From Tomocerus qinae (lineage: Eukaryota > Arthropoda > Collembola > Entomobryomorpha > Tomoceridae), in NCBI GenBank assembly GCA_020055645.1, contig CM034546.1, forward strand, positions 31,496,001-31,560,000: 64,000 bases of DNA, in the 5' to 3' direction. Shown here one piece after another: positions 1-64,000 of the stretch (the first letter of the stretch is position 1; the number at the start of each line of letters is the position of its first letter). The translations under genes and the position numbers were made by a program. Below the pieces are notes generated by a model. That model was not told the origin of the DNA. It was given only the letters and a program-made list of their open reading frames with translations, and did no database searches.

Positions 1-2837
1 ATTGGGGATCAATTATTCGAAAGTCGATCAATTGACTAATATTTAGATTTGTGCTGCCCGGTATTATAGATCCATAGTCTCCATCGGGACAATCGTACCA
101 TTTGTAGTCTGTGTTGGTTAAATTCGTAAATAACTTGCCGAATTCTGGATCCGAAAATGGCTCTTTTACTGTACACACATATCCAGTGTTATCAGTATCC
201 ACTGCCGTTGGTCTAGGGACAAATGTTACGTTTATTCGGAGTGGTGCAATTGAAAGACAATATGCCTTAGGATTATAGGTTAACGCATGGTAAGGTGAAC
301 ATGGATCAGTTACAGTTGGTACACATGGTGTACAGGATGTAGCGGGTGATGTGATTACACATGGTGGTATTGGTCCGCTTTGAAGTTTCCCAGTTGGTAC
401 AACCATGAAAGCGAAAGAAGCTCCAGTTTTAAAACTAAACACTGAGTACCTCGAGCTAACATATGCAAACTTAGAGGCATAGTACATTTCCTTCGAGGGC
501 ATTCGGTAGTCGTCAGAGTCTCCAAATAAGGTTATCCCGAAAATCTAAACAACAATAGGTAGGTAAGTAAAATACCAAGTACCGTTTTAATTTTTTAATT
601 GGTTTGCTCAAAATTAAATAGTAGGGGATACCCGGATAGTCTACCCGCATATCTTTGCAGATTTGGAAGGAAACGGGGGAATAGACTAGTTACGGTCTTT
701 TATTCAGTTTGAAATCAATATGATAAACAGTTATGTGACAACTCAAAGGAAACGGAGGACGAAACGAAAACCCGCTGCTTAAGGGTGACTTCCCTTGCGC
801 AGAAAACAGGTCACAGTCACTTTACAGCTAAAATTATATATTCTAAAAATTGACTGGCTAAGGAACCTGAATAGGGAATTTTTGAAAAATGTAATTTAAA
901 TTCGAGAAATCATTTTTAGAAAATAAAAAATTTTAGTAAGTAATCTGCCACGTTAGATTTTTTTTAAATTTTAAATTGTAGCAAAGGCCAAGTACTATCT
1001 ATAGATTTTTGAACATTGCTCTTTGTACTTCTATATCTGTACGCTTATCCAAGGAGATTTCCTACTCAAATACATTATGAGTACATGTGGTAGTCCAGAA
1101 GAGCACGGGTGCCAGTAGCGCTAATGGCTAGTCCACAGGAGCACTGCTCTTGGGGCTTAGCCATAGGAGCTATCGACTTTAGTCCATAGGAGCAGCTCTG
1201 ATTTCTGAATTATAAATATTATTATTAGTCATCATATAATTAGTCAGTAGGTTAATATTGCATGAAAATACTTTGGACACAGTAAAATTAATAAGTAACA
1301 TCATTAAATAGACAAGTGAATCAGAGTAAAGGAGATTAATCGCAGTGAACATTAATACAATTATTGTTGCCTACATGACACTTGGTACTACAAGGAATTT
1401 TTTTTCCTGCATGCGCATATTTTAGTTCCACAACTGCAAATTAAGACTCTGAAATATGCTGTACTTGGAATACTCGACGTCCGATACCTAAGCCTACAGC
1501 TGGGTGCCCGATTTATGCCAGCGGTCCTATGAACAGAGTGCAAATTGGCCTAATCGACTTGAGGTCTAAAAGTGACAGTGAGTACAAATGGATCACTTAC
1601 AATTTCAATTACAATGTGATAAAAAGGAATCATAGACTCATGGGTAAAATGGCCGCTAACTTCTATCAAATACATAAGTGTATTAAGGTCCTTCACTTCC
1701 CACAATGGTCAATCTATTTGTAAATGTAAGACTAGTTGTGGAACTAGAATTTGCGCAATCAGAAAAAAGTACCTTGTAGTACCAAGTGTCATGTAGGCAA
1801 CAATAATTGTATAATGTTCACAGCGATTATTCTCCAAAGCATTATTAACCAACTATTAGCAATATTAACCTACTGATGTATTATATAATGACTAAAAATA
1901 ATATTCCAATATATAATCGCAGACTGAGAAAAATTTCCTACCTAAATAACTATGTATGTCTGGTAGGGCAAATTTGAATTTTACCGCGTGGTTCCAAGGA
2001 TTTTATTACTAAATAATACCTTTTAAAATTGAGTCGCATATGCTGGAGCTACTAGTTTTTAATAAATGCATACTGTTAATGCAAAGAAATCAGAACTGCT
2101 CCTATGGACTAAAGTCGATAGCTCCTATGGCTAAGCCCCAAGAGCAGTGCTCCTGTGGACTAGCCATTAGCGCTACTGGCACCCCTGCTCTTCTGGACTA
2201 CCACATACATACCTATCTATTTTTGGGGTAAGTAGTCCTTAAATTCTGTCTTATTTGTAATATTTGAAATACAATAAAAATAATGCATAGAATTTAATTG
2301 TGTAGTACATATTTAAAACTCGTTTACCTTCTCTCCAGTAACTACAGTATCCTCATCCAAATGGTCTGGTCTTTTATTCGGGTTCGGGGGTCTAATGTTG
2401 AATGTCTTACACTCATGTTCAAAAACTTGGATTTCCGCCGGGTCAACAAAAAAAATTCTTTTATGATAATTATCATCATAGAACTCTGAAATGGTTTCCG
2501 CTTTTGTGTGCACAAATGCTCTGTGAAAGTAATAAAGTAGCACAAATGTTAAATTATTACAACGACCAAATTAACAAGTTTATATCTTTGCAGCATTATC
2601 TCCTTCTATAATACTGATTCAAAATAATAAATGCTATTAATAACAGTGAGTGATAGCATTCAGAACGTAACTTACGGCCCGTTAATACAAAGTATTCCTT
2701 GAAATCCAGATGATCTTAAATCAGCAAACCCAGCTTCACGTGTTTCCCATATCGGTATGTTAGTATCATCCCTACTTGACCGGACTGTGAGATACAACTC
2801 ATAATAGTCAGCGAAGTTGCACACTGATTTACTAAAG
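1..2837 (-). CDS. 3' part of unrecognised multi-exon gene (three exons seen, runs off the window)
   Basis: Three minus-strand exons join with matching phase: 2837-2676 (162 nt, ends CC before GTAAGT), 2520-2328 (193 nt, one base then 64 codons, donor GTAAAC) and 544-1, which stays open to the window edge (181 codons). All acceptors are AG. The visible product is about 300 residues. It contains the strings CNFADYYELYLTVRSS and FVDPAEIQVFEHECKTF, and in the last exon a proline/cysteine-rich stretch around CTPCVPTVTDPC followed by several possible N-glycosylation sites (NVT, NLT). The cysteines and sequons suggest an extracellular protein (inference). I do not recognise the family. The 5' end is not placed; an open stretch at 3527-3276 could hold an earlier exon but I found no phase-matching donor. 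The second intron holds a 1.1-kb foldback element. Confidence 0.6.
755..790. repeat. Possible relic of the 33.9-34.6 kb TIR element
   Basis: The stretch reading GGAAACGGAGGACGAAACG then CCCGCTGCTTAAG resembles the right terminus of the element at 33855-34608. No matching left end was found, so this may be one broken terminus inside the second intron of the first gene. Confidence 0.3.
1085..2206. mobile_element. Foldback-type element with long inverted arms
   Basis: The left arm (about 1085-1435) and right arm (about 1735-2206) are near-perfect reverse complements, starting ATGTGGTAGTCC and ending GGACTACCACAT. The outer 115 bp (including CACAGGAGCACTGCTC) match almost base for base. The right arm is longer because about 1921-2080 has no partner on the left. 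The roughly 300-bp centre has no convincing ORF. It lies in an intron of the flanking minus-strand gene. No clear target-site duplication was found. A foldback or long-TIR non-autonomous DNA transposon is the best reading. Confidence 0.8.
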
Positions 2838-3275
2838 CTGTAACTTACAGTTCTTTTAAAGATATTCGCAAGTATCAATGGTAGGAAAAGTCGAAAATAT
2901 ATTATATTGCTCCACATATCTTCCGAAATTACTTTTAATATATGAGTCAATGCACTTATTCTGCACACAATGAGGAAGTAAGTAAACACAACATTACAAA
3001 ATTATCCAATTAAACAATTCGTTTTTAAAACTAAAGTTAATTATCTATTCTTCACGAAGTGAAACATTTGCTCATTGAGCACGTTTTGTAATTAAAAATC
3101 ATTTTACAATGTCTGAGAATGTGTGTATTTATTATTTAGTATATGTTTATGACAATTAAATAGTAATATAGTAAGAATTTGTAGTAATACAGCTATCGTC
3201 AATTACTCATTTTACTACAATTGAACTGGTACGTGGGTATGACTGAATACATTTTCTTCCTCATTGCTTTTACGG

Positions 3276-3527
3276 TTAAAACTTTGTTAAGTATGTACAC
3301 ATCCGGACTCGGTCAATACCATCTTCAACTTTATATAATTGGTGAACATTATTTGGAATTCTAATTGAACATTGAACATTTTCAGTGATTGCCAGTATAT
3401 AGTAAATAAGTAGCAATGGAATATTATGTAGTTGTGCAAAACGGATAATAGCTATATAGGTACGGTGATACATATTTTTTTCGCATCTCTCATCTGGAAC
3501 ACTAGTAAATAATGGCAAGTCCTTCAC
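3276..3527 (-). CDS. Open stretch, possible upstream exon (weak)
   Basis: An 83-codon open frame upstream of the three-exon gene has protein-like composition, with motifs such as VPDERCEKN and IPNNVHQLYKVEDG. I could not find a donor whose phase fits the exon beginning at 2837, so it is only a candidate. The rest of 2838-3770 shows nothing I can name. Confidence 0.2.
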   Translation of the reverse strand: MKDLPLFTSVPDERCEKNMYHRTYIAIIRFAQLHNIPLLLIYYILAITENVQCSIRIPNNVHQLYKVEDGIDRVRMCTYLTKF

Positions 3528-3772
3528 TTCTCAAAGATGTGAGAAGGTTGAAACTTCTACAAAAAAAGCTTCACATCATTCTTTTATCCTAGAGCTCAAC
3601 TATTAAGTCACTTGACATTTATTGGACTATGGTGACAATTTTATTGTACCTGAAGGTTTATTTTAATTTTTATGATAATAATTGTAATAGTGCTCTGCTG
3701 TTACTGTTATTATCATAAAAATTATTTATTACATGTATGTATGAACCATACATAATGACTAAAAATGATGTA

Positions 3773-4749
3773 GGGGAGACTGGGGATAGTGTACGAACTT
3801 TTTGTTTAGGCGGCTCTATAAAATCACGTTGAGGGATGTAAACTGATTTCATTATTTGAATGTAATGTCAACATACTTAGGCACTGTTACCCTATTTTTA
3901 CATATAATTTGAATCACTATCAAAACTACCAAAATATATTTTGTGGATGTCACTCTTTTCGTACACTATACCCAGTACTGGGTATAGTGTACGAATACCT
4001 TGGGGATAGTGTACGAATGTTATTATTCCATATTCTCTTCCCAAATCTAGCGTTTCCATTTCTTAGGATGCTGTCACGGATGCTGATGGTGAAATCTTTA
4101 ATATTTAATAATTATTGTAACGGTCGATATGTTTCTAAAATTATTTTTCCCAGGTGCATCAAATGAGGGATTTTAATAGGAATTTTCTATGATCCATGAA
4201 CAACAACCGAGTAATTGGAGAAATATTTACTGATGTAACCTATGTAATTAATGGAGAGTATTCAATGATGCTTACCACATTACCTATAGTTGGAAAATAA
4301 ATGGTATTGGCAAAAAGTGGTCATCCAAATGTTCGTACACCATACCCATTTGATTTCTCGTACACTATCCCCATCATGACTTTTTCGTTCTAAATATTTT
4401 TCTTCAAAAAACCTACAAAGTGATAGTCCCAAAGAGCATCGGGTATCATTTATGACAGCTTATTCTCTGCGTCAAAAAATTCGTACTGCTTAATTATGTT
4501 TTAAAAGGTCTTTGAGCAAAATTTTGTAAAGCGGCGAAAGTTTACTTTTGGGTATTTTTGGCACCATGGAAGTTAGTTTTATTTTTAGAAAACGCATTAT
4601 GAACCAGAAATTAACAATTTTTTGTTAACAAGTTCTCAAAAACATACTTCAAACTTTGAAAATTTTGTCGGCCATAAAAAGTCAAGGATTCTATGAAAAT
4701 TTTTAACTTCGTACACTATACCCATTCGTACACTATCCCCAGTCTCCCC
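3773..4749. mobile_element. TA-flanked MITE with repeated GGGGATAGTGTACGAA motif
   Basis: Terminal inverted repeats read GGGGAGACTGGGGATAGTG and are flanked by TA on both sides (3771-3772 and 4750-4751), as expected after Tc1/mariner-type integration. The motif GGGGATAGTGTACGAA or its complement recurs inside near 3784, 3960-4018 (three back-to-back copies), 4330-4370 and 4708-4735. There is no transposase, so this is a non-autonomous element of about 977 bp. The small ORF at 3909-4166 lies wholly inside it and is not credible. Confidence 0.8.
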
Positions 4750-5103
4750 TACATGCACAAAAGCAAATAATATTAAATATAGCGAGTAGAATATTTACCA
4801 TACATAATATATTTCCTGACTTTCCATGGTTATTATTTAGTAACTAAATATAGATGATAAAACTTTGTACTAAGAATGTAAAAACAGTTTGATTGTGTTT
4901 TCCCTACCCATTTTAATTTAATCTATTATATTTAACCACAATGTAGATTTCAGTTAAACACTGTAGCCTTAACCAACTAATGACTTACTTACAGTTATTT
5001 TAATACTGTTAAATCTATTTTCCTTCATTGACTCTACCTTTACTATGTATATTTCCATGATATCATACTACTATTTGTTAATACAAAGTGAAGGGATTTT
5101 GAG

Positions 5104-5698
5104 ATCAATCATAACATAACTGACTTTGCCAATAAATTAAATGCCTTCTCTTGGTCGGGAATCTACGTCGTAACGAATGACAAGCTAGTGAATAATAAAT
5201 ATTGTACTAAATATTTTTTTTAGAATTTTGGCACAAAAATGAAATCTTCATTTAATTCCTTTCTATTATGTACGTAAATAATATACAGCAGTATTGGAGA
5301 TATGTTCGAATAAATACGATGACAATAAATTACTTTGATCAAATCAATATCTCCTGACAATACAAACAATCAACCGTGGATTTATTTCATTTATATTGTT
5401 TGTATTCATAAGGCCTTTTCGACCAATGTAAATATTTATTTGGTACCTATATAAGGTAAATTTTTTTAAATTTGGATATGAAAATATATAATCAAAAAGT
5501 TTTTATTGGAAACGGGAGAAGTAAATCAGAAACGACCTGAATGATTTAAATATCGTTTGTAATATTTTCTACTAACTATCAAATTGTTACAATAATTTTG
5601 TAGATTTAAAATCAGTTGTTGTGATTGTAATGTACAGGTAAATCAAGTAAATATAACATCATTGGATTTGACTGTGCTGTGTGCTGGTGACAACAGCT
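5104..5698. repeat. Dispersed repeat, copy 1
   Basis: It matches 35876-36262 in the same orientation, starting near ATAACATAACTGACTTTGCC and ending near TTTGACTGTGCTG. This copy has about 250 bp (5215-5460) absent from the other. A third fragment lies at 46795-46868. The element type is unknown. The rest of 4760-6320 shows no gene. Confidence 0.65.
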
Positions 5699-6325
5699 TA
5701 AACAATTAATAGCAACAGATCGCATTTTTTCCAGATTATGAAGAATGGTTTTTATATTCCTGTTTTGGTATTCAATGATTACTTAATAATAATTACTCAA
5801 ATTGTAATGTCTATTAATAATTTTGACATTTCGGAATGACTTCAGTATAAACGTAAGAAAAACATCAAAGTAATCATTACTAGAGTTCTATATTTTTATA
5901 TCTCTTTACAAACAGGATGAAATTAAGGGATAGTAATTAATTCCTGCTTCAATATATCAATATTTTAATTAAGGCTATTTAGTATAAAATAGCATGTAAA
6001 TACACTCCTTCCAGAGCTGTTTGCAATAATATGAGACAATGACCCCAAATATTTTAGCATTTTTACTTCGACTTAGGCGAGCATACTGTTAAATAACTAA
6101 AAAGTACATACTGAATACTGTTTCTCGGAAAAAGACCGAGATTAATATAATATAAGCGTAAGTATATTAGCAAATACTAAATGAGGAAAAGAAACTAGAT
6201 TAAATCAACCACATAATATTAACTTAATATATACCTACCATTTGAGTAATAACCAGTTTGATTACCACATAATATTATTTATACGATTGGGTTTTAAAGC
6301 ATACGTAAAAAACGATAAAATTTTG

Positions 6326-6332
6326 TATAAAA
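6326..6332 (+). promoter_or_regulatory. TATA box of the small secreted-protein gene
   Basis: TATAAAA sits 87 bp before the start codon. An initiator-like TCATGCATT about 26-30 bp downstream would be the likely transcription start, leaving a short 5' leader. Confidence 0.55.
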
Positions 6333-6418
6333 CGCAGAGTTTTGTGTAGATCATGCATTAAACTAGATCCGGACCTGATTGTTTCAGTATCAGAATCATT
6401 TTATTCCATTATCAAAGA

Positions 6419-6975
6419 ATGGCAAAAATAATTTCAGTTGGTACCATTATCTTTTTGGTATTAGTTTTCACAGAGCTTTCAAGCACTTGCGAGAATCGTA
6501 TTGACGGGAGGAAATTATGCAGAAAGAGAAGTGTCAGAGCAACGGCAGCGCAGGTTAATTCTTTCTATTTTATATAAATTTGTTTTAACATAAATTGTCC
6601 AATGAATCAAACCAAAATTTAATTTTAATAATTGGTGATTAATAAGACTATTATGTTTTTATCTAGATTCAAGAAATTTTACTTTCTTTCGATGTAAAAC
6701 TGACACAGGAGTTGAACGATGAATTTAGCGGAATGAGTACTGCAGACAAACAGGCCTTTTTACAAGATTTGCGTAAAATGAATCAAGCGGCTGAGGCAGA
6801 ATATAAATCTCTCCGAGGAACAAGCGGCTCTAGTCAACAAGAAGTTATAAAAACTGTAGCGGATAAAGTTAGTCAAGATTTCAGTGGAAAAACTTGGTTC
6901 AAACGTCTTCAATCTTTAGCTGGAGATAAAATTACTCACCTTGTCAACAATCCAACTGAAAACTCAGACATTTAA
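6419..6975 (+). CDS. Small secreted protein, two exons, family unknown
   Basis: Exon 1 is 6419-6553 (45 codons) and exon 2 is 6667-6975. The intron starts GTTAAT after CAG and ends TTATCTAG, and the phase is 0. The 147-residue product starts MAKIISVGTIIFLVLVF, a clear signal peptide, followed by two cysteines (CENRIDGRKLC) and a basic RKRS stretch that could be a processing site. The rest is hydrophilic, probably helical, and ends after a tryptophan-containing segment (GKTWFKRLQSLAG). A TATA box lies at a suitable distance. ATG 6419 is chosen because it gives the signal peptide; the exon-2 frame has no good start of its own. A secreted effector, antimicrobial-type or hormone-like role is possible but unsupported. 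Confidence 0.7.
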
Positions 6976-7624
6976 AAATGTAGTTAGTCCCTAAAATAAT
7001 TAGGTCGCAAGACACTTTAATGTGAATTTTAATTTATGGAAAATTTCAGCTTAATTTGTTAATATAGAAATTCATTGACTTTCATTGTATATGTTGAATC
7101 GGAAATATTTTATACATATAAACTAGACTAATTTTATTGATTTAATTAAATTTTCTGAAATGTGCATCAAACATTCATTACAATTAGCACCTTCCATATC
7201 TGCGTATACTACAGAGATGATACAAGATATTATATCATAATATGATTACAACTTGTAAATGAGAACATTTATTTATACCGTGCGTTAACAAAAATGTTTT
7301 TATTTTAAGGGTATTGGCAAAAGAAAAAAGAACACGCAATAATGTTGTTGACTAAAAAGGGTTGTCAAAAATATGTTGACAATTATCATACGCTCCAAAT
7401 TTATTTATTTTAAAGGGCGAAAAGTTTACTTAAAAATTTACTAAAAAATGACAAAAAAATTACTTAAACGTTTCCTATAAAATTCAAAAAAATATTTGTT
7501 TCCTTAAATTTTTTTACTGACTAGTCGTAATGATAATTTAGCGGTTGTTTTCGGCTGTTCGTTAATTATTGTTCGTCCAGTTACAGATAGCGACTTTAGC
7601 GGTAATCTTTACAGTCGTATTATG

Positions 7625-8475
7625 TCAATGCAGTGGTGTTTAAACCCAACATGCTTTCTATACTATAAATTTTTTAACATTTACTCCCACATCATGGTAG
7701 TGTCTGAATTCTAAGCATAAACTTTATTTTAAATGGTATGACAAGATTCAACCTTTTTTGGACAATGAAAATCGGAGATAAAAGATAAGAGATAAGGAAT
7801 ATAATATAGCGCCGAATTGGTTGATTGAGCACGTGTAGGGACTGAGGATACACCTATACGGCGTATAGGTATATTCCTCCACGTGGTCAATCGATCATTA
7901 AACTGGTATTTATATTACTTATTTGTAATCCTTTATTCTTGGTCTACATTGTCCATAGAAGGTTGAATCTTGTACTATCCTTTGCGATTTGCCATAGACT
8001 AAACGTATGGAAAAATATCCATATAAGATGTACAGAACAATGATAAAACAAGGTAGTCAAATTTTTGCCCCGTATCTGTTTTGATTGGCTTTCTCGGTGC
8101 CTCGCATCACATGTCATTGGATGAAGGGAGGAGCTTAGCTTAGGCCTTCGTCGCATGGTTACAAAACCACAACCCACTGTACCCCTTTTAGTATATGGTT
8201 TCTGTACATCTTAAGTAAGAATAAACATTGTTTTTTCTTGCTGGTGAAAGTTTAATCTATGGCAATTTACAATGTTTCCACAATAAGTAATGCTTTCATT
8301 GGAACACAAAGTTTTAATAGGTATAATTTTATTTGACTTTATTATTGCCTTTATTATCGTCATATTCTGAGCCATTAGTTAGTCACATTTAAAAAAGGAC
8401 ATCTTTCATGGCATAAACAAAAACAATCTTATATAATACAGTTATGGATTAACTTACTTAAACACTAATTTCGTA
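7625..8475. repeat. 3' flank of first receptor copy, duplicated at 15.9-16.4 kb
   Basis: This stretch matches 15880-16419, including CGCCGAATTGGTTGATTGAGC near 7812 and 16030 and the near-palindromic ACGGCGTATAGGTATATTCC near 7857. A further piece of it is seen at about 14793-14840. It forms the downstream part of the receptor duplication unit. The open frame at 7944-8177 is not conserved as protein and is ignored. Nothing is recognised in 6976-7624. Confidence 0.7.
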
Positions 8476-10931
8476 TTATACGTCGTTTGGCTTTCGACTG
8501 CGAAACAGTCCAAACATTCTGAGTTTACTGCCTACCAGTGTTTCCTTTACACTTGACATAAATTTCAATATAGTAACTGCAATAAAAACTCTAATCTCCC
8601 AAAAAAAGGCGAGTATTAATGTCATTGCAACACAAAAAATAATACAAAAGATTGTAATAACATTTGAGTTATGAAACGACAAGGGCCGAGGGGATTTGTC
8701 CCAGCCCCAGCATGTTTTACATTTAGTAAAGTTGTGTGAATTGAAGTGATCCATCCATAAATTATAAATTCCGGAATGGCTCATTGTAAACAAATTTCTT
8801 TTTAGAACCGGTTTCATCAATGGTATGTTATCATTTAAAATCATCGTGAATATGGGAGTTGATAAAAAGTTATTTTCTTTTCCGACATATATTGTTTTTT
8901 CTGGTTTAACTCCTCCACTGTCTGGATTCCAAAAAGAATCATTGAGAAAGCGATGCAAGGACGAACTTTTAGCAACCAAAACAGAATTATTGCATTCTGC
9001 AATCCATTTCAGTGGATTAGTGTAAGCACGTCTTGGCGGGCCTAAAAATTGGTCGTGCAGGTTCTTAATGGTCTCCATGGTGCCATTTAATGAATATTGA
9101 TAGCGATAAATGTAGTTAAACTCATATTGAAGTTGAAACATGCTTTCCTCTTTAATAGATTGAAGGTGTAGAATAGCTGCTTCGACCGTGCTTTGGTTAA
9201 CCTGATCAAATGTCTTTTCAGTATAAGACTTGTTACATATATAATTATTCATTTTTCCAAAGGCATAACGTCCGGTAAAACTGGGAATAGTGTAATTTAT
9301 TTTGTAACAGTCATACAACTTGAGTATCCTATTTTGACGATGTTTGGGGATGAAAAAAGGATTAAATTCATTGCCGTAAGTAAATACACCAACAGCAGAA
9401 ATATCAGAAAGATTAGCCAAATGTTCAATTGATTCTATTTTCTTTACGGGACGTGGCTCAATTAAATCGGAAATGACAATTCCCTTATACCCATTTGTTG
9501 GTACAATAAACATAAGTAACATTGGGCCAATCAGCAATTTAAACCAAACCTTTTTGTTAGCTTCTGCCGACAACAAGTAACTGACTTCCGACAGATAAGC
9601 AAAGCAAATCATAGGAAAGGGAATACTTTTCTCTTTTTTACAAAACGCTACACCGTAGACTAAGGCAATTGCAGATAATATTGAAATGATGATGCCTAAC
9701 CACGCATAAGGTTGAAATGGTCGAATGTAGCCGTAAAAGGACATGCTCTCATCTTCCAAGACGACACAGGAAATGAAATTAATAGAATCTTCCAATGTTG
9801 TAATTGTTGTCTTGTTGTAATATAAGAATTAGTATCTGGCTCCCGTGTATTGAAAACTATTTGTACAAAGTTCGGTTTCTCTTTGAAACAGTCCAAATAC
9901 CCATATCCAATACATCCACATACTTTTAATGTGGCGTTTGAAAATCGACTTAGAATAACGGAAGAAATTGGCACTCCTATTCCGTTTTCTTCATTAAAGT
10001 CATAATTAGTAAAATATACATTCTGAAGTGGCGATCCACAGTTACTGCTTTTATCTTCTGATATAGAAACACTATCATATAAAATGAGCACTGCGACTGT
10101 ATTTGCAACGGAGCTTTGATCGATGAAATGGTCTATTGCCAAAGCCGACGGTGGTTTATGGTCAAACCTATTCTCCGAATACAAAGACACGAGGTTGTAA
10201 GTGTAGCGTAAAGAAGGTGAAATCTGCCGGGAATCAAATTGAGGACACAAGAAGTAGATAGCTGGGTCACTTTTATCGTACATTGGTATTAAGAACCAGG
10301 GTTTCGTCCAAAATAATTGATAAATCAAATTCGCTTTTCGATTTATTTTTTCTGAAATACCGAGAAGAAAGTTGGATTTTGACTGCGCCAGATCAGAAAT
10401 ATTTTTATCAACGAGCAAGTAAACAGTAGTATGTTTCTCAATCTCATACAAACTAAGCTGCACCGTCAAATATAAAGGCTCAATAAATCCAACGTTATCT
10501 AAAATAGCTTCAGTGAAATAATTAATAAGCATCAGATCCATGATATTCTCTGGAAAATAATTGAACACAATATTCTGTACACATACAAAACGGCTAATTA
10601 GAGGTGGTGATGACACTTTTAATTTCCTTTTCTTCAAACTCTCCATACAATAGAAAATACCTTTGCTGTATTTATTTTCATAATTAGGTTCAACCAGAAC
10701 TTCCATCGGCTCGCAGAACTTATTTTCGTCCTGAACATTGAGTCTGGTATAGGCGAAAGGAATATCTATTGCCTGTAGTTCCTCATTTAATAATTCTTCT
10801 CGGTTATTTAAATGTTGTTGCGGAAAAATCAAATTAATGTGGCAGTTTTTCTCAAAATGAACAACTTCTGACAGTTTCCATCCCAAAGTCAACTCAGAGA
10901 TTGTAATCAGGGAAGTCAAAATTAGAAATAT
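8476..10931 (-). pseudogene. Divergent ionotropic receptor, disabled copy
   Basis: The two reading frames (10931-9800, then 9795-8476) together match the intact receptor at 16420-18852 along its whole length. Two lesions are visible. The codon aligned to the intact copy's ATG reads ATA (10929-10931), with an in-frame stop upstream and no other ATG. An extra octamer near 9805-9818, a duplication of the AGACAACA kind, shifts the frame just before the first membrane segment. The second frame still encodes membrane segment 1 (AWLGIIISILSAIALVYG), the pore, segment 2 and, near the C-terminus, segment 3. Ionotropic receptors are ligand-gated cation channels related to glutamate receptors and serve in chemosensation. 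It could be a young pseudogene; a real frameshift plus a non-AUG start is less likely. Confidence 0.85.
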
Positions 10932-11104
10932 TTTGTCAGATAACAAATTTAATTCACTTAATTACAATTTTCAAATTGCAGAGATAATATTGTCTTATTT
11001 GTATTGCACATGGAATTTTAAATAGTTTCATGTGATTACTTTAATTGTGTTGTGATTCATTCATTTGATTCTGCCAGAAAATACGTTTTTGAAAATAGCT
11101 TCAT

Positions 11105-12560
11105 TTCATATTTAATAGTTATACCATGGCATATATTATAGTATAAATTATTCCCGGTATGAATTTAGAATTGTCACATGAAAATTCCATCACAATATGT
11201 TAGCCATCGGATACAAACCAATAGACTAGTGTAGTAACAGTTCAGAAAAGTAGTAAGGCTAGTAGAAAGGAATAGCATTGCTACTATTCTGTTATCTTAC
11301 GTGGCCGCTTTATTGCATTTATACCGTTGGTACACATATAGAGATCGTTAAAAAATTACACACACTATTATTATATAAATACAAGGAGTGGAGTACCACT
11401 ATTTACGATTAACAACTAGTCTTATGGTAGCCTGAATGGTAGGTTGCCAAAAATTTCTGGCTTGTTTCTATTAAATCTATTTTATGGCTGTTAAACATTT
11501 TAATTTTTCTAGGAGCAAGAACTGAAATATTTTTGTCGGTTTGGTTGCTCTGCGAATAAGCTAATAAGCTACTTCATTGGACGTTTTAAATATTTCATCA
11601 CTTACCTTGCATTTCTAAGATTTTCCTTCATATAATATTGAACTCGTCCTGTCCAAGGATTATCCTGCAATAAAATGTATACTTGTAATACAGTATGTTA
11701 ATATTAGCAGGTGGTTAATAAATAAGGGTAGTTTATCCATTTTAAGGCGACCGAATGCGTGACTACGTCGAGTATATTATGTACATATAATATGAGTATA
11801 ACCTTGTGTGAAAACTTCGGTTGGATTCTACGTAATAAATAATAAATTACCTAGTCAGATAACCACCTAACTTTCATAAATGTTAAATGTTAAATATTCT
11901 TTAATGTTATAGTTGGCTATGAATTAGTAAATAGGATATAAATATTTTATCTACGACAGTAACACAGAAATAAGGCAGAAAAAATGTTCTGCAAGAAACT
12001 ATTCGTGCTTTCCGTCTGTTTGCTGCTATCGAAGTCTTTACTTAATGTTTAGTTTATACATAATATTCTTTTGGCGACTGACAGCTACGAAACAGAAATT
12101 TAGATTGCTTTTAATTAGCGTTATCATAGAAATGAGCATAACTGTTAAACGGGCTTTGAATAGGCTGATATAAGACAAGGCAAACAGTAATTCAATTGGG
12201 ATCTTATTTGGATTGGATATCAGACTAATTATGATTTTTAGAGAAATCTACGACGTCAATGTCAGCTTTGTGCATACTAAAGACTCGTTTTATTAAAATA
12301 CATTCAAACCAAAACAATTTATTATATTTAACGGGATACTGAACTAATTTTAAATGCTCCTTAATTACAATTGAAACTTGGCTTTCATTTTTAACTAAAG
12401 ATGTAATATACGATGTCTCTAAAATTACACAAATAAATATTCGTTGCAAATTATGCATTTTTAAATAGTTAACGTATCTTTAGATAATTTTGGAAATTAA
12501 ATAAATGTACACGCCGTATTTTACATTTGTCATAAGACGGAAAATCCGCTCCGTCAATTA
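11105..12560. repeat. 5' flanking block, copy A
   Basis: The region upstream of the dead receptor matches 15090-15770 (partly) and 19605-22560 (fully, interrupted by an insertion). Shared landmarks are CCCGGTATGAATTTAGAATTG, TTAATATTAGCAGGTGG and GGGCTTTGAATAGGCTGAT. No receptor coding sequence lies in this block. Nothing is recognised in 12561-13375 except a short hairpin, GGGGGCGGAGCCCCCC, near 13036. Confidence 0.75.
12225..12458 (-). CDS. Short ORF in the duplicated block (weak)
   Basis: The 77-codon frame contains KEHLKLVQYPVKYNKLFWFE, and the same words survive in the homologous stretch at 22225-22440. There the frame ends early, after the equivalent of FSMLKA. Conservation may only reflect a recent DNA duplication. 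It could be a relic exon; no family is recognised. Confidence 0.2.
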   Translation of the reverse strand: MHNLQRIFICVILETSYITSLVKNESQVSIVIKEHLKLVQYPVKYNKLFWFECILIKRVFSMHKADIDVVDFSKNHN

Positions 12561-13375
12561 TTAAATATTATTTTTTCATAGGGAGACATTCGAGGCAGGC
12601 TAACTGTTCTCAGGATTTGTCAATCCATATGATAAGCATTCCAGTCTTAGTTCAAAAGTCTCAGGGAGGATTTCTCAGAAACTTTAAACTTCTGGCAAAA
12701 TATTATAGAGACTGTACTGGTAAAGAATTAATCCATGGAGTGTGCGTTAGCTCAACAACTCTGTCGGAGGTCCAGTTCTCCTGCTAGACCCCGAAGATTC
12801 GGTTGTGACATTGTTTGGTTATCAATATTCAATTGTCAATTTCAGTTTCCGTAGATACAGTGCAGTAGTGCAGTAGTAGTATAGTGTACTACTCTTTCCA
12901 ATTTGTCATATAGTAATACACAATGTGACTGAATACCGATGCATATTACTAATCCAAAGGATTGAATTACTACTGGTACTGGTACCACCAACTACAACCA
13001 CAACACTCACCTTTCATTCCTCTTGCAAGGGTTGGGGGGCGGAGCCCCCCATAAAACCAAATACTGGTATCGTGATATCATTCGATATAGTATTTATTAA
13101 TAATTTTGTGAATAAATTGACATTTCGCAGGTAAAGGTTGCAGAGATAGAAAAATATTTCCGACATGGGGGAAAATTCTAGGGATGGAAAATATTTTTAG
13201 AAATTGAAAACAGCTCCAGGGACAGAATTTTTTGGGATTAGAAATATTCCAGGGATGAAAAATATGGTTTTGTTTACAACATCCCTAAATAATCTCACTT
13301 TATCGTCAACATTTTACTTAACGCACAATAGCATTACATTACATATTAACAATAAAAACTATAAAATAAAATAAC

Positions 13376-14606
13376 TAATTAAAAAATTAAAAACTCTAAG
13401 GGAGACGCGAGGAAAACTAGAAAACAAGGAAAATCAAAGTTTCTGGTTAATTAAAATATGGCGTAATTAAATAAATATTTATGCCCAAGTCTCCCGGTTG
13501 AAATTACAAATTCGAAATCGTCTTTTCACGTTTATTAGTAAAGAAAGTAATACAAAAAATGTAAATCCTAATTGAAAATTGGTTGACTGATTCAAAAAGG
13601 TTCTCCTAAAATGTAGTAAAATGATAATGGCCAATTTGGCCTTCTACAACCAGTTAAATTGTTTGCAGCGAATAAGTACATTGTCATGAGTCTGTATGTA
13701 TGTATGTTATATGGGGTGTACTGCCTCACTACTAAGTGATAGTACTGGGCGCAGGCCTCAAATACGGGCCCATTGCCAACTCCCTTAACACTGGTATTGT
13801 TGTTAATTAATACCCGAGATGCCTAAGGCTGTCATTTACGAGTCATTGTTGTGGGTGGGACATTTATCGGAAGTCATACTAACCCAACAAAGACAGGTTA
13901 TTCAAGCTACTCTCGAGCTATCAACGAGGTATCCATGTGATGGCTTTTATCCCTTGTAATTGCGGGTTCGTGCTTAACCTTTGTGTTAATTCCACATTTA
14001 CAACTCAAACACTCGCCTTTAAACAGCCCTCGGCCATTTCACCCAGCCAAAGAATCGAACTGGCAGTGGAAGCACAAGCACACATTGATTAGTCAGACGA
14101 CTGAATTCTCCACCAAGCCAACGTGGCTGGGTTTGTCATGAGTTCTACTAAGACGATGCGATTATGCGATACTCCCTTACACTAATTATCTCATTGTCCC
14201 CACCTAGTATCTAGTGGATATGGTGCCATTGAGATTTAAGACTTCTGGATAACAACGAAATCATAACTTACATATTATTTCTATTTGTTCCCACCTAAAA
14301 GAATCTCCAATTTAAAAATAACTACTTGATTTTTTATGTTCCTCTTGATTTTTATGTAGGCTACTCTTTTGGATACGTTATTTAAAATTCTACTTGTGAC
14401 TACCACATATTATTAGAATTGCAAATTTAAAACCAATTTTCACATTGCACAATGCTAAAAACGATTCAAAAACAACTTCAACCGGGAACCTTGAGCATAA
14501 ATATATATTTACTTACGCCATATTTTAATTATCTAGAAACTTTGATTTTCAATGTTTTCTAGCTTTCCTCGCGTCTCCCTATGAGTTTTTAATTTTTTAA
14601 TTTTAA
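13376..14606. mobile_element. Foldback/long-TIR element with nested SINE
   Basis: The outer arms, about 13376-13510 and 14470-14606, are inverted copies sharing AGGGAGACGCGAGGAAA and TTAATTAAAATATGGCGTAA-like stretches. Between the arms lies a complete SINE. No transposase frame is seen. Target duplications were not identified. Confidence 0.7.
13692..14132 (-). mobile_element. tRNA-derived SINE
   Basis: On the minus strand the 5' head (14132-14045) has pol III-type internal promoter boxes: an A-box-like TGGCTTGGTGGAGAATTCAG and a B-box-like AGTTCGATTCT, spaced as in a tRNA. The body runs about 350 bp and ends in an ACATACATACATAC tail. An exact 11-bp duplication, TTGTCATGAGT, flanks it at 13681-13691 and 14133-14143, the mark of LINE-mediated insertion. 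The head could derive from a tRNA with a long variable arm, but the parent tRNA was not identified. Confidence 0.85.
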
Positions 14607-14724
14607 TATTTGTTGTGTATATAAGTTTGCTGTCATTGTTTACTGCTATCCTAGAGAGCAATAATCGTAATTGTAACACCGGTCATTATAGAAAGGAAAT
14701 TATATATATTATGAATGTATGTAT

Positions 14725-14790
14725 ATATAAACATGAACTGTCATTTCACTTCCTGTTTTAAAACATTTCTCACAAATATCAGATTTATTC
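14725..14790 (-). pseudogene. Isolated zinc-finger fragment
   Basis: On the minus strand this reads as most of one C2H2 finger (DICEKCFKTGSEMTVH), closely matching finger 4 of the intact gene at 24759-25535. The same fragment with its flank (TATAGAAAGGAAATTATATA) recurs at 23700-23815, so it was copied as DNA from the zinc-finger cluster. Confidence 0.65.
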
Positions 14791-15089
14791 GGCGTATAGG
14801 TATATTCCTCGACGTGGTCAATCAATCATTCCACCGGTAGCATAATATATCGTATCTCTAATACTTTATTCTTGGTCTATTGTCCATAGAGTGCTGAATC
14901 TTGTAATCAGGGTTAACAGGTATACTTAAATGGCAAATATAATACTTAGATTAGACCCAATGCTTAAAATATTTGCAAGTAGTTTAAAATACTTAAATTA
15001 TATTTAAATTTACTTAAAGGAGATTAAATCGGAAACAATGAAATAACGCGATCCTTAAACATGAAAATTTTCTCAAATTTTTTAAATAT

Positions 15090-15770
15090 TTCAATGGTAT
15101 ATATTTAGTATGAATTTAGAATTGTCGCATGAAATTTCCATCACAATATAGAGATCATTAAAAAAATTACACACACTATATATAAAATACAATTTGTCTT
15201 GTTTCCTAGGAGTGGAGTACCCCTATTTGCGATTAACAACTTTATGTAGTCTGAATATAACTTTGCCAGAAAATTTCTGGTTTATTTCTATTAAGTCTAT
15301 TATATAGTTGTTAAATATTTTAATTTTTCTAGTAGCAAAAACTGAAAATATTTTAGTTAGTTTGGTTGTTCTGCGAATATGCCAATAGGAAGCTACTTCA
15401 TTGGACGTTTCAAATAATTAATTACTTACCTTGTAGTTCTAACATTTTTCGCATATAATATTCAACTTTTCGTGCCTAAGGATTATCCCCTAGTAATGTG
15501 TATATTTGTAATACAGTATGTTAATATTAGCAGGTTAACCACCTATAGTTAAATTAGAGATAAGTAGAGTAGTTTATTACTGCGACCGAATGCGTGATTA
15601 TGTCTATATAGCGTATGTACTATGTACATAAGAGTATAACCCAGTGTGAAAACTTCTGCTGGATTCTACGTAAAAAATAATAAATTACCTATAGTCAGAC
15701 AACCGCCTAACTTTGATAAATGTTAAATGGTCTAATATCATAAGTTACCATTATTGTAATGAGATAATAA
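15090..15770. repeat. 5' flanking block, copy B (partial)
   Basis: It is homologous to 11105-11890 and to the start of the 19605 block. No receptor gene lies immediately downstream on the minus strand, so this is an orphan copy of the block. The stretch 14791-15089 holds only a short piece of the 3'-flank repeat. Confidence 0.7.
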
Positions 15771-15879
15771 ATTGATGTTCTTCAATTTTCTAAATTGAAT
15801 GATGTTTGTGTGAATTGGTTGTTCCAACGAAATTATTCTCTGAACAAGCAATTGTTACTGTATTATTAGTTACCTATAC

Positions 15880-16419
15880 TATAAATTTCTTAACATCTAC
15901 TCCCATATGGTAGTGCCGGAATTCTGAATATAAACTTTATTTAATTTGCATTACAATATTCAATATTCAACCTTCTATGGACAATGAAAATCGAAGATAA
16001 AAGAAGAGATTAGAAATACTACAACGTAGCGCCGAATTGGTTGATTGAGCACGTCTAGGGACTGGGGATATACCTACACCGCGTATAAGTATATTCATCG
16101 ACGTGGTTAATCCATCATTTAACTGGTATTATATTATTACTTATCTTTATTTATTTATTTATTCTTGGTCTACATTGAAGGTTGAATCTTTGCAATTTAC
16201 AATGATTCCACAATAAGTAATGATTCATTAGAATATAGTGTTTTAATAGATACAATTTTATTTGACTTTATTATTGCCTGTTCGTCCTATTCATAATTCT
16301 GTGCCATTAGTTAGTCACATTTAAAACGGCATTTTTCATGGCATACACAAAATCAATCTTATATAATACCTTCATGGCTTAACTTACTTAGAAACACTAT
16401 TTTCGTATTATACGTCGTT
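15880..16419. repeat. 3' flank of second receptor copy
   Basis: It is the counterpart of 7625-8475, slightly shorter because of deletions, and ends at the receptor stop codon. Confidence 0.7.
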
Positions 16420-18852
16420 TCACTTTCGACTGCGACGTTCGAAACAATTAAACATTTTGAGTTTACTGCTTTGCAGCATTTTCTTTACACTTGACATAAA
16501 TTTCAATATGATAACTGTTATGGAAATTTTAATCTCCCAAAAGAATGTCAATATGAATATAGTTGACACACAAAAAACAACACAAAAGATTGTAAAAACG
16601 TTTGAGTTATGAAACGACAAGGGCCGAGGGGATTTGTCCCAGCATGATTTGCATTTAGTAAAGTTGTGTGATTTGAAGTGATCCATCCATAAATTATAAA
16701 TTCCGGAATGGCTCATTGTAATCAAATTTGTTTTTAGAGCCTGCGCCATCAATGGTATGTTATCATTGACAATCGTCGTGAATACAGGGGCTGATAAAAA
16801 GTTTTTTTCTTTTCCCACATATAATGTTTTTTCTGGTTTAACTCCTCCACTGTCTGGATTCCAAAAAGAATCATTGAGAAAGCGATACAAGGACGAACTT
16901 TTAGCAACCAAAACAGAATTATTGCATTCTGCAATCCATTTCAGTGGATTAGTGTAAGCACGTACCGGCGGTCCTACAAAATGGTCATGCAGGTTCTTAA
17001 TGGTCTCCATGGTGGCATTTAATAAAAATTCATGGCGATAAATGTAGTCAAACTTGCATTGAAGGTCAAACATGCAACCGCTCTCCATAGATTGCACGTG
17101 TAGAACAGCTGCCTCGACAGTGCTTTGGTTAACCTGATCAAATGTCTTTTCAGTATAAGACTTGTCACACATATAATAGTTTTTTCCCAGGGCATAACGT
17201 CCGGTAAAACTGGGAATAGTGTAATTTATTTTGTAACAGTCATACAACCTGAGTATCTTATTTTGACGATGTTTGGGGATGAAAAAAGGATTAAATTCGT
17301 TGCCGTAAGTAAATACACCAACAGCAGAAATATCAGAAAGATTTGCCAAATGTTCAATTGATTCTATTTTCTTTACGGGACGTGGCTCAATTAAATCGGA
17401 AATGACAATTCCCTTATACCCATTTGTTAGTACAATAAACATAAGTAACATTGGGCCAATCAGCAATTTAAACCAAACCTTTTTGTTAGCTTCTGCCGAC
17501 AACAAGTAACTGACTTCCAACAGATAAGCAAAGCAAATCATAGCAAAGGGAATACTTTTCTCTTTTTTACAAAACGCTACACCGTAGACTAAAGCAATTG
17601 CAGATAATATTGAAAAGATGATGCCTAACCACGCATAAGGTTGAAATGGTCGAATGTAGCCGTAAAAGGACAGACTCTCATCTTCCAAGACGACACAGGA
17701 AACGAAATTAATAGAATCTTCCAATGTTGCAATTGTTGTAAAATAAGAAAAAGTAGTATATACATTCGGCATATTCAGTGTATTGAAAACTATGTTTATA
17801 AAGTTCTGTTTCCCTTTGTAACAATGCAAATGCTCACCTCCTTCTGTAAATACTACTAATGTGGAGTTTGGGAATCGACTTAGAATAACGGAAGAAATTG
17901 GCACTCCTATTCCGTTGTCTTCATTAAAGTCATAATTAGTAAAATATACATTCTGAAGCGGCGATCCACAGTAACTGCTTTTGTCTTTTGACATAGAAAC
18001 ACTTTGATCTTCACTGGTCATTGCCAATGTGTTTGCAACGGAGCTTTGATCGATGAAATAGTCTATTGCCAAAGCCGACGGTGGTTTATGGTGCAAATAA
18101 TTCTCCGAATACAAAGACACGAGGTTGTAAGTATAACGTAAAGAAATCGACTTCTGCCGGGAATCAAATTGAGGGCACAAGAAATAAATTATTGGGGCCC
18201 TTTCATCGTACATTGGTATTAAGAACCAGGGTTTCATCCAGAATAAATTATAAATCAAATTCGCTCTTTGATTCCCTTTTTCTGAAATACCGAGAAGAAA
18301 GTTGGAGTTTGACTGTGCCAGATCAGAAATAGCTTTGTCAACGAGCAAGTATACAGTATTTTTCCCAAAATGATAAAAACCAATCGGCAAATCTGCATTC
18401 CCAAAAAATCTGACGTTATCTGAAATATTTTCAGTGATATACATAATTAGCATCAGGTCCATAATGTTCTGTGGGTAAAAATTGATCACAATATTCTGTA
18501 CACATACAAAACGGTTAATTACAGGTGGTGATGACACTCTTAATTTCCTTTCGTTCAAACTGTCCAAACAATAAAAAATACCTTTCCTGTAATCAGTCTT
18601 ACGATTAGGTTTAACCAGAATTTCCATCGGCTGGCAGTACTTACTTTTCTCCTGAACATTGAGTCTGGTGTAAGCGAAAGGAATATCTATTGTCTGTAGT
18701 TCCCCATTTAATAAATCTTCTCGGTTGTTTAAATGTTGTTGTGGTAGAATCAAATTAATGTAGCAGTTTTTCTCTAAATGAACAAGTTCTGACAATTTCC
18801 ATCCCAAAGTCAACTCAGAGATTGTAATGAGGAAAGTCAAAATTGGGAACAT
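16420..18852 (-). CDS. Divergent ionotropic receptor (IR), intact
   Basis: A single exon encodes 810 residues. ATG 18852 gives the signal peptide MFPILTFLITISELTLGW; the frame is open a little further upstream but without an ATG. A long extracellular N-terminal region with several cysteines precedes membrane segment 1 (about 407-427, after FYGYIRPFQPYAW), a pore-like segment (about 433-452, IPFAMICFAYLLEVSYLL), membrane segment 2 (about 459-479), the second half of the ligand-binding region starting SDLIEPRPVKKIESIEHLA, and membrane segment 3 (about 751-774). This order is that of ionotropic glutamate-receptor-like channels. The key glycine/arginine/threonine ligand contacts of true glutamate receptors are not evident, as in divergent IRs. 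It probably acts as a chemosensory cation channel in neuron dendrites. It is the live partner of the pseudogene at 8476-10931. Confidence 0.9.
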   Translation of the reverse strand: MFPILTFLITISELTLGWKLSELVHLEKNCYINLILPQQHLNNREDLLNGELQTIDIPFAYTRLNVQEKSKYCQPMEILVKPNRKTDYRKGIFYCLDSLNERKLRVSSPPVINRFVCVQNIVINFYPQNIMDLMLIMYITENISDNVRFFGNADLPIGFYHFGKNTVYLLVDKAISDLAQSNSNFLLGISEKGNQRANLIYNLFWMKPWFLIPMYDERAPIIYFLCPQFDSRQKSISLRYTYNLVSLYSENYLHHKPPSALAIDYFIDQSSVANTLAMTSEDQSVSMSKDKSSYCGSPLQNVYFTNYDFNEDNGIGVPISSVILSRFPNSTLVVFTEGGEHLHCYKGKQNFINIVFNTLNMPNVYTTFSYFTTIATLEDSINFVSCVVLEDESLSFYGYIRPFQPYAWLGIIFSILSAIALVYGVAFCKKEKSIPFAMICFAYLLEVSYLLSAEANKKVWFKLLIGPMLLMFIVLTNGYKGIVISDLIEPRPVKKIESIEHLANLSDISAVGVFTYGNEFNPFFIPKHRQNKILRLYDCYKINYTIPSFTGRYALGKNYYMCDKSYTEKTFDQVNQSTVEAAVLHVQSMESGCMFDLQCKFDYIYRHEFLLNATMETIKNLHDHFVGPPVRAYTNPLKWIAECNNSVLVAKSSSLYRFLNDSFWNPDSGGVKPEKTLYVGKEKNFLSAPVFTTIVNDNIPLMAQALKTNLITMSHSGIYNLWMDHFKSHNFTKCKSCWDKSPRPLSFHNSNVFTIFCVVFCVSTIFILTFFWEIKISITVIILKFMSSVKKMLQSSKLKMFNCFERRSRK

Positions 18853-19604
18853 GTTGTTACATAACAAATTTAATTCCCTCAATAATATATTCGAATTACA
18901 GAGATAGTCTTATTTGAATTGATACATTCCATATTCAGTATTTACATACCATTAACTAACACTCATGGATTAGTAATTTTTTACATCTACTGTGATTGTT
19001 TGCCTGTAGTTAGAATGGTCTTATGTCGGAGTGGGATTAATTTGGTGTTGTCTTGTTCTTTGCTACTTAAAATTCCATCGTACAATGGAAAGCGAAACAC
19101 CATCGTCCAATATCCTTATATAAAAGATACTTCACATCTATAGTCAGTTGTCTCAAATGTCAAATCATTTTAGAACAACGTTGTTCAAATTATAATTGTT
19201 TTATATAATGAACTGTGGAAAAAAATTACCGTTTTACTTGGCTTTATGTTTAAATTATATTACTTGTTGGCTGGCAAAGCATTGAGATGTAAAGGAATCT
19301 TGAGTGGCGGAAAAGCAGAAAGCAAACGATGCAATGTGTCTAATGAGTTGTCTATTGTTCGCCAATCTAATTGTCTTTACCATAAACAAAAGATAAAAAT
19401 AAATGTTTCTTCTTGAACTTGTTTTTTAGGGATTCCCTTTTTATTTTATTTAACGTTAAAATCGACGTTGAGGAAACGAGGTTCATAAATTATTTGCTTT
19501 ATTTCGCTAGTCAACATTGTTATCAAATGCTGGGAAATGATTTTACGAGATTTTGAAATGATTTTGGAATGGTTTGCACAGCTTTATTTATTTTTGAAAT
19601 TCGC

Positions 19605-22560
19605 CACCTTTATTTTATATTTCAATGGCATAGTGTAAATTATTCCCGGTATGAATTTAGAATTCACATGAAAATTCCATCATAATATAGAGAGCATTTA
19701 AAAAAATTACACACACTATATTACATGAAATACAATTTGTCCTGTTTCCAAGGAGTGGAAAGACTCCTATTTGCGACTAACAACTTTTGGGTAGTCTGAC
19801 TATAATGTTGCCAAAAATGTCTATTAAGTCTATTATATAGTTGTTAAATATTTTAATTTTTCTAGGAGCAAGAACAGAAAATATTTTTGTCAGTTTGGCT
19901 GTTCTGCGAATATGCCAATAGTAAGCTTCTTCATTGGACGTTTTAAATAACTAATTATTTACCTTGCATGTCTAAGATTTTCCTCATATATAATATTCAA
20001 CTCGTCGTATCCAATGATTATCCCCCGATAATATGTATATATTTGTAATCTTCACTCTACATAAACATAAAGTGGGGCGTGCGCATGGGATTCTTTCACT
20101 ATTCTTGAATAAATGTTTGTATATATGTCCGTAATATTTTGTAACTATAATGATTAAGGGTAATATTTTGTAATCAATGAGCAAGGGTAATATTTTGTAA
20201 TTAATGAGTAAGGAGACTATCAGTACTTATTTTGTTTTACATTTCAACACGCTTAGGGAGCAACAATTTTACATTTAGCATTATGTGAACACAAAAAGGT
20301 GATGTAGTATTATTTCATAAAAAGTACATTGGCATATCACATTAACTGTGTTGTGCTTTGAGATGTTTAATGAAAAATTCTTTGCACTTAGTTTTTAGCA
20401 TACACTTTGTATACATAGATTTTGATTCACAAATCAATCATATTGAGATTGGAAAACTGAAATATTTCGGCTGAATGTGACATATCCGGAGACATATTTC
20501 ATGATTTTACTTTCTGCTCTTCTATTATGCATAAACTCTTTAAGGATACATGAAGTTGTATACACATCCTCTCATGTATTTATACTTTCCATGTTATAAC
20601 TTATACAGTAATTAATAATAAGCCCTAAAATACCAACATAATCACAGGCATTTCCTAAATAAAAGCAATAATACGACGTGCATAGTTTACAGGGAATGGC
20701 AAAACCTATTCTAACTTTATAGTTCCACCTCTTTTGATAAGGACTATATTACAGAGCCAATTTTATGGTTAGTTTTGCAGAAAGAATTCCATTTTTAAAC
20801 TAAATAACGTATTCTGAATTATGCAGGTTGTAGGTGTATACAGTCATATCAACAATGGTAATTACCACTATACATTATCATTTTGTATAAGTAATGAAGC
20901 CAGGTAATTAATGTGAGCCGTATAATCAAAACATTTCTCAATTTTAGTATATATTAAAATGTAGAGATTATATTTAAGTCTCAGTTAACACTTGCGCCAA
21001 ATATATTTTGGCTATGAATAGGAAGGTTAAACATGTTTGATATCCGGTTTACATCCGCCTAAAATAATAAAATATCAAAAATCTACCAATTCGCTATTAT
21101 TGTAAGCCGAAAAATTAAAATTGTCATTGGGGGCAATATTTTTACAATAGTTAAGTTGCATTTGCATCTCCTTCCAATGAAGTCCTAAATCGTTACAATC
21201 TTCAGTTTGTATAATCCATCCATTACAAAGGGATAAATAAATTATTTATAACATACTTGGCAAACCGCTTTAATATATTACAAACTTTGCAATTCTGCAA
21301 TATTGCGTTTCCATGTTTTCAAAAATACTGCCAGTAAACATTGAAGTCACAAAACAATATTCCATAAAATTAGCTAAATGAATACGTTGTGATTTTGGCA
21401 TTTTCATTTTTTATATTTTTTGGCATTAATTGGTTTTTACCTTTTATGTATTTAAGGATGGAGTTCTGCTCGACAAATACAACGTACAGGAGCAAAGCAT
21501 TCAAAGGAACATAAATTATTTTAGTGATGGGCCCTATTGAATACTGGTGCAATTGGCCTACTAGAAAATTGTTTGTAGATGCACTAGCCCCATGTACTAC
21601 AGGGCCTGGGTCCTGTGACCGCCTAGTACATTATGTTAATATTAGCAGGTGGTTAATAAATTAGTGTAGTTGTAGTTTATCCATTTTAGGGCGACCGAAT
21701 GCGTGACTACGTCGAGCAAGCATAATATGTACATATGAGTATAACCTTGTGTGAAAACTTATGTTGGATTTTGCTTACGTAAAAAATAATAAATTACCTA
21801 GTCAGATAACCGCCTAATTTTCATAAATGTTAAATGGTCTAATATCATAAGACACCATTATGGCAATGAGATAATAAATTAAATATCCTTTAATGTTATA
21901 GTTGGCTATGAATTAGTAAATAGGATATAAATATTTTATCTATGACAGTAACACAGAAATAAGGCACAAAAAATGTTCTGCAAGAAAATATTCGTGCGTT
22001 CCTTCCGTTTGTAGTAATCGAAGTCTTTACTTAATTTATAGTTTATACATAATATTCTTTTGGCGACTGATGGCCACGAAATAGAAATTTAGGTTGCTTA
22101 TATTTAGCGTTATCATAGAAATGAGCATAAATGTTAAACGGGCTTTGAATAGGCTGATATAAGTAAGACAAGGCAAACAGTAATTCAATTGGGACCTTAT
22201 TTGGAATAGATATCAGAGTAATGATGTTTTTAGAGAGCTCTACGACGTCAGTGTTATAGCTTTGAGCATGCTAAAGACTCGTATTATTAAAATACATTGA
22301 AACCAAAACAATTTATTATATTTAACGGGATACTGAACTAATTTTAAATGCTCCTTAATTATAATTGAAACTTGGCCTTTATTTTCAACTAAAGATGTAA
22401 TCTACGCTGCCTCGTTCTTGTATATTCGTTGCAATTTATGCATTTTTAATCAGTCAGCTTATATTTAGATACTTTTGGAAATTAAATAAATACACTGGCC
22501 GTACATTACATTTGTCATAAGATAAGATAATCCTCTCCGTCAATTATTAAATATGATTTT
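19605..22560. repeat. 5' flanking block, copy C, interrupted
   Basis: It is homologous to 11105-12560 over both ends (19605-20050 and 21628-22560). About 1.58 kb between them has no match in copies A and B. The block sits upstream of the intact receptor gene. Nothing is recognised in 18883-19604. Confidence 0.7.
20051..21627. mobile_element. Insertion unique to block copy C, type unknown
   Basis: Relative to copies A and B, which read TTGTAATACAGTATG continuously, copy C breaks after TTGTAAT and resumes at about TACATTATG. The insert carries three tandem GGGTAATATTTTGTAA units near 20105-20205 and the string CAGGGCCTGGGTCCTGTG close to its right end. No coding capacity or clear terminal repeat was seen. 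Confidence 0.45.
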
Positions 22561-22829
22561 AATATTTTTTATGTATATAAGTTTGCAGTCATTATTAACT
22601 GCTAATCGTAATTGTGCTGTCATGATTTACATTTGGTTGCGCCCCCCCCCCTTGGCTAAATTTCTGGATACGTGCCTGCATCTTGCACATTTTGGGAAGA
22701 ATGTGTCTTACCTCTATTGTTTCATTTGCTGTACCAACATTTGAAAGTTAAAGCAGCAATCTAAACGAAGATGTATTTAGTGTTTTCACAACGGTCACTA
22801 TTAAACGGATAAGATGTCCGACAGATGTT

Positions 22830-23015
22830 CCAGTTAAATGAGTAACCAAATGCAACTTTCATGTTTTGATATTTATGTTTACTGAGGTCCACGCTGTAAG
22901 CGAATTTCTTAACAAATCTCTCACTTAAATGATTTTTCTGTGCCATGAATACCTATAAAGTTAGTTCTCACATTACCCCTGGTTGAATTCCTTGTCCACA
23001 AGTTTCACACTTAAG
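22830..23015 (-). pseudogene. C2H2 zinc-finger relic
   Basis: Minus-strand pieces KCETCGQG (near 23010) and KKFAYSVDLSKHKY (near 22890) match finger halves but are separated by stops and frameshifts. A decayed member of the neighbouring cluster. Confidence 0.55.
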
Positions 23016-23504
23016 GGTGGTTAATAGTGGGGTAACTTGAACATAGAATTTGTGTCTATTATTAGGATTAGAGTGTAGCCCTTATTTATTTACAAAATGT
23101 TTTCAAAATTTCCAAAAAGTGACGGAAGGTGAACATTCCGGACTTGTGATCTAAAAAATGTTTATCACAACTAGTTGTAGAAAATGCATTTAAATCAAGG
23201 TTTTGCATTATTTCCACAACTGGACATAAAATTTTCGTCAATGGGGTTGAGCAAACATAAATTTACCCAACGTTATGTAGTATGATTAACCTTAAACATC
23301 AAAAATTGATTACATTTTACACAATAGTTGGGAACCCGTATGCTGTAATTTGTATACGGCTATTAGAGTCATTATAACATCAGTGTATTGATAGAAAAGG
23401 GTAAGGGCCACCAACTCTGAGATGTAGTAAAACCCATACTTGTAAACAGAAATCATTTTTAATTTCACCGTCTTGTTTGGTTTTTGAAAATACAAATATC
23501 GTGT

Positions 23505-23590
23505 CGCACTCATATGGCTTTTCGCCAGTGTATTTGTGAGTTCTTTAATGGGTTTCTAAATCACGGGACCAAGCAAATCTTTTACTGTGA
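23505..23590 (-). pseudogene. C2H2 zinc-finger relic
   Basis: The minus strand reads RFAWSRDLETH, a stop, then RTHKYTGEKPYECD: one finger and the next linker with an in-frame stop. It resembles finger sequences of the frameshifted gene at 26093-27568. Confidence 0.65.
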
Positions 23591-23699
23591 AAATAATATT
23601 CTCAAACAGAGAAGATAAAATGCTCTGAATAAAATTAAACATTGACAACAACAATTAACCGCGTATTATTTTTTCATTTTCTGGTTCATCCCACCGGTC

Positions 23700-23815
23700 T
23701 TTATAGAAAGGAAATTATATATATTATATATGAATATAAATATATATAAATATGAACTGTCAATTCACTTTCTGTTTTAAAAACCCTTTCTCACAAATAT
23801 CAGATTAAATTTTTT
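23700..23815 (-). pseudogene. Zinc-finger fragment, second copy of the 14725 fragment
   Basis: It carries the same flank and finger-4-like sequence as 14680-14790, with an extra base run that breaks the frame. Two copies of the same captured fragment lie about 9 kb apart. Nothing is recognised in 23816-24224. Confidence 0.6.
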
Positions 23816-24224
23816 AACTAATCCTTCATTTGTGTTGAGTATGCATCATTTCGAAGACATTTATTTACAGAAACCTTTCAAACTATAATTTTTTTAAAAT
23901 ATATTTCATTTACTATCAGCATGTAAGTACAAGGTACTAGGTACAACATAATACATTACTTCCAGCAATATGAGAATACATCATCAATATCAGAAATATC
24001 AGAATAGAATGCTTCGACAACTTCGTTATACTTGATACTTGTAATTATAATATTTATTTGTGCCTCAGCAGTTTACTGAAAGATTTTGCGTGTTCTTTCT
24101 TCTATAGAAATGGTAATTAGGTAAACTCATTTTAATGTTGTCATTTGAGATGAGTGAACTCCGCAGATCTTTTCACTTCAATTTAATTTCACATACATAA
24201 TTCACACAAGTAACTGGATTATGT

Positions 24225-24725
<501 letters not shown>

Positions 24726-24758
24726 ACTGATCAGTGGAATCAATAAAATCTTTTCCTA

Positions 24759-25535
24759 TCACACTCTTAATACTTTCTTTTCTTTAAGATGGGTTTTTAC
24801 ATGTTCGGTCATAGTGGAGGATTTAGCAAAACTTTTACCGCAAATGCCACATTCAAATGGCTTTTCTCCTGTGTGGGTTCGTCTATGGCAAGTCAAACTT
24901 GAAGGATTAGCAAAACATCTCCCACAAAGTTCACATTTCAATGGCTTTTCACCAGTGTGGATTCTTTCATGTATTTTCAGTTTAGCCAATTGAGCGTAAT
25001 CTTTCCCACAAACTTCGCATTTAAATGGTTTTTCACCAGTATGGATTTTTAAATGCGTAGCCAAACTTGCAGACCATCCAAAGCATTTCCCACAAATGTC
25101 ACATTCAAAAGGTCGTTCTCCAGTGTGCATTATTAAATGACTTTTCAATTTTGAAGACTGCTTAAATCCTTTTCCACATGTTTCACATTTAAATGGGTTT
25201 TCACCAGTGTGGATTCTTGTATGAACTGTCAATTCACTTCTTGTATTAAAACATTTCTCACAAATATCACATTTATGTGGTTTTTCTCCTGTATGGGTTC
25301 TCAAATGATTTTTTAAATGAGTAGATTGAGAAAACCCTTTGCCACAAATGTCACACTTAAATAGAACTTCCCCCGTGTGGATTGTTAAATGAATTTTCAA
25401 ATTACTGCTAGCAGCAAAACCTTTCCCACAAGTGTAACATTTGTATGGCTTTTCCCCGGTATGTATTCTTGTATGTCTTGTCAAATCACAAGAATTTTTA
25501 AAACACTTTCCACAAAATTTACATTTGTACTTCAT
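24759..25535 (-). CDS. C2H2 zinc-finger protein, nine fingers
   Basis: The 258-residue frame is almost entirely nine tandem Krueppel-type fingers of 28 residues, beginning MKYKCKFCGKCFKNS and joined by TGEKP-like linkers. All cysteine and histidine ligands are present; the last finger ends EHVKTHLKEKK. There is no N-terminal effector domain (KRAB, ZAD, BTB) in this frame, so either an upstream exon is missing or this is a bare finger protein. Expected role: sequence-specific nuclear DNA binding, possibly repression of the transposons that crowd this region (inference). Neighbouring relics and the gene at 26093-27568 show a young, unstable cluster. Confidence 0.85.
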   Translation of the reverse strand: MKYKCKFCGKCFKNSCDLTRHTRIHTGEKPYKCYTCGKGFAASSNLKIHLTIHTGEVLFKCDICGKGFSQSTHLKNHLRTHTGEKPHKCDICEKCFNTRSELTVHTRIHTGENPFKCETCGKGFKQSSKLKSHLIMHTGERPFECDICGKCFGWSASLATHLKIHTGEKPFKCEVCGKDYAQLAKLKIHERIHTGEKPLKCELCGRCFANPSSLTCHRRTHTGEKPFECGICGKSFAKSSTMTEHVKTHLKEKKVLRV

Positions 25536-26092
25536 TGTGCTGATAAGATAAAATGTGATATTTCAAATAATATTTGGTAAACGGAGATAAGCTATTTTCA
25601 AGCAGTCAAAAACAAACAAAATAATACGCAGATACAGTTTATAGTTGAACAAAAAGAGTTTGGATTCTTTCGCGCTCCTGTCACTGAACACTACGCGACC
25701 AATCAAATAGTTTTGTTTTATAAATCATAAATCTACCCATCGCAGTGTTTCTGTTCTCTTCGTGGTGGTAAACAAAATGTACACTTGGCAATGCAAAGAA
25801 TTAAAGAATTATATAAAATCAAAGCCAGAATCGCCAAAAAACCACCTTTAATTTTTAAAGGATTGACCATTGTGGTTCCATTTCAACCGGCCTGCGTACA
25901 TACAGACTTTTTCCATTGACATTTTCTATGGACATGCATGTGTTAAAAAGTGAAAACTTAAAACATTATTAAACTAAACAATTTTTTTCCGCTGCATATT
26001 GAAATGCTTTTGGTGGTTGTAACTTTGTAACAGTCTTTAAATGTTTTTCAAAGTAAACAGACCTCAAATTATGGTTTTCTCAAACGCCACAA

Positions 26093-27568
26093 TCAAGAGT
26101 TTCCACCGGCAGTATGTCTTTTTAAATGTCTTTTTAAATTATGGGGCCAAAAAAACCTTTTATCGCAAATATCACATTTAAATGGCGTTTCCCCTGTGTG
26201 CGTATTGATATGCCTTTTTAAATATATGGACAAAGCAAAACTTTTACACAAATGTCACATTCAAATGGTTTTTCACCAGTATGGATTCTTAAATGAATTT
26301 TTAAAATGGATGGCCGAGCAAAAATTTTCTCACAAATGTCACATTTTAACGGGTTATGTTCCTCGCTAAAGTGGGTCATTAATAAATGCTTCTTTAGTTG
26401 GTAGGACCAAGCAAAACTTTGTTCACACGTGTCGCACTTATATGGCTTTTCGCCAGTGTGAATTCTTAAATGTCTTTGTAAATCCAGAGACCAAGCAAAT
26501 CTTTTCTTGCAAATTTCACATTCTAGTGGCTTCTCCTCACTGTGGAATTTTAAGTGTAGATTCAATTGAGAATTGTGAGCCATTCTTTTTCCGCATATGT
26601 CACATTGAAGTAATGGTTTGTCATTGTAGTTTTTCGTATGATTTTCACTTGAAGAGGTACACATTGAAATTGCTTTGGCGCATGTATCAGTATTTGCATA
26701 ATGCTCCTTTAAATGAGAGGACCTTGAAAAACGTTTTCCACAAGTGCCACACTCGAATGGCTTGTCCCCAGTGTGAATTCCTAAATGCCTTGCCAAAGTC
26801 GAGTACAAAGCGAAAGATTTCCCACAAATGTCACATTCATAGGGCTTTTCGCCAGTGTGGGTTCTTATATGCCTTTGTAAATCACCGGCCCAAGCAAAAC
26901 TTTTATCGCAACTGTCACATTTAAAAGGCTTTTTCCCGCTATGCATTTTTAAATGCTGATTCAATTGAGAATTGCTACCAAAACTTTTTCCGCAGCTGTC
27001 GCATTGAAATAATTTTTCATCAGTGTGAATTTTTGTATGTTCTTTTACTCTCGAGGACGTAGTAAAACTTTTCCCACAAATTTCACATTGAAATAGTTTT
27101 TCGTTAGTGTGTAATTTTTTATGTGTTTTCAAACTTGTGAGTGTAGTAAATGTTTTGCCACAAATGTCGCATTGAAGTTTCTTTACGTCATTGAGGTTTT
27201 GTTTATGATTGTTCAAATTTGATGACCCAGAATTTTTCCCAGTGTGGATTGTTAAATGATTTTTTAAGTTACAGGATCTTGAAAACCGTTTCCCATATGT
27301 CACATTCAAATGGCTTATCACCGGTATGGGTTCTTAAATGACTTGTCAAATTCGAGGATGTAACAAATGTTTTTCTGCATACATTACATTCAAATGGTTT
27401 TTCGCCTGTATGCCGTCTTAAATGAATTTTCAAAACCGACGATTCAGAAAAACATTTCCCACAAATGTCACATTCAAATGATTTCTCACTAGTGTGGGTT
27501 CTTAAGTGTGTTTTCAAACCATAGATTTTCGAGTACGATTTTCCACATATGTCGCATTCAAATGCCAT
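26093..27568 (-). pseudogene. C2H2 zinc-finger gene, about 16 fingers, two frameshifts
   Basis: ATG 27568 (AAAATGG context) starts MAFECDICGKSYS. Three full fingers follow, then finger 4 loses its second cysteine through a two-base deletion near 27291-27297 and the frame changes. The next frame runs through about eleven fingers, one of them degraded (HLKEHYANTDTC), until a one-base loss near 26246-26249 puts the last fingers out of frame; read in the shifted frame they end at TGA 26093. An AG acceptor (TTGCCACAG) just upstream suggests a 5' exon may exist. It could be a decaying gene, or assembly errors in an otherwise live one. A short gene ending at the first shift is also possible. Confidence 0.75.
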
Positions 27569-28049
27569 TTTTCCAATTTGATATTGTTGACCACTAGAAG
27601 GTATACAATGAAACAATTTGTATTCTGCCCTGGTGAACAACTGTGGCAACAAAATGATTTAGAAATATTTTTACAGTTAGTTATCAGATTTGTCTTGAGT
27701 CTTAATGTAAATACAGATGACAAAACATTCCAATAAGTGTGTGATAAATGACACCTCCTTTCGGTTGAAACAACTGCTCACTGCAACAATAAGAATTCCA
27801 TTTTTATGAATTTTTTAGTTAATATATATCAAGATGGCTATTATTTTCAATGGCTGCACCATTATTGTTCAAAACTTACCGCAGTGTAATTAAATGTCAT
27901 CTAGTTATTTCGTAATTTAATATATACCAAATTATTTACCAAGTTGATACCAAATTAAAGATAACACTACTTTTATCATTTCTTCCAAGTAATTATTTAT
28001 TATTATTAATTACTTGTGTGAGTGTGTGTTATAATGTTATTCCCTATAT

Positions 28050-28535
28050 TGTCGGGGTATAGTAAGATTAGTCATAGAGATATGTAAACCGCCGACAATT
28101 ATGTAAACGCGAGTCTGCTGAGAGTCATCCAATGGCTTCACTCGTGTCGGGGTATAGTAAGATTAGTCATAGAGATATGTAAACCGCCGACAATTATGTA
28201 AACGCGGGGCTGCCGTGAGCCAGCCAATGGCTGCACTAGTGAGTGAAGCCATTGGATGACTCTCAGCAGACTTGTGGGAAGAGTCGGGAGAACTAAGTTA
28301 GACGCGGACGAGAGAAGGTGCGAGACTGGAGCCAATAAATAAGTGTGGGACAGAGAAACGAGATCTGGTCTTTGGTTTGGAGTTATTGGCATCTTGGCAT
28401 TATTGGCATCTTCGGGACTTGACTGACACTGACCTGACCGGTAAGAAGGACATTCGGATAGGACCTCTCCTAATTACCCGTGGCAATACCTGAAGAGCGC
28501 ATCACCCACAGGGACGGAGGCTTTTCCGTACGACA
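28050..28535. mobile_element. Solo LTR
   Basis: The 486-bp segment starts TGTCGGGG and ends TACGACA. It is flanked by the 4-bp duplication ATAT (28046-28049 and 28536-28539), typical of Gypsy-type insertion. AATAAA lies inside near 28335, as expected of an LTR polyadenylation signal on the plus strand. The first 95 bp are tandemly repeated (28050-28144 and 28145-28239), and 28112-28143 is repeated inverted at 28243-28273. No internal retroviral coding region is present. Nothing is recognised in 27740-28049. Confidence 0.75.
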
Positions 28536-28539
28536 ATAT

Positions 28540-29811
28540 CATACCAGATGCGCTTATTTGTTATTTAACAGACAACAGAAAAGAATCAACAGACATAAGT
28601 CATAAGTCGAACAGTTAGAATAAAATGAAGAAATTAATTTGCGTACTATTCAATGATCAAAATCAAAAGTATCGAGCATTTTAATTTTTAATTCTGATCT
28701 GAACTGAACTGAAACGTGAAACCTTTTATGATTTTTTACTTTCACCTCTCACCTGATTCAAATATAAATTTTCGCGGTTGTAAAAGCATTTCCTTCTTTC
28801 CTTGAATTAAAGGATTTTATACATTCATGTTATATGTACACTGAGACTACCGTAGTAATACGGCACCGTAATCATAGAGATTCGGTAGCTATAATTCATT
28901 GAGTGGAACACGAGTGCAATAATATTATTAATCTTTTTAGGAAATTAAAAAAAACTGAACCACAACTAAATTTTAAAAATAATTTCTCCAAGCAATCTTT
29001 CAAGTTTCCAGCAATCCTGGAAACTTGCTTCACCTGTGTGATCCTTTTACTTCCGGAACAAATATATTAGTCAATTCATCCTACGATTACGATTGAAAAT
29101 TAAATGAATTATCCATGATCAGGTTGAGTAGGATAGTAGGATTACAAATGCACTGTCTTTAACCAATCACGTGTACAGAACTGAGTTTTTGATGGCTGGG
29201 GTCTAACATTCCATATAGATGTTTTAATTATCTATATATATTCACAAATTTTTTTTAGTTTTTTGACCAAAATGAGTCTAATAATCGCTTGAAAATGAAA
29301 TATTTTGCCATTTTTGAGAAAAAATTCTTTTTTCTTGGATTTTGGGGAGGGCTTCAGCCCCTAAAGCCCCATCAATACGTCCTTGTTTTTAACACAACAA
29401 CAGTTACCCTCTGGTACACACACCTAGTATAGTCTAAGTGTCCAAATCCTACTCGAAAGGTCGAACAGAAGGCAACAGAAACTTCAATGGAAATAATAAT
29501 AACAAAATAATAACCACAAAAATGCATTCTTTAGGTCTTACATCCTATCGCCTCTGAAACCAAGTCCATAATACTGTGATTTATGCGTCTTCTATCCACA
29601 TACCTTTAAAAATTCTAATTGCAAGTCATGAAGATAAACTTTTGACGAGAATGGAGAAAAATATATTCGGTAATTGATCCAATTTGACGATTTATGTTGA
29701 TTAACATTTAAGATTGTAAAAAAGTAAGAAAAGTGAAAAGTAAGATTTCGTGGGCACGTTTTATTTTTTAAAGATATATAAACAACAAATATTAAACAAT
29801 AAATTAGAAAA
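28540..29811. other. Intergenic, no gene recognised
   Basis: AT-rich sequence between the solo LTR and the SMYD4 gene. A short GC stretch (GGGGAGGGCTTCAGCCCC) near 29345 is the only notable feature. Confidence 0.5.
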
Positions 29812-32325
29812 TCACAAGTGGATTAAATGCACAACAGTCCTCCGTAATAAATCCTGACAAACTTGAAATAAAGAATAGTTAGGTTGGAAATTCTGACTCA
29901 AAAAATCTGATTCTTCTGCCAAAATTTCGAATGCTTTGGCAAATTTCTCTTTTCTAATCAGTTCTTGAGCCTCCTCTACTCTTAGTCCCAACACTCCGAG
30001 TCTCATAGCCATAACTTCTGAATTTTTGGTGTTCACCGGATATTTTTCTATCGGATCAGTCACAGTAGAATCCACAGAGTATTTCCTTGAACAAGCATAA
30101 CAGCAGCAATCAAATTTGTAATTTTGCCGTAAATAATTTTGTCTATCTTCGTACTTCATTCTGGTAAATGGAGCTTTGTAAGAGATGAGAATTTCCTCTC
30201 CAGCACAAAGTCTCCTTGAAGTTACCACTGAGGCTTTGTTGAGTTTTGTATGCTTAACGAATATTGCATTGGGATCACAGGAATGGTTGCATAAAGCTAC
30301 CAGGGGAAACACTCCTACAGCATATGCTGAAACAACCGGACTTTTTGACAGAGATTTCGCTTTGGCATTCCAGAATGGAAGGGACAGAGACCCTAGAGTC
30401 GGAGTGTACCATTCGCTCAACGTGAGAATATTGTATTGCAGATTTTCAAAATGCTGTAGAAATAAAGATGAAATAAAATCCTTAAAGTCCTCTTGTGATA
30501 GCAACTGGCAGCCATTCACGTCTTTGAAATAGCCAGTCAATTCTTCCAAAATGTGTGTTAGTAAGAGACATTTGAATTCGTAAGGAACTTGTGGCTTGGA
30601 AGACTGTAATGAGTTAAAATCATATTCAGTTGTATGTGGCACTAAATGGTACACAGATCTGTAAGAGTTAGAGTCGTAGACACAATTTTCGTCAAATCCA
30701 GAAATTATTCCATTTTTCTTTGTAGTAGTTTCATTTTGACAATTTTTGGTTTTACCATCGGCGGAATTGGAAGTGACATGGTCCAATGTGCCATTTTTGA
30801 AAAGTTGGTATAAAGCTATAGGGCCCGTTTTGATTAAGATTCGCACTGCGAGAAGAATTTCATTACTATGAAGGGCTTCTGTGGAATGGAAATAGGGAAA
30901 CAGGGCGTGCTCCACTTTATGGAACTCTTTCATCGCCTTCGTCAAGCACTCTTGGTCACAGTAGAATCCCTAAAAATTTTTAAAAAGTGTGCTCCATAAA
31001 CATTTTGACAAATATTATAAAATTATCGTAATATATTTATACAGATTATTATTATTTTATGAAGGCACATAAAATATTATTTATAAGGCAAGGCAATATT
31101 AAAGTATTTAAAAATATTTTGTAAAACATAATATAGCATTGAAAATTGAAAAGGTTGGAAAAAATAATATCCTTCTCAAAAAATAGACTGGAAAAAAGTT
31201 TCTCTGGTTTTTTTGGTTAAACGGCTTTGCTTGAAGATAAAATAAAATAAATATGATAAATATAAATTAAAAAACTATGATTTAGTTCGAAAAATAATTT
31301 AGAGGTGACTTACAAAAGTACACTGAGGACACGGTACACCCCCAATAATCGGTTTTGTGCAATAAGAACAGTGTTCAGTATCCCAAAGCAAGGCTTTCTC
31401 CAGGACTGTACAGAAGGGAGTCTCCACTAACACTGAAGTTCCTGCAAAAATTAAAACAATTTTAATTCAATGTGCCTAAACATAGAAAATTACTGAAATA
31501 TTTCTTTCTAAAACGTTTTATAATCACCTGCTGGAATATCTTTAGTAGCAATCAATCGTCTCCCACATTCTGGATTGTACTTGACGTCCACAAAATTTTC
31601 TGCACATTTTAAGTTTGGATTTTTTGATTTTAATTCGGAGAAATGCTTCTCAAAATATTCTAATCCTTCGTTTTCTACGCAATTCTTTTTGCCATTTTCC
31701 ATGTCTTTCTGTATTTTCATCTTTTCACATTTAGCCTGTCTATCTTTAAGCTTATTATGCATCTGCTCATCATATTTGTCATACTTAAGAGCAGAAAGTA
31801 CATCTTGAAGTGCATAATGAGGCTCGTTTATAAAAAGAAATAGAGCTGATCGATTAGAGTAAGCCAGACCTAGTTCTTCTGTCTCATTTGGTGCAAATGC
31901 AAGTGCCAAATTATAACCTCGGAAAGCGTTAGAAATGTCCTTCGCTTTGTAAGCTCGGTTTCCAGTTTCTCTTAAAGCGGAAGAAATTTCTGATGATTTT
32001 TGAAAACCTGAAAAACAATTTTAAAAATAGAATATTTATTAATCCTTTTACTGTGAAAACTTTCCAAAATTACAATCTAAAAATTAAATTAGACTGAATA
32101 ATTACGTTCAGAGTTTTTGCATGAAATTGGCTGCCAATTGAAGTACTTTTTAAAGCATTTTAATTTTTCTAAATTATTTTGACATTTCCCGTAAACTTCT
32201 TTTGCAATTGGCAAATCCTTTTTCAGGTTCTCGTTGAAATTTGAGAGCACTAAATTATAATGGTGATTATCCAAAAAATAAGACCCTTTCCAAATTTCTC
32301 GTAGAAACGATGTGTCACAATCCAT
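29812..32325 (-). CDS. SMYD4: SET and MYND domain protein, SMYD4-like
   Basis: Four exons with matching phases: 32325-32106, 32007-31528, 31441-31314 and 30969-29812, all GT-AG, giving 661 residues. ATG 32325 is used because the open frame before it has only TTG. Exon 2 encodes TPR-type helices (RETGNRAYKAKDISNAF, LAYSNRSALFL) in the place where SMYD4 has its N-terminal TPRs. Exons 3 and 4 together form the MYND zinc finger (CSYC, CPQC, then FYCDQECL). The SET core has NHSCDPN at about 504-510 and ISYKAPF, followed by the post-SET cysteines CCCYAC. SMYD proteins are lysine methyltransferases or related regulators acting on histone and non-histone substrates; the arthropod SMYD4 substrate is not settled. 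The frame is intact and family length is normal. Confidence 0.88.
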
Positions 32326-33854
32326 GTTGCACAAATATTTTAATTTACAGTGAAACTTAAACTGTAATTATAACGTCTACTTAAAATAGATACTAATATT
32401 AAGAAACTTATTTGTATCTATTAAGTTTTAAGAATACTAACTCGAATAAGAGTTGGTGACTAAATGTTCATTTTGGCTGAATAGCAATCCCATATACTCA
32501 TTTCATATTCATGATAGTAGCCCAACTTGAATCGTCTTGCCGTTGCATGTACATACATTGTTGGTATTGAGGGAGAACCCACTTAGATGAAAGATACGGA
32601 ATTCCGGTTTAAACACCGGTCGGGTAGTTGCATGTTTAGGAGATGCCCTATTGAATTTACATGTGAGCATTTGTAGGTAAAGCGTGAATGGAGATGCATT
32701 TAGTAGAAAAAAATTTAGCTGCTACCTGCCAAAACCCTTTCCCTTCTTTCTATAGCCAAAATTCTATTTTTACTTTTGGTAATGCATGAAGATTGATAGA
32801 GATCATTATGGTCATATACAATAGTCTTTTGTGTTGGGTTAATGAGCTACTATCCCGCAGTGTATATTATTAGATGCACTCTGTTCTTCAATACTCAGTT
32901 GTACATGTACATCTTAAATTAGAAAGAGCTTTTCGCAATTAGTTAGCAGTCCACGTGCTTTGTTTCAATTCCAGACGTAGAAAAACAAGTTCCTACCTAG
33001 AAATGTATAAATAGAAAATATTGGACTTGAAATTTTTACAGAGTTTAAATATAAGATGCCATTTATTATTTACCAATTTTGCAAGTTACGTAATTAATGC
33101 AATAAAGTAACTAATGAACACATTTTAAAAGCATTATAACGATTAAATAATAAAATCATAATAAAATATCTTTACAGCCTATGTAGTTGCACACTTAGTC
33201 TTTTTTCAATGATTTTTAAAATAGCACCTTCCGTTTAGGAGCCACAATGCCTAGACTTCTTATATTCTATATCTTGTCAAAATAATTTCTCGAGTTCACA
33301 CTTTTTTGTTTCGTTTGTCACTTGAGTTTTTCCTCTGGGATTCATTGCTCTAAGAAAGTTTTAGAAGTGGAACTGAATTGAATGGATTATACGAACAATC
33401 TGTAAACTCAGATCTTAGATAAATTATGAAAAATCTCTCTTGACAACAAAACTTATTTTGAAAGAGCAGAGACCCGAAATTCGCATTCTATCGCAAATGA
33501 CAAACCCCAATTTATGCAGTTGCAGTTGACCTTAGAAGTCGATTTCGGAGACGGCAAGGATGTTATACATCCATAATATGTTTAAATGGCCTATAAGTCA
33601 CATCGATTTTATTTTGGTATTTTGGGAAAATTTGGCATTTGCCCCTCCCCCTCTTTGCCCCATTTTTGTTTTTAGTCCTATTGTTCGTTCAGAAAAATTG
33701 GAAAGTTCAAAATCTGAAAGGTTTTTTGGGATATTTAAATGTTACCATGGTTATTTAGATTTTTGTCTTCAGTGAAATAAAATTTACCAGTAAACTAAGA
33801 TTTCAAAATGATCAACATGTAAAAAGCCACACAGGACTATCTAATTTTCCTAAA
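32326..33854. other. Intergenic, no gene recognised
   Basis: AT-rich sequence upstream of SMYD4, presumably containing its promoter. No TATA box, RNA gene or coding frame stood out. Confidence 0.5.
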
Positions 33855-34608
33855 CTGAATTTAGGTAGCGGGATCTCGTTTCCTCCAATCCCGTTTCCTC
33901 CAAATGATCGATGCCAAATAACCAATCGTTTGTTTCCTCCAAACTTAATAAAATACTCTAACATCCGAACAAAAAACTTTAAAAAAGAAACATGCTACTT
34001 GTTAGGCTTGAATTTTTTTAAGAAAGGTAAAAAAAGAAGCAAAAAATTGACGGGAACCAAATAACAGAATGGGCCTTACCATGGCCTTTTAGTTTTGCTG
34101 TTGAAACGGTTTGCGATACGAAATAGGTAAATCAATCTCGGCGGCCATTTTGACCAAAATCCCAAGTTGCAACATTGCCTTCTAAAATAATATTACACGT
34201 CTCATCATACTATTTTTTGCTTCTTTCTGACCCAACTCCTAACCAAATTTAACTGTTTGTGTATAAAACATTGCTACATAATGGTGTAAGGAGAGTCCAC
34301 TAGCGAACTTTGCTATATAGGTTTCTGAAGATTTATAAGGATTTTTTTCTGAGAAAAGTCCCTTATCTCTACCTTTGCTATAATTCTTCACCATTGACTG
34401 TCCCATCCCATCCTAGTAATCGTTCTGCATTTATTCCGTTTCCAACAACATAGCACAAATTTAGATATTTGAGGATAAATTAGTGAAAAAATTCTCTTAT
34501 AAACTATCAAAATCACTTAGGTGAAATTCTGTATTTGACCCTCCTTATACAGTTTATGCTTCTTGTAGGAAACAGAGGAGGAAACGAGATCCCGCTGCTT
34601 AAATTCAG
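33855..34608. mobile_element. TIR element (MITE)
   Basis: The ends are inverted copies: the left reads CTGAATTTAGGTAGCGGG then ATCTCGTTTCCTCC, and the right ends with the complement, with two or three mismatches. The motif GTTTCCTCCAA repeats three times near the left end. No transposase is seen, and the target duplication is unclear. A similar single terminus occurs near 755-790. Confidence 0.7.
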
Positions 34609-34869
34609 CCCGCAATAATAAAATTTCTAAATATCCAGAGGGGACTGATAATTTTTTGTTCAGTTTTGTTCGGCTGGATAAATTACCAAGTGATTTCGGG
34701 TGTTATATTTGTTTGGTGTCAAGGATTAAATCATTAAAATTTTTCCCAATTTATCTACGATTTGAGTTTACAGGTCATTCGTCTATGGGATTCAATTATC
34801 ATCAATAGATTACTCTCGACATATTCATTCGAAAGTTTCAAAAGTTGGTCAATGATTTAGTTATAGTAT

Positions 34870-35545
34870 TTACCTTTTTGATGGGAAAAGTGGATTTTCA
34901 AGACCAAATCGAAACCTTTTCTTTCTTCGACGGGCTTCCTGTTCGTGTCCTTTGAAAGTCGATCTTTTAGATCTTCAATTAAAATTCTCTGAATTTTCTT
35001 TGGACAAGAGATTCGATTAGTCACTTCTTCTCTGGCCATTTTTGAATTAATTTTAGGTGGAAGCAAGGCAAATAGACTGATTCCGGCCCCCTCCTCCCCC
35101 TCCATCCTCCCCCTCCCTGGCATCAGGTGGGTTCAGTAGAGGGAGGTCCCATAAGAGAGTTTGAACTTTTATATGGGACTTGCAATTTACTCCTGAAGGG
35201 TGGGTATCCATGACCAGAATGGGACTCCGGAATGGGACTAATTTCAAAAGAAAGTCCCATATAATAGATCAAACTCTCTTATGGGACTTTCTCTACTGAA
35301 CCCACCTGATGCGGGGAAGGGGGAGGGGCGGGAAGAGGAGAGGGGGAGGAGGGGGCGGGAATCAGTCTATTTGCCTTGGGTGGAAGTGAGAAAACATTTT
35401 GTTATTAGAAATTATGTGACTGACCATCATTGCTTTCTTGAGGTTTATTTTCCACTAACCTTTCGTTTGTTCTAGTATTTCGAGAACCAAAAGTCTGATT
35501 TCTAGCCAGCCTTTTTTCAAAGGAAACCACAGTTTGTGATTCTTT
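34870..35545 (-). pseudogene. Broken partial paralogue of the CARD/NB-ARC gene
   Basis: Minus-strand words WLEIRLLVLEILEQT (near 35475) and EDLKDRLSKDTNRK (near 34950) align with WVEIRHLVLEILKQT and QELKDRLSKDKNR of the gene at 38851-46278. The similarity covers only the CARD end, the linker and the sequence up to the P-loop. Stops, frame changes and a 315-bp MITE split it, so it is a dead fragment of a tandem duplicate. Confidence 0.8.
35064..35378. mobile_element. hAT-type MITE with 8-bp target duplication
   Basis: Inverted ends begin CAAGGCAAATAGACTGATTCC and the arms extend about 100 bp, including C-rich/G-rich tracts and CTACTGAACCCACCTGATGC. The exact duplication GGTGGAAG flanks it (35056-35063 and 35379-35386). 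An 8-bp duplication is diagnostic of hAT (or P-like) insertion. It lies inside the NB-ARC relic. Confidence 0.88.
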
Positions 35546-35875
35546 CATGAAGGGCCTCAACTTTTGCTTGGCGCCTTGGCGCAGTAATAAGTAATAACGT
35601 TAGGACTTCTTTCATCAGATATAGCCATCTTATAATGAATTGCAATAACTACATTCATTTCTGTTTCTCACATGTATTATTTCAAGTAGAAGAAATAATC
35701 CTCGTTGATATTTTTGCAATGCCACCAATTAACAGACATAGCATGTTTAACATTTTAAGATGAAGGTACATTTTCATAGGTCCAGTTAAATCACACACAG
35801 GGTAAATGTATTAACATTTTGGACATTCAATTCGAAGAATAGGACCTTTTTAATGCAAAATAATAATTTAATTAT

Positions 35876-36262
35876 ATATCATAACATAACTGACTTTGCC
35901 AATAAATTAAATCCCTCGTCATGCTCGGGGATCTCCGTCGTTTTGAATGACAAGCCAATGAATCATGAATATTGTACTACTAAAAATTGTACCTATAATT
36001 ATTATTTTATTTATTTTTTAATTGGACTATGAAACTAAATAATAATCAAAAAGTTTTTATTGGAAACAGGAGAAGTAAATTCAGAAACGTTCTGAATGAT
36101 TTAAATAGCGTTTGTAATATCTTCTACAAATTATTAAATTATTGCAATAATTTTTCAAATATAAAATCGGTTGTCGTTGTCGTATTTGTAATGTATGTAC
36201 AGGAAAAATAGGAAAATCAAGTAAATATAACATCAATGAATTTGACTGTGCTGGCGATAGCA
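35876..36262. repeat. Dispersed repeat, copy 2
   Basis: It matches 5104-5698 in the same orientation but lacks that copy's 250-bp middle part. It ends just before the MITE at 36275. Confidence 0.65.
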
Positions 36263-36274
36263 GACTATGGGTGG

Positions 36275-36525
36275 CAGGGAACAAAAAAGGACCTTTTTTG
36301 CCTTTTACCTTTTTTGTCTTTTTTATAAAGAAGGTAGGAATAAGATTTAAAAAGCAGTCATTTTTGCCTTTTTACCTTTTTTGATGTAGCAACGTGCCCC
36401 ATTACTTCCACTTTACATGTAAATAAGGTAACAATGGTAAAAAGGTAAAAAGGACTGCTTTTTTTAGAAAGTAGTACTTTTTACCTTTTTTGTAAAAAAG
36501 CTAGGAGTACCTTTTTTGTTTCCTG
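36275..36525. mobile_element. Short hAT-type MITE
   Basis: The 251-bp element has inverted ends CAGGGAACAAAAAAGG and CCTTTTTTGTTTCCTG and is dominated by AAAAAGG/CCTTTTT tracts. Near-identical 8-bp flanks ATGGGTGG (36267-36274) and ATGGATGG (36526-36533) look like a target duplication with one substitution. Confidence 0.75.
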
Positions 36526-36939
36526 ATGGATGGACATTGCTTATCACATTCACTTGAGACAATAGTCCAACTCAGTTACTGACCGTCCACCCCATACATA
36601 GCCTTTGAAACAAACTTTCTTTGCATTTTCCACTAGTCTTCCCAAAATGCCAGATGATCGCCGAAACGAAACGAAACGGGTACTGCCTTTGAGTCATACG
36701 ATGTTTGAATGCAATTTTGGTTGCAGACACTCATCTATACATAAGGCATAAGGTAATAATAAATAGCAAACAATAAACAATTTATATTCGCATTGGAAAT
36801 TAGTCACTGCAAACAATCATTTGTGTTGTTTTTAATATTGCTAGTGGAATTATAGCTAGTTTTAGAGCCGAAAATGAAATAAATTAGTAGAGCATGGATT
36901 ACATTACAAAATCATTTTATGTATTTTATTATAATATTA

Positions 36940-38600
36940 AGGGATTTAAGAAGACGGAGGTGGAGAGATGAACTTGCGGAGGATTTGAGCCAGTATTGCA
37001 TCACTATAGATCGTTCTCTGACTGAAAATTTAGGAGCAACACGCCATTTTCATAAAATTTGACTTTTTAGCAGGAAATTTGATATTTCACGACCATGTTG
37101 GGAGCTTTTTATGTCTTCGGCGGGTGATGACAATAAATTAGATTGACGTCTCTCGATTGGGACCAAAAATTGTTTGCTGGTGGTTGAAATGAAAAAATGC
37201 GGTTGCGACGCCAATGGGAATGCAGGTAGTTTTTTGGACGAAAATGAATTATAAGTTTGTAAAATGTGAGTTACGATATATTTTGTCTTTTATTACTATA
37301 TATAGAAAGTATTTGATGAGATGAGAATGATTTAAACTGCATGGTAATAATGGTCCAGCACGACATTTGCATTAAAATTGCCTTTTTGGTGGAGGAATCA
37401 ATATTTTATGACCTTGTCGAAAACTTTTTATGTCCTCGGCGGGTTTTAACAATAGAATGTAATCTTTCGATTTTTGCTAATAAATATTATCGGGTTGTCG
37501 AAATAGAAAAATGCCGTAGCGACGCCAATGGGAGAAAAATGACTTCCTCAATTTATAGATTATTTAGTGGTCCAATTAGAAATAAATGTTTTTTAAAAAT
37601 AAACTTAATTTTTTTAAAGCAATAAACAATAAAAATCATTTTATTTCGTTGCCGTTTTTGATTTGTTGTAGGAGGATGGATATTATTTGAATATAAACAG
37701 ATCAAAGAAAAAGAAAATTTTAGAGTGTTTGGGAAGACGGAAGCAGATATGAAAATATGGAGGATTTCACCCAGTTTCACATAAACTTGGACAGGTCTCT
37801 GGATGACAGGCACTTATCAAGAATTTGACCAAGGAGGTCCTTTCACAATTTCATAATTTTCGAAAAATTATCCGACTTTTAGCATTATTGACAAAAAGAT
37901 CATCTTTTTCTTGGGATTTGGGGACCCCGCCTACTGATGCTTTACTGCTGGTTGGAGATGTTAGTCCAACGCGACATTTGCACTCAAATCAAGGAAGAGC
38001 TAAGGTGGCCATGGGCAAACTAGTGTCGTAGATTTTAGTTAGTTAGTCAGATTGCCTGCACTTGCATGAAAATTGTCTTAGGAGGAATTAAAATTTCATT
38101 GCCATGTAGGGAACTTTTTATGTCTTCGGCGGGTTTTGACAATAGAATGGGTTGCTGCCTTTCAAATGACGCCAATAATTATTGTCTGGTGTTCGAAATA
38201 AGAAAATGCGGTTGCGACGCCAATGGGAGTGTAGTTAGCTTTTAGGATGAAAATAAATTAAAATTGTAAAATTTGAATCACGCCATAAAAATATTTTAGG
38301 TCTTTTATTGCCATTAAAGAAATTATTTGGGAAGACGGGGAGGGATAGATATGAAGATGTGGAGGATTTAAACACCATCTACCGATCTCTAGACGAAAAT
38401 ATTTTTTGTTTTTCACATTTGTATGAAATTTGTCTTGTTGGCAGAGGAATTAATATTTCATGACCACCTCGGAAACTTTTTATGTCTTCGGCTGGTTTTG
38501 ACAATAGATTAGATTATGGTCTGTCGATTATGGCTAAAATTTGTTCGCTGGTGGTTGAAATGAGAAAATGCCGTAGCGACGCCAATCGAGAAAATTAGAT
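36940..38600. repeat. Four-copy non-coding array with dimeric higher-order period
   Basis: A block containing CTTTTTATGTCTTCGGCGGG, then about 80 variable bases, then TGCGACGCCAATGGGA-like sequence occurs four times: about 37081-37225, 37398-37532, 38092-38235 and 38450-38590. Blocks 1 and 3 share one 3' variant and continuation, blocks 2 and 4 share another (CCGTAGCGACGCC), so a dimer of about 1.0 kb has been duplicated. Each block is preceded at a distance by GAAGACGG and TGGAGGATTT motifs. No coding frame runs through it. Function unknown. Confidence 0.7.
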
Positions 38601-38850
38601 CATGTGGCCTTTGTAGTGCAATTAATTGTCACAATGAAATGAATATTTTTTATTATTATATTAAAAAATCAAAACTAATTTATGAATTCATTTTATTTTT
38701 TTAGTCATTTAAAATTCGTTTGAATCAAATTTGACTTGAATGAAATAATGAAATACTACATTCACAACACAACAGCTTGGACAGAAATCTAAAATATCCA
38801 ATCCTCAAAATTAACTCAAATGACAATTATCGGAATTCACTCAAGCCAGT

Positions 38851-41800
38851 TTAATACAATTTCCTTAACTCCTCAAACTCTTTCTCCTCCATTCCCTTCC
38901 CCCTCCCCCATACCCTCCCCCATACCCTCCACCATCCCCTCTCCCTTCCTCCCTCCCACAAATAATAATCTGCTTTTCTGTCGACGTGGCTGGAGAGAAC
39001 CGACAAATCTTCTTCCTCCCACTTTATTCTTCCGACTGCAATTCTCTTTATTTCTTTCTTCGTCAACTCAATCAACTCTTTTGGTGTAAATGAAGGGTGA
39101 GACTCAACAACTAGTTCGTCTGTCTGAAAGTGACCCAACAATTCCTCCACTTCTTTAACAGAAAAGTCTTCTAGAATTAGTTTGTCCACTCTCCTCACTC
39201 CACCAACAACTATCGTCTTAGTTATATTGATGTGGGTGACGCTTTTGGGTATTCGATCTACATTCACTTCATTCACCCATTCGAAGTGTATGTGTGTGAG
39301 GTTGGCAGATCGGAAAGAAGACAACAAGGAAGAATCGGACATCATTACAAGTGTCAAATATTTCAGATTTGGAAGGTCAAGTGGTTCATTACAAACAACT
39401 TCTCTCCCACCTAAATCCAGTTTTTCAATTGTTTGAGGAAGACAAGAAATGTCCAAAGAAGAATAACCAAAGTCCATCTCTTTGACTTTCATTTTCGTCT
39501 TTTCCACAAATGGAATCCAACTCAATTCTAATCTTTGAATATTCCATCTGGCCTCTTTCCAGTTCAACACTTTCACTCTACTTAAGTGAAGATATTCCAT
39601 GGAGATTTCGTCACTCAATTTGATAGACATTTTACTACCCGCGAGTGACAATTTATTGATTTTGTGGAAGTCACAGAATTCGTTGAGATTCGCCTCCTCC
39701 ACTTCCCGTCCATTTCTATTGAATGGGACATCCCATAACTTTAATTCCTCTGGAGACAGTGGATCGAAAGATGAAAGATCCAATGAACAATCATCCAATT
39801 TAATTTTACTTGATTCTCCTCCCAATTCTAATTTGATTGTAGATGGACTATAAATATTCTTTACGAGAGAATAATTTGACTTTATCAGATATGAATGGAC
39901 TAATATAATCAAAGTGTCAAGTGAATCTTCTGAATAAATGACCTGGGATCTTCGTCTGCTTTCCAGAAATTCTTTTATGTCTTTTCTTTTGTCCATTTTC
40001 CAATAAATAATCAACAGATGACCCCGAATCAGATCTCTGCACAATTCTTCTTTCAATCCCACTATCCCCATCTCTACAGCTTTCCTTCCATACTCTCTCG
40101 TTTCCTCCATTTCTTCCTTCTCCAATACCTTCAGAATATCCAAACTTTCTTCCAACTGTTTATTTTTGGTCAGGCAAATTGCCAGATTAAATTTTGATGT
40201 TTGTGTTTTCAACTCTTCTGCAATTATATTTGCTAATTGGACCGATTCTTTGAATCTTCTTTGTCTTAACACTCCACTTAGAATCTTAATTGGGTGAGTT
40301 TCATCTGCTATCTTTATACCAATTTTCGATGCTTCATCAATACTGCCTAAATACAAACAGAGATAAAATATCGTATCCGCAATTTCCTTTTTGGTGGGTT
40401 CTCTTTTCAAGTCCATCAACTCCAAATCTATTTTGACATTTATTCGTTTTTCGCCAACTGTTTTCAAATATTCTAACATCTTTCCTAACGTTTCTGCCAT
40501 TTCCTCTTTTAATGAATCTATTCTTGTTTCAAGATTTAGTTCATTCAGAATATCCAAACATTTATCTTCCTGTCCATTCGTATGCAGACAGAACGCATAA
40601 TTAAATTTCGTTGTTTTAGTCTTCAACTCTCCATCAATAAATTTGGCCAACTGAACAGACTCTTCGAATCTCTCTTCTCTAATCAATTTCTTCAATTGCT
40701 TTTGATCAAGTAATTCTGCTTTGACTTTTGGAAATGCTTTCTGTAGTTTTTCATCAGCGTATTTGGTAAAGGGAATGAATTTGTAGTCGATGAATCCTAC
40801 GCAGCCGAGAATCTTCCTCAGCGTCTCCTTCTCAGTCTCTCGTCCATTGTGACGAATTACTTGCTGTAGAAGTCGGTGGACACTCAACGCAATCTTGATC
40901 GTGTTGTCAATCTGCACTTTCTTTTTGGCGACAAGAGAATATTTCTTTAAAACTTTAATTGCTCCTTTCAATTTTTCGTCGTTCTCTAAATTTAATAAAG
41001 CCGTGAAGAATTCAATTTCTACGTCATCTGGTCGAATATATCCAAAGATAAGCAGGATTTCTTGTGCTTCTTTTCCGCAATTTTCTTTTAATATTAGTTC
41101 GAATGCAATCTCTACATTTTTATTGATTGTCCGTTCATAGTCATCAAATTCGACGTCAATGATCTTTTCAAACTTATTCTTCTCAATATAGCTTTTTAAA
41201 TCTATTTTTCCACCATTCAGAGCAGCTGCAGCCAATTGAAGAGCTAAAGGAAGATTTCCCATTAGTCGACATAATTCTTTGAGTAAATGATCCGGTCGCT
41301 CTATTGATTCAAGTAATGTAGATTTTAGGAATTCCAGACTTTCATCTTCACTGAAAATGTCCAGTTCCAGATTGGATATTTTCCCGAATCCACTCTTCTC
41401 CGTCCCCCATTCACGAGTTCTTGACGTGATGATACAGTAAAAGCGTTCTTTATATTTTGGGAGGAAATTTTTGATTCCGTCTTCTCCTTTGTAATTTTCA
41501 GCATTGTCGAAGATCCAGAGACATTTGAAATGCCTCAACTCATCGAAAATTTTTATAACGACTTCTTTTAAGGCCAATTTCTCCAGATTTTCTACTTTTA
41601 AGTCTCTGGCCAGACTGTCAAAAGAGGAGAGTAGACTTCCTTCTCCACAGTCGATCCAGATTATATAATCATATTCTTGTTCGTAAGTGTGTGCATACCA
41701 TTTGGCAGTGAGGTTTGCCAACTCCGCCCATCCCGAATATTTAGAAGCAGCTAAGGACTCACAGATGACGAGCATTCTGTTCTTGTCCTTTGAAAGTCGA

Positions 41801-42138
41801 TCTTTCAACTCTTGAATTAAGAGATTCTGTCTGAATTTTCTTTTGAGAAGAGACTCAATCAGCGGCTTCTTATCTGGCCACCACTTTTGATTTATTTCTG
41901 GATGCAAGTGACGTGCAACTGTTTCCAATGGAAAGATTTTTTTAGGAATAGGGCGAGGGTGATCTTCGTTGCTTCTCTGATGTTTATTATTCACTAACCT
42001 TTGAATTTCTTGGGCACAATGCTCATTGTTTGTCTGTTTTAGTATTTCGAGAACTAAATGTCTGATTTCTACCCAGTATTTCTTTTGTAAAGTAGACCAC
42101 AGTTTGTGGTTCTTTCCGGTTGAAGTAATTTCAGCGAC
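38851..42138 (-). CDS. CARD/NB-ARC/LRR (NLR-like) gene, exon 2
   Basis: The 1095-codon exon opens at an AG acceptor (TATTATTCACAG) at 42138, phase 0, and joins the CARD start in exon 1 to give 1135 residues. Order: rest of the CARD (HKLWSTLQKKYWVEIRHLVLEI), a basic linker, NB-ARC (about 160-400) with YIIWIDC, Walker B-like KCLWIFDNAE (about 245-253), CIITSRTREW (about 275-283) and GLPL motif GNLPLAL (about 334-340), a winged-helix region, TPR-like repeats (FEESVQLAKFI, FKESVQLANII), then irregular LRRs to the end. Where Walker A should read GxxGxGK(S/T) the sequence is VICESLAASKYSGWAELA, so nucleotide binding is doubtful. NLR/Apaf-1 type proteins sense danger or trigger caspase assembly in the cytosol. 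A broken partial paralogue lies 3.3 kb downstream. The frame is fully intact. Confidence 0.85.
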   Translation of the reverse strand, partial: VAEITSTGKNHKLWSTLQKKYWVEIRHLVLEILKQTNNEHCAQEIQRLVNNKHQRSNEDHPRPIPKKIFPLETVARHLHPEINQKWWPDKKPLIESLLKRKFRQNLLIQELKDRLSKDKNRMLVICESLAASKYSGWAELANLTAKWYAHTYEQEYDYIIWIDCGEGSLLSSFDSLARDLKVENLEKLALKEVVIKIFDELRHFKCLWIFDNAENYKGEDGIKNFLPKYKERFYCIITSRTREWGTEKSGFGKISNLELDIFSEDESLEFLKSTLLESIERPDHLLKELCRLMGNLPLALQLAAAALNGGKIDLKSYIEKNKFEKIIDVEFDDYERTINKNVEIAFELILKENCGKEAQEILLIFGYIRPDDVEIEFFTALLNLENDEKLKGAIKVLKKYSLVAKKKVQIDNTIKIALSVHRLLQQVIRHNGRETEKETLRKILGCVGFIDYKFIPFTKYADEKLQKAFPKVKAELLDQKQLKKLIREERFEESVQLAKFIDGELKTKTTKFNYAFCLHTNGQEDKCLDILNELNLETRIDSLKEEMAETLGKMLEYLKTVGEKRINVKIDLELMDLKREPTKKEIADTIFYLCLYLGSIDEASKIGIKIADETHPIKILSGVLRQRRFKESVQLANIIAEELKTQTSKFNLAICLTKNKQLEESLDILKVLEKEEMEETREYGRKAVEMGIVGLKEELCRDLIRGHLLIIYWKMDKRKDIKEFLESRRRSQVIYSEDSLDTLIILVHSYLIKSNYSLVKNIYSPSTIKLELGGESSKIKLDDCSLDLSSFDPLSPEELKLWDVPFNRNGREVEEANLNEFCDFHKINKLSLAGSKMSIKLSDEISMEYLHLSRVKVLNWKEARWNIQRLELSWIPFVEKTKMKVKEMDFGYSSLDISCLPQTIEKLDLGGREVVCNEPLDLPNLKYLTLVMMSDSSLLSSFRSANLTHIHFEWVNEVNVDRIPKSVTHINITKTIVVGGVRRVDKLILEDFSVKEVEELLGHFQTDELVVESHPSFTPKELIELTKKEIKRIAVGRIKWEEEDLSVLSSHVDRKADYYLWEGGRERGWWRVWGRVWGRGKGMEEKEFEELRKLY

Positions 42139-42257
42139 CTGTGAATAATATTTGAAGAAAACATTTTACACAACTGAAGTTTGTCTGATTTTGGGACATT
42201 GAAGCACCAGTATATAGTTTGTCAAGTAAAAATAAATAGGCAGTCTGATTTTGTCTT

Positions 42258-42546
42258 AAAGTATCCATCCGCACAACTTCGCTTAGCTTTCATCCGATGT
42301 GCACCAAATTTTCGATTAAAAGTACATGAAAGTTTACAAGGCCCTATTAGGGACAAGATAATAATATTACTATAATCTGCATCGGTGGTAGTTGTCAATT
42401 TGTCACTTAAATAAATGATTTTAAATCAAACAATTATCTGTGTGTCTGCCATCAACGAATAAATTATTTGTTTTTACCACTTTTTACACTTTTTTACCAT
42501 AACATTGGTGGTTGTGCACATGAACATCTAAGCCTACACTCTTAAA
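42258..42546. repeat. Direct repeat near the 3' end of the NLR intron
   Basis: It matches 45788-46083 in the same orientation (shared words TTTCACTTAAATAAATGATTT-like and CAACGAATAAATTATTTG). It lies about 120 bp inside the acceptor of exon 2. Confidence 0.7.
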
Positions 42547-45139
42547 CGGGACTGTTAAAAGTAACATACTGTTTGGACAACTGGTTAAATTGGCAAAATT
42601 TTCTATTTGACTTTATGCTACTACTGCAAAGTAGAGCCATAAATAAATTTAGTGGTGACACCTCAAAAGTTATTGTACGTTAAACAGGCCTCTGGTAGAT
42701 AATGATTTTTGCTAAAATCGTAAAATCGTTAAAACAATGTCTAGGGTCAATTAATGTATGCATGATAAGAAAAGAGTATAATATGAGTGCATTTACCGCT
42801 GACGGGGTCAGTAAGGTATCGTCGGCCTATGTATGACCTTTTATAGCCAAATTACAATGGCCACTTTTAAACACTTTCTAGCCAATATCAACTTCAAACT
42901 TTTACTTCAAACAAATAATTTGATAAAAAAAATTCATTTCTCCTCAAGTCGGAAAAAAATTAACATTTAACAACATTTCACGGTCAAAGTGAAAAAATTA
43001 CAATTTCGTTACCAGTAAAATATCTCGCAAACCACTTCATACCGATTGGAATGCAATTTTTAATGAAAACTCGCGGATGGACTGTCCCTAAAAGTATGCG
43101 CAAACGTTCAAATCCCACAAAATACAAAGAAAACGAAAATTTGAGTTTTAATAAACAGCCTACCATCTAATCTTTATTTTTATTAGGTTAGGTTAGCAAA
43201 GAAGCAAAAATAGTGAGGAGGTAATAAGTGACTATATGGCTGAAAACTATAGTTGTAACAACACCTCGCGCTGCAATCGTTACTCGTTACAACCACTCCA
43301 TTATTAGGAATCATGACTTTTGCGTACCCTTTGGTACAGTCTAACCAAAATCCTTTGATGATATACCTCGGGATATTTTTCGAAATATTTAAAATTCTTA
43401 TCCTTGCCGTTGCCGCATTGGTACACAAAAATACAAACGGCTGAAATGTAACACTTTCAGTTAGGCATATTTCCATCATCAATATTTCGGATATTAAAAT
43501 AACAAAAATTCAAATTTCCACCTATAATAAAATAGATTAGGACGCATTTTGGTTAAATATAAAAATTACTTATAAAAATGGAATTTGTCATGTAATTTCC
43601 AATTACATTTTTAAATGAAAGGAATGTGATTATATCCAACAGTATTAATCAATTTAACTCTCCCTATCGAAATTAACGAAATATTGCTCGAACCCCTGGG
43701 TAACTATTTCGATTTTCAACGTTGTGAAAAGCCTTTCAAATTTCAAATAAATAGCATTTGATCAATACATCTCCACATTGAAATAATTCCTCATCCCAAT
43801 CCAAGTTTCAGTAGGTTAAGTAAAATCAGTTCTCAGTAACTGTGTATGTGTACATTTGAGTGCACGCATACAGTTACTAAAGCTTATGATACTTTTTCCA
43901 CACTTCCTATTAACACTGATTGGTCAACGCATACAAGTGTGCTTTGACATGGATTTCTGTTTAGTTTTACTGTTTCGCCATGTAGAACAAATAACTTTAA
44001 CAAATAGTTTATGCGGGGAGTTATTTCTGCACAGAATATACAAAAACATCTCTAGGTTATTTAGCCACAGGTTTCGTACACAAGATCAAACTTCAATTCA
44101 TACGAAGTATAAGGATACAATGGTTAAAATGTATGCATAAGCTTACTTGCTCGAACTTTAGGATTTAAAATAAAAGCAATATAGAATCGAGAATCGAGTA
44201 CGTCCAATTAAAGAGCTAACAAAATTCTCAATTAAGCTAAGACAAATCTTAATCAACATAATTTTTAAATATTTTTCTTTTTGAATGATAAGTAATTGTT
44301 AAGTAAAAGTTGACTGTTTGTAAAATAATTCCCCATATCGAAATAATTCACCACTTTGGGTAACTATACCGATCTCTGTTTCATATAGGTATTTCCTAAA
44401 ACACCGTGAATGAGCTACAATATGAACGAGTTTCCATACCGAGTTACATACAAATTGGTTTACTACTGATAGCTTAGATTAAGATCAAGGGCGTATCTAC
44501 CAATTGGATCAACGGGGGTGCTAATTTCTAAAAATAAATATAATTGCATAAATGAAACAAATTATGACCTACTGATTTTTTTGAGTCAATTTGATAAGTA
44601 TATAGGTTCTAAGTGCGTTTTGAACTTTAGTTGACAAAGCTTAATTTAATTAAAAACAGCGTGTGAGAATTTTTAACATTTAGAAAATAACTGATTCCAA
44701 TAAATTAATAGTAAGATGTTTGCAAAAGCAAATGCTTATTTCTTCTTTAACATCTGCATCTCTATTCACATTTGCAAATTCTAATCCGATCAATCTATCA
44801 CAGACACATATCCAGGCGAAAAAATAAGATATTTAAATTACTTTGACAAAAGAGATTTAGGGGATCGTATTTCCTCTAAATACGTGTAGTATCTTATCAT
44901 CACCCACTATCAGTTCGGCGGATACGTTTTAGTTGCTTTAAGCAGAAAAATTAATTTCAGTGGTGACTGACAATTTACTAAAGAAGAAGTCTTCCGAGCA
45001 AAAAAACACAGATAAACCAACGGGAATAGACAGACTCTCAGCAAAATATCTCAAATTAATATTAATTGGGTCTGAAATATTATGTTCTACCTAAGCTTTT
45101 CAACCTGTCTTTTACGCATAACGTGTTTTCCAAATGTAC
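42547..45139. other. NLR intron 1, middle part
   Basis: AT-rich intronic sequence with no coding frame I believe. Small ORFs at 43183-43482 and 43856-44140 lack family resemblance. Confidence 0.5.
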
Positions 45140-45360
45140 AAGCAATTTAAATCCATTTTTCGTTTGTGCATGGCTAAACGCCATGTAGCCTAAATGCTGC
45201 ACCATGTATGTAGAGAGTGTCTAGGCTATGGAGATAGGCTATTTCGTCCACAAAACGAAAAATGGAGATAGTCTAATTGGTGCACAAATCGAAAAATGGA
45301 TTTAGGCTTTTTGGTACACAAAACGAAAAGTGGTTTTAGGCTAAATGGTTTCTTAAGGGA
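45140..45360. repeat. Tandem and inverted short repeats
   Basis: Units of about 40-45 bp with CACAAAACGAAAAATGGA and TTTAGGCT occur three times (45240-45355). An inverted copy (AAATCCATTTTTCGTTTGTGC) starts the block. Confidence 0.55.
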
Positions 45361-45787
45361 CGATATTATGCTCCTTTTAGTTATTATTCAGCTAAGAGTG
45401 ATTATGGCGGGGCGCGGGGAGATAACATAATATTGTCATGATACTACCAAAATGTACTAATCTATAAAGTCAGTGTGTGAATGTGAATGCAAGCTGAGAA
45501 TTAAATACACAGGTACTTAAAATATATTTTAACTTTGTGTTTAAAGTAAGTTTAAAGGAATAAAGTAAGCACAGTATTTGAAACATTGTCAACAAAAAAT
45601 ATCACTTTAGATCATGAAAAGTTTGACTCTTTGGAGGCGGAGATGTGACCAACAATTATGCTTGCGAGAAAATGTATTTTTGCGGTCTTATTATTGCCTT
45701 TTATATATTTGTGTATATTGAGTATCGATGAAGGTATTGAAAGAGGATAGAGAGAAAAATAAGTAGGCGGTATATTTTTCTCTCCCA

Positions 45788-46083
45788 AAAGTATCCTTTT
45801 GCACACCTTTCACACCTTTCATTCGATTTGCACAAAAATTTTCAACTAAAAGTACGTAAAAGTTCACAAGGTCCTATTATAGTGGCAATATAATAATATT
45901 ACTCTACTCTGCATCTGTAATAGTTTTCAAATCGTCACTTAAATAAATGATTTCAATCATTCAATGCCTTTCTGTGATCAACGAATAAATTATTTGTTCT
46001 ACATTTATCAATTTTTATGCTTTTTCACCATCACACTAGTGTTTTTGCACATGCATTGGAGCCTATAGATATGCAATTCTACT
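45788..46083. repeat. Direct repeat near the 5' end of the NLR intron
   Basis: It is the partner of 42258-42546 and ends 75 bp from the donor of exon 1, so the two copies bracket almost the whole 4-kb intron. Confidence 0.7.
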
Positions 46084-46158
46084 CTACCACTTAATGTTTT
46101 TTACAAGTGATATTTTTGTGCATGCTAATAATTTTAATAAATAAATAAATGAACTTAC

Positions 46159-46278
46159 AATTTCTTCGGATTCATTGTTTGAGATGATGCCGTATTGAAT
46201 CAAACGCACAAGGACTCTTGGTAAATTTGTCAGATTTTCCGTCAAGAAAACCAGATTTTGTCTAATTTCGTCTTCCAT
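46159..46278 (-). CDS. CARD/NB-ARC/LRR (NLR-like) gene, exon 1
   Basis: Forty codons from ATG 46278, starting MEDEIRQNLVFLTENL and ending SNNESEEI, followed by a strong donor GTAAGT. Phase 0 matches the acceptor at 42138. Together with the first 48 codons of exon 2 it makes a helical domain of about 90 residues. The pattern LVRLIQYGIISNNESEEI is that of helices 1-3 of a CARD, as in Apaf-1. A TATA-like box lies 60 bp upstream. Confidence 0.75.
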
Positions 46279-46337
46279 TGTATTGATTAAAGATAACTAT
46301 ATTGGAAACACGTTCAGAGAATGTATCAATAAGAGCG

Positions 46338-46343
46338 TATATA
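46338..46343 (-). promoter_or_regulatory. TATA-like box of the NLR gene
   Basis: TATATA on the minus strand, in the context GTCTATATACGC, lies about 60 bp before the ATG, leaving room for a 5' leader of about 30 nt. Confidence 0.4.
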
Positions 46344-46794
46344 GACCAACGTCGTGCAGACTCTAAAAATGGCTACAGTTTGATGACCGATGAGCTGGCA
46401 TTTGTACTTTGCGTAGTTGTCGTGGGAGGAGAATTGATGATAAAGGGGAATAGTTCTCTATATTCACTATATACCTTTTGATGGAGTCATTGCAATTTGT
46501 TTAATACACGATAAACCCTTCTGCCACCTGACTTTAATCGTTATCAATTGCCGATAAAAAGTTATATGGTTTCGGGTTTGTCCATCACACTTGATATCAT
46601 TTGGGAATTGGGAACAAGTCAAATGTGTAAGTTGTAAAATGTAGGAACTTTCCAAGTTATTAAAAAGTGCAGTTATACGTAGTCTAAATTATTTAGTAAT
46701 CTAGCACATTTTAAATTATATAACCTTTTAGAGCACTAAATTAGTGGGTACCAGAAATTAGCTTACGCTGAATAGAAAATAGCACAGGCCGAAG

Positions 46795-46868
46795 TAACCT
46801 GAATGATTTAAAAAGCGTTTGTAATATCTTCTAAAAACTATCAAATTATTGCAATTCTTTGATGTTAA
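46795..46868. repeat. Dispersed repeat, third fragment
   Basis: It shares CCTGAATGATTTAAA and GCGTTTGTAATATCTTCTA with copies 5104-5698 and 35876-36262. Confidence 0.5.
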
Positions 46869-48715
46869 ATTTTAGCGATCGATTAGACATGTTAATACAG
46901 ACACACAAGATTTACTAAAATATAAGTTTTGAAACTTTATTTTCGATGAAACATTTCCAACTAGCCCCTTAATTAATCATCAAATTAATCCTATTTACTT
47001 GATTGTTCACCTAAAGTTATTAAAATGTTACTAAAACCAAGACTATACATTTGGAATCGCCAAATTAAAAATGATATGAATGTGGTAATTTAATTACAAT
47101 TAATTTTTTAATCGGCAAGTAATGACTAGTAATGCCCACATTGGTTGAATCCAAATCTGATTAATGACCACTTATCACTTTGTAACAACAATCATCAGCT
47201 GCTAAGCTATTTCATATTTTTGCACCCAATTTTGTTCAAAATCTAAACACGAAATTTAACAAAGCAATTTTTACCATTTATACCACTTACCACTGCTTTT
47301 TAGGTGGTGGTATTTAACGTTAAATACCATTAAAAACCACTTACCACTGATAAGTGGTAAATGATATTTTGTACACTGCCAACAACGTTATGAAACACCT
47401 TAAATCCATTTCAAGGATATTATGCATAAAGTATAATACTACACAATCTGCTAATCAACATAATATATCTTATGTTTAATTGAACTTTATAATTGAACAT
47501 TTTCAAGCATTTGAGGCAAGAAATCTAATACGACGTTAATATTACCAGATTACTAAGGATTGAGGGCCTTGTGACAAATGTTTATGTTCCTTAGTCTAAT
47601 ATGTCTAAACTACCATAATATATTATTTATTTTATACTTTAATCACTAACATTCGTGGCATTTGTAATCACAGCATCAGTTTCCTGTAGCAGAATATCAA
47701 AAATGAAAAGTAGTACAGCTTCATATTTTAGCAGGTAACCGTAGCGTAGTATAAGGTATAGACACCTGTTAAAAATAAAGAAAAATCATTAAGTCTATTG
47801 AAAAGTTAACCCCGATTATGTTTTTAAATCGCTGTTTTATCAAACTCATCTGCATTTTTCGAATCCGTACCAATGTAAAATTCTTAATTATATTTAATTA
47901 GTGAAATGCGATGTAGAAAACTAATTTGCACACAAAAATGCAATTGAATGAATCTTTACAGCACCAGACTGACATAATATTATTACTTATTGCCTTGCCA
48001 GTACCTTTAATCTATTAATTTTTACAGTCTATTCCCATAATACAATTCAATTGTTAACATCCTGCTTATACTAAAATAAACAATAAAAACATACTGTAGA
48101 AGAGGAAATCCAAATGAAATCGACCAATAAATCAAACCGACATTTTATATTAACGTAAAAATAGTCTCAAAAAATCAGAAATGTCTAAAACTATCACAAT
48201 ATGTGGTTTGAAAATTTTTCAAAAGTCTCTAAACCCCTATTCAGGGGGGTAAAACTGTACCCAAAATGCAGAAAATTATGAGTGACTAAATAATGAGACG
48301 AGTATATCTCTGTAACGGCAAATGGTATCGTTAAGGAATATTTTTAGAAATACAATCGTATGTTGTAGATTGGTACAGTAGCAAATTTTTTCATTATTAC
48401 TGGTATGTTTTGAATAAACTGAAAATTTTCAAAAAATTTTCATTTGAAAATAATAAAAAAGCGCCAAAATATCCCACACAAGTTAGACTTCTATCAGAAG
48501 CACAGGATTCCGGCGAAACAGACGCAACTTTTTCCGCCGTGGGATCTTTTGGCGCTTTTGAGATATTGAGATCCAAAGTTTGTCAAAAAATGACAATTTT
48601 TAATCGAAATACGTACAGGGTTTCATTAACAGGCATAAAAAAGAAACTGGCAGATAAAATTTTAAATCGCAATAAGTTTTTCCTCTGCATCCAATACTTA
48701 TTATAATTTTTGTTA
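46869..48715. other. Intergenic with small hairpins
   Basis: No gene is recognised. Inverted sequences occur at 47285-47370 (ACCACTTACCACTG repeated both ways around TTAACGTTAA) and at 48456-48559 (AAAAAGCGCCAAAA... with its complement). These may be MITE remnants. Confidence 0.45.
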
Positions 48716-50170
48716 AACATATATGGCAATATAGTAAGCATATATGGATATATGTTAGGCATATATAGTGCTACTTTAAGCATATATGGATATATGTTCG
48801 GCATATATGGTGCTAATTTAAGCATGTATGGTTATACATTAAGCATACATGGCTATATATTAAGCATATATGGCTTTAAATTATGCATATATGGCAATAT
48901 ATTAAGCATTTATGGCTATATATTAAGCATATATGGCTATATATTAAGCATAAATGGCTATATATTAAGTATATATGGCTATATATTAAGCATATATGGC
49001 TATATATTAAGCATATATGGTTTTATATATATATGCATATATGGTTTATATTGTGCATATATGGCAATAAATTAAGCATATATGTATATATTAAGCATAT
49101 ATGGCTATATATTAAGCATATATGGCTATATATTAAGCATATATGGCTATATATTAAGCATATATGGCTATATATATTAAGCATATATGGCTATATATTA
49201 AACATATATGGCTATATATTAAGCATATATGGCTAATATATTAAGCATATATGGCTATATATTAAGCATATATGGCAATATATTAAGCATATATGGCTAT
49301 ATATATTAAGCATATATGGCATTATATATTAACATATTATAGCTTATATATTAAGCATATATAGCTATATATTAAGCATATATGGCTATATATTAAGCAT
49401 ATATGGCTATATATTAAGCATATATGGCTATATATTAAGCATATATGGCTATATATTAAGCATATATGGCTATATATTAAAGCATATATGGCTATATATT
49501 AAGCATATATGGCTTATATATTAAGCATATATGGCTATATATTAAGCATATATGGCTTATATATTAAGCATATATAATAATATATTAAGCATATATGGCT
49601 ATATATTAAAAACTTTATATATATAATATATTAAGCATATATGGCTATATATATTTAAAGCATATATGGCAATATATTAAGCATATATGGCTATATATTG
49701 CTTAGCATATATAATAATATATTAAGCACATATGGCTTTATATTATGCATATATGGCAATATAATAAGCATATATGGCTATATATTAAGCATATATGGCC
49801 ATATAGTTAGCATATATGGCCATATAGTAAGCATATATAGCTATATAGTAAGCATATATGGCTATATATTAAGCATATATGGCTATATAGTAAGCACATA
49901 TGGCTATATAGTAAGCATATATGGCTATATAGTAAGCACATATGGCTATATAGTAAGCATATATGGCTATATAGTAAGCATATATGGCTATATAGTAAGC
50001 ATATATGGCTATATAGTAAGCATATATGGCTATATAGTAAGCACATATGGCTATATAGTAAGCATATATGGCTATATAGTAAGCACATATGGCTATATAG
50101 TAAGCATATATGGCTATATAGTAAGCGTATATGGTTAAATAGTAAGCATAAATGGCTACATGTTACGCGC
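48716..50170. repeat. 21-bp satellite array
   Basis: About 65 tandem copies of TTAAGCATATATGGCTATATA. From about 49795 the dominant variant carries TAGTAAGC instead of TATTAAGC, so two variant domains abut. The core AGC-ATATATG-GCT is nearly self-complementary. Because 21 is a multiple of three, long frames exist on both strands (heptapeptide ILSIYGY on plus), but there is no sign that they are translated. Confidence 0.9.
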
Positions 50171-50176
50171 ATATGG

Positions 50177-50506
50177 TTATATATTACTCATAGGTCTATT
50201 TACTAAGAATGTTTGTTTTATTGAATTGGGCCTTTTTAACAGTGCTGCTGCGTTTCCCAGCACAGCGTACCGAAACACTGAGTCTATTCTAACCTGGTTA
50301 TAGCCTGCTGTGCTAGGCGCGCAGTCAAAATTCTTAAAGTCGAGTGGTCGATTTGGTATGGATTTCCTCAGAAACGGAAATGGGGACGTTATTAGCATCT
50401 TTTCGTTGATGAGCATACCATTAATTAACACATCTCCCTTGGGAGAAAAGTTTAATATATATTTTAATTTAACTAAATTATGTTGTTTTGAATCTGAGAT
50501 TTTCAC
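50177..50506 (-). CDS. 109-codon ORF of uncertain status
   Basis: The frame from ATG 50506 has balanced composition (GDVLINGMLINEKMLIT, CAPSTAGYNQVRIDSVF), unlike the AT-rich surroundings, and ends where the satellite begins. It could be a lone exon or captured gene fragment. No family is recognised. Confidence 0.3.
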   Translation of the reverse strand: MKISDSKQHNLVKLKYILNFSPKGDVLINGMLINEKMLITSPFPFLRKSIPNRPLDFKNFDCAPSTAGYNQVRIDSVFRYAVLGNAAALLKRPNSIKQTFLVNRPMSNI

Positions 50507-50529
50507 ACAAAAGACTGTTTTCTGCTAAA

Positions 50530-52591
50530 ATGATTAAAATTTTATGTAGTTAAAATAATGTTCGAGCTTATTGTTCATTGTACATAATTTACATAAATAC
50601 TTCAATTCTGAGTTGTTGTTAGTCTGTTAGAAATCGAAGATTTTTTAAGTAATTAGAACTTCTAGTTCTATCGTTTCCTTCTCTGTAAATCATGAATTAA
50701 TGTAGGAGGTATATGATATATGTCAGCAATGGCTATGTTTCCTATGGTAGCGGTTAGCGAATAAAAACAAGTTTGTAGCATTTTTTGGAAAAGAGCTACT
50801 ATAAAGTTGGAAATGGTATATCAAATCATTACTATGCCTAAGATGGACAAATGTGAGTCTAGAATGAAATTTCTTTGCTCTATATGTCAATCAAATTTTT
50901 TATATAGTAGTGCGCTGTGGAGGTTACAATATGATATCACGATATAATTAGTGTAAGCCCAATTCTTAAAAAACTGCTAAGATTGCAAAAGAATACGCCG
51001 GATTATGCTATTAGACTAGAAACTTGTAGGGTAAAGGTTTCTATACAGGTTTTTAAGTTTGCTCTAGACTCTGGCTTTTTATTAGAAATTAGAAATGGAG
51101 GAAGACCTTTACCCGTATATAGGTAATTTTTAATAAACTATTTAACGTTAACTGATACTAAATGAATATGATAAGATCTAGTTCTCAATGCAAGACTAAT
51201 TGTTTTACTTTTGGTTCACTATTCAAGAGAATGTTCTAAATTCAAAAAAACATTTGAATATTCAAATATAATTTAATAAAATATTTATTGTCTCCACAGC
51301 TATTCGAAATTGAATTACTCAAAGACTTAATAATCTTTCTTGCAACGACAGTCTTTATAATTTTTCTTTTGACTAAGATGAGCTTGTTAGCTATATTATA
51401 CTTCTTATAATTTGTTAATAATACATTCGCGTTTTACTCTTTTGATTCTGTATTTACAACAATTGTAAGTATGCAATTGCCTCATGTAGAAGAAATTTAC
51501 CGAATTGGCAATAGTAATAAAGATAAATATAATTGGGTGTGGAAAATGCGAACTTTGGGATAAAAATAGGCTTTGTGTTTGTCTGGGAAGCATAATGAAT
51601 TGATGTAATTAGAAACAACTATTTTGCAAAGGTTTATCCTTAGGGTTTATCTCGATATTGATATACAGAGAAAACTTGACTAAAGAGGAAATCTACCTCT
51701 CATAGCTACCACACCTGTGCTACATACAAACACATAAAATTCGAATATGTACTGCCAGAAAATTATTTGTGCAATGGAGAATGTCAATTGAACAAGTAAG
51801 AGCTCTGTGCCAGATAAGGCCCATATGGCCATATATGGTGGGGCGTGTGGGACGCCTCACTCTAGGATGTCGTCATTTAGTCTGGCCGATATTTACTATC
51901 CATAAAATATCTTCTTAAGCCTAATGATTTGAATTCAAACGATGTTATACCAATAAAGGCATTGGCTATAGAATTAAAACAACATTACATTCTGTTAATA
52001 AGACTCTAAGCTACATTGCTTAAATATGATTTCATTTAGTAATTGAAATTGATTGAATTAAATTTGCAGACATTTATTTGCTTTTACTATACCTGTTACA
52101 CACTAAATATCTTGACAGCATAAACAGTTAAAAGAAATGCTTTACATGTATATAATATAAATAAAAACATTACAATTTGGTCAACAAATAAAGAAAAACA
52201 AAAACCAAAAGAAGAAAATTTTAGTTTCTGTCGTAGTTAATCAGCATAAGCGTATTATTGTAAATATATACAAATATATTGAAATGGTTATAATATATAA
52301 CTATTATGCTCACATAATTGTAGATTAGGTGAAATAACCAATTTAAATCATAATACAATTAAATAAATAGGTTACATATTTAAAATTGAGAAGATTATGT
52401 TGAGAAGACTGTGTAACCTATTGCAGCAATTTGAAGGGCAATGTCATCCAAAGAATATTCTTGACATAACTTAGGATATTATTATAAAACATTTTGGCAA
52501 TTATAAAATTAAAAGGTTATATTAAGTCAATGTAAATCATTTTTAAGGTCAAATAATGTTACAAACCTTGTTAACAAGACTTTCTGTGCCG
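50530..52591. other. Intergenic, no gene recognised
   Basis: AT-rich 3' flank of the kinase gene. Short frames here have no support. Confidence 0.5.
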
Positions 52592-55500
52592 TTAGAAACA
52601 GCATATTCGAAAAATAATCTTCATGGACGAAAATGTTGGACGCTCTTCCGGGTTCACATCCCAACAACGCATCATTATGTAATATCTAAAATATTTTTAT
52701 ATTAAGGTAAATTCATTGTAAGTAATATCAACACATTTAATAATCAACGCGAGGTAAGAAAAAATCTATTTTGATTATCAGAACTGGGTCTTACATTTCA
52801 TCAAAAGCAATTTTTGGCTTAAAATTTCTGAGTCCATCCTGCAGTTCTTGGCTAAATTCCATGGTGGGAGCCATTCCAGGGTAGGGAATATCACCCAAGG
52901 AGAATATTTCCCACAAAGTGATTCCATAAGCCCACACGTCCGACTTTGCTGAAAAAGTGTTTGTAGTAAGACTTTCGATTGCCAACCATCGCCAAGGCAA
53001 AGGGTCTTTCGCCGTTTTGATATATTCTGTGTAATTATAAGTCCGTCGACTGAGACCGAAATCTGTCACTTTTGCGTTGCCTTCCACAGTCAACAAAACG
53101 TTCCTCGTTGCTAAATCAGAATGAATAACCTGCACAACAAACCAAAGTAATGTATGTAATTATTAATTATTTAATATCCAACACCCAAAAATACTAGAAT
53201 GTGATCCTGACTGAATATATAAAAATACAATATTTGTTAAGAGGTTTATTTTGATATTTCAGTGTAGAATTCTAATATATTTAGTAGAAGGGCGAGTACG
53301 AGCTTCCAAAATCTACGTAAAATTGGTTGGTTTTACAAAAAATGTTTCACATTTCTTCTGTAAGGAATACCCTAAAATCTTCAATAAATGCCGGATTAGC
53401 GTAAGTTATGCCTAGCTATAAACGCTGGGGCTAAAAAATGTTGGGGTTTAACGGATGTTGGTTAGAAGGCCCAGAGTTCAAATATCCGCATTGATACGTT
53501 CATAACCCAAGCTGCAAAACTGTGTTGGGAGAAGCTTGGCCCAAAGCCCGACAAAAATGTTGGCCCAGTGTCAACTTTGTCCGCCGGGACTGCGCTGGCC
53601 CAGAGCTGCAGGCCCGTCCTATACCCCTTGAAGGGCCAATGTAGTTTCTATTTGCCCCCCGACAGTATCCCAACTCGTTGCCGACTCTAATATTCAGAAA
53701 AGCAAAAAAATTGCACCAGCCCGTACCCACCATATCAACCTTCCATTTCCCAGCTCTAGCACACTACCACCTCTCTATCAATCGTTCATTGATGGGAGTT
53801 GCAATTAACTAGCTTATCAATGATGATAAGCTGGGAAAATATGGGGCCCATGGAGGGCCCATTATTACGGCGCAATGCAAGTTGGTCTCCAGTAGGCCCA
53901 ATACAGGCGTTGCAGCGAAGATCAATACACGGCTGCTGCCATGGGCCCTGTATTGGGAGGCGACTATCGGCCCTATGCATTGCTGGCCTCATCGGCCCTT
54001 TGCTGGGTAATCGGATTAATTGTATCGGGGTCATCCCCAACGGTTTCCCTTTATATCCCCAACAGACTGAAAATTTAGCCCTCGTTGGCCCAACATAGTT
54101 TGCAGCTTAAGCAAAACAAAACTGTATTACTTTGTTTGTTGTATTTTAGGAACGTGTACAGTCAATATAAACAAATTTATAAATTGATAAACAAATTGAT
54201 AGATATCATTGTATTTCTTAAAATTAGTCTTTTCCATCCAAAATAACAGTTTTGGGCAGTGGTTAAAATTTTTTAAACCACTTTCAAATCGTCTATTAAA
54301 GATGGTAAACCCAGTATTTTTGATAAACACCGGGTCAGAGTTTTTCGTGCAAACGCTCAACGCCTAAATTATATTAATGAAATGTTCAGTGCTTTTGATT
54401 CACATTATATAAATAATTATTATTATAATAAAACATTTCTCTTCAATTAATTTTATCTAACATTTTTGGTTCAAGGTATTCCATCGCACTGGCAATTTGT
54501 TCAGACCACATCAACAAGCTTTTGATGTTACACAGTGACTGCTGGAAAGCATCTGTGTTTTGCTTCCTATTGAAGACGGAAGCAAAATCAAATATAGGGT
54601 ATTTTTATTACAAGGTGGGAGTAAATTATAATACATAATGATTTAAAAAATGTATTTCAATACCGTTTGCTGATTGATGTACATGCATGTACATTTTCTA
54701 CCTTTGAATTTGGAGATCGAATGGTCCGAAAATGACGATTTGTTTATTTTTAAAAATGAGTGCAAAAGATCCCAAATGACAAAATTCTATTGCCACATAA
54801 AGTGTGCCTAAAATATTTGTATTTTTATTTTGATCTAAACAAATGTCCTTTTTTATATCTTACAATTAGTAATGACAATTACCTGACGTTATTTCTTCTC
54901 GGTATACTCCTAAGAGTGTGACCAAATGTTCGTGATGTCCAATATGCATCAGAATTTTTGCTTCAGACACGAGTGCTTTTAGCGGTCCAGTTCCACGGTC
55001 AGGACGGACAGTTTTAAATGCGGCTGTTTTATCCAGTCCGTGCAATAATCCTTTGTACACTTCTCCAAATTCCCCTTTCCCAAGCATATGAGTTTTGTCT
55101 AAAAAATTAAAAACGAACCATGGATGGAAGTCAAGGATAGGGGTGTTTGTGGCTGGCTGTTTGTGTGTGCAGGTGTAAGTTATAATAAAAAAGCTCAAAA
55201 TTCATCAATTTTTATGGCTGCTGGTGAAATCAATAATTTTAGCAAAATAAAATGCAGCTGCCTTGATTCTCAGCATAACAAAATAATATTACTATGTTAG
55301 GGCTTTAAAAAGTTTCTAAATGTGCACAGGCTTCTTCTTTTGACTGTGGGTTTGACCCAAAAGTATCTTTCAAGTATTCCATTTTCATTACAAATCTATT
55401 TAATTGAACTGTACATGAAGTAATCTTAATTTTTGATGTAGAAATTATACTAATTATACCTATTCCAATTCTGTTAAAAACATCAAATTTAATATTTTGA

Positions 55501-55933
55501 TGAATGTATACTATAATATTTTTTATTATAATTTTATTAGCTGGTCTTTATCATGAATGAAATCAAGGAACACTTCAATGAAAACAATAGGATTATACTT
55601 AACTATAACATCTATCTGGGTTACATTCAGAAAGTACTATTATTATTTTATCTTTAATAAGAAAGAGAAGTAATTGCACTCAGTTTCGACCTGAATTTTG
55701 GTGATATTAACCCTTATTTTACTTAGTTTCCTAATCAAAATGTTACGATTTGGAAAACTTCTGATTCCACCGAAAAAGGAAAAGGTTTACTCACCGATTA
55801 AGAAGGAATTCTTTTTGATTTCATAATTTTCGTCGAACAAAAAATGCAGAGGATCATTGGTTGGACCACCATCACAAGCTTTTCTTCCGTTTAGTAAGCT
55901 AATAATTTCTTTCATTTCACGTTGTCTTTTTAT
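52592..55933 (-). CDS. Receptor tyrosine kinase domain, six exons (3' half of Toll-like/kinase receptor)
   Basis: Exons 55933-55795, 55098-54883, 54807-54702, 54566-54461, 53129-52795 and 52685-52592 encode a juxtamembrane segment and a complete tyrosine kinase fold. Seen in order: glycine loop LGKGEFGEV, lysine in KTAAFKTV, helix-C glutamate in SEAKIL, hinge VAIEFCHLGS, catalytic HSDLATRN (serine replaces the usual arginine of HRD), DFGLSR, PLPWRWLAIES, KSDVWAYGITLWEIFSLG, and RCWDVNPEERPTF. The frame stops soon after, leaving no tail. The kinase is closest in style to VEGFR/PDGFR-type receptors (family-level judgement). Phases fit everywhere except 54461 to 53129: the only GT after EYLEPK is one base out, as if a G were lost at the donor. 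Upstream it splices in phase 0 from the ectodomain exon at 56115. Expected role: plasma-membrane signalling by tyrosine phosphorylation. Confidence 0.82.
53508..54107. mobile_element. GGCCCA-rich MITE in a kinase intron
   Basis: The ends are inverted: AAGCTGCAAAACTGTGTTGGG on the left, and on the right a complement with one deletion and one change. The interior is unusually GC-rich for the window and full of GGGCC/GGCCC words. It explains the apparent ORFs here, which carry no protein family. Confidence 0.7.
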
Positions 55934-56114
55934 CTAAACAGTCCAAATAAGTATTATAGCTATAAGTTATGAGCAAAGACCACTTCTTGTACGAAATAGA
56001 TATCCACGGTTTTGATTTCAAGTGTTAATTAAAAAGAGATATAATTTGTAGTAGTATGAAAGCAATGATGAAACAAACAATGAAGGTAAATCAAATTTTA
56101 ATTAATACTTTTAC

Positions 56115-58268
56115 CTTTTCTTGCAGCAAATATATAATAATGATGACCAAGAAACACAGAAAGAACAATCCTAAAGATGTAATAATGAAGTTGATTAGGA
56201 CTGTCAGTTTCAGGACACAATCGGTCTTCAAGTACATCAATAGTATTAAGCTGGTGTGTTGTTATGTTCTTGAATATACATGCCATACGGTCAACATCCA
56301 AACGACTAGAAAAATGTCGCCATTCTTGTTGGAATCCCATGCAGTCTTCACATGGGAAAGGATTATTCGCAAGTGAGAAGTTGATTGTGAAATTGTCTCT
56401 CAGAGCACGAAGGAAGGACAAGGAAGTTATTTGATTGTCTGATAGGTTAACCATCTTTAAATGCGGAGAAAGTGTTGAAACGTAGCTATTAGTGAGTTCT
56501 GTTATTTTATTTCAGCGAGATCTAAATCCAGTTTCCAATTTAATGGGCTACCTGGTACCTTCAGTATGGTGTCCATGTTATCCATATTAGGAAGTTTGAA
56601 TTTAGAAATGTTGACGTTTCTTCTTGAACAGTCTATCAGAATGGTAAAATCTGAAGGACGTTGCCAACATTCGCATCCGATTGGACAATCGTTGTTTATT
56701 TGGCATCTGAAGTCTTCATCTGTATAACCTTTCTCAGGTATAACTTATTTAAATTATTAGGACCAGCACAGAGGACATTGTGAAAATTAATTTTGAAGGT
56801 GTTTGAACAGAAACTTTTCAGATACAGTGCATGACAGTCGCAATTAAGTGGAATGGAGGGTCCCAAAATAATATTCACTGTACGTTTATCATCTGACGCT
56901 GGATCACGCAGGTGGATCTTTGCATCAGCCATATCAATATGTGTAATAGGATTTCCATCTAGACGCACTGTAATATTTTTTTGCCTAAACGAAAAATCTT
57001 TCGCCGAAAGATATGAGTTATATTGTTGTCTTTCAAATCAAGTTCATTCAAATCCTTTAATGACTTTCTCCAATCAAAATCAATTGATTTTATTCTGTTG
57101 CTTATTAGAATAAGCTTTTTCAGCTTTAAGTAAGATATGAAAGGAGATTGACTTTCCCCAGTAATATTTGAAACAGCAGAATGATTATTTTTTTGTATTT
57201 AACGAAATTATATTGCCCGAAAGATCTTTAAGCTTATTCCCTGATAAGTTCAATTCGATAAGGTTTGAAGGCCTTTTTAATTGTGGGAAATCTGTTAATC
57301 CTAGATTTTGAAGGTGCAATGTCTTCAGATTTGATAAGGCCTGAAAGGTTCCTTTCGAAGAAATGGCTTTGAGAGTATCTTCTTCCCAAGGCAATTTGTG
57401 AATTTGGTAACCGACTTTTAATTCCTCTAATTTTTTCTATTTTGATATTTGATGAAATTCTTTGAATGAGGCATATAGCAATGTCAATTCCTTCAATTCC
57501 AGTAGATCTTGAAATGTGTTTACTTCAAGATTATTCAAAGGATTTCGGTCAATATGAAGAACTTGAAGACTCTTAAGATTATTAAACGATTCAAAGGTCA
57601 AGGAAGATATTTCATTTCCTGCAAGTTCAAGCCTGGTTAGCGAGTCTGGGAAACAACCGTTTTCGATGGCTATCAACTCATTGCGATCCAATAAAATTTT
57701 GGTTAAGTTTCTATTGTTTGCTAATGCATCTCTAGGAACATAAACAAAGGGAATTGTCGTCAAGAGCGAGCGATTCGAGTCTCTTTAAATTTTCCAAATT
57801 TGGGAACGTCTTTAACTCGTTGCCGGAAAGATTCAAGCTCAATTAAGTTTGGTATTTCATTGAAAAAGTATGATGGCAATGATTGTAGCCGGTTCCAAGT
57901 TACAATGAATGTCTCTATATCTGCCCCATTTGTTTTTAACTGTTTAAATAAGGTTAGGTGGCCACCGCTGATTCGTTCAAGACGACAATTTTTTCATCTC
58001 CAATTGTGTTACTTGCAAATCGTCTTTTCTCAGATCAACACCTTCGATTGTTTCCCAGTTGAATTTTGTGGGGCATTTTCGCAGTCGACCAATAATGACG
58101 CCTTATGAGTAGATCCTTCCAGTATCCTAATACTTAGACCAATATATTTTTCACCAACAGTGGGACACACTATTTCCAATTCGTCTTCATCTTGTTCACA
58201 AACGCAGTTACCTGCGAAGAAGTTACTTTCCCGTTTAACACAAAAAATTGACAAATTATAACTAACAT
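56115..58268 (-). pseudogene. Toll-like LRR ectodomain and membrane segment, about ten frame breaks
   Basis: Pieces in changing frames read, in order: signal peptide from ATG 58268 (MLVIICQFFVLNG), cysteine-rich N-terminus (CVCEQDEDELEIVC), LRRs (LTRLELAGNEISSLTFESF, LIELNLSGNKLKDL), a C-flanking cluster (LNCDCHALYLKSF, about 56820), a second N-flanking cluster (CPIGCECW, about 56680), further LRRs (MVNLSDNQITSLSFL), a final C-flank (CEDCMGFQQEWRHF) and a 26-residue membrane segment (56192-56115, LGLFFLCFLVIIIIYLLQEK). C-flank followed by N-flank is the arrangement of Toll proteins. The exon ends AAG before GTAAAAG, phase 0, and joins the kinase exon at 55933. Breaks include one in-frame TAG near 57441 and shifts often at A-runs, so assembly error is possible. 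No TIR domain is found. Confidence 0.75.
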
Positions 58269-58674
58269 CAAAATGGTCTCAAAACTTCAGATGTTTTAAA
58301 CACCATGACTTAAAATGGTCAAATTTTTTTAGCCCAGTTCCAGATAGGGAAAAAACCAATGGTCTGGCAGGAAAAATTAGTCTGTTTCACCACAGTCAGT
58401 GTTTTTGATGAACCTCATTGCAATCCAAAATTTCTGAAAACGTTATTCAAAAAATGACTGAAAAAATACTGTCTATAATAACTCGGTGAATCTAGGTTTG
58501 TAACATTTCTGTTTTTGAGACTATTTTGATGATATTTTGATATTTTGTTATAGTATAAATTTTTTGACTTGTTGTGTTCACGCGGAAAGAGTTGTATCCG
58601 ACCAGTAAAACGTCTGTTCCTGTGCACACATTAACTTTTGTTGTAATAAGTAGTAAGTATACTACGGTCTACGG

Positions 58675-59010
58675 CTCCAAGCATTGATAGGTATGCCCCT
58701 ACTCCTTATACATGGATAGGTATGCATCTACCTGAGTGCTGAGTTTTAGAGTATGAACTTACTAATGGTTAGGTATACCTCCTACTCCTTATACATGGAA
58801 AGCATGTAGATGCCTGAATGCTGAGTCTGTTGAGTTGTAGGCTATGAACTTCAAGTCTCAGTTCAAGCATTGATAGGTATGCCCCCGCTACTTGTGCATG
58901 TAAAGTTATGTATCTACCAGAGTGCCAAGTTTTAGACTATGAACTTACTTATGGATAAATGTGTCCCCTACTCCTTGTACATGGAAAACATGGAAATACC
59001 TCTGGGTTTT
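58675..59010. repeat. Degenerate tandem repeat, about 110-bp unit
   Basis: Three imperfect copies share AGGTATGCC, CCTACTCCTTATACATGGA, ACCTGAGTGCTGAGTTTTAG and CTATGAACTTAC. It lies between the Toll-like gene and the Polinton. Nothing else is seen in 58269-58674. Confidence 0.65.
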
Positions 59011-59125
59011 GAGTCGCACATTAATAAACATATAATAAATGGTAAAGAATGAAAAAATTTGTTTAATGGTTATTTAAGTTTATTCACACTTTATTTCAAT
59101 AAACGCAATTTATATAAAAATAAAA

Positions 59126-60046
59126 TTAATATGCCGTCCATCGATCTATTTGCTTTTTTGCTCTATGACTTTTCCGTAAAGTCAAATCTTCTGTAGGTCG
59201 TCCGCGTATAGTAGTTGTTGTTTTAGGTTCGTACTTCCTGCCTCGAATTATGTTATATGATGCTGTACCAGACTTTTGCTTCTTGTCGATCATAACTTTG
59301 GATGTATTTTGCCTTTTATGATCTCTGTTACTTCCTATCAGATCATCCCTTTCGTGTAAAGGAGCCAACTTCAATTTCTTTTTTCCGTTTGATTTAAAGT
59401 TTCAACATAATCTTCCCACTTGTCATTTTCATTGTTGTCCGTTACTCCATTCTTCTTTCCCCTCTTTAAGCCAGGAATAACCAATGGTTTTCGCTGTAAA
59501 AGCCACGGTTCTACAGGACTAAATTTTTTTGCATAAAACGGTGTGTTTTTCAGGATATAGACGATTGTCATGAATACTCCGTTTCTTTTTTCTCTGAATC
59601 TTGCTGCTTTTAGCATTAGGCTGTTCTCCATTTTCTGTACTTACGCTTCTTTTTCTATTATTTGTAGATAATGTCTCGTACATTTCATCATCGTCATTCT
59701 CAGTGTCTACAACTTCTTCATCTTCATTATCGTCAAACTCATCGTGAACAGTCACTTCATCTTCATCTTTGTCAATCTCATTATGAACAACATTAGCTTC
59801 ATTTTCAACATTAGCTTTTGACATTGAGGTTTCGTTGCATACGGAATTAACATTTTTCACCAAAATTGGTCTGTTTTTAGCATTCTCCTTTTTTTGATAT
59901 AAATTTCTTGCTTGTTCCTGATATAGTAAAAGTTTTACATCATCAGGTAACTTACTGTTTAATATATTGTTTGTTGAGGGCCTATTAACAGTATGCATTA
60001 TCTGCTGGAATGCATATTCCGGCACTAAACGCATTCGCTTTACCAT
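59126..60046 (-). pseudogene. Polinton conserved protein of unknown function, frameshifted
   Basis: ATG 60046 starts MVKRMRLVPEYAFQ, a start typical of a short basic protein found in many Polintons. It is followed by a long acidic stretch (runs of D and E, about residues 90-130). The frame changes near 59519-59631 and again near 59371, where pieces ending RAKKQIDRWTAY continue to 59126. The start overlaps the stop of the upstream ORF (TAATG), a compact virus-like arrangement. Confidence 0.55.
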
Positions 60047-60379
60047 TATGGCCCAAATAGTTTATTTGCCAAAAGACCAAGAACAGATGACAATATAATC
60101 GGCAAAAAAGCACCTCCGTGTTGAATCAATATTTTTTTCTTTTTATCCAATGGTAGTTTTGAGTCAAAACAAATTTTTTTAATGATTTTTCAGACTTTTT
60201 TAATTTTTGTACTTTTGATTTATTTATAGGAACGTTTTTATTAACTACGTTTAATGTAGCTTCACAGAGGGAACAAACTTGATCTGGAGTTGCTGCAGAT
60301 AAAAGTTCTGCTTTATACTTTTGTTAGCCTTTAAATAATTACTAAGGAATGCGTGATTTGCTTTGATTCGTTTCACCAT
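60046..60379 (-). pseudogene. pX-like core protein ORF of the Polinton, frameshifted
   Basis: ATG 60379 opens a lysine-rich frame that breaks near an A-run at about 60325. The second frame contains CSLCEATLNVVN and ends in a glycine/hydrophobic C-terminus (GGAFLPIIL) at 60046. This layout, basic with a hydrophobic tail, resembles the adenovirus pX-like protein of Polintons (family knowledge). It is described as found, not restored. Confidence 0.5.
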
Positions 60380-60487
60380 GATGTTGACAGTACCATTGCT
60401 ATTTGAAAAATGACTACAAATATGAAAACATTCTAGGTATATACAACAAAATGTCTATAAATAGTGCCACTCATAATTCAGACTGCA

Positions 60488-61418
60488 ATGGAGAAGGTTA
60501 TTAAGCAGTACACCAATGTTAAACTTCCAGGAGCCTATTCGAGTCTTTCGGGATTTTTAAAAAAGCTCAAAAGTGAAACATAAAAGAGATGTAGTAAAAA
60601 ATTCTCTATCTACTATTCCTGGTTATATCCTACATTTTCCGGCACCAAGGCGATTTCAAAGAAGACGTGTAATTGTACAAGGAATTGATGACCAATGGAG
60701 CCACTGACTTATTAGATATGAAAAAGATGGAGTAAGTCTAATTACAAAAGGAAATATATATTATGTGTAGTTGATGTATTTTCTAAGATGGCTTGGATGG
60801 AAGCATTACCAAATAAAAATGCTGAAACAGTAGCTACAGCATTTACCAAAATACTTAAAAGAACAAAGCGTGTGTGCAAACACCTGCAATCAGATTTGGG
60901 TACCGAATTCATAAACTCAAAAATGAAAAAATTGACATTGTTACACAAAATAAATCATTTTGTTGTACATTCACCAATGAAAATGCTGTATTGTTGAAAG
61001 ATTTATTCGAACAATTGGACAGAAGATATCTCGGTATATGACACAAAACAAAACCAAACGTTTTATCAATAAACTTAAAGACTTTGAAAATCTCTACAAC
61101 AACTCATATCATCGAAGTATAAAAATGAAACCAATCCAAGTCAATACTTTGAATGAGAAGGTCGTCTGGGAAAATCTGTACGGAAATGTTAAAACCGCAA
61201 AGAAATTACAACTGCGGTATAAAATTGGTGACGCTGTTCTAAAAACAAAATCTAAATCCATTTTTGAAAAAGGATATTCTACATATTTTGGAGAAGAAGT
61301 CTTCTACGTCCGCGCGATCAAAGCTTCTAACCCACCAATGTATTATTTGAAAGACTGCAATGGTCATAATATAAATGGCGGCTATTATCAACAAGAGCTA
61401 AAGAAATCATATAAATAG
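60488..61418 (+). pseudogene. Polinton integrase (rve type), several frameshifts
   Basis: Reading starts at ATG 60488 and the frame changes near 60580, 60705, 60760 and 60990. Recognisable parts are the pre-catalytic QGIDDQW, VFSKMAWMEALPN and SDLGTEF (second catalytic aspartate) and, in the last frame (61038-61418), a C-terminal region with YNNSYHRSIKMKP and a DNA-binding tail. Polinton integrases insert the element with 6-bp duplications. With this many breaks no active enzyme is made. Confidence 0.8.
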
Positions 61419-61451
61419 TAGCATCAAGGCAAAATACACTTAGTCTTCAGG

Positions 61452-61784
61452 ATGTCTTTCTTTCGAAACTTCTTTCAGTCGTTCTGCAAAATAAGAAAAC
61501 AATCTTGTGCATTTACGTGTAATAAGTGTATTTGTCAATGCTGTGTTCAAAACTCAAACAGTGCAAACTATATTAATTATATAAACAGTTATACTCCTTC
61601 AGAATTTGAAATTTCCATTAAGTTAACTGAGGAAATTGTTGTCTTTTATGATATAGTGCGCAAAGTATTTGTACTCCACTCTATAAACAATAAAAGTATA
61701 AGAAAAGAAATACACACAGATAATTTTAAATACGTACTTCTATTTCTGCGTTACAATGGAATTAACGATTTTAAAAAGTGGTGA
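61452..61784 (+). CDS. Small Polinton-region ORF, cysteine-rich start
   Basis: The 110-residue frame has CNKCICQCC near residue 23 and a regular-looking C-terminal half. It follows the integrase by 33 bp and overlaps the next ORF by 29 bp. Function unknown. Confidence 0.4.
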   Translation: MSFFRNFFQSFCKIRKQSCAFTCNKCICQCCVQNSNSANYINYINSYTPSEFEISIKLTEEIVVFYDIVRKVFVLHSINNKSIRKEIHTDNFKYVLLFLRYNGINDFKKW

Positions 61785-62004
61785 CAAAACAAATCATGTA
61801 CATTTCCAGGAACATGTACAGACCTTTCTAATCCCTGAACATGATGAAACACGTCAGAGATACTGGGAATATTTTTACATTGACAAGTGTAGATTTAAGG
61901 ATAGAGTTCTGGCTTTAGAATCTATTCTCGTTCCTTTTTTGAAGAAACGTTTGTTAATCCCTAAAAATAAGACGTCTGCAAAGTCACTACTATTTGACTT
62001 TTAA
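61756..62004 (+). CDS. Small Polinton-region ORF
   Basis: The 82-residue frame contains HDETRQRYWEYFYIDKC. It overlaps the previous frame, so it could be its continuation after a frameshift or a separate gene. Function unknown. Confidence 0.35.
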   Translation: MELTILKSGDKTNHVHFQEHVQTFLIPEHDETRQRYWEYFYIDKCRFKDRVLALESILVPFLKKRLLIPKNKTSAKSLLFDF

Positions 62005-62095
62005 AATGAATACTTTTTACTCAGAAATCTATTTTGGTAAATTCTTTAGTCAAGTTCACTCCTGTACAATTACATTTTTGGTTTATGTTTTTTAG

Positions 62096-62102
62096 TATAA
62101 AA
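62096..62102 (+). promoter_or_regulatory. TATA box of the repeat-bearing ORF
   Basis: TATAAAA lies 106 bp before ATG 62202, with an initiator-like TCACTTC about 30 bp downstream. Confidence 0.45.
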
Positions 62103-62201
62103 GTTGCTAGCATTTTCAATCTAGTAATCACTTCAATCCTACTTCTACAACTATCAAACAGTCTTCATCCTGGCTAACCAACTCCACTACAATCTTTTAC
62201 G

Positions 62202-63041
62202 ATGGAAATCACACAAGTCCCAGAGATCTCAATCGCAGCAACCGCAGCCTCAATCGCAAACACAGCGGTCTCAACCGCAACAACCGCAGTTTCAACCGCT
62301 GCAACCGCAGTCTCAACCGCTGCAACCGCAACATCAACCGCTGCAACCGCAACATCAACCGCTGCAACCGCAACATCAACCGCTGCAACCGCTACATCAA
62401 CCGCAGTTACAACCATCGAGACAGCAGCAACCACGACTATTGAGAAATCTACAGATAATACTTTCCCCGGGTCTTTGTCGGAAAGTTCGAATTCCGAGAC
62501 GTCGTCAACGATGCAGAACACGAAAGAGGAAAAACAAAACTCAACTGACGAACAACAGGAACGTCAAGTCATTAGTGTCTACTATGATGGACGATATGGA
62601 GTCTATGATTGGGAAACTAAATTTGGACAACTAACAATCTCATTCAATAAAGTATCTGATAATATATTTATACATTTGAAGAGAAAAATTGATGGAATCC
62701 AGGTTCAATACTTCAACTGCAATCTAAATGCTCTTGATGACCTAATGAAAAGACTCATGTTGGAATCATTTCTGGACGTTTACAAACAAAATCAGAACTA
62801 TTTTCCTTATGAAATATCTTTTCCGTCCGTATGCTTTGGAGGGATCAAAGTTCACAAACTTAAACTTTCTGATGGTCGGCTAGCAGGATTCCGTTTGGAG
62901 AGAACAACTTTGGACAAGAAAATTTATCAATTTCATATTTGTAATCATGAACTTCCATTTATTATGTCTAAGTTTAATCAATACCCAGAAAATGAATGTA
63001 CCTGCGGTACCTTCATGGCCCACTTATGTTCCTTCCATTAA
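62202..63041 (+). CDS. Ala/Thr-repeat protein in the Polinton region
   Basis: 279 residues. After MEITQVPEISIA come imperfect 18-21 bp repeats (CAACCGCTGCAACCGCAACA) encoding about 75 residues of A/T/S, resembling a stalk or mucin-like segment. A compact C-terminal domain follows (VISVYYDGRYGVYDWETKFG, FPSVCFGGIKVHKLKL) and ends in a cysteine cluster (CTCG). A second frame downstream (to 63153, ending CCVLYPTD) may be its displaced C-terminus. A fibre-like virion protein is one guess from the stalk-plus-head layout. The frame is intact, unlike the integrase. Confidence 0.5.
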   Translation: MEITQVPEISIAATAASIANTAVSTATTAVSTAATAVSTAATATSTAATATSTAATATSTAATATSTAVTTIETAATTTIEKSTDNTFPGSLSESSNSETSSTMQNTKEEKQNSTDEQQERQVISVYYDGRYGVYDWETKFGQLTISFNKVSDNIFIHLKRKIDGIQVQYFNCNLNALDDLMKRLMLESFLDVYKQNQNYFPYEISFPSVCFGGIKVHKLKLSDGRLAGFRLERTTLDKKIYQFHICNHELPFIMSKFNQYPENECTCGTFMAHLCSFH

Positions 63042-63219
63042 TGAAGACAACTTGTCCATTGATGAATGTCAAGCTTCAGGACTTAAACGTCCCCTAGAAG
63101 ACATGGACACATTTAACAATAAGCGTTGCTGTGTATTATATCCTACTGATTAACTTTTTTTACAATGAAAATAAATGTATAAATACCAAAACTATTTGAT
63201 TACGTTCTCTCATTTCACA

Positions 63220-63531
63220 ATGGATACCTGTAGCGATAACAGCTCGTCTCATAATTTCTCACATATTGTTACAGTAGACACCATAGACAATACCTCATCA
63301 AATTGTCGTTTTAATTTCATAAATTTCATATATTTTGCCATCTTGGTAGTAATTTTTATATTTTCAATTGTTTACAAACATTCATTTTATCAGTCTTTTG
63401 GACCCTACTCTAAACAAAATCTGAATACGCATCCTTTGCGGCGGCGGCGGCGGCTCCCCGGGGGAGGAGGGCGGGTGGACATTATTAGCCACAGGTATCT
63501 ATGCCGAAGGCATACTCTATGCTTCGCATAA
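63220..63531 (+). CDS. Small single-pass membrane protein ORF
   Basis: ATG 63220 starts MDTCSDNSSSHNF. A membrane segment (INFIYFAILVVIFIFSIVY) lies at about residues 36-54. The end of the frame, an arginine run then GGGG, comes from a GC-rich stretch at 63438-63478 that looks inserted, so the true C-terminus may be earlier. Confidence 0.4.
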   Translation: MDTCSDNSSSHNFSHIVTVDTIDNTSSNCRFNFINFIYFAILVVIFIFSIVYKHSFYQSFGPYSKQNLNTHPLRRRRRLPGGGGRVDIISHRYLCRRHTLCFA

Positions 63532-63620
63532 CCCTATCCCTTTGGATATATATGCCGTAGAGCATACTCTATGCTCCGCATAACCTTATCCTTTGGATAT
63601 ATATGCTCCGCATAGACCGA
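63499..63620. repeat. Tandem repeat, about 54-bp unit, with hairpins
   Basis: Two and a half copies share GCATACTCTATGC, CGCATAACC and CTTTGGATATATATGC. Each contains self-complementary TATGC/GCATA pairs. It follows the GC-rich stretch at 63438-63478. Confidence 0.65.
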
Positions 63621-63648
63621 GCGGTCACCTGTCTAAAGATGAAGATGG

Positions 63649-63909
63649 AACCTGTAGAATCAAGAGTGCCACCAGTTTCTATAAGTCATGATATATTACC
63701 AAACACGTTTGAACCTGTCATCAAGATGAAGCAAAATTTCTAATGGACAGACAAATATTATCTTTTTCAACCCTACAATGCTACATTCCCTAGCCATGCA
63801 GATGTTAGCCATACAAAGAGAATCATTAGATAATTTGGATGCCAATATAAGTATGCATGTAAATAATGTTAAAGGTTATACAACAATGGGTTATGATGTA
63901 ACTGATTGA
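63649..63909 (+). pseudogene. Fragmentary ORFs at the window end, Polinton region
   Basis: Short plus-strand frames (MKMEPVESRVPPVSIS near 63650; LAMQMLAIQRESLDNLDAN near 63790, ending at a TGA near 63909) look like parts of one frameshifted gene. Identity unknown. Nothing is read in the last 90 bases. Confidence 0.35.
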
Positions 63910-64000
63910 TTTATTATGGTAAATAAACTGTACAATCTTCTGGAAAAATAGAATCTCTGACTCTGTAATCATCATTTTGTGTTTGTGCATAATCTAAAAC

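What the first reader, a model, noticed from the sequence alone, without database searches (positions are those of the whole stretch)
52592..58268. Toll-like ectodomain spliced in phase to a tyrosine kinase
The ectodomain has the Toll signature (LRRs, C-flank, second N-flank, LRRs, C-flank, membrane helix). Its exon ends in a canonical donor whose phase 0 matches the exon of a receptor tyrosine kinase where a TIR domain would be expected. Known LRR-bearing animal RTKs (Trk) have only a few LRRs plus Ig domains. I know of no described Toll-type/RTK receptor, so this may be an undescribed receptor class converting Toll-type ligand sensing into phosphotyrosine signalling.
Basis: partly seen in the sequence, partly recalled or inferred. 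Interest (0 to 1): 0.88.

Follow-up and report, generated by a model that had tools for sequence, protein, structure and literature searches.

The report
Toll-ectodomain receptor tyrosine kinase, decayed copy
The window holds a broken copy of a gene family, also present as unbroken copies in the same genome, in which the outer part of an immune-type Toll receptor is joined to a tyrosine kinase, a combination I did not find described.

Summary
On the minus strand, 58268-52395 reads as signal peptide, Toll-type ectodomain, membrane helix, phase-0 donor, juxtamembrane and kinase exons. The ectodomain exon, however, changes frame ten times and holds one stop; against its closest paralogue the gene carries 12 frameshifting indels. 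In the same genome 23 of 28 related ectodomain loci on contig C1 are followed, same strand, within 12 kb by a matching kinase. Three fetched copies give complete proteins, and dN/dS is below 1 in ectodomain, membrane/juxtamembrane and kinase. The kinase is PDGFR/VEGFR/KIT-like, not Trk-like, with HSD for HRD. The ectodomain's nearest sampled relative is a TIR-bearing Toll on contig C2 (about 50% identity, 100/100). That Toll has five ectodomain introns, the fusions none, suggesting a retrocopied Toll ectodomain captured by a receptor kinase and then amplified. Transcripts, ligand and signalling are untested.

The parts
58215..58268 (-). signal-peptide-like start (MLVIICQFFVLNG...)
   Evidence: translation, by eye; the complete paralogues start with similar hydrophobic leaders
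56115..58268 (-). Toll-type ectodomain exon: LRRs, LRRCT (CDCHALYLK), second LRRNT (CPIGCECWQ), short LRRs, LRRCT, membrane helix; pseudogene with ten frame changes and one TAG (57437-57439)
   Evidence: flank names by eye
56115..56192 (-). membrane helix (SLGLFFLCFLVIIIIYLL, by eye) and end of ectodomain exon; GTAAAA donor follows, phase 0
   Evidence: the same junction was modelled in L041-L045 and L055-L057, L060
55795..55933 (-). juxtamembrane exon (IKRQREMKEIISLLNG...), phase 0 in, phase 1 out
54883..55098 (-). kinase exon e3: glycine loop GKGEFGEV, lysine AFKTV, alpha-C glutamate
   Evidence: residue roles recalled
54664..54807 (-). kinase exon e4 (hinge, start of kinase insert), two 1-bp frame-breaking indels
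   Evidence: end placed by eye by comparison with L041
54462..54566 (-). kinase exon e5 (alpha-E), one 1-bp frame-breaking indel
52795..53129 (-). kinase exon e6: catalytic loop HSDLATRN, DFG, activation loop
   Evidence: Pfam 1.3e-35
52567..52685 (-). kinase exon e7 (end of C-lobe), one frame change
52395..52469 (-). last exon (LCQEYSLDDIALQIAAIGY...), short tail; stop placed by eye
   Evidence: matches the last exon of L042

Best explanation
The window locus is a decayed member of a multi-copy family of chimeric receptors ('Toll-RTKs'): a Toll ectodomain and membrane helix encoded by one long exon, spliced in phase 0 to the juxtamembrane and kinase exons of a PDGFR/VEGFR/KIT-like receptor tyrosine kinase. 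SHOWN: joined architecture in many copies; complete ORFs with GT-AG introns in three fetched copies; dN/dS below 1 on both halves; one clade for the sampled ectodomains and one for the sampled kinases; a TIR-bearing Toll as nearest sampled relative of the ectodomain; the window copy broken. INFERRED: a spliced Toll transcript was reverse-copied next to (or into) a receptor-kinase gene, and a splice donor just behind the membrane helix joined the two; the chimera was then duplicated, some copies dying. INFERRED function: the LRR horseshoe binds a ligand and pairs or clusters the receptor, as in Toll, but the output is phosphotyrosine from the kinase rather than TIR-adaptor signalling. The non-RD catalytic loop, copy number and less constrained ectodomain fit a role in defence, which is a guess.
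For: Own-genome ectodomain search: 77 matches; 23 of 28 merged C1 loci paired with a same-strand downstream kinase within 12 kb, one of the 23 being only a 242-bp fragment. Complete models: L042 1157 aa, 8 exons, 7 GT-AG introns, no inner stop; L044 1087 aa; L045 1155 aa with weak junctions 2 and 4, scores 82 and 17. Open to the fetch edge: L056, L060, and L055 with its 5' end cut. dN/dS over 6 pairs of 4 copies: ectodomain 0.33-0.42 (0.64 for the youngest pair), TM/juxtamembrane 0.13-0.26, kinase 0.14-0.29. Ectodomain tree, 26 rows: C2 Toll plus six fusion rows 100/100, fusion rows 96/94. Kinase tree, 85 rows: five fusion rows 100/100. The C2 gene carries a TIR and five GT-AG ectodomain introns that the fusions lack. 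Window lesions. HSD is shared with the intact copies.
Against: No transcript or protein evidence. 4 of the 11 loci in which both halves were read are broken (window, L039, L041, L043), and 5 of 28 C1 ectodomain loci have no kinase within 12 kb. Some close kinase loci have no ectodomain match nearby: L061 (81% identical) has none in its 6.8 kb, and none is listed upstream of the 82% match at C1:47534192. Retroposition rests on intron absence alone: no poly-A tract or target-site duplication was looked for, intron gain in the C2 Toll is not excluded, and only one Toll of this genome was in the tree. Kinase activity with an HSD loop is untested.
Confidence: 0.85

Rival explanations
1. Two separate neighbouring genes: a TIR-less Toll remnant next to an unrelated kinase gene, joined only by eye.
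For: The window copy alone cannot be translated across the join, and a phase match has about a one-in-three chance.
Against: The same order and strand recur in 23 of 28 loci and the phase-0 junction in the modelled copies; dN/dS is low on both sides of the junction; the sampled fusions are one clade in both trees; none of the 7 TIR matches lies on C1.
Confidence: 0.03
2. The window gene is functional and its frame changes are assembly errors.
For: Of the 12 frameshifting indels, 9 are of 1 bp, 2 of 2 bp and 1 of 7 bp.
Against: Unbroken 829- and 1104-aa ORFs in the same window and unbroken ectodomain ORFs of 710-839 aa in seven paralogues of the same assembly.
Confidence: 0.05
3. Real fusion, but the receptors serve development or cell adhesion, not defence.
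For: PDGFR/VEGFR-type kinases and some Tolls act in development (general knowledge, recalled); nothing here tests function.
Against: Copy number, gene death and a less constrained ectodomain are unlike single-copy developmental receptors; KIN-16 family RTKs are needed for oomycete recognition in C. elegans (PMC10523662, passages seen).
Confidence: 0.3
4. The ectodomain exon is ancestrally intron-free and was joined by DNA-level exon shuffling; the C2 Toll gained its introns later.
For: Five of the seven TIR matches (all on C5) lie in open frames of 1234-1638 aa, so intron-poor Tolls exist in this genome (the C4 match lies in 681 aa, the C2 match in 90).
Against: The nearest sampled TIR-bearing relative has five ectodomain introns that would all need to be gained.
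Confidence: 0.25
5. A degenerate Trk-type receptor (LRR, Ig, kinase).
For: Trk is the known LRR-bearing animal RTK family (PMC8662651 passage).
Against: No Ig domain in the Pfam scan of L042; of the 60 PDB sequences shown for the L042 kinase, the first is EGFR and the rest are PDGFR, VEGFR, KIT, CSF1R and FLT3 (some CSF1R entries named as FGFR1 chimeras), none Trk; the ectodomain groups with a TIR-bearing Toll.
Confidence: 0.01

Closest known systems
Toll / Toll-like receptors (arthropod Toll)
   Same: LRR ectodomain with internal C-flank/N-flank pair, membrane helix; nearest sampled relative is a TIR-bearing Toll of the same genome
   Different: tyrosine kinase instead of TIR; ectodomain in one exon
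PDGFR/VEGFR/KIT-class receptor tyrosine kinases
   Same: kinase domain, with a kinase insert by eye; best PDB and tree neighbours
   Different: LRR ectodomain instead of Ig domains; HSD instead of HRD
Trk receptors
   Same: LRRs plus tyrosine kinase in an animal
   Different: no Ig found, Toll-type LRR array, kinase closer to another class
C. elegans KIN-16 family (OLD-1, FLOR-1)
   Same: lineage-specific RTK family, there required for oomycete recognition (PMC10523662, passages)
   Different: no Toll or LRR outside part is mentioned in the passages seen ('Toll' does not occur in its main text)
Plant LRR receptor kinases
   Same: works-like comparison only: LRR ectodomain, helix, kinase; non-RD kinases associated with innate immunity (PMC8463890, start of abstract in the listings)
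   Different: independent origin and another kinase family (recalled)

Membership tests
Toll/TLR | LRR ectodomain with LRRCT followed by LRRNT and second LRRCT | tested here: met
   (flanks by eye and by alignment to 7b1b); groups with a TIR-bearing Toll
Toll/TLR | cytosolic TIR domain | tested here: not met
   only 181 bp lie between ectodomain exon and kinase exon; the 7 own-genome TIR matches are on C2, C4 and C5; no TIR in the Pfam scan of L042
Receptor tyrosine kinase | single membrane helix and tyrosine-kinase domain with catalytic Lys, Glu, Asp, DFG | tested here: met
   intact L042: Pfam PK_Tyr_Ser-Thr 5.6e-73; residues in the translation; helix by eye, no predictor run
Receptor tyrosine kinase | catalytic-loop HRD | tested here: not met
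   HSD in the window and the modelled copies; HAD, HGD or HSD in several related springtail receptors printed, while P0129 there keeps HRD
Receptor tyrosine kinase | kinase activity | not testable with these tools
   needs biochemistry
PDGFR/VEGFR class | Ig-type ectodomain | tested here: not met
   LRR families only in the ectodomain
Trk | LRR plus Ig ectodomain | tested here: not met
Trk | Trk-type kinase | tested here: inconclusive
   no Trk among the 60 PDB rows shown, but no Trk row was in the tree
Functional gene (window copy) | continuous reading frame | tested here: not met

The most novel reading that the evidence does not exclude
One kinase module in this lineage has been plugged onto many outside parts, as plant receptor kinases have, and a retrocopied Toll ectodomain is one of them: a turning-over set of Toll-RTK pattern-recognition receptors that send Toll-type recognition through a non-RD tyrosine kinase. 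In the same genome a close kinase sits behind an IPT/TIG exon (L059), other close kinases (L046, L058) show no Toll match in the fetched stretch, and springtail relatives carry trypsin/LDLR, lysozyme, PAN, Sema or Ig domains by the precomputed Pfam columns.
Probability: 0.45. Interest if true: 0.9.

Novelty: new variant of a known kind. Interest (0 to 1): 0.8.

Why it matters
As far as I recall, animals read Toll-type LRR sensors through TIR adaptors and put other outside parts on tyrosine kinases, while plants wire LRRs to kinases. A Toll ectodomain on a tyrosine kinase, kept by selection in several copies, would be an animal case of the plant layout and an example of how a new receptor class is made (retrocopy plus a new donor site). 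It also makes testable whether a Toll-type ectodomain can drive phosphotyrosine signalling.

Tried and rejected
Tried without use: literature searches for such a receptor and for springtail kinase or immune receptor expansions (the Folsomia genome paper PMC5490193 was searched for terms: no 'tyrosine kinase' and no 'Toll' in its main text). Two papers were searched for passages and not used further or only as context (PMC10199209; PMC8662651). Pfam on eight springtail kinases lacking a known outside domain showed no LRR family. AlphaFold of P0001 with four relatives: mean pLDDT 42.9; row 43 of its Foldseek list is 8akp, a Penicillium catalytic domain (E 7.6e-6, TMt 0.59), which fits my eye reading of a glycosidase-17-like outside part but proves little.

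Rejected: two neighbouring genes, assembly error, Trk (see rivals). Earlier idea that HSD in the catalytic loop is a pseudogene lesion: rejected, because intact copies have it too. Earlier e4 boundary (54702) in the read-through: wrong; by comparison with L041 the exon ends at 54664, so the read-through used and the WINDOW row have a misread stretch there. Similarity of the first intron bases to the Toll cytosolic linker: looked at by eye, too weak to use.

Limits of counts: the label 'coll_' was given to all rows of P0121-P0189; at least P0165 is a fly (Bradysia) and several rows are unnamed, so 'springtail' for the nearest kinases rests on the named rows. In one search the models of L043, L055, L056 and L060 are absent from the tree (L043 stops early; the others, as far as I can tell, did not match the motif my script used to cut the ectodomain). 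dN/dS used 4 copies. Exon ends were picked by a script that favours GT/AG pairs matching L042 and disfavours stops within about 15 codons of a junction. In one search, 52 of the 134 kinase matches were typed in, chosen by eye.
Full report
WHAT IS IN THE WINDOW. On the minus strand from 58268 to about 52395 lies a gene-like series: a signal-peptide-like start, LRRs, an LRR C-flank (CDCHALYLK...), a second N-flank (CPIGCECWQ...), short LRRs, a second C-flank, a hydrophobic helix, a GTAAAA donor at 56115, and, 181 bp on, a juxtamembrane exon and kinase exons. Pfam finds LRR_8 (5.5e-18, 3.1e-9) and PK_Tyr_Ser-Thr (2.3e-9, 1.3e-35) on single pieces. The ectodomain resembles a solved Toll-like receptor best (7b1b, 3.4e-28), and a Toll-like protein of Planococcus aligns to residues 14-679 of its 711 at 27% identity.

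THE WINDOW COPY IS BROKEN. The ectodomain must be read in eleven pieces, i.e. with ten frame changes, plus one in-frame TAG. Against L041, 96% identical in the ectodomain exon, 13 coding indels are seen, of which 12 shift the frame: 9 in the ectodomain, 2 in e4, 1 in e5. Exon e7, not found behind e6 in L041, changes frame as well. Third-position changes are little enriched in the ectodomain (29, 20 and 38 differences at the three positions, of about 700 each) but clearly in the kinase (9, 7, 26 of about 312 each). Unbroken ORFs of 829 and 1104 aa in the same window speak against poor assembly.

THE JOIN IS REAL IN OTHER COPIES. The genome (334 Mb, 115 contigs; window at C1:31496001-31560000) gave 169 kinase-family matches, a lower bound because 115 of 1299 candidates were scored. 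A search with the window's kinase gave 134 matches, 119 of 884 candidates scored. A search with the L042 ectodomain gave 77 matches, 58 of 147 candidates scored; merged, 28 loci lie on C1, and 23 of them have a matching kinase downstream on the same strand within 12 kb (52 of the 134 kinase matches were typed in; one of the 23 is a 242-bp fragment). The converse is not complete: L061 and the match at C1:47534192 are close kinases without an ectodomain match nearby. I read 11 loci with both halves (window, L039, L041, L042, L043, L044, L045, L055, L056, L057, L060). Complete from start to stop: L042, 1157 aa, 8 exons, 7 GT-AG introns; L044, 1087 aa; L045, 1155 aa, with weak scores at junctions 2 (82) and 4 (17). 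Open as far as fetched: L056 and L060, and L055 whose 5' end is cut. L057 is open, but junction 4 scored 2 and its last exon was not found. Broken: the window; L043 (stop at codon 438, kinase part open); L041 (start region disrupted by eye, e7 not found in the roughly 320 bp fetched behind e6); L039 (a short duplication in e5, by eye, and stops inside an ectodomain match). The six other fetched kinase loci: L040 holds only an N-terminal ectodomain scrap; L054 was cut before its ectodomain, which one search places at C1:65135995; L046, L058, L059 and L061 show no Toll ectodomain in the fetched stretch.

SELECTION. For six pairs of four copies dN/dS is 0.33-0.42 in the ectodomain (0.64 for the youngest pair L042/L044), 0.13-0.26 in helix plus juxtamembrane, and 0.14-0.29 in the kinase (Nei-Gojobori in my own script). 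L041, one of the four, is itself damaged. Both halves have been kept, the ectodomain under weaker constraint.

WHERE THE HALVES COME FROM. Kinase: PDB hits of the L042 kinase are headed by an EGFR entry that holds two kinase copies, followed by PDGFR-alpha, VEGFR, KIT, CSF1R and FLT3; no Trk among the 60 shown of 2236. In an 85-row tree the five fusion kinases form a 100/100 clade within a large group consisting mostly of springtail receptors, next to arthropod VEGFR/KIT-like rows (94/94, drawn open). That the animal is a springtail is inferred from this alone. The catalytic loop reads HSD in the window and the modelled copies; HAD, HGD or HSD occur in several related springtail receptors printed, but P0129 there has HRD. 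Ectodomain: the genome's TIR matches are 7, on C2, C4 and C5. One, at C2:14658023, lies in a gene whose ectodomain is 47-50% identical to the six fusion rows, against 26-32% for the other 19 rows; in the 26-row tree it joins the fusions at 100/100, the six fusion rows forming a 96/94 clade. Other Toll-type loci of this genome (for example C2:14127313, C2:14703743 and those on C5, 26-34%) were not in the tree. The C2 Toll has five ectodomain introns, each with GT-AG and a matching junction peptide; the fusions have none. The simplest reading is a reverse-copied Toll message captured by a kinase gene, once. Intron gain in the C2 Toll is the alternative.

HOW IT MAY WORK. Inferred: ligand-driven pairing of the LRR ectodomain brings two kinase domains together; output is phosphotyrosine. 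The key catalytic residues other than the HRD arginine are present in L042 (translation; roles recalled). Non-RD kinases have been linked to innate immunity (PMC8463890, start of abstract as listed), and KIN-16 family RTKs are needed for oomycete recognition in C. elegans (PMC10523662, passages). These are analogies, not tests.

NOVELTY. Searches of the open-access library gave nothing in their listings that describes such a receptor (subscription papers are largely missing). LRRs on animal RTKs are tied to Trk in PMC8662651 (passages). The three protein searches list 120 of 126, 120 of 651 and 120 of 190 hits; none is an animal LRR plus tyrosine-kinase protein by name; rows with both LRR and kinase Pfam columns are plant, amoeba or unnamed. 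Proteins of other springtails (Orchesella, Allacma, Folsomia) are in that database, so the fusion may be restricted to this lineage or unannotated elsewhere.

Noticed in passing
window 38854-42165 (-): Unbroken 1104-aa ORF with an NB-ARC domain (2.5e-6), an animal NB-ARC protein near the receptor.
   Followed up: partly
window 16423-18909 (-) and 8479-10961 (-): Two similar long ORFs, one unbroken (829 aa), one split by a frame change; by eye like ionotropic-receptor-type membrane proteins, no Pfam match at 0.01.
   Followed up: partly
window 48713-50186: Tandem array of a 21-bp unit, 69 copies.
   Followed up: no
L059 145-564 (+), C1:59964700-59971699: An IPT/TIG exon (6.5e-10) lies upstream, same strand, of a kinase about 75% identical to the Toll-RTK catalytic exon: another outside part near a close kinase.
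   Followed up: partly
P0142, P0146, P0156, P0180, P0168, P0133: Springtail receptor kinases with lysozyme, trypsin plus LDLR, PAN or Sema/PSI/IPT domains by precomputed Pfam columns; wide ectodomain swapping in one kinase group.
   Followed up: no
P0001 and relatives P0122, P0124, P0129: Outside part that by eye resembles a glycosidase-17 enzyme; low-confidence model, one Foldseek row to a fungal catalytic domain.
   Followed up: partly
P0280: Tardigrade protein named endoglucanase/cellulase with a PF02015 domain and a tyrosine kinase by precomputed Pfam.
   Followed up: no
window 60722-61418 (+) and about 59129-60061 (-): Integrase-like and other mobile-element-like ORFs upstream of the receptor; by eye, no Pfam match for the pieces tested.
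   Followed up: no
C1:72256374 (L061) and C1:47534192: Close kinase loci without a Toll ectodomain match nearby; what lies upstream was not identified.
   Followed up: no
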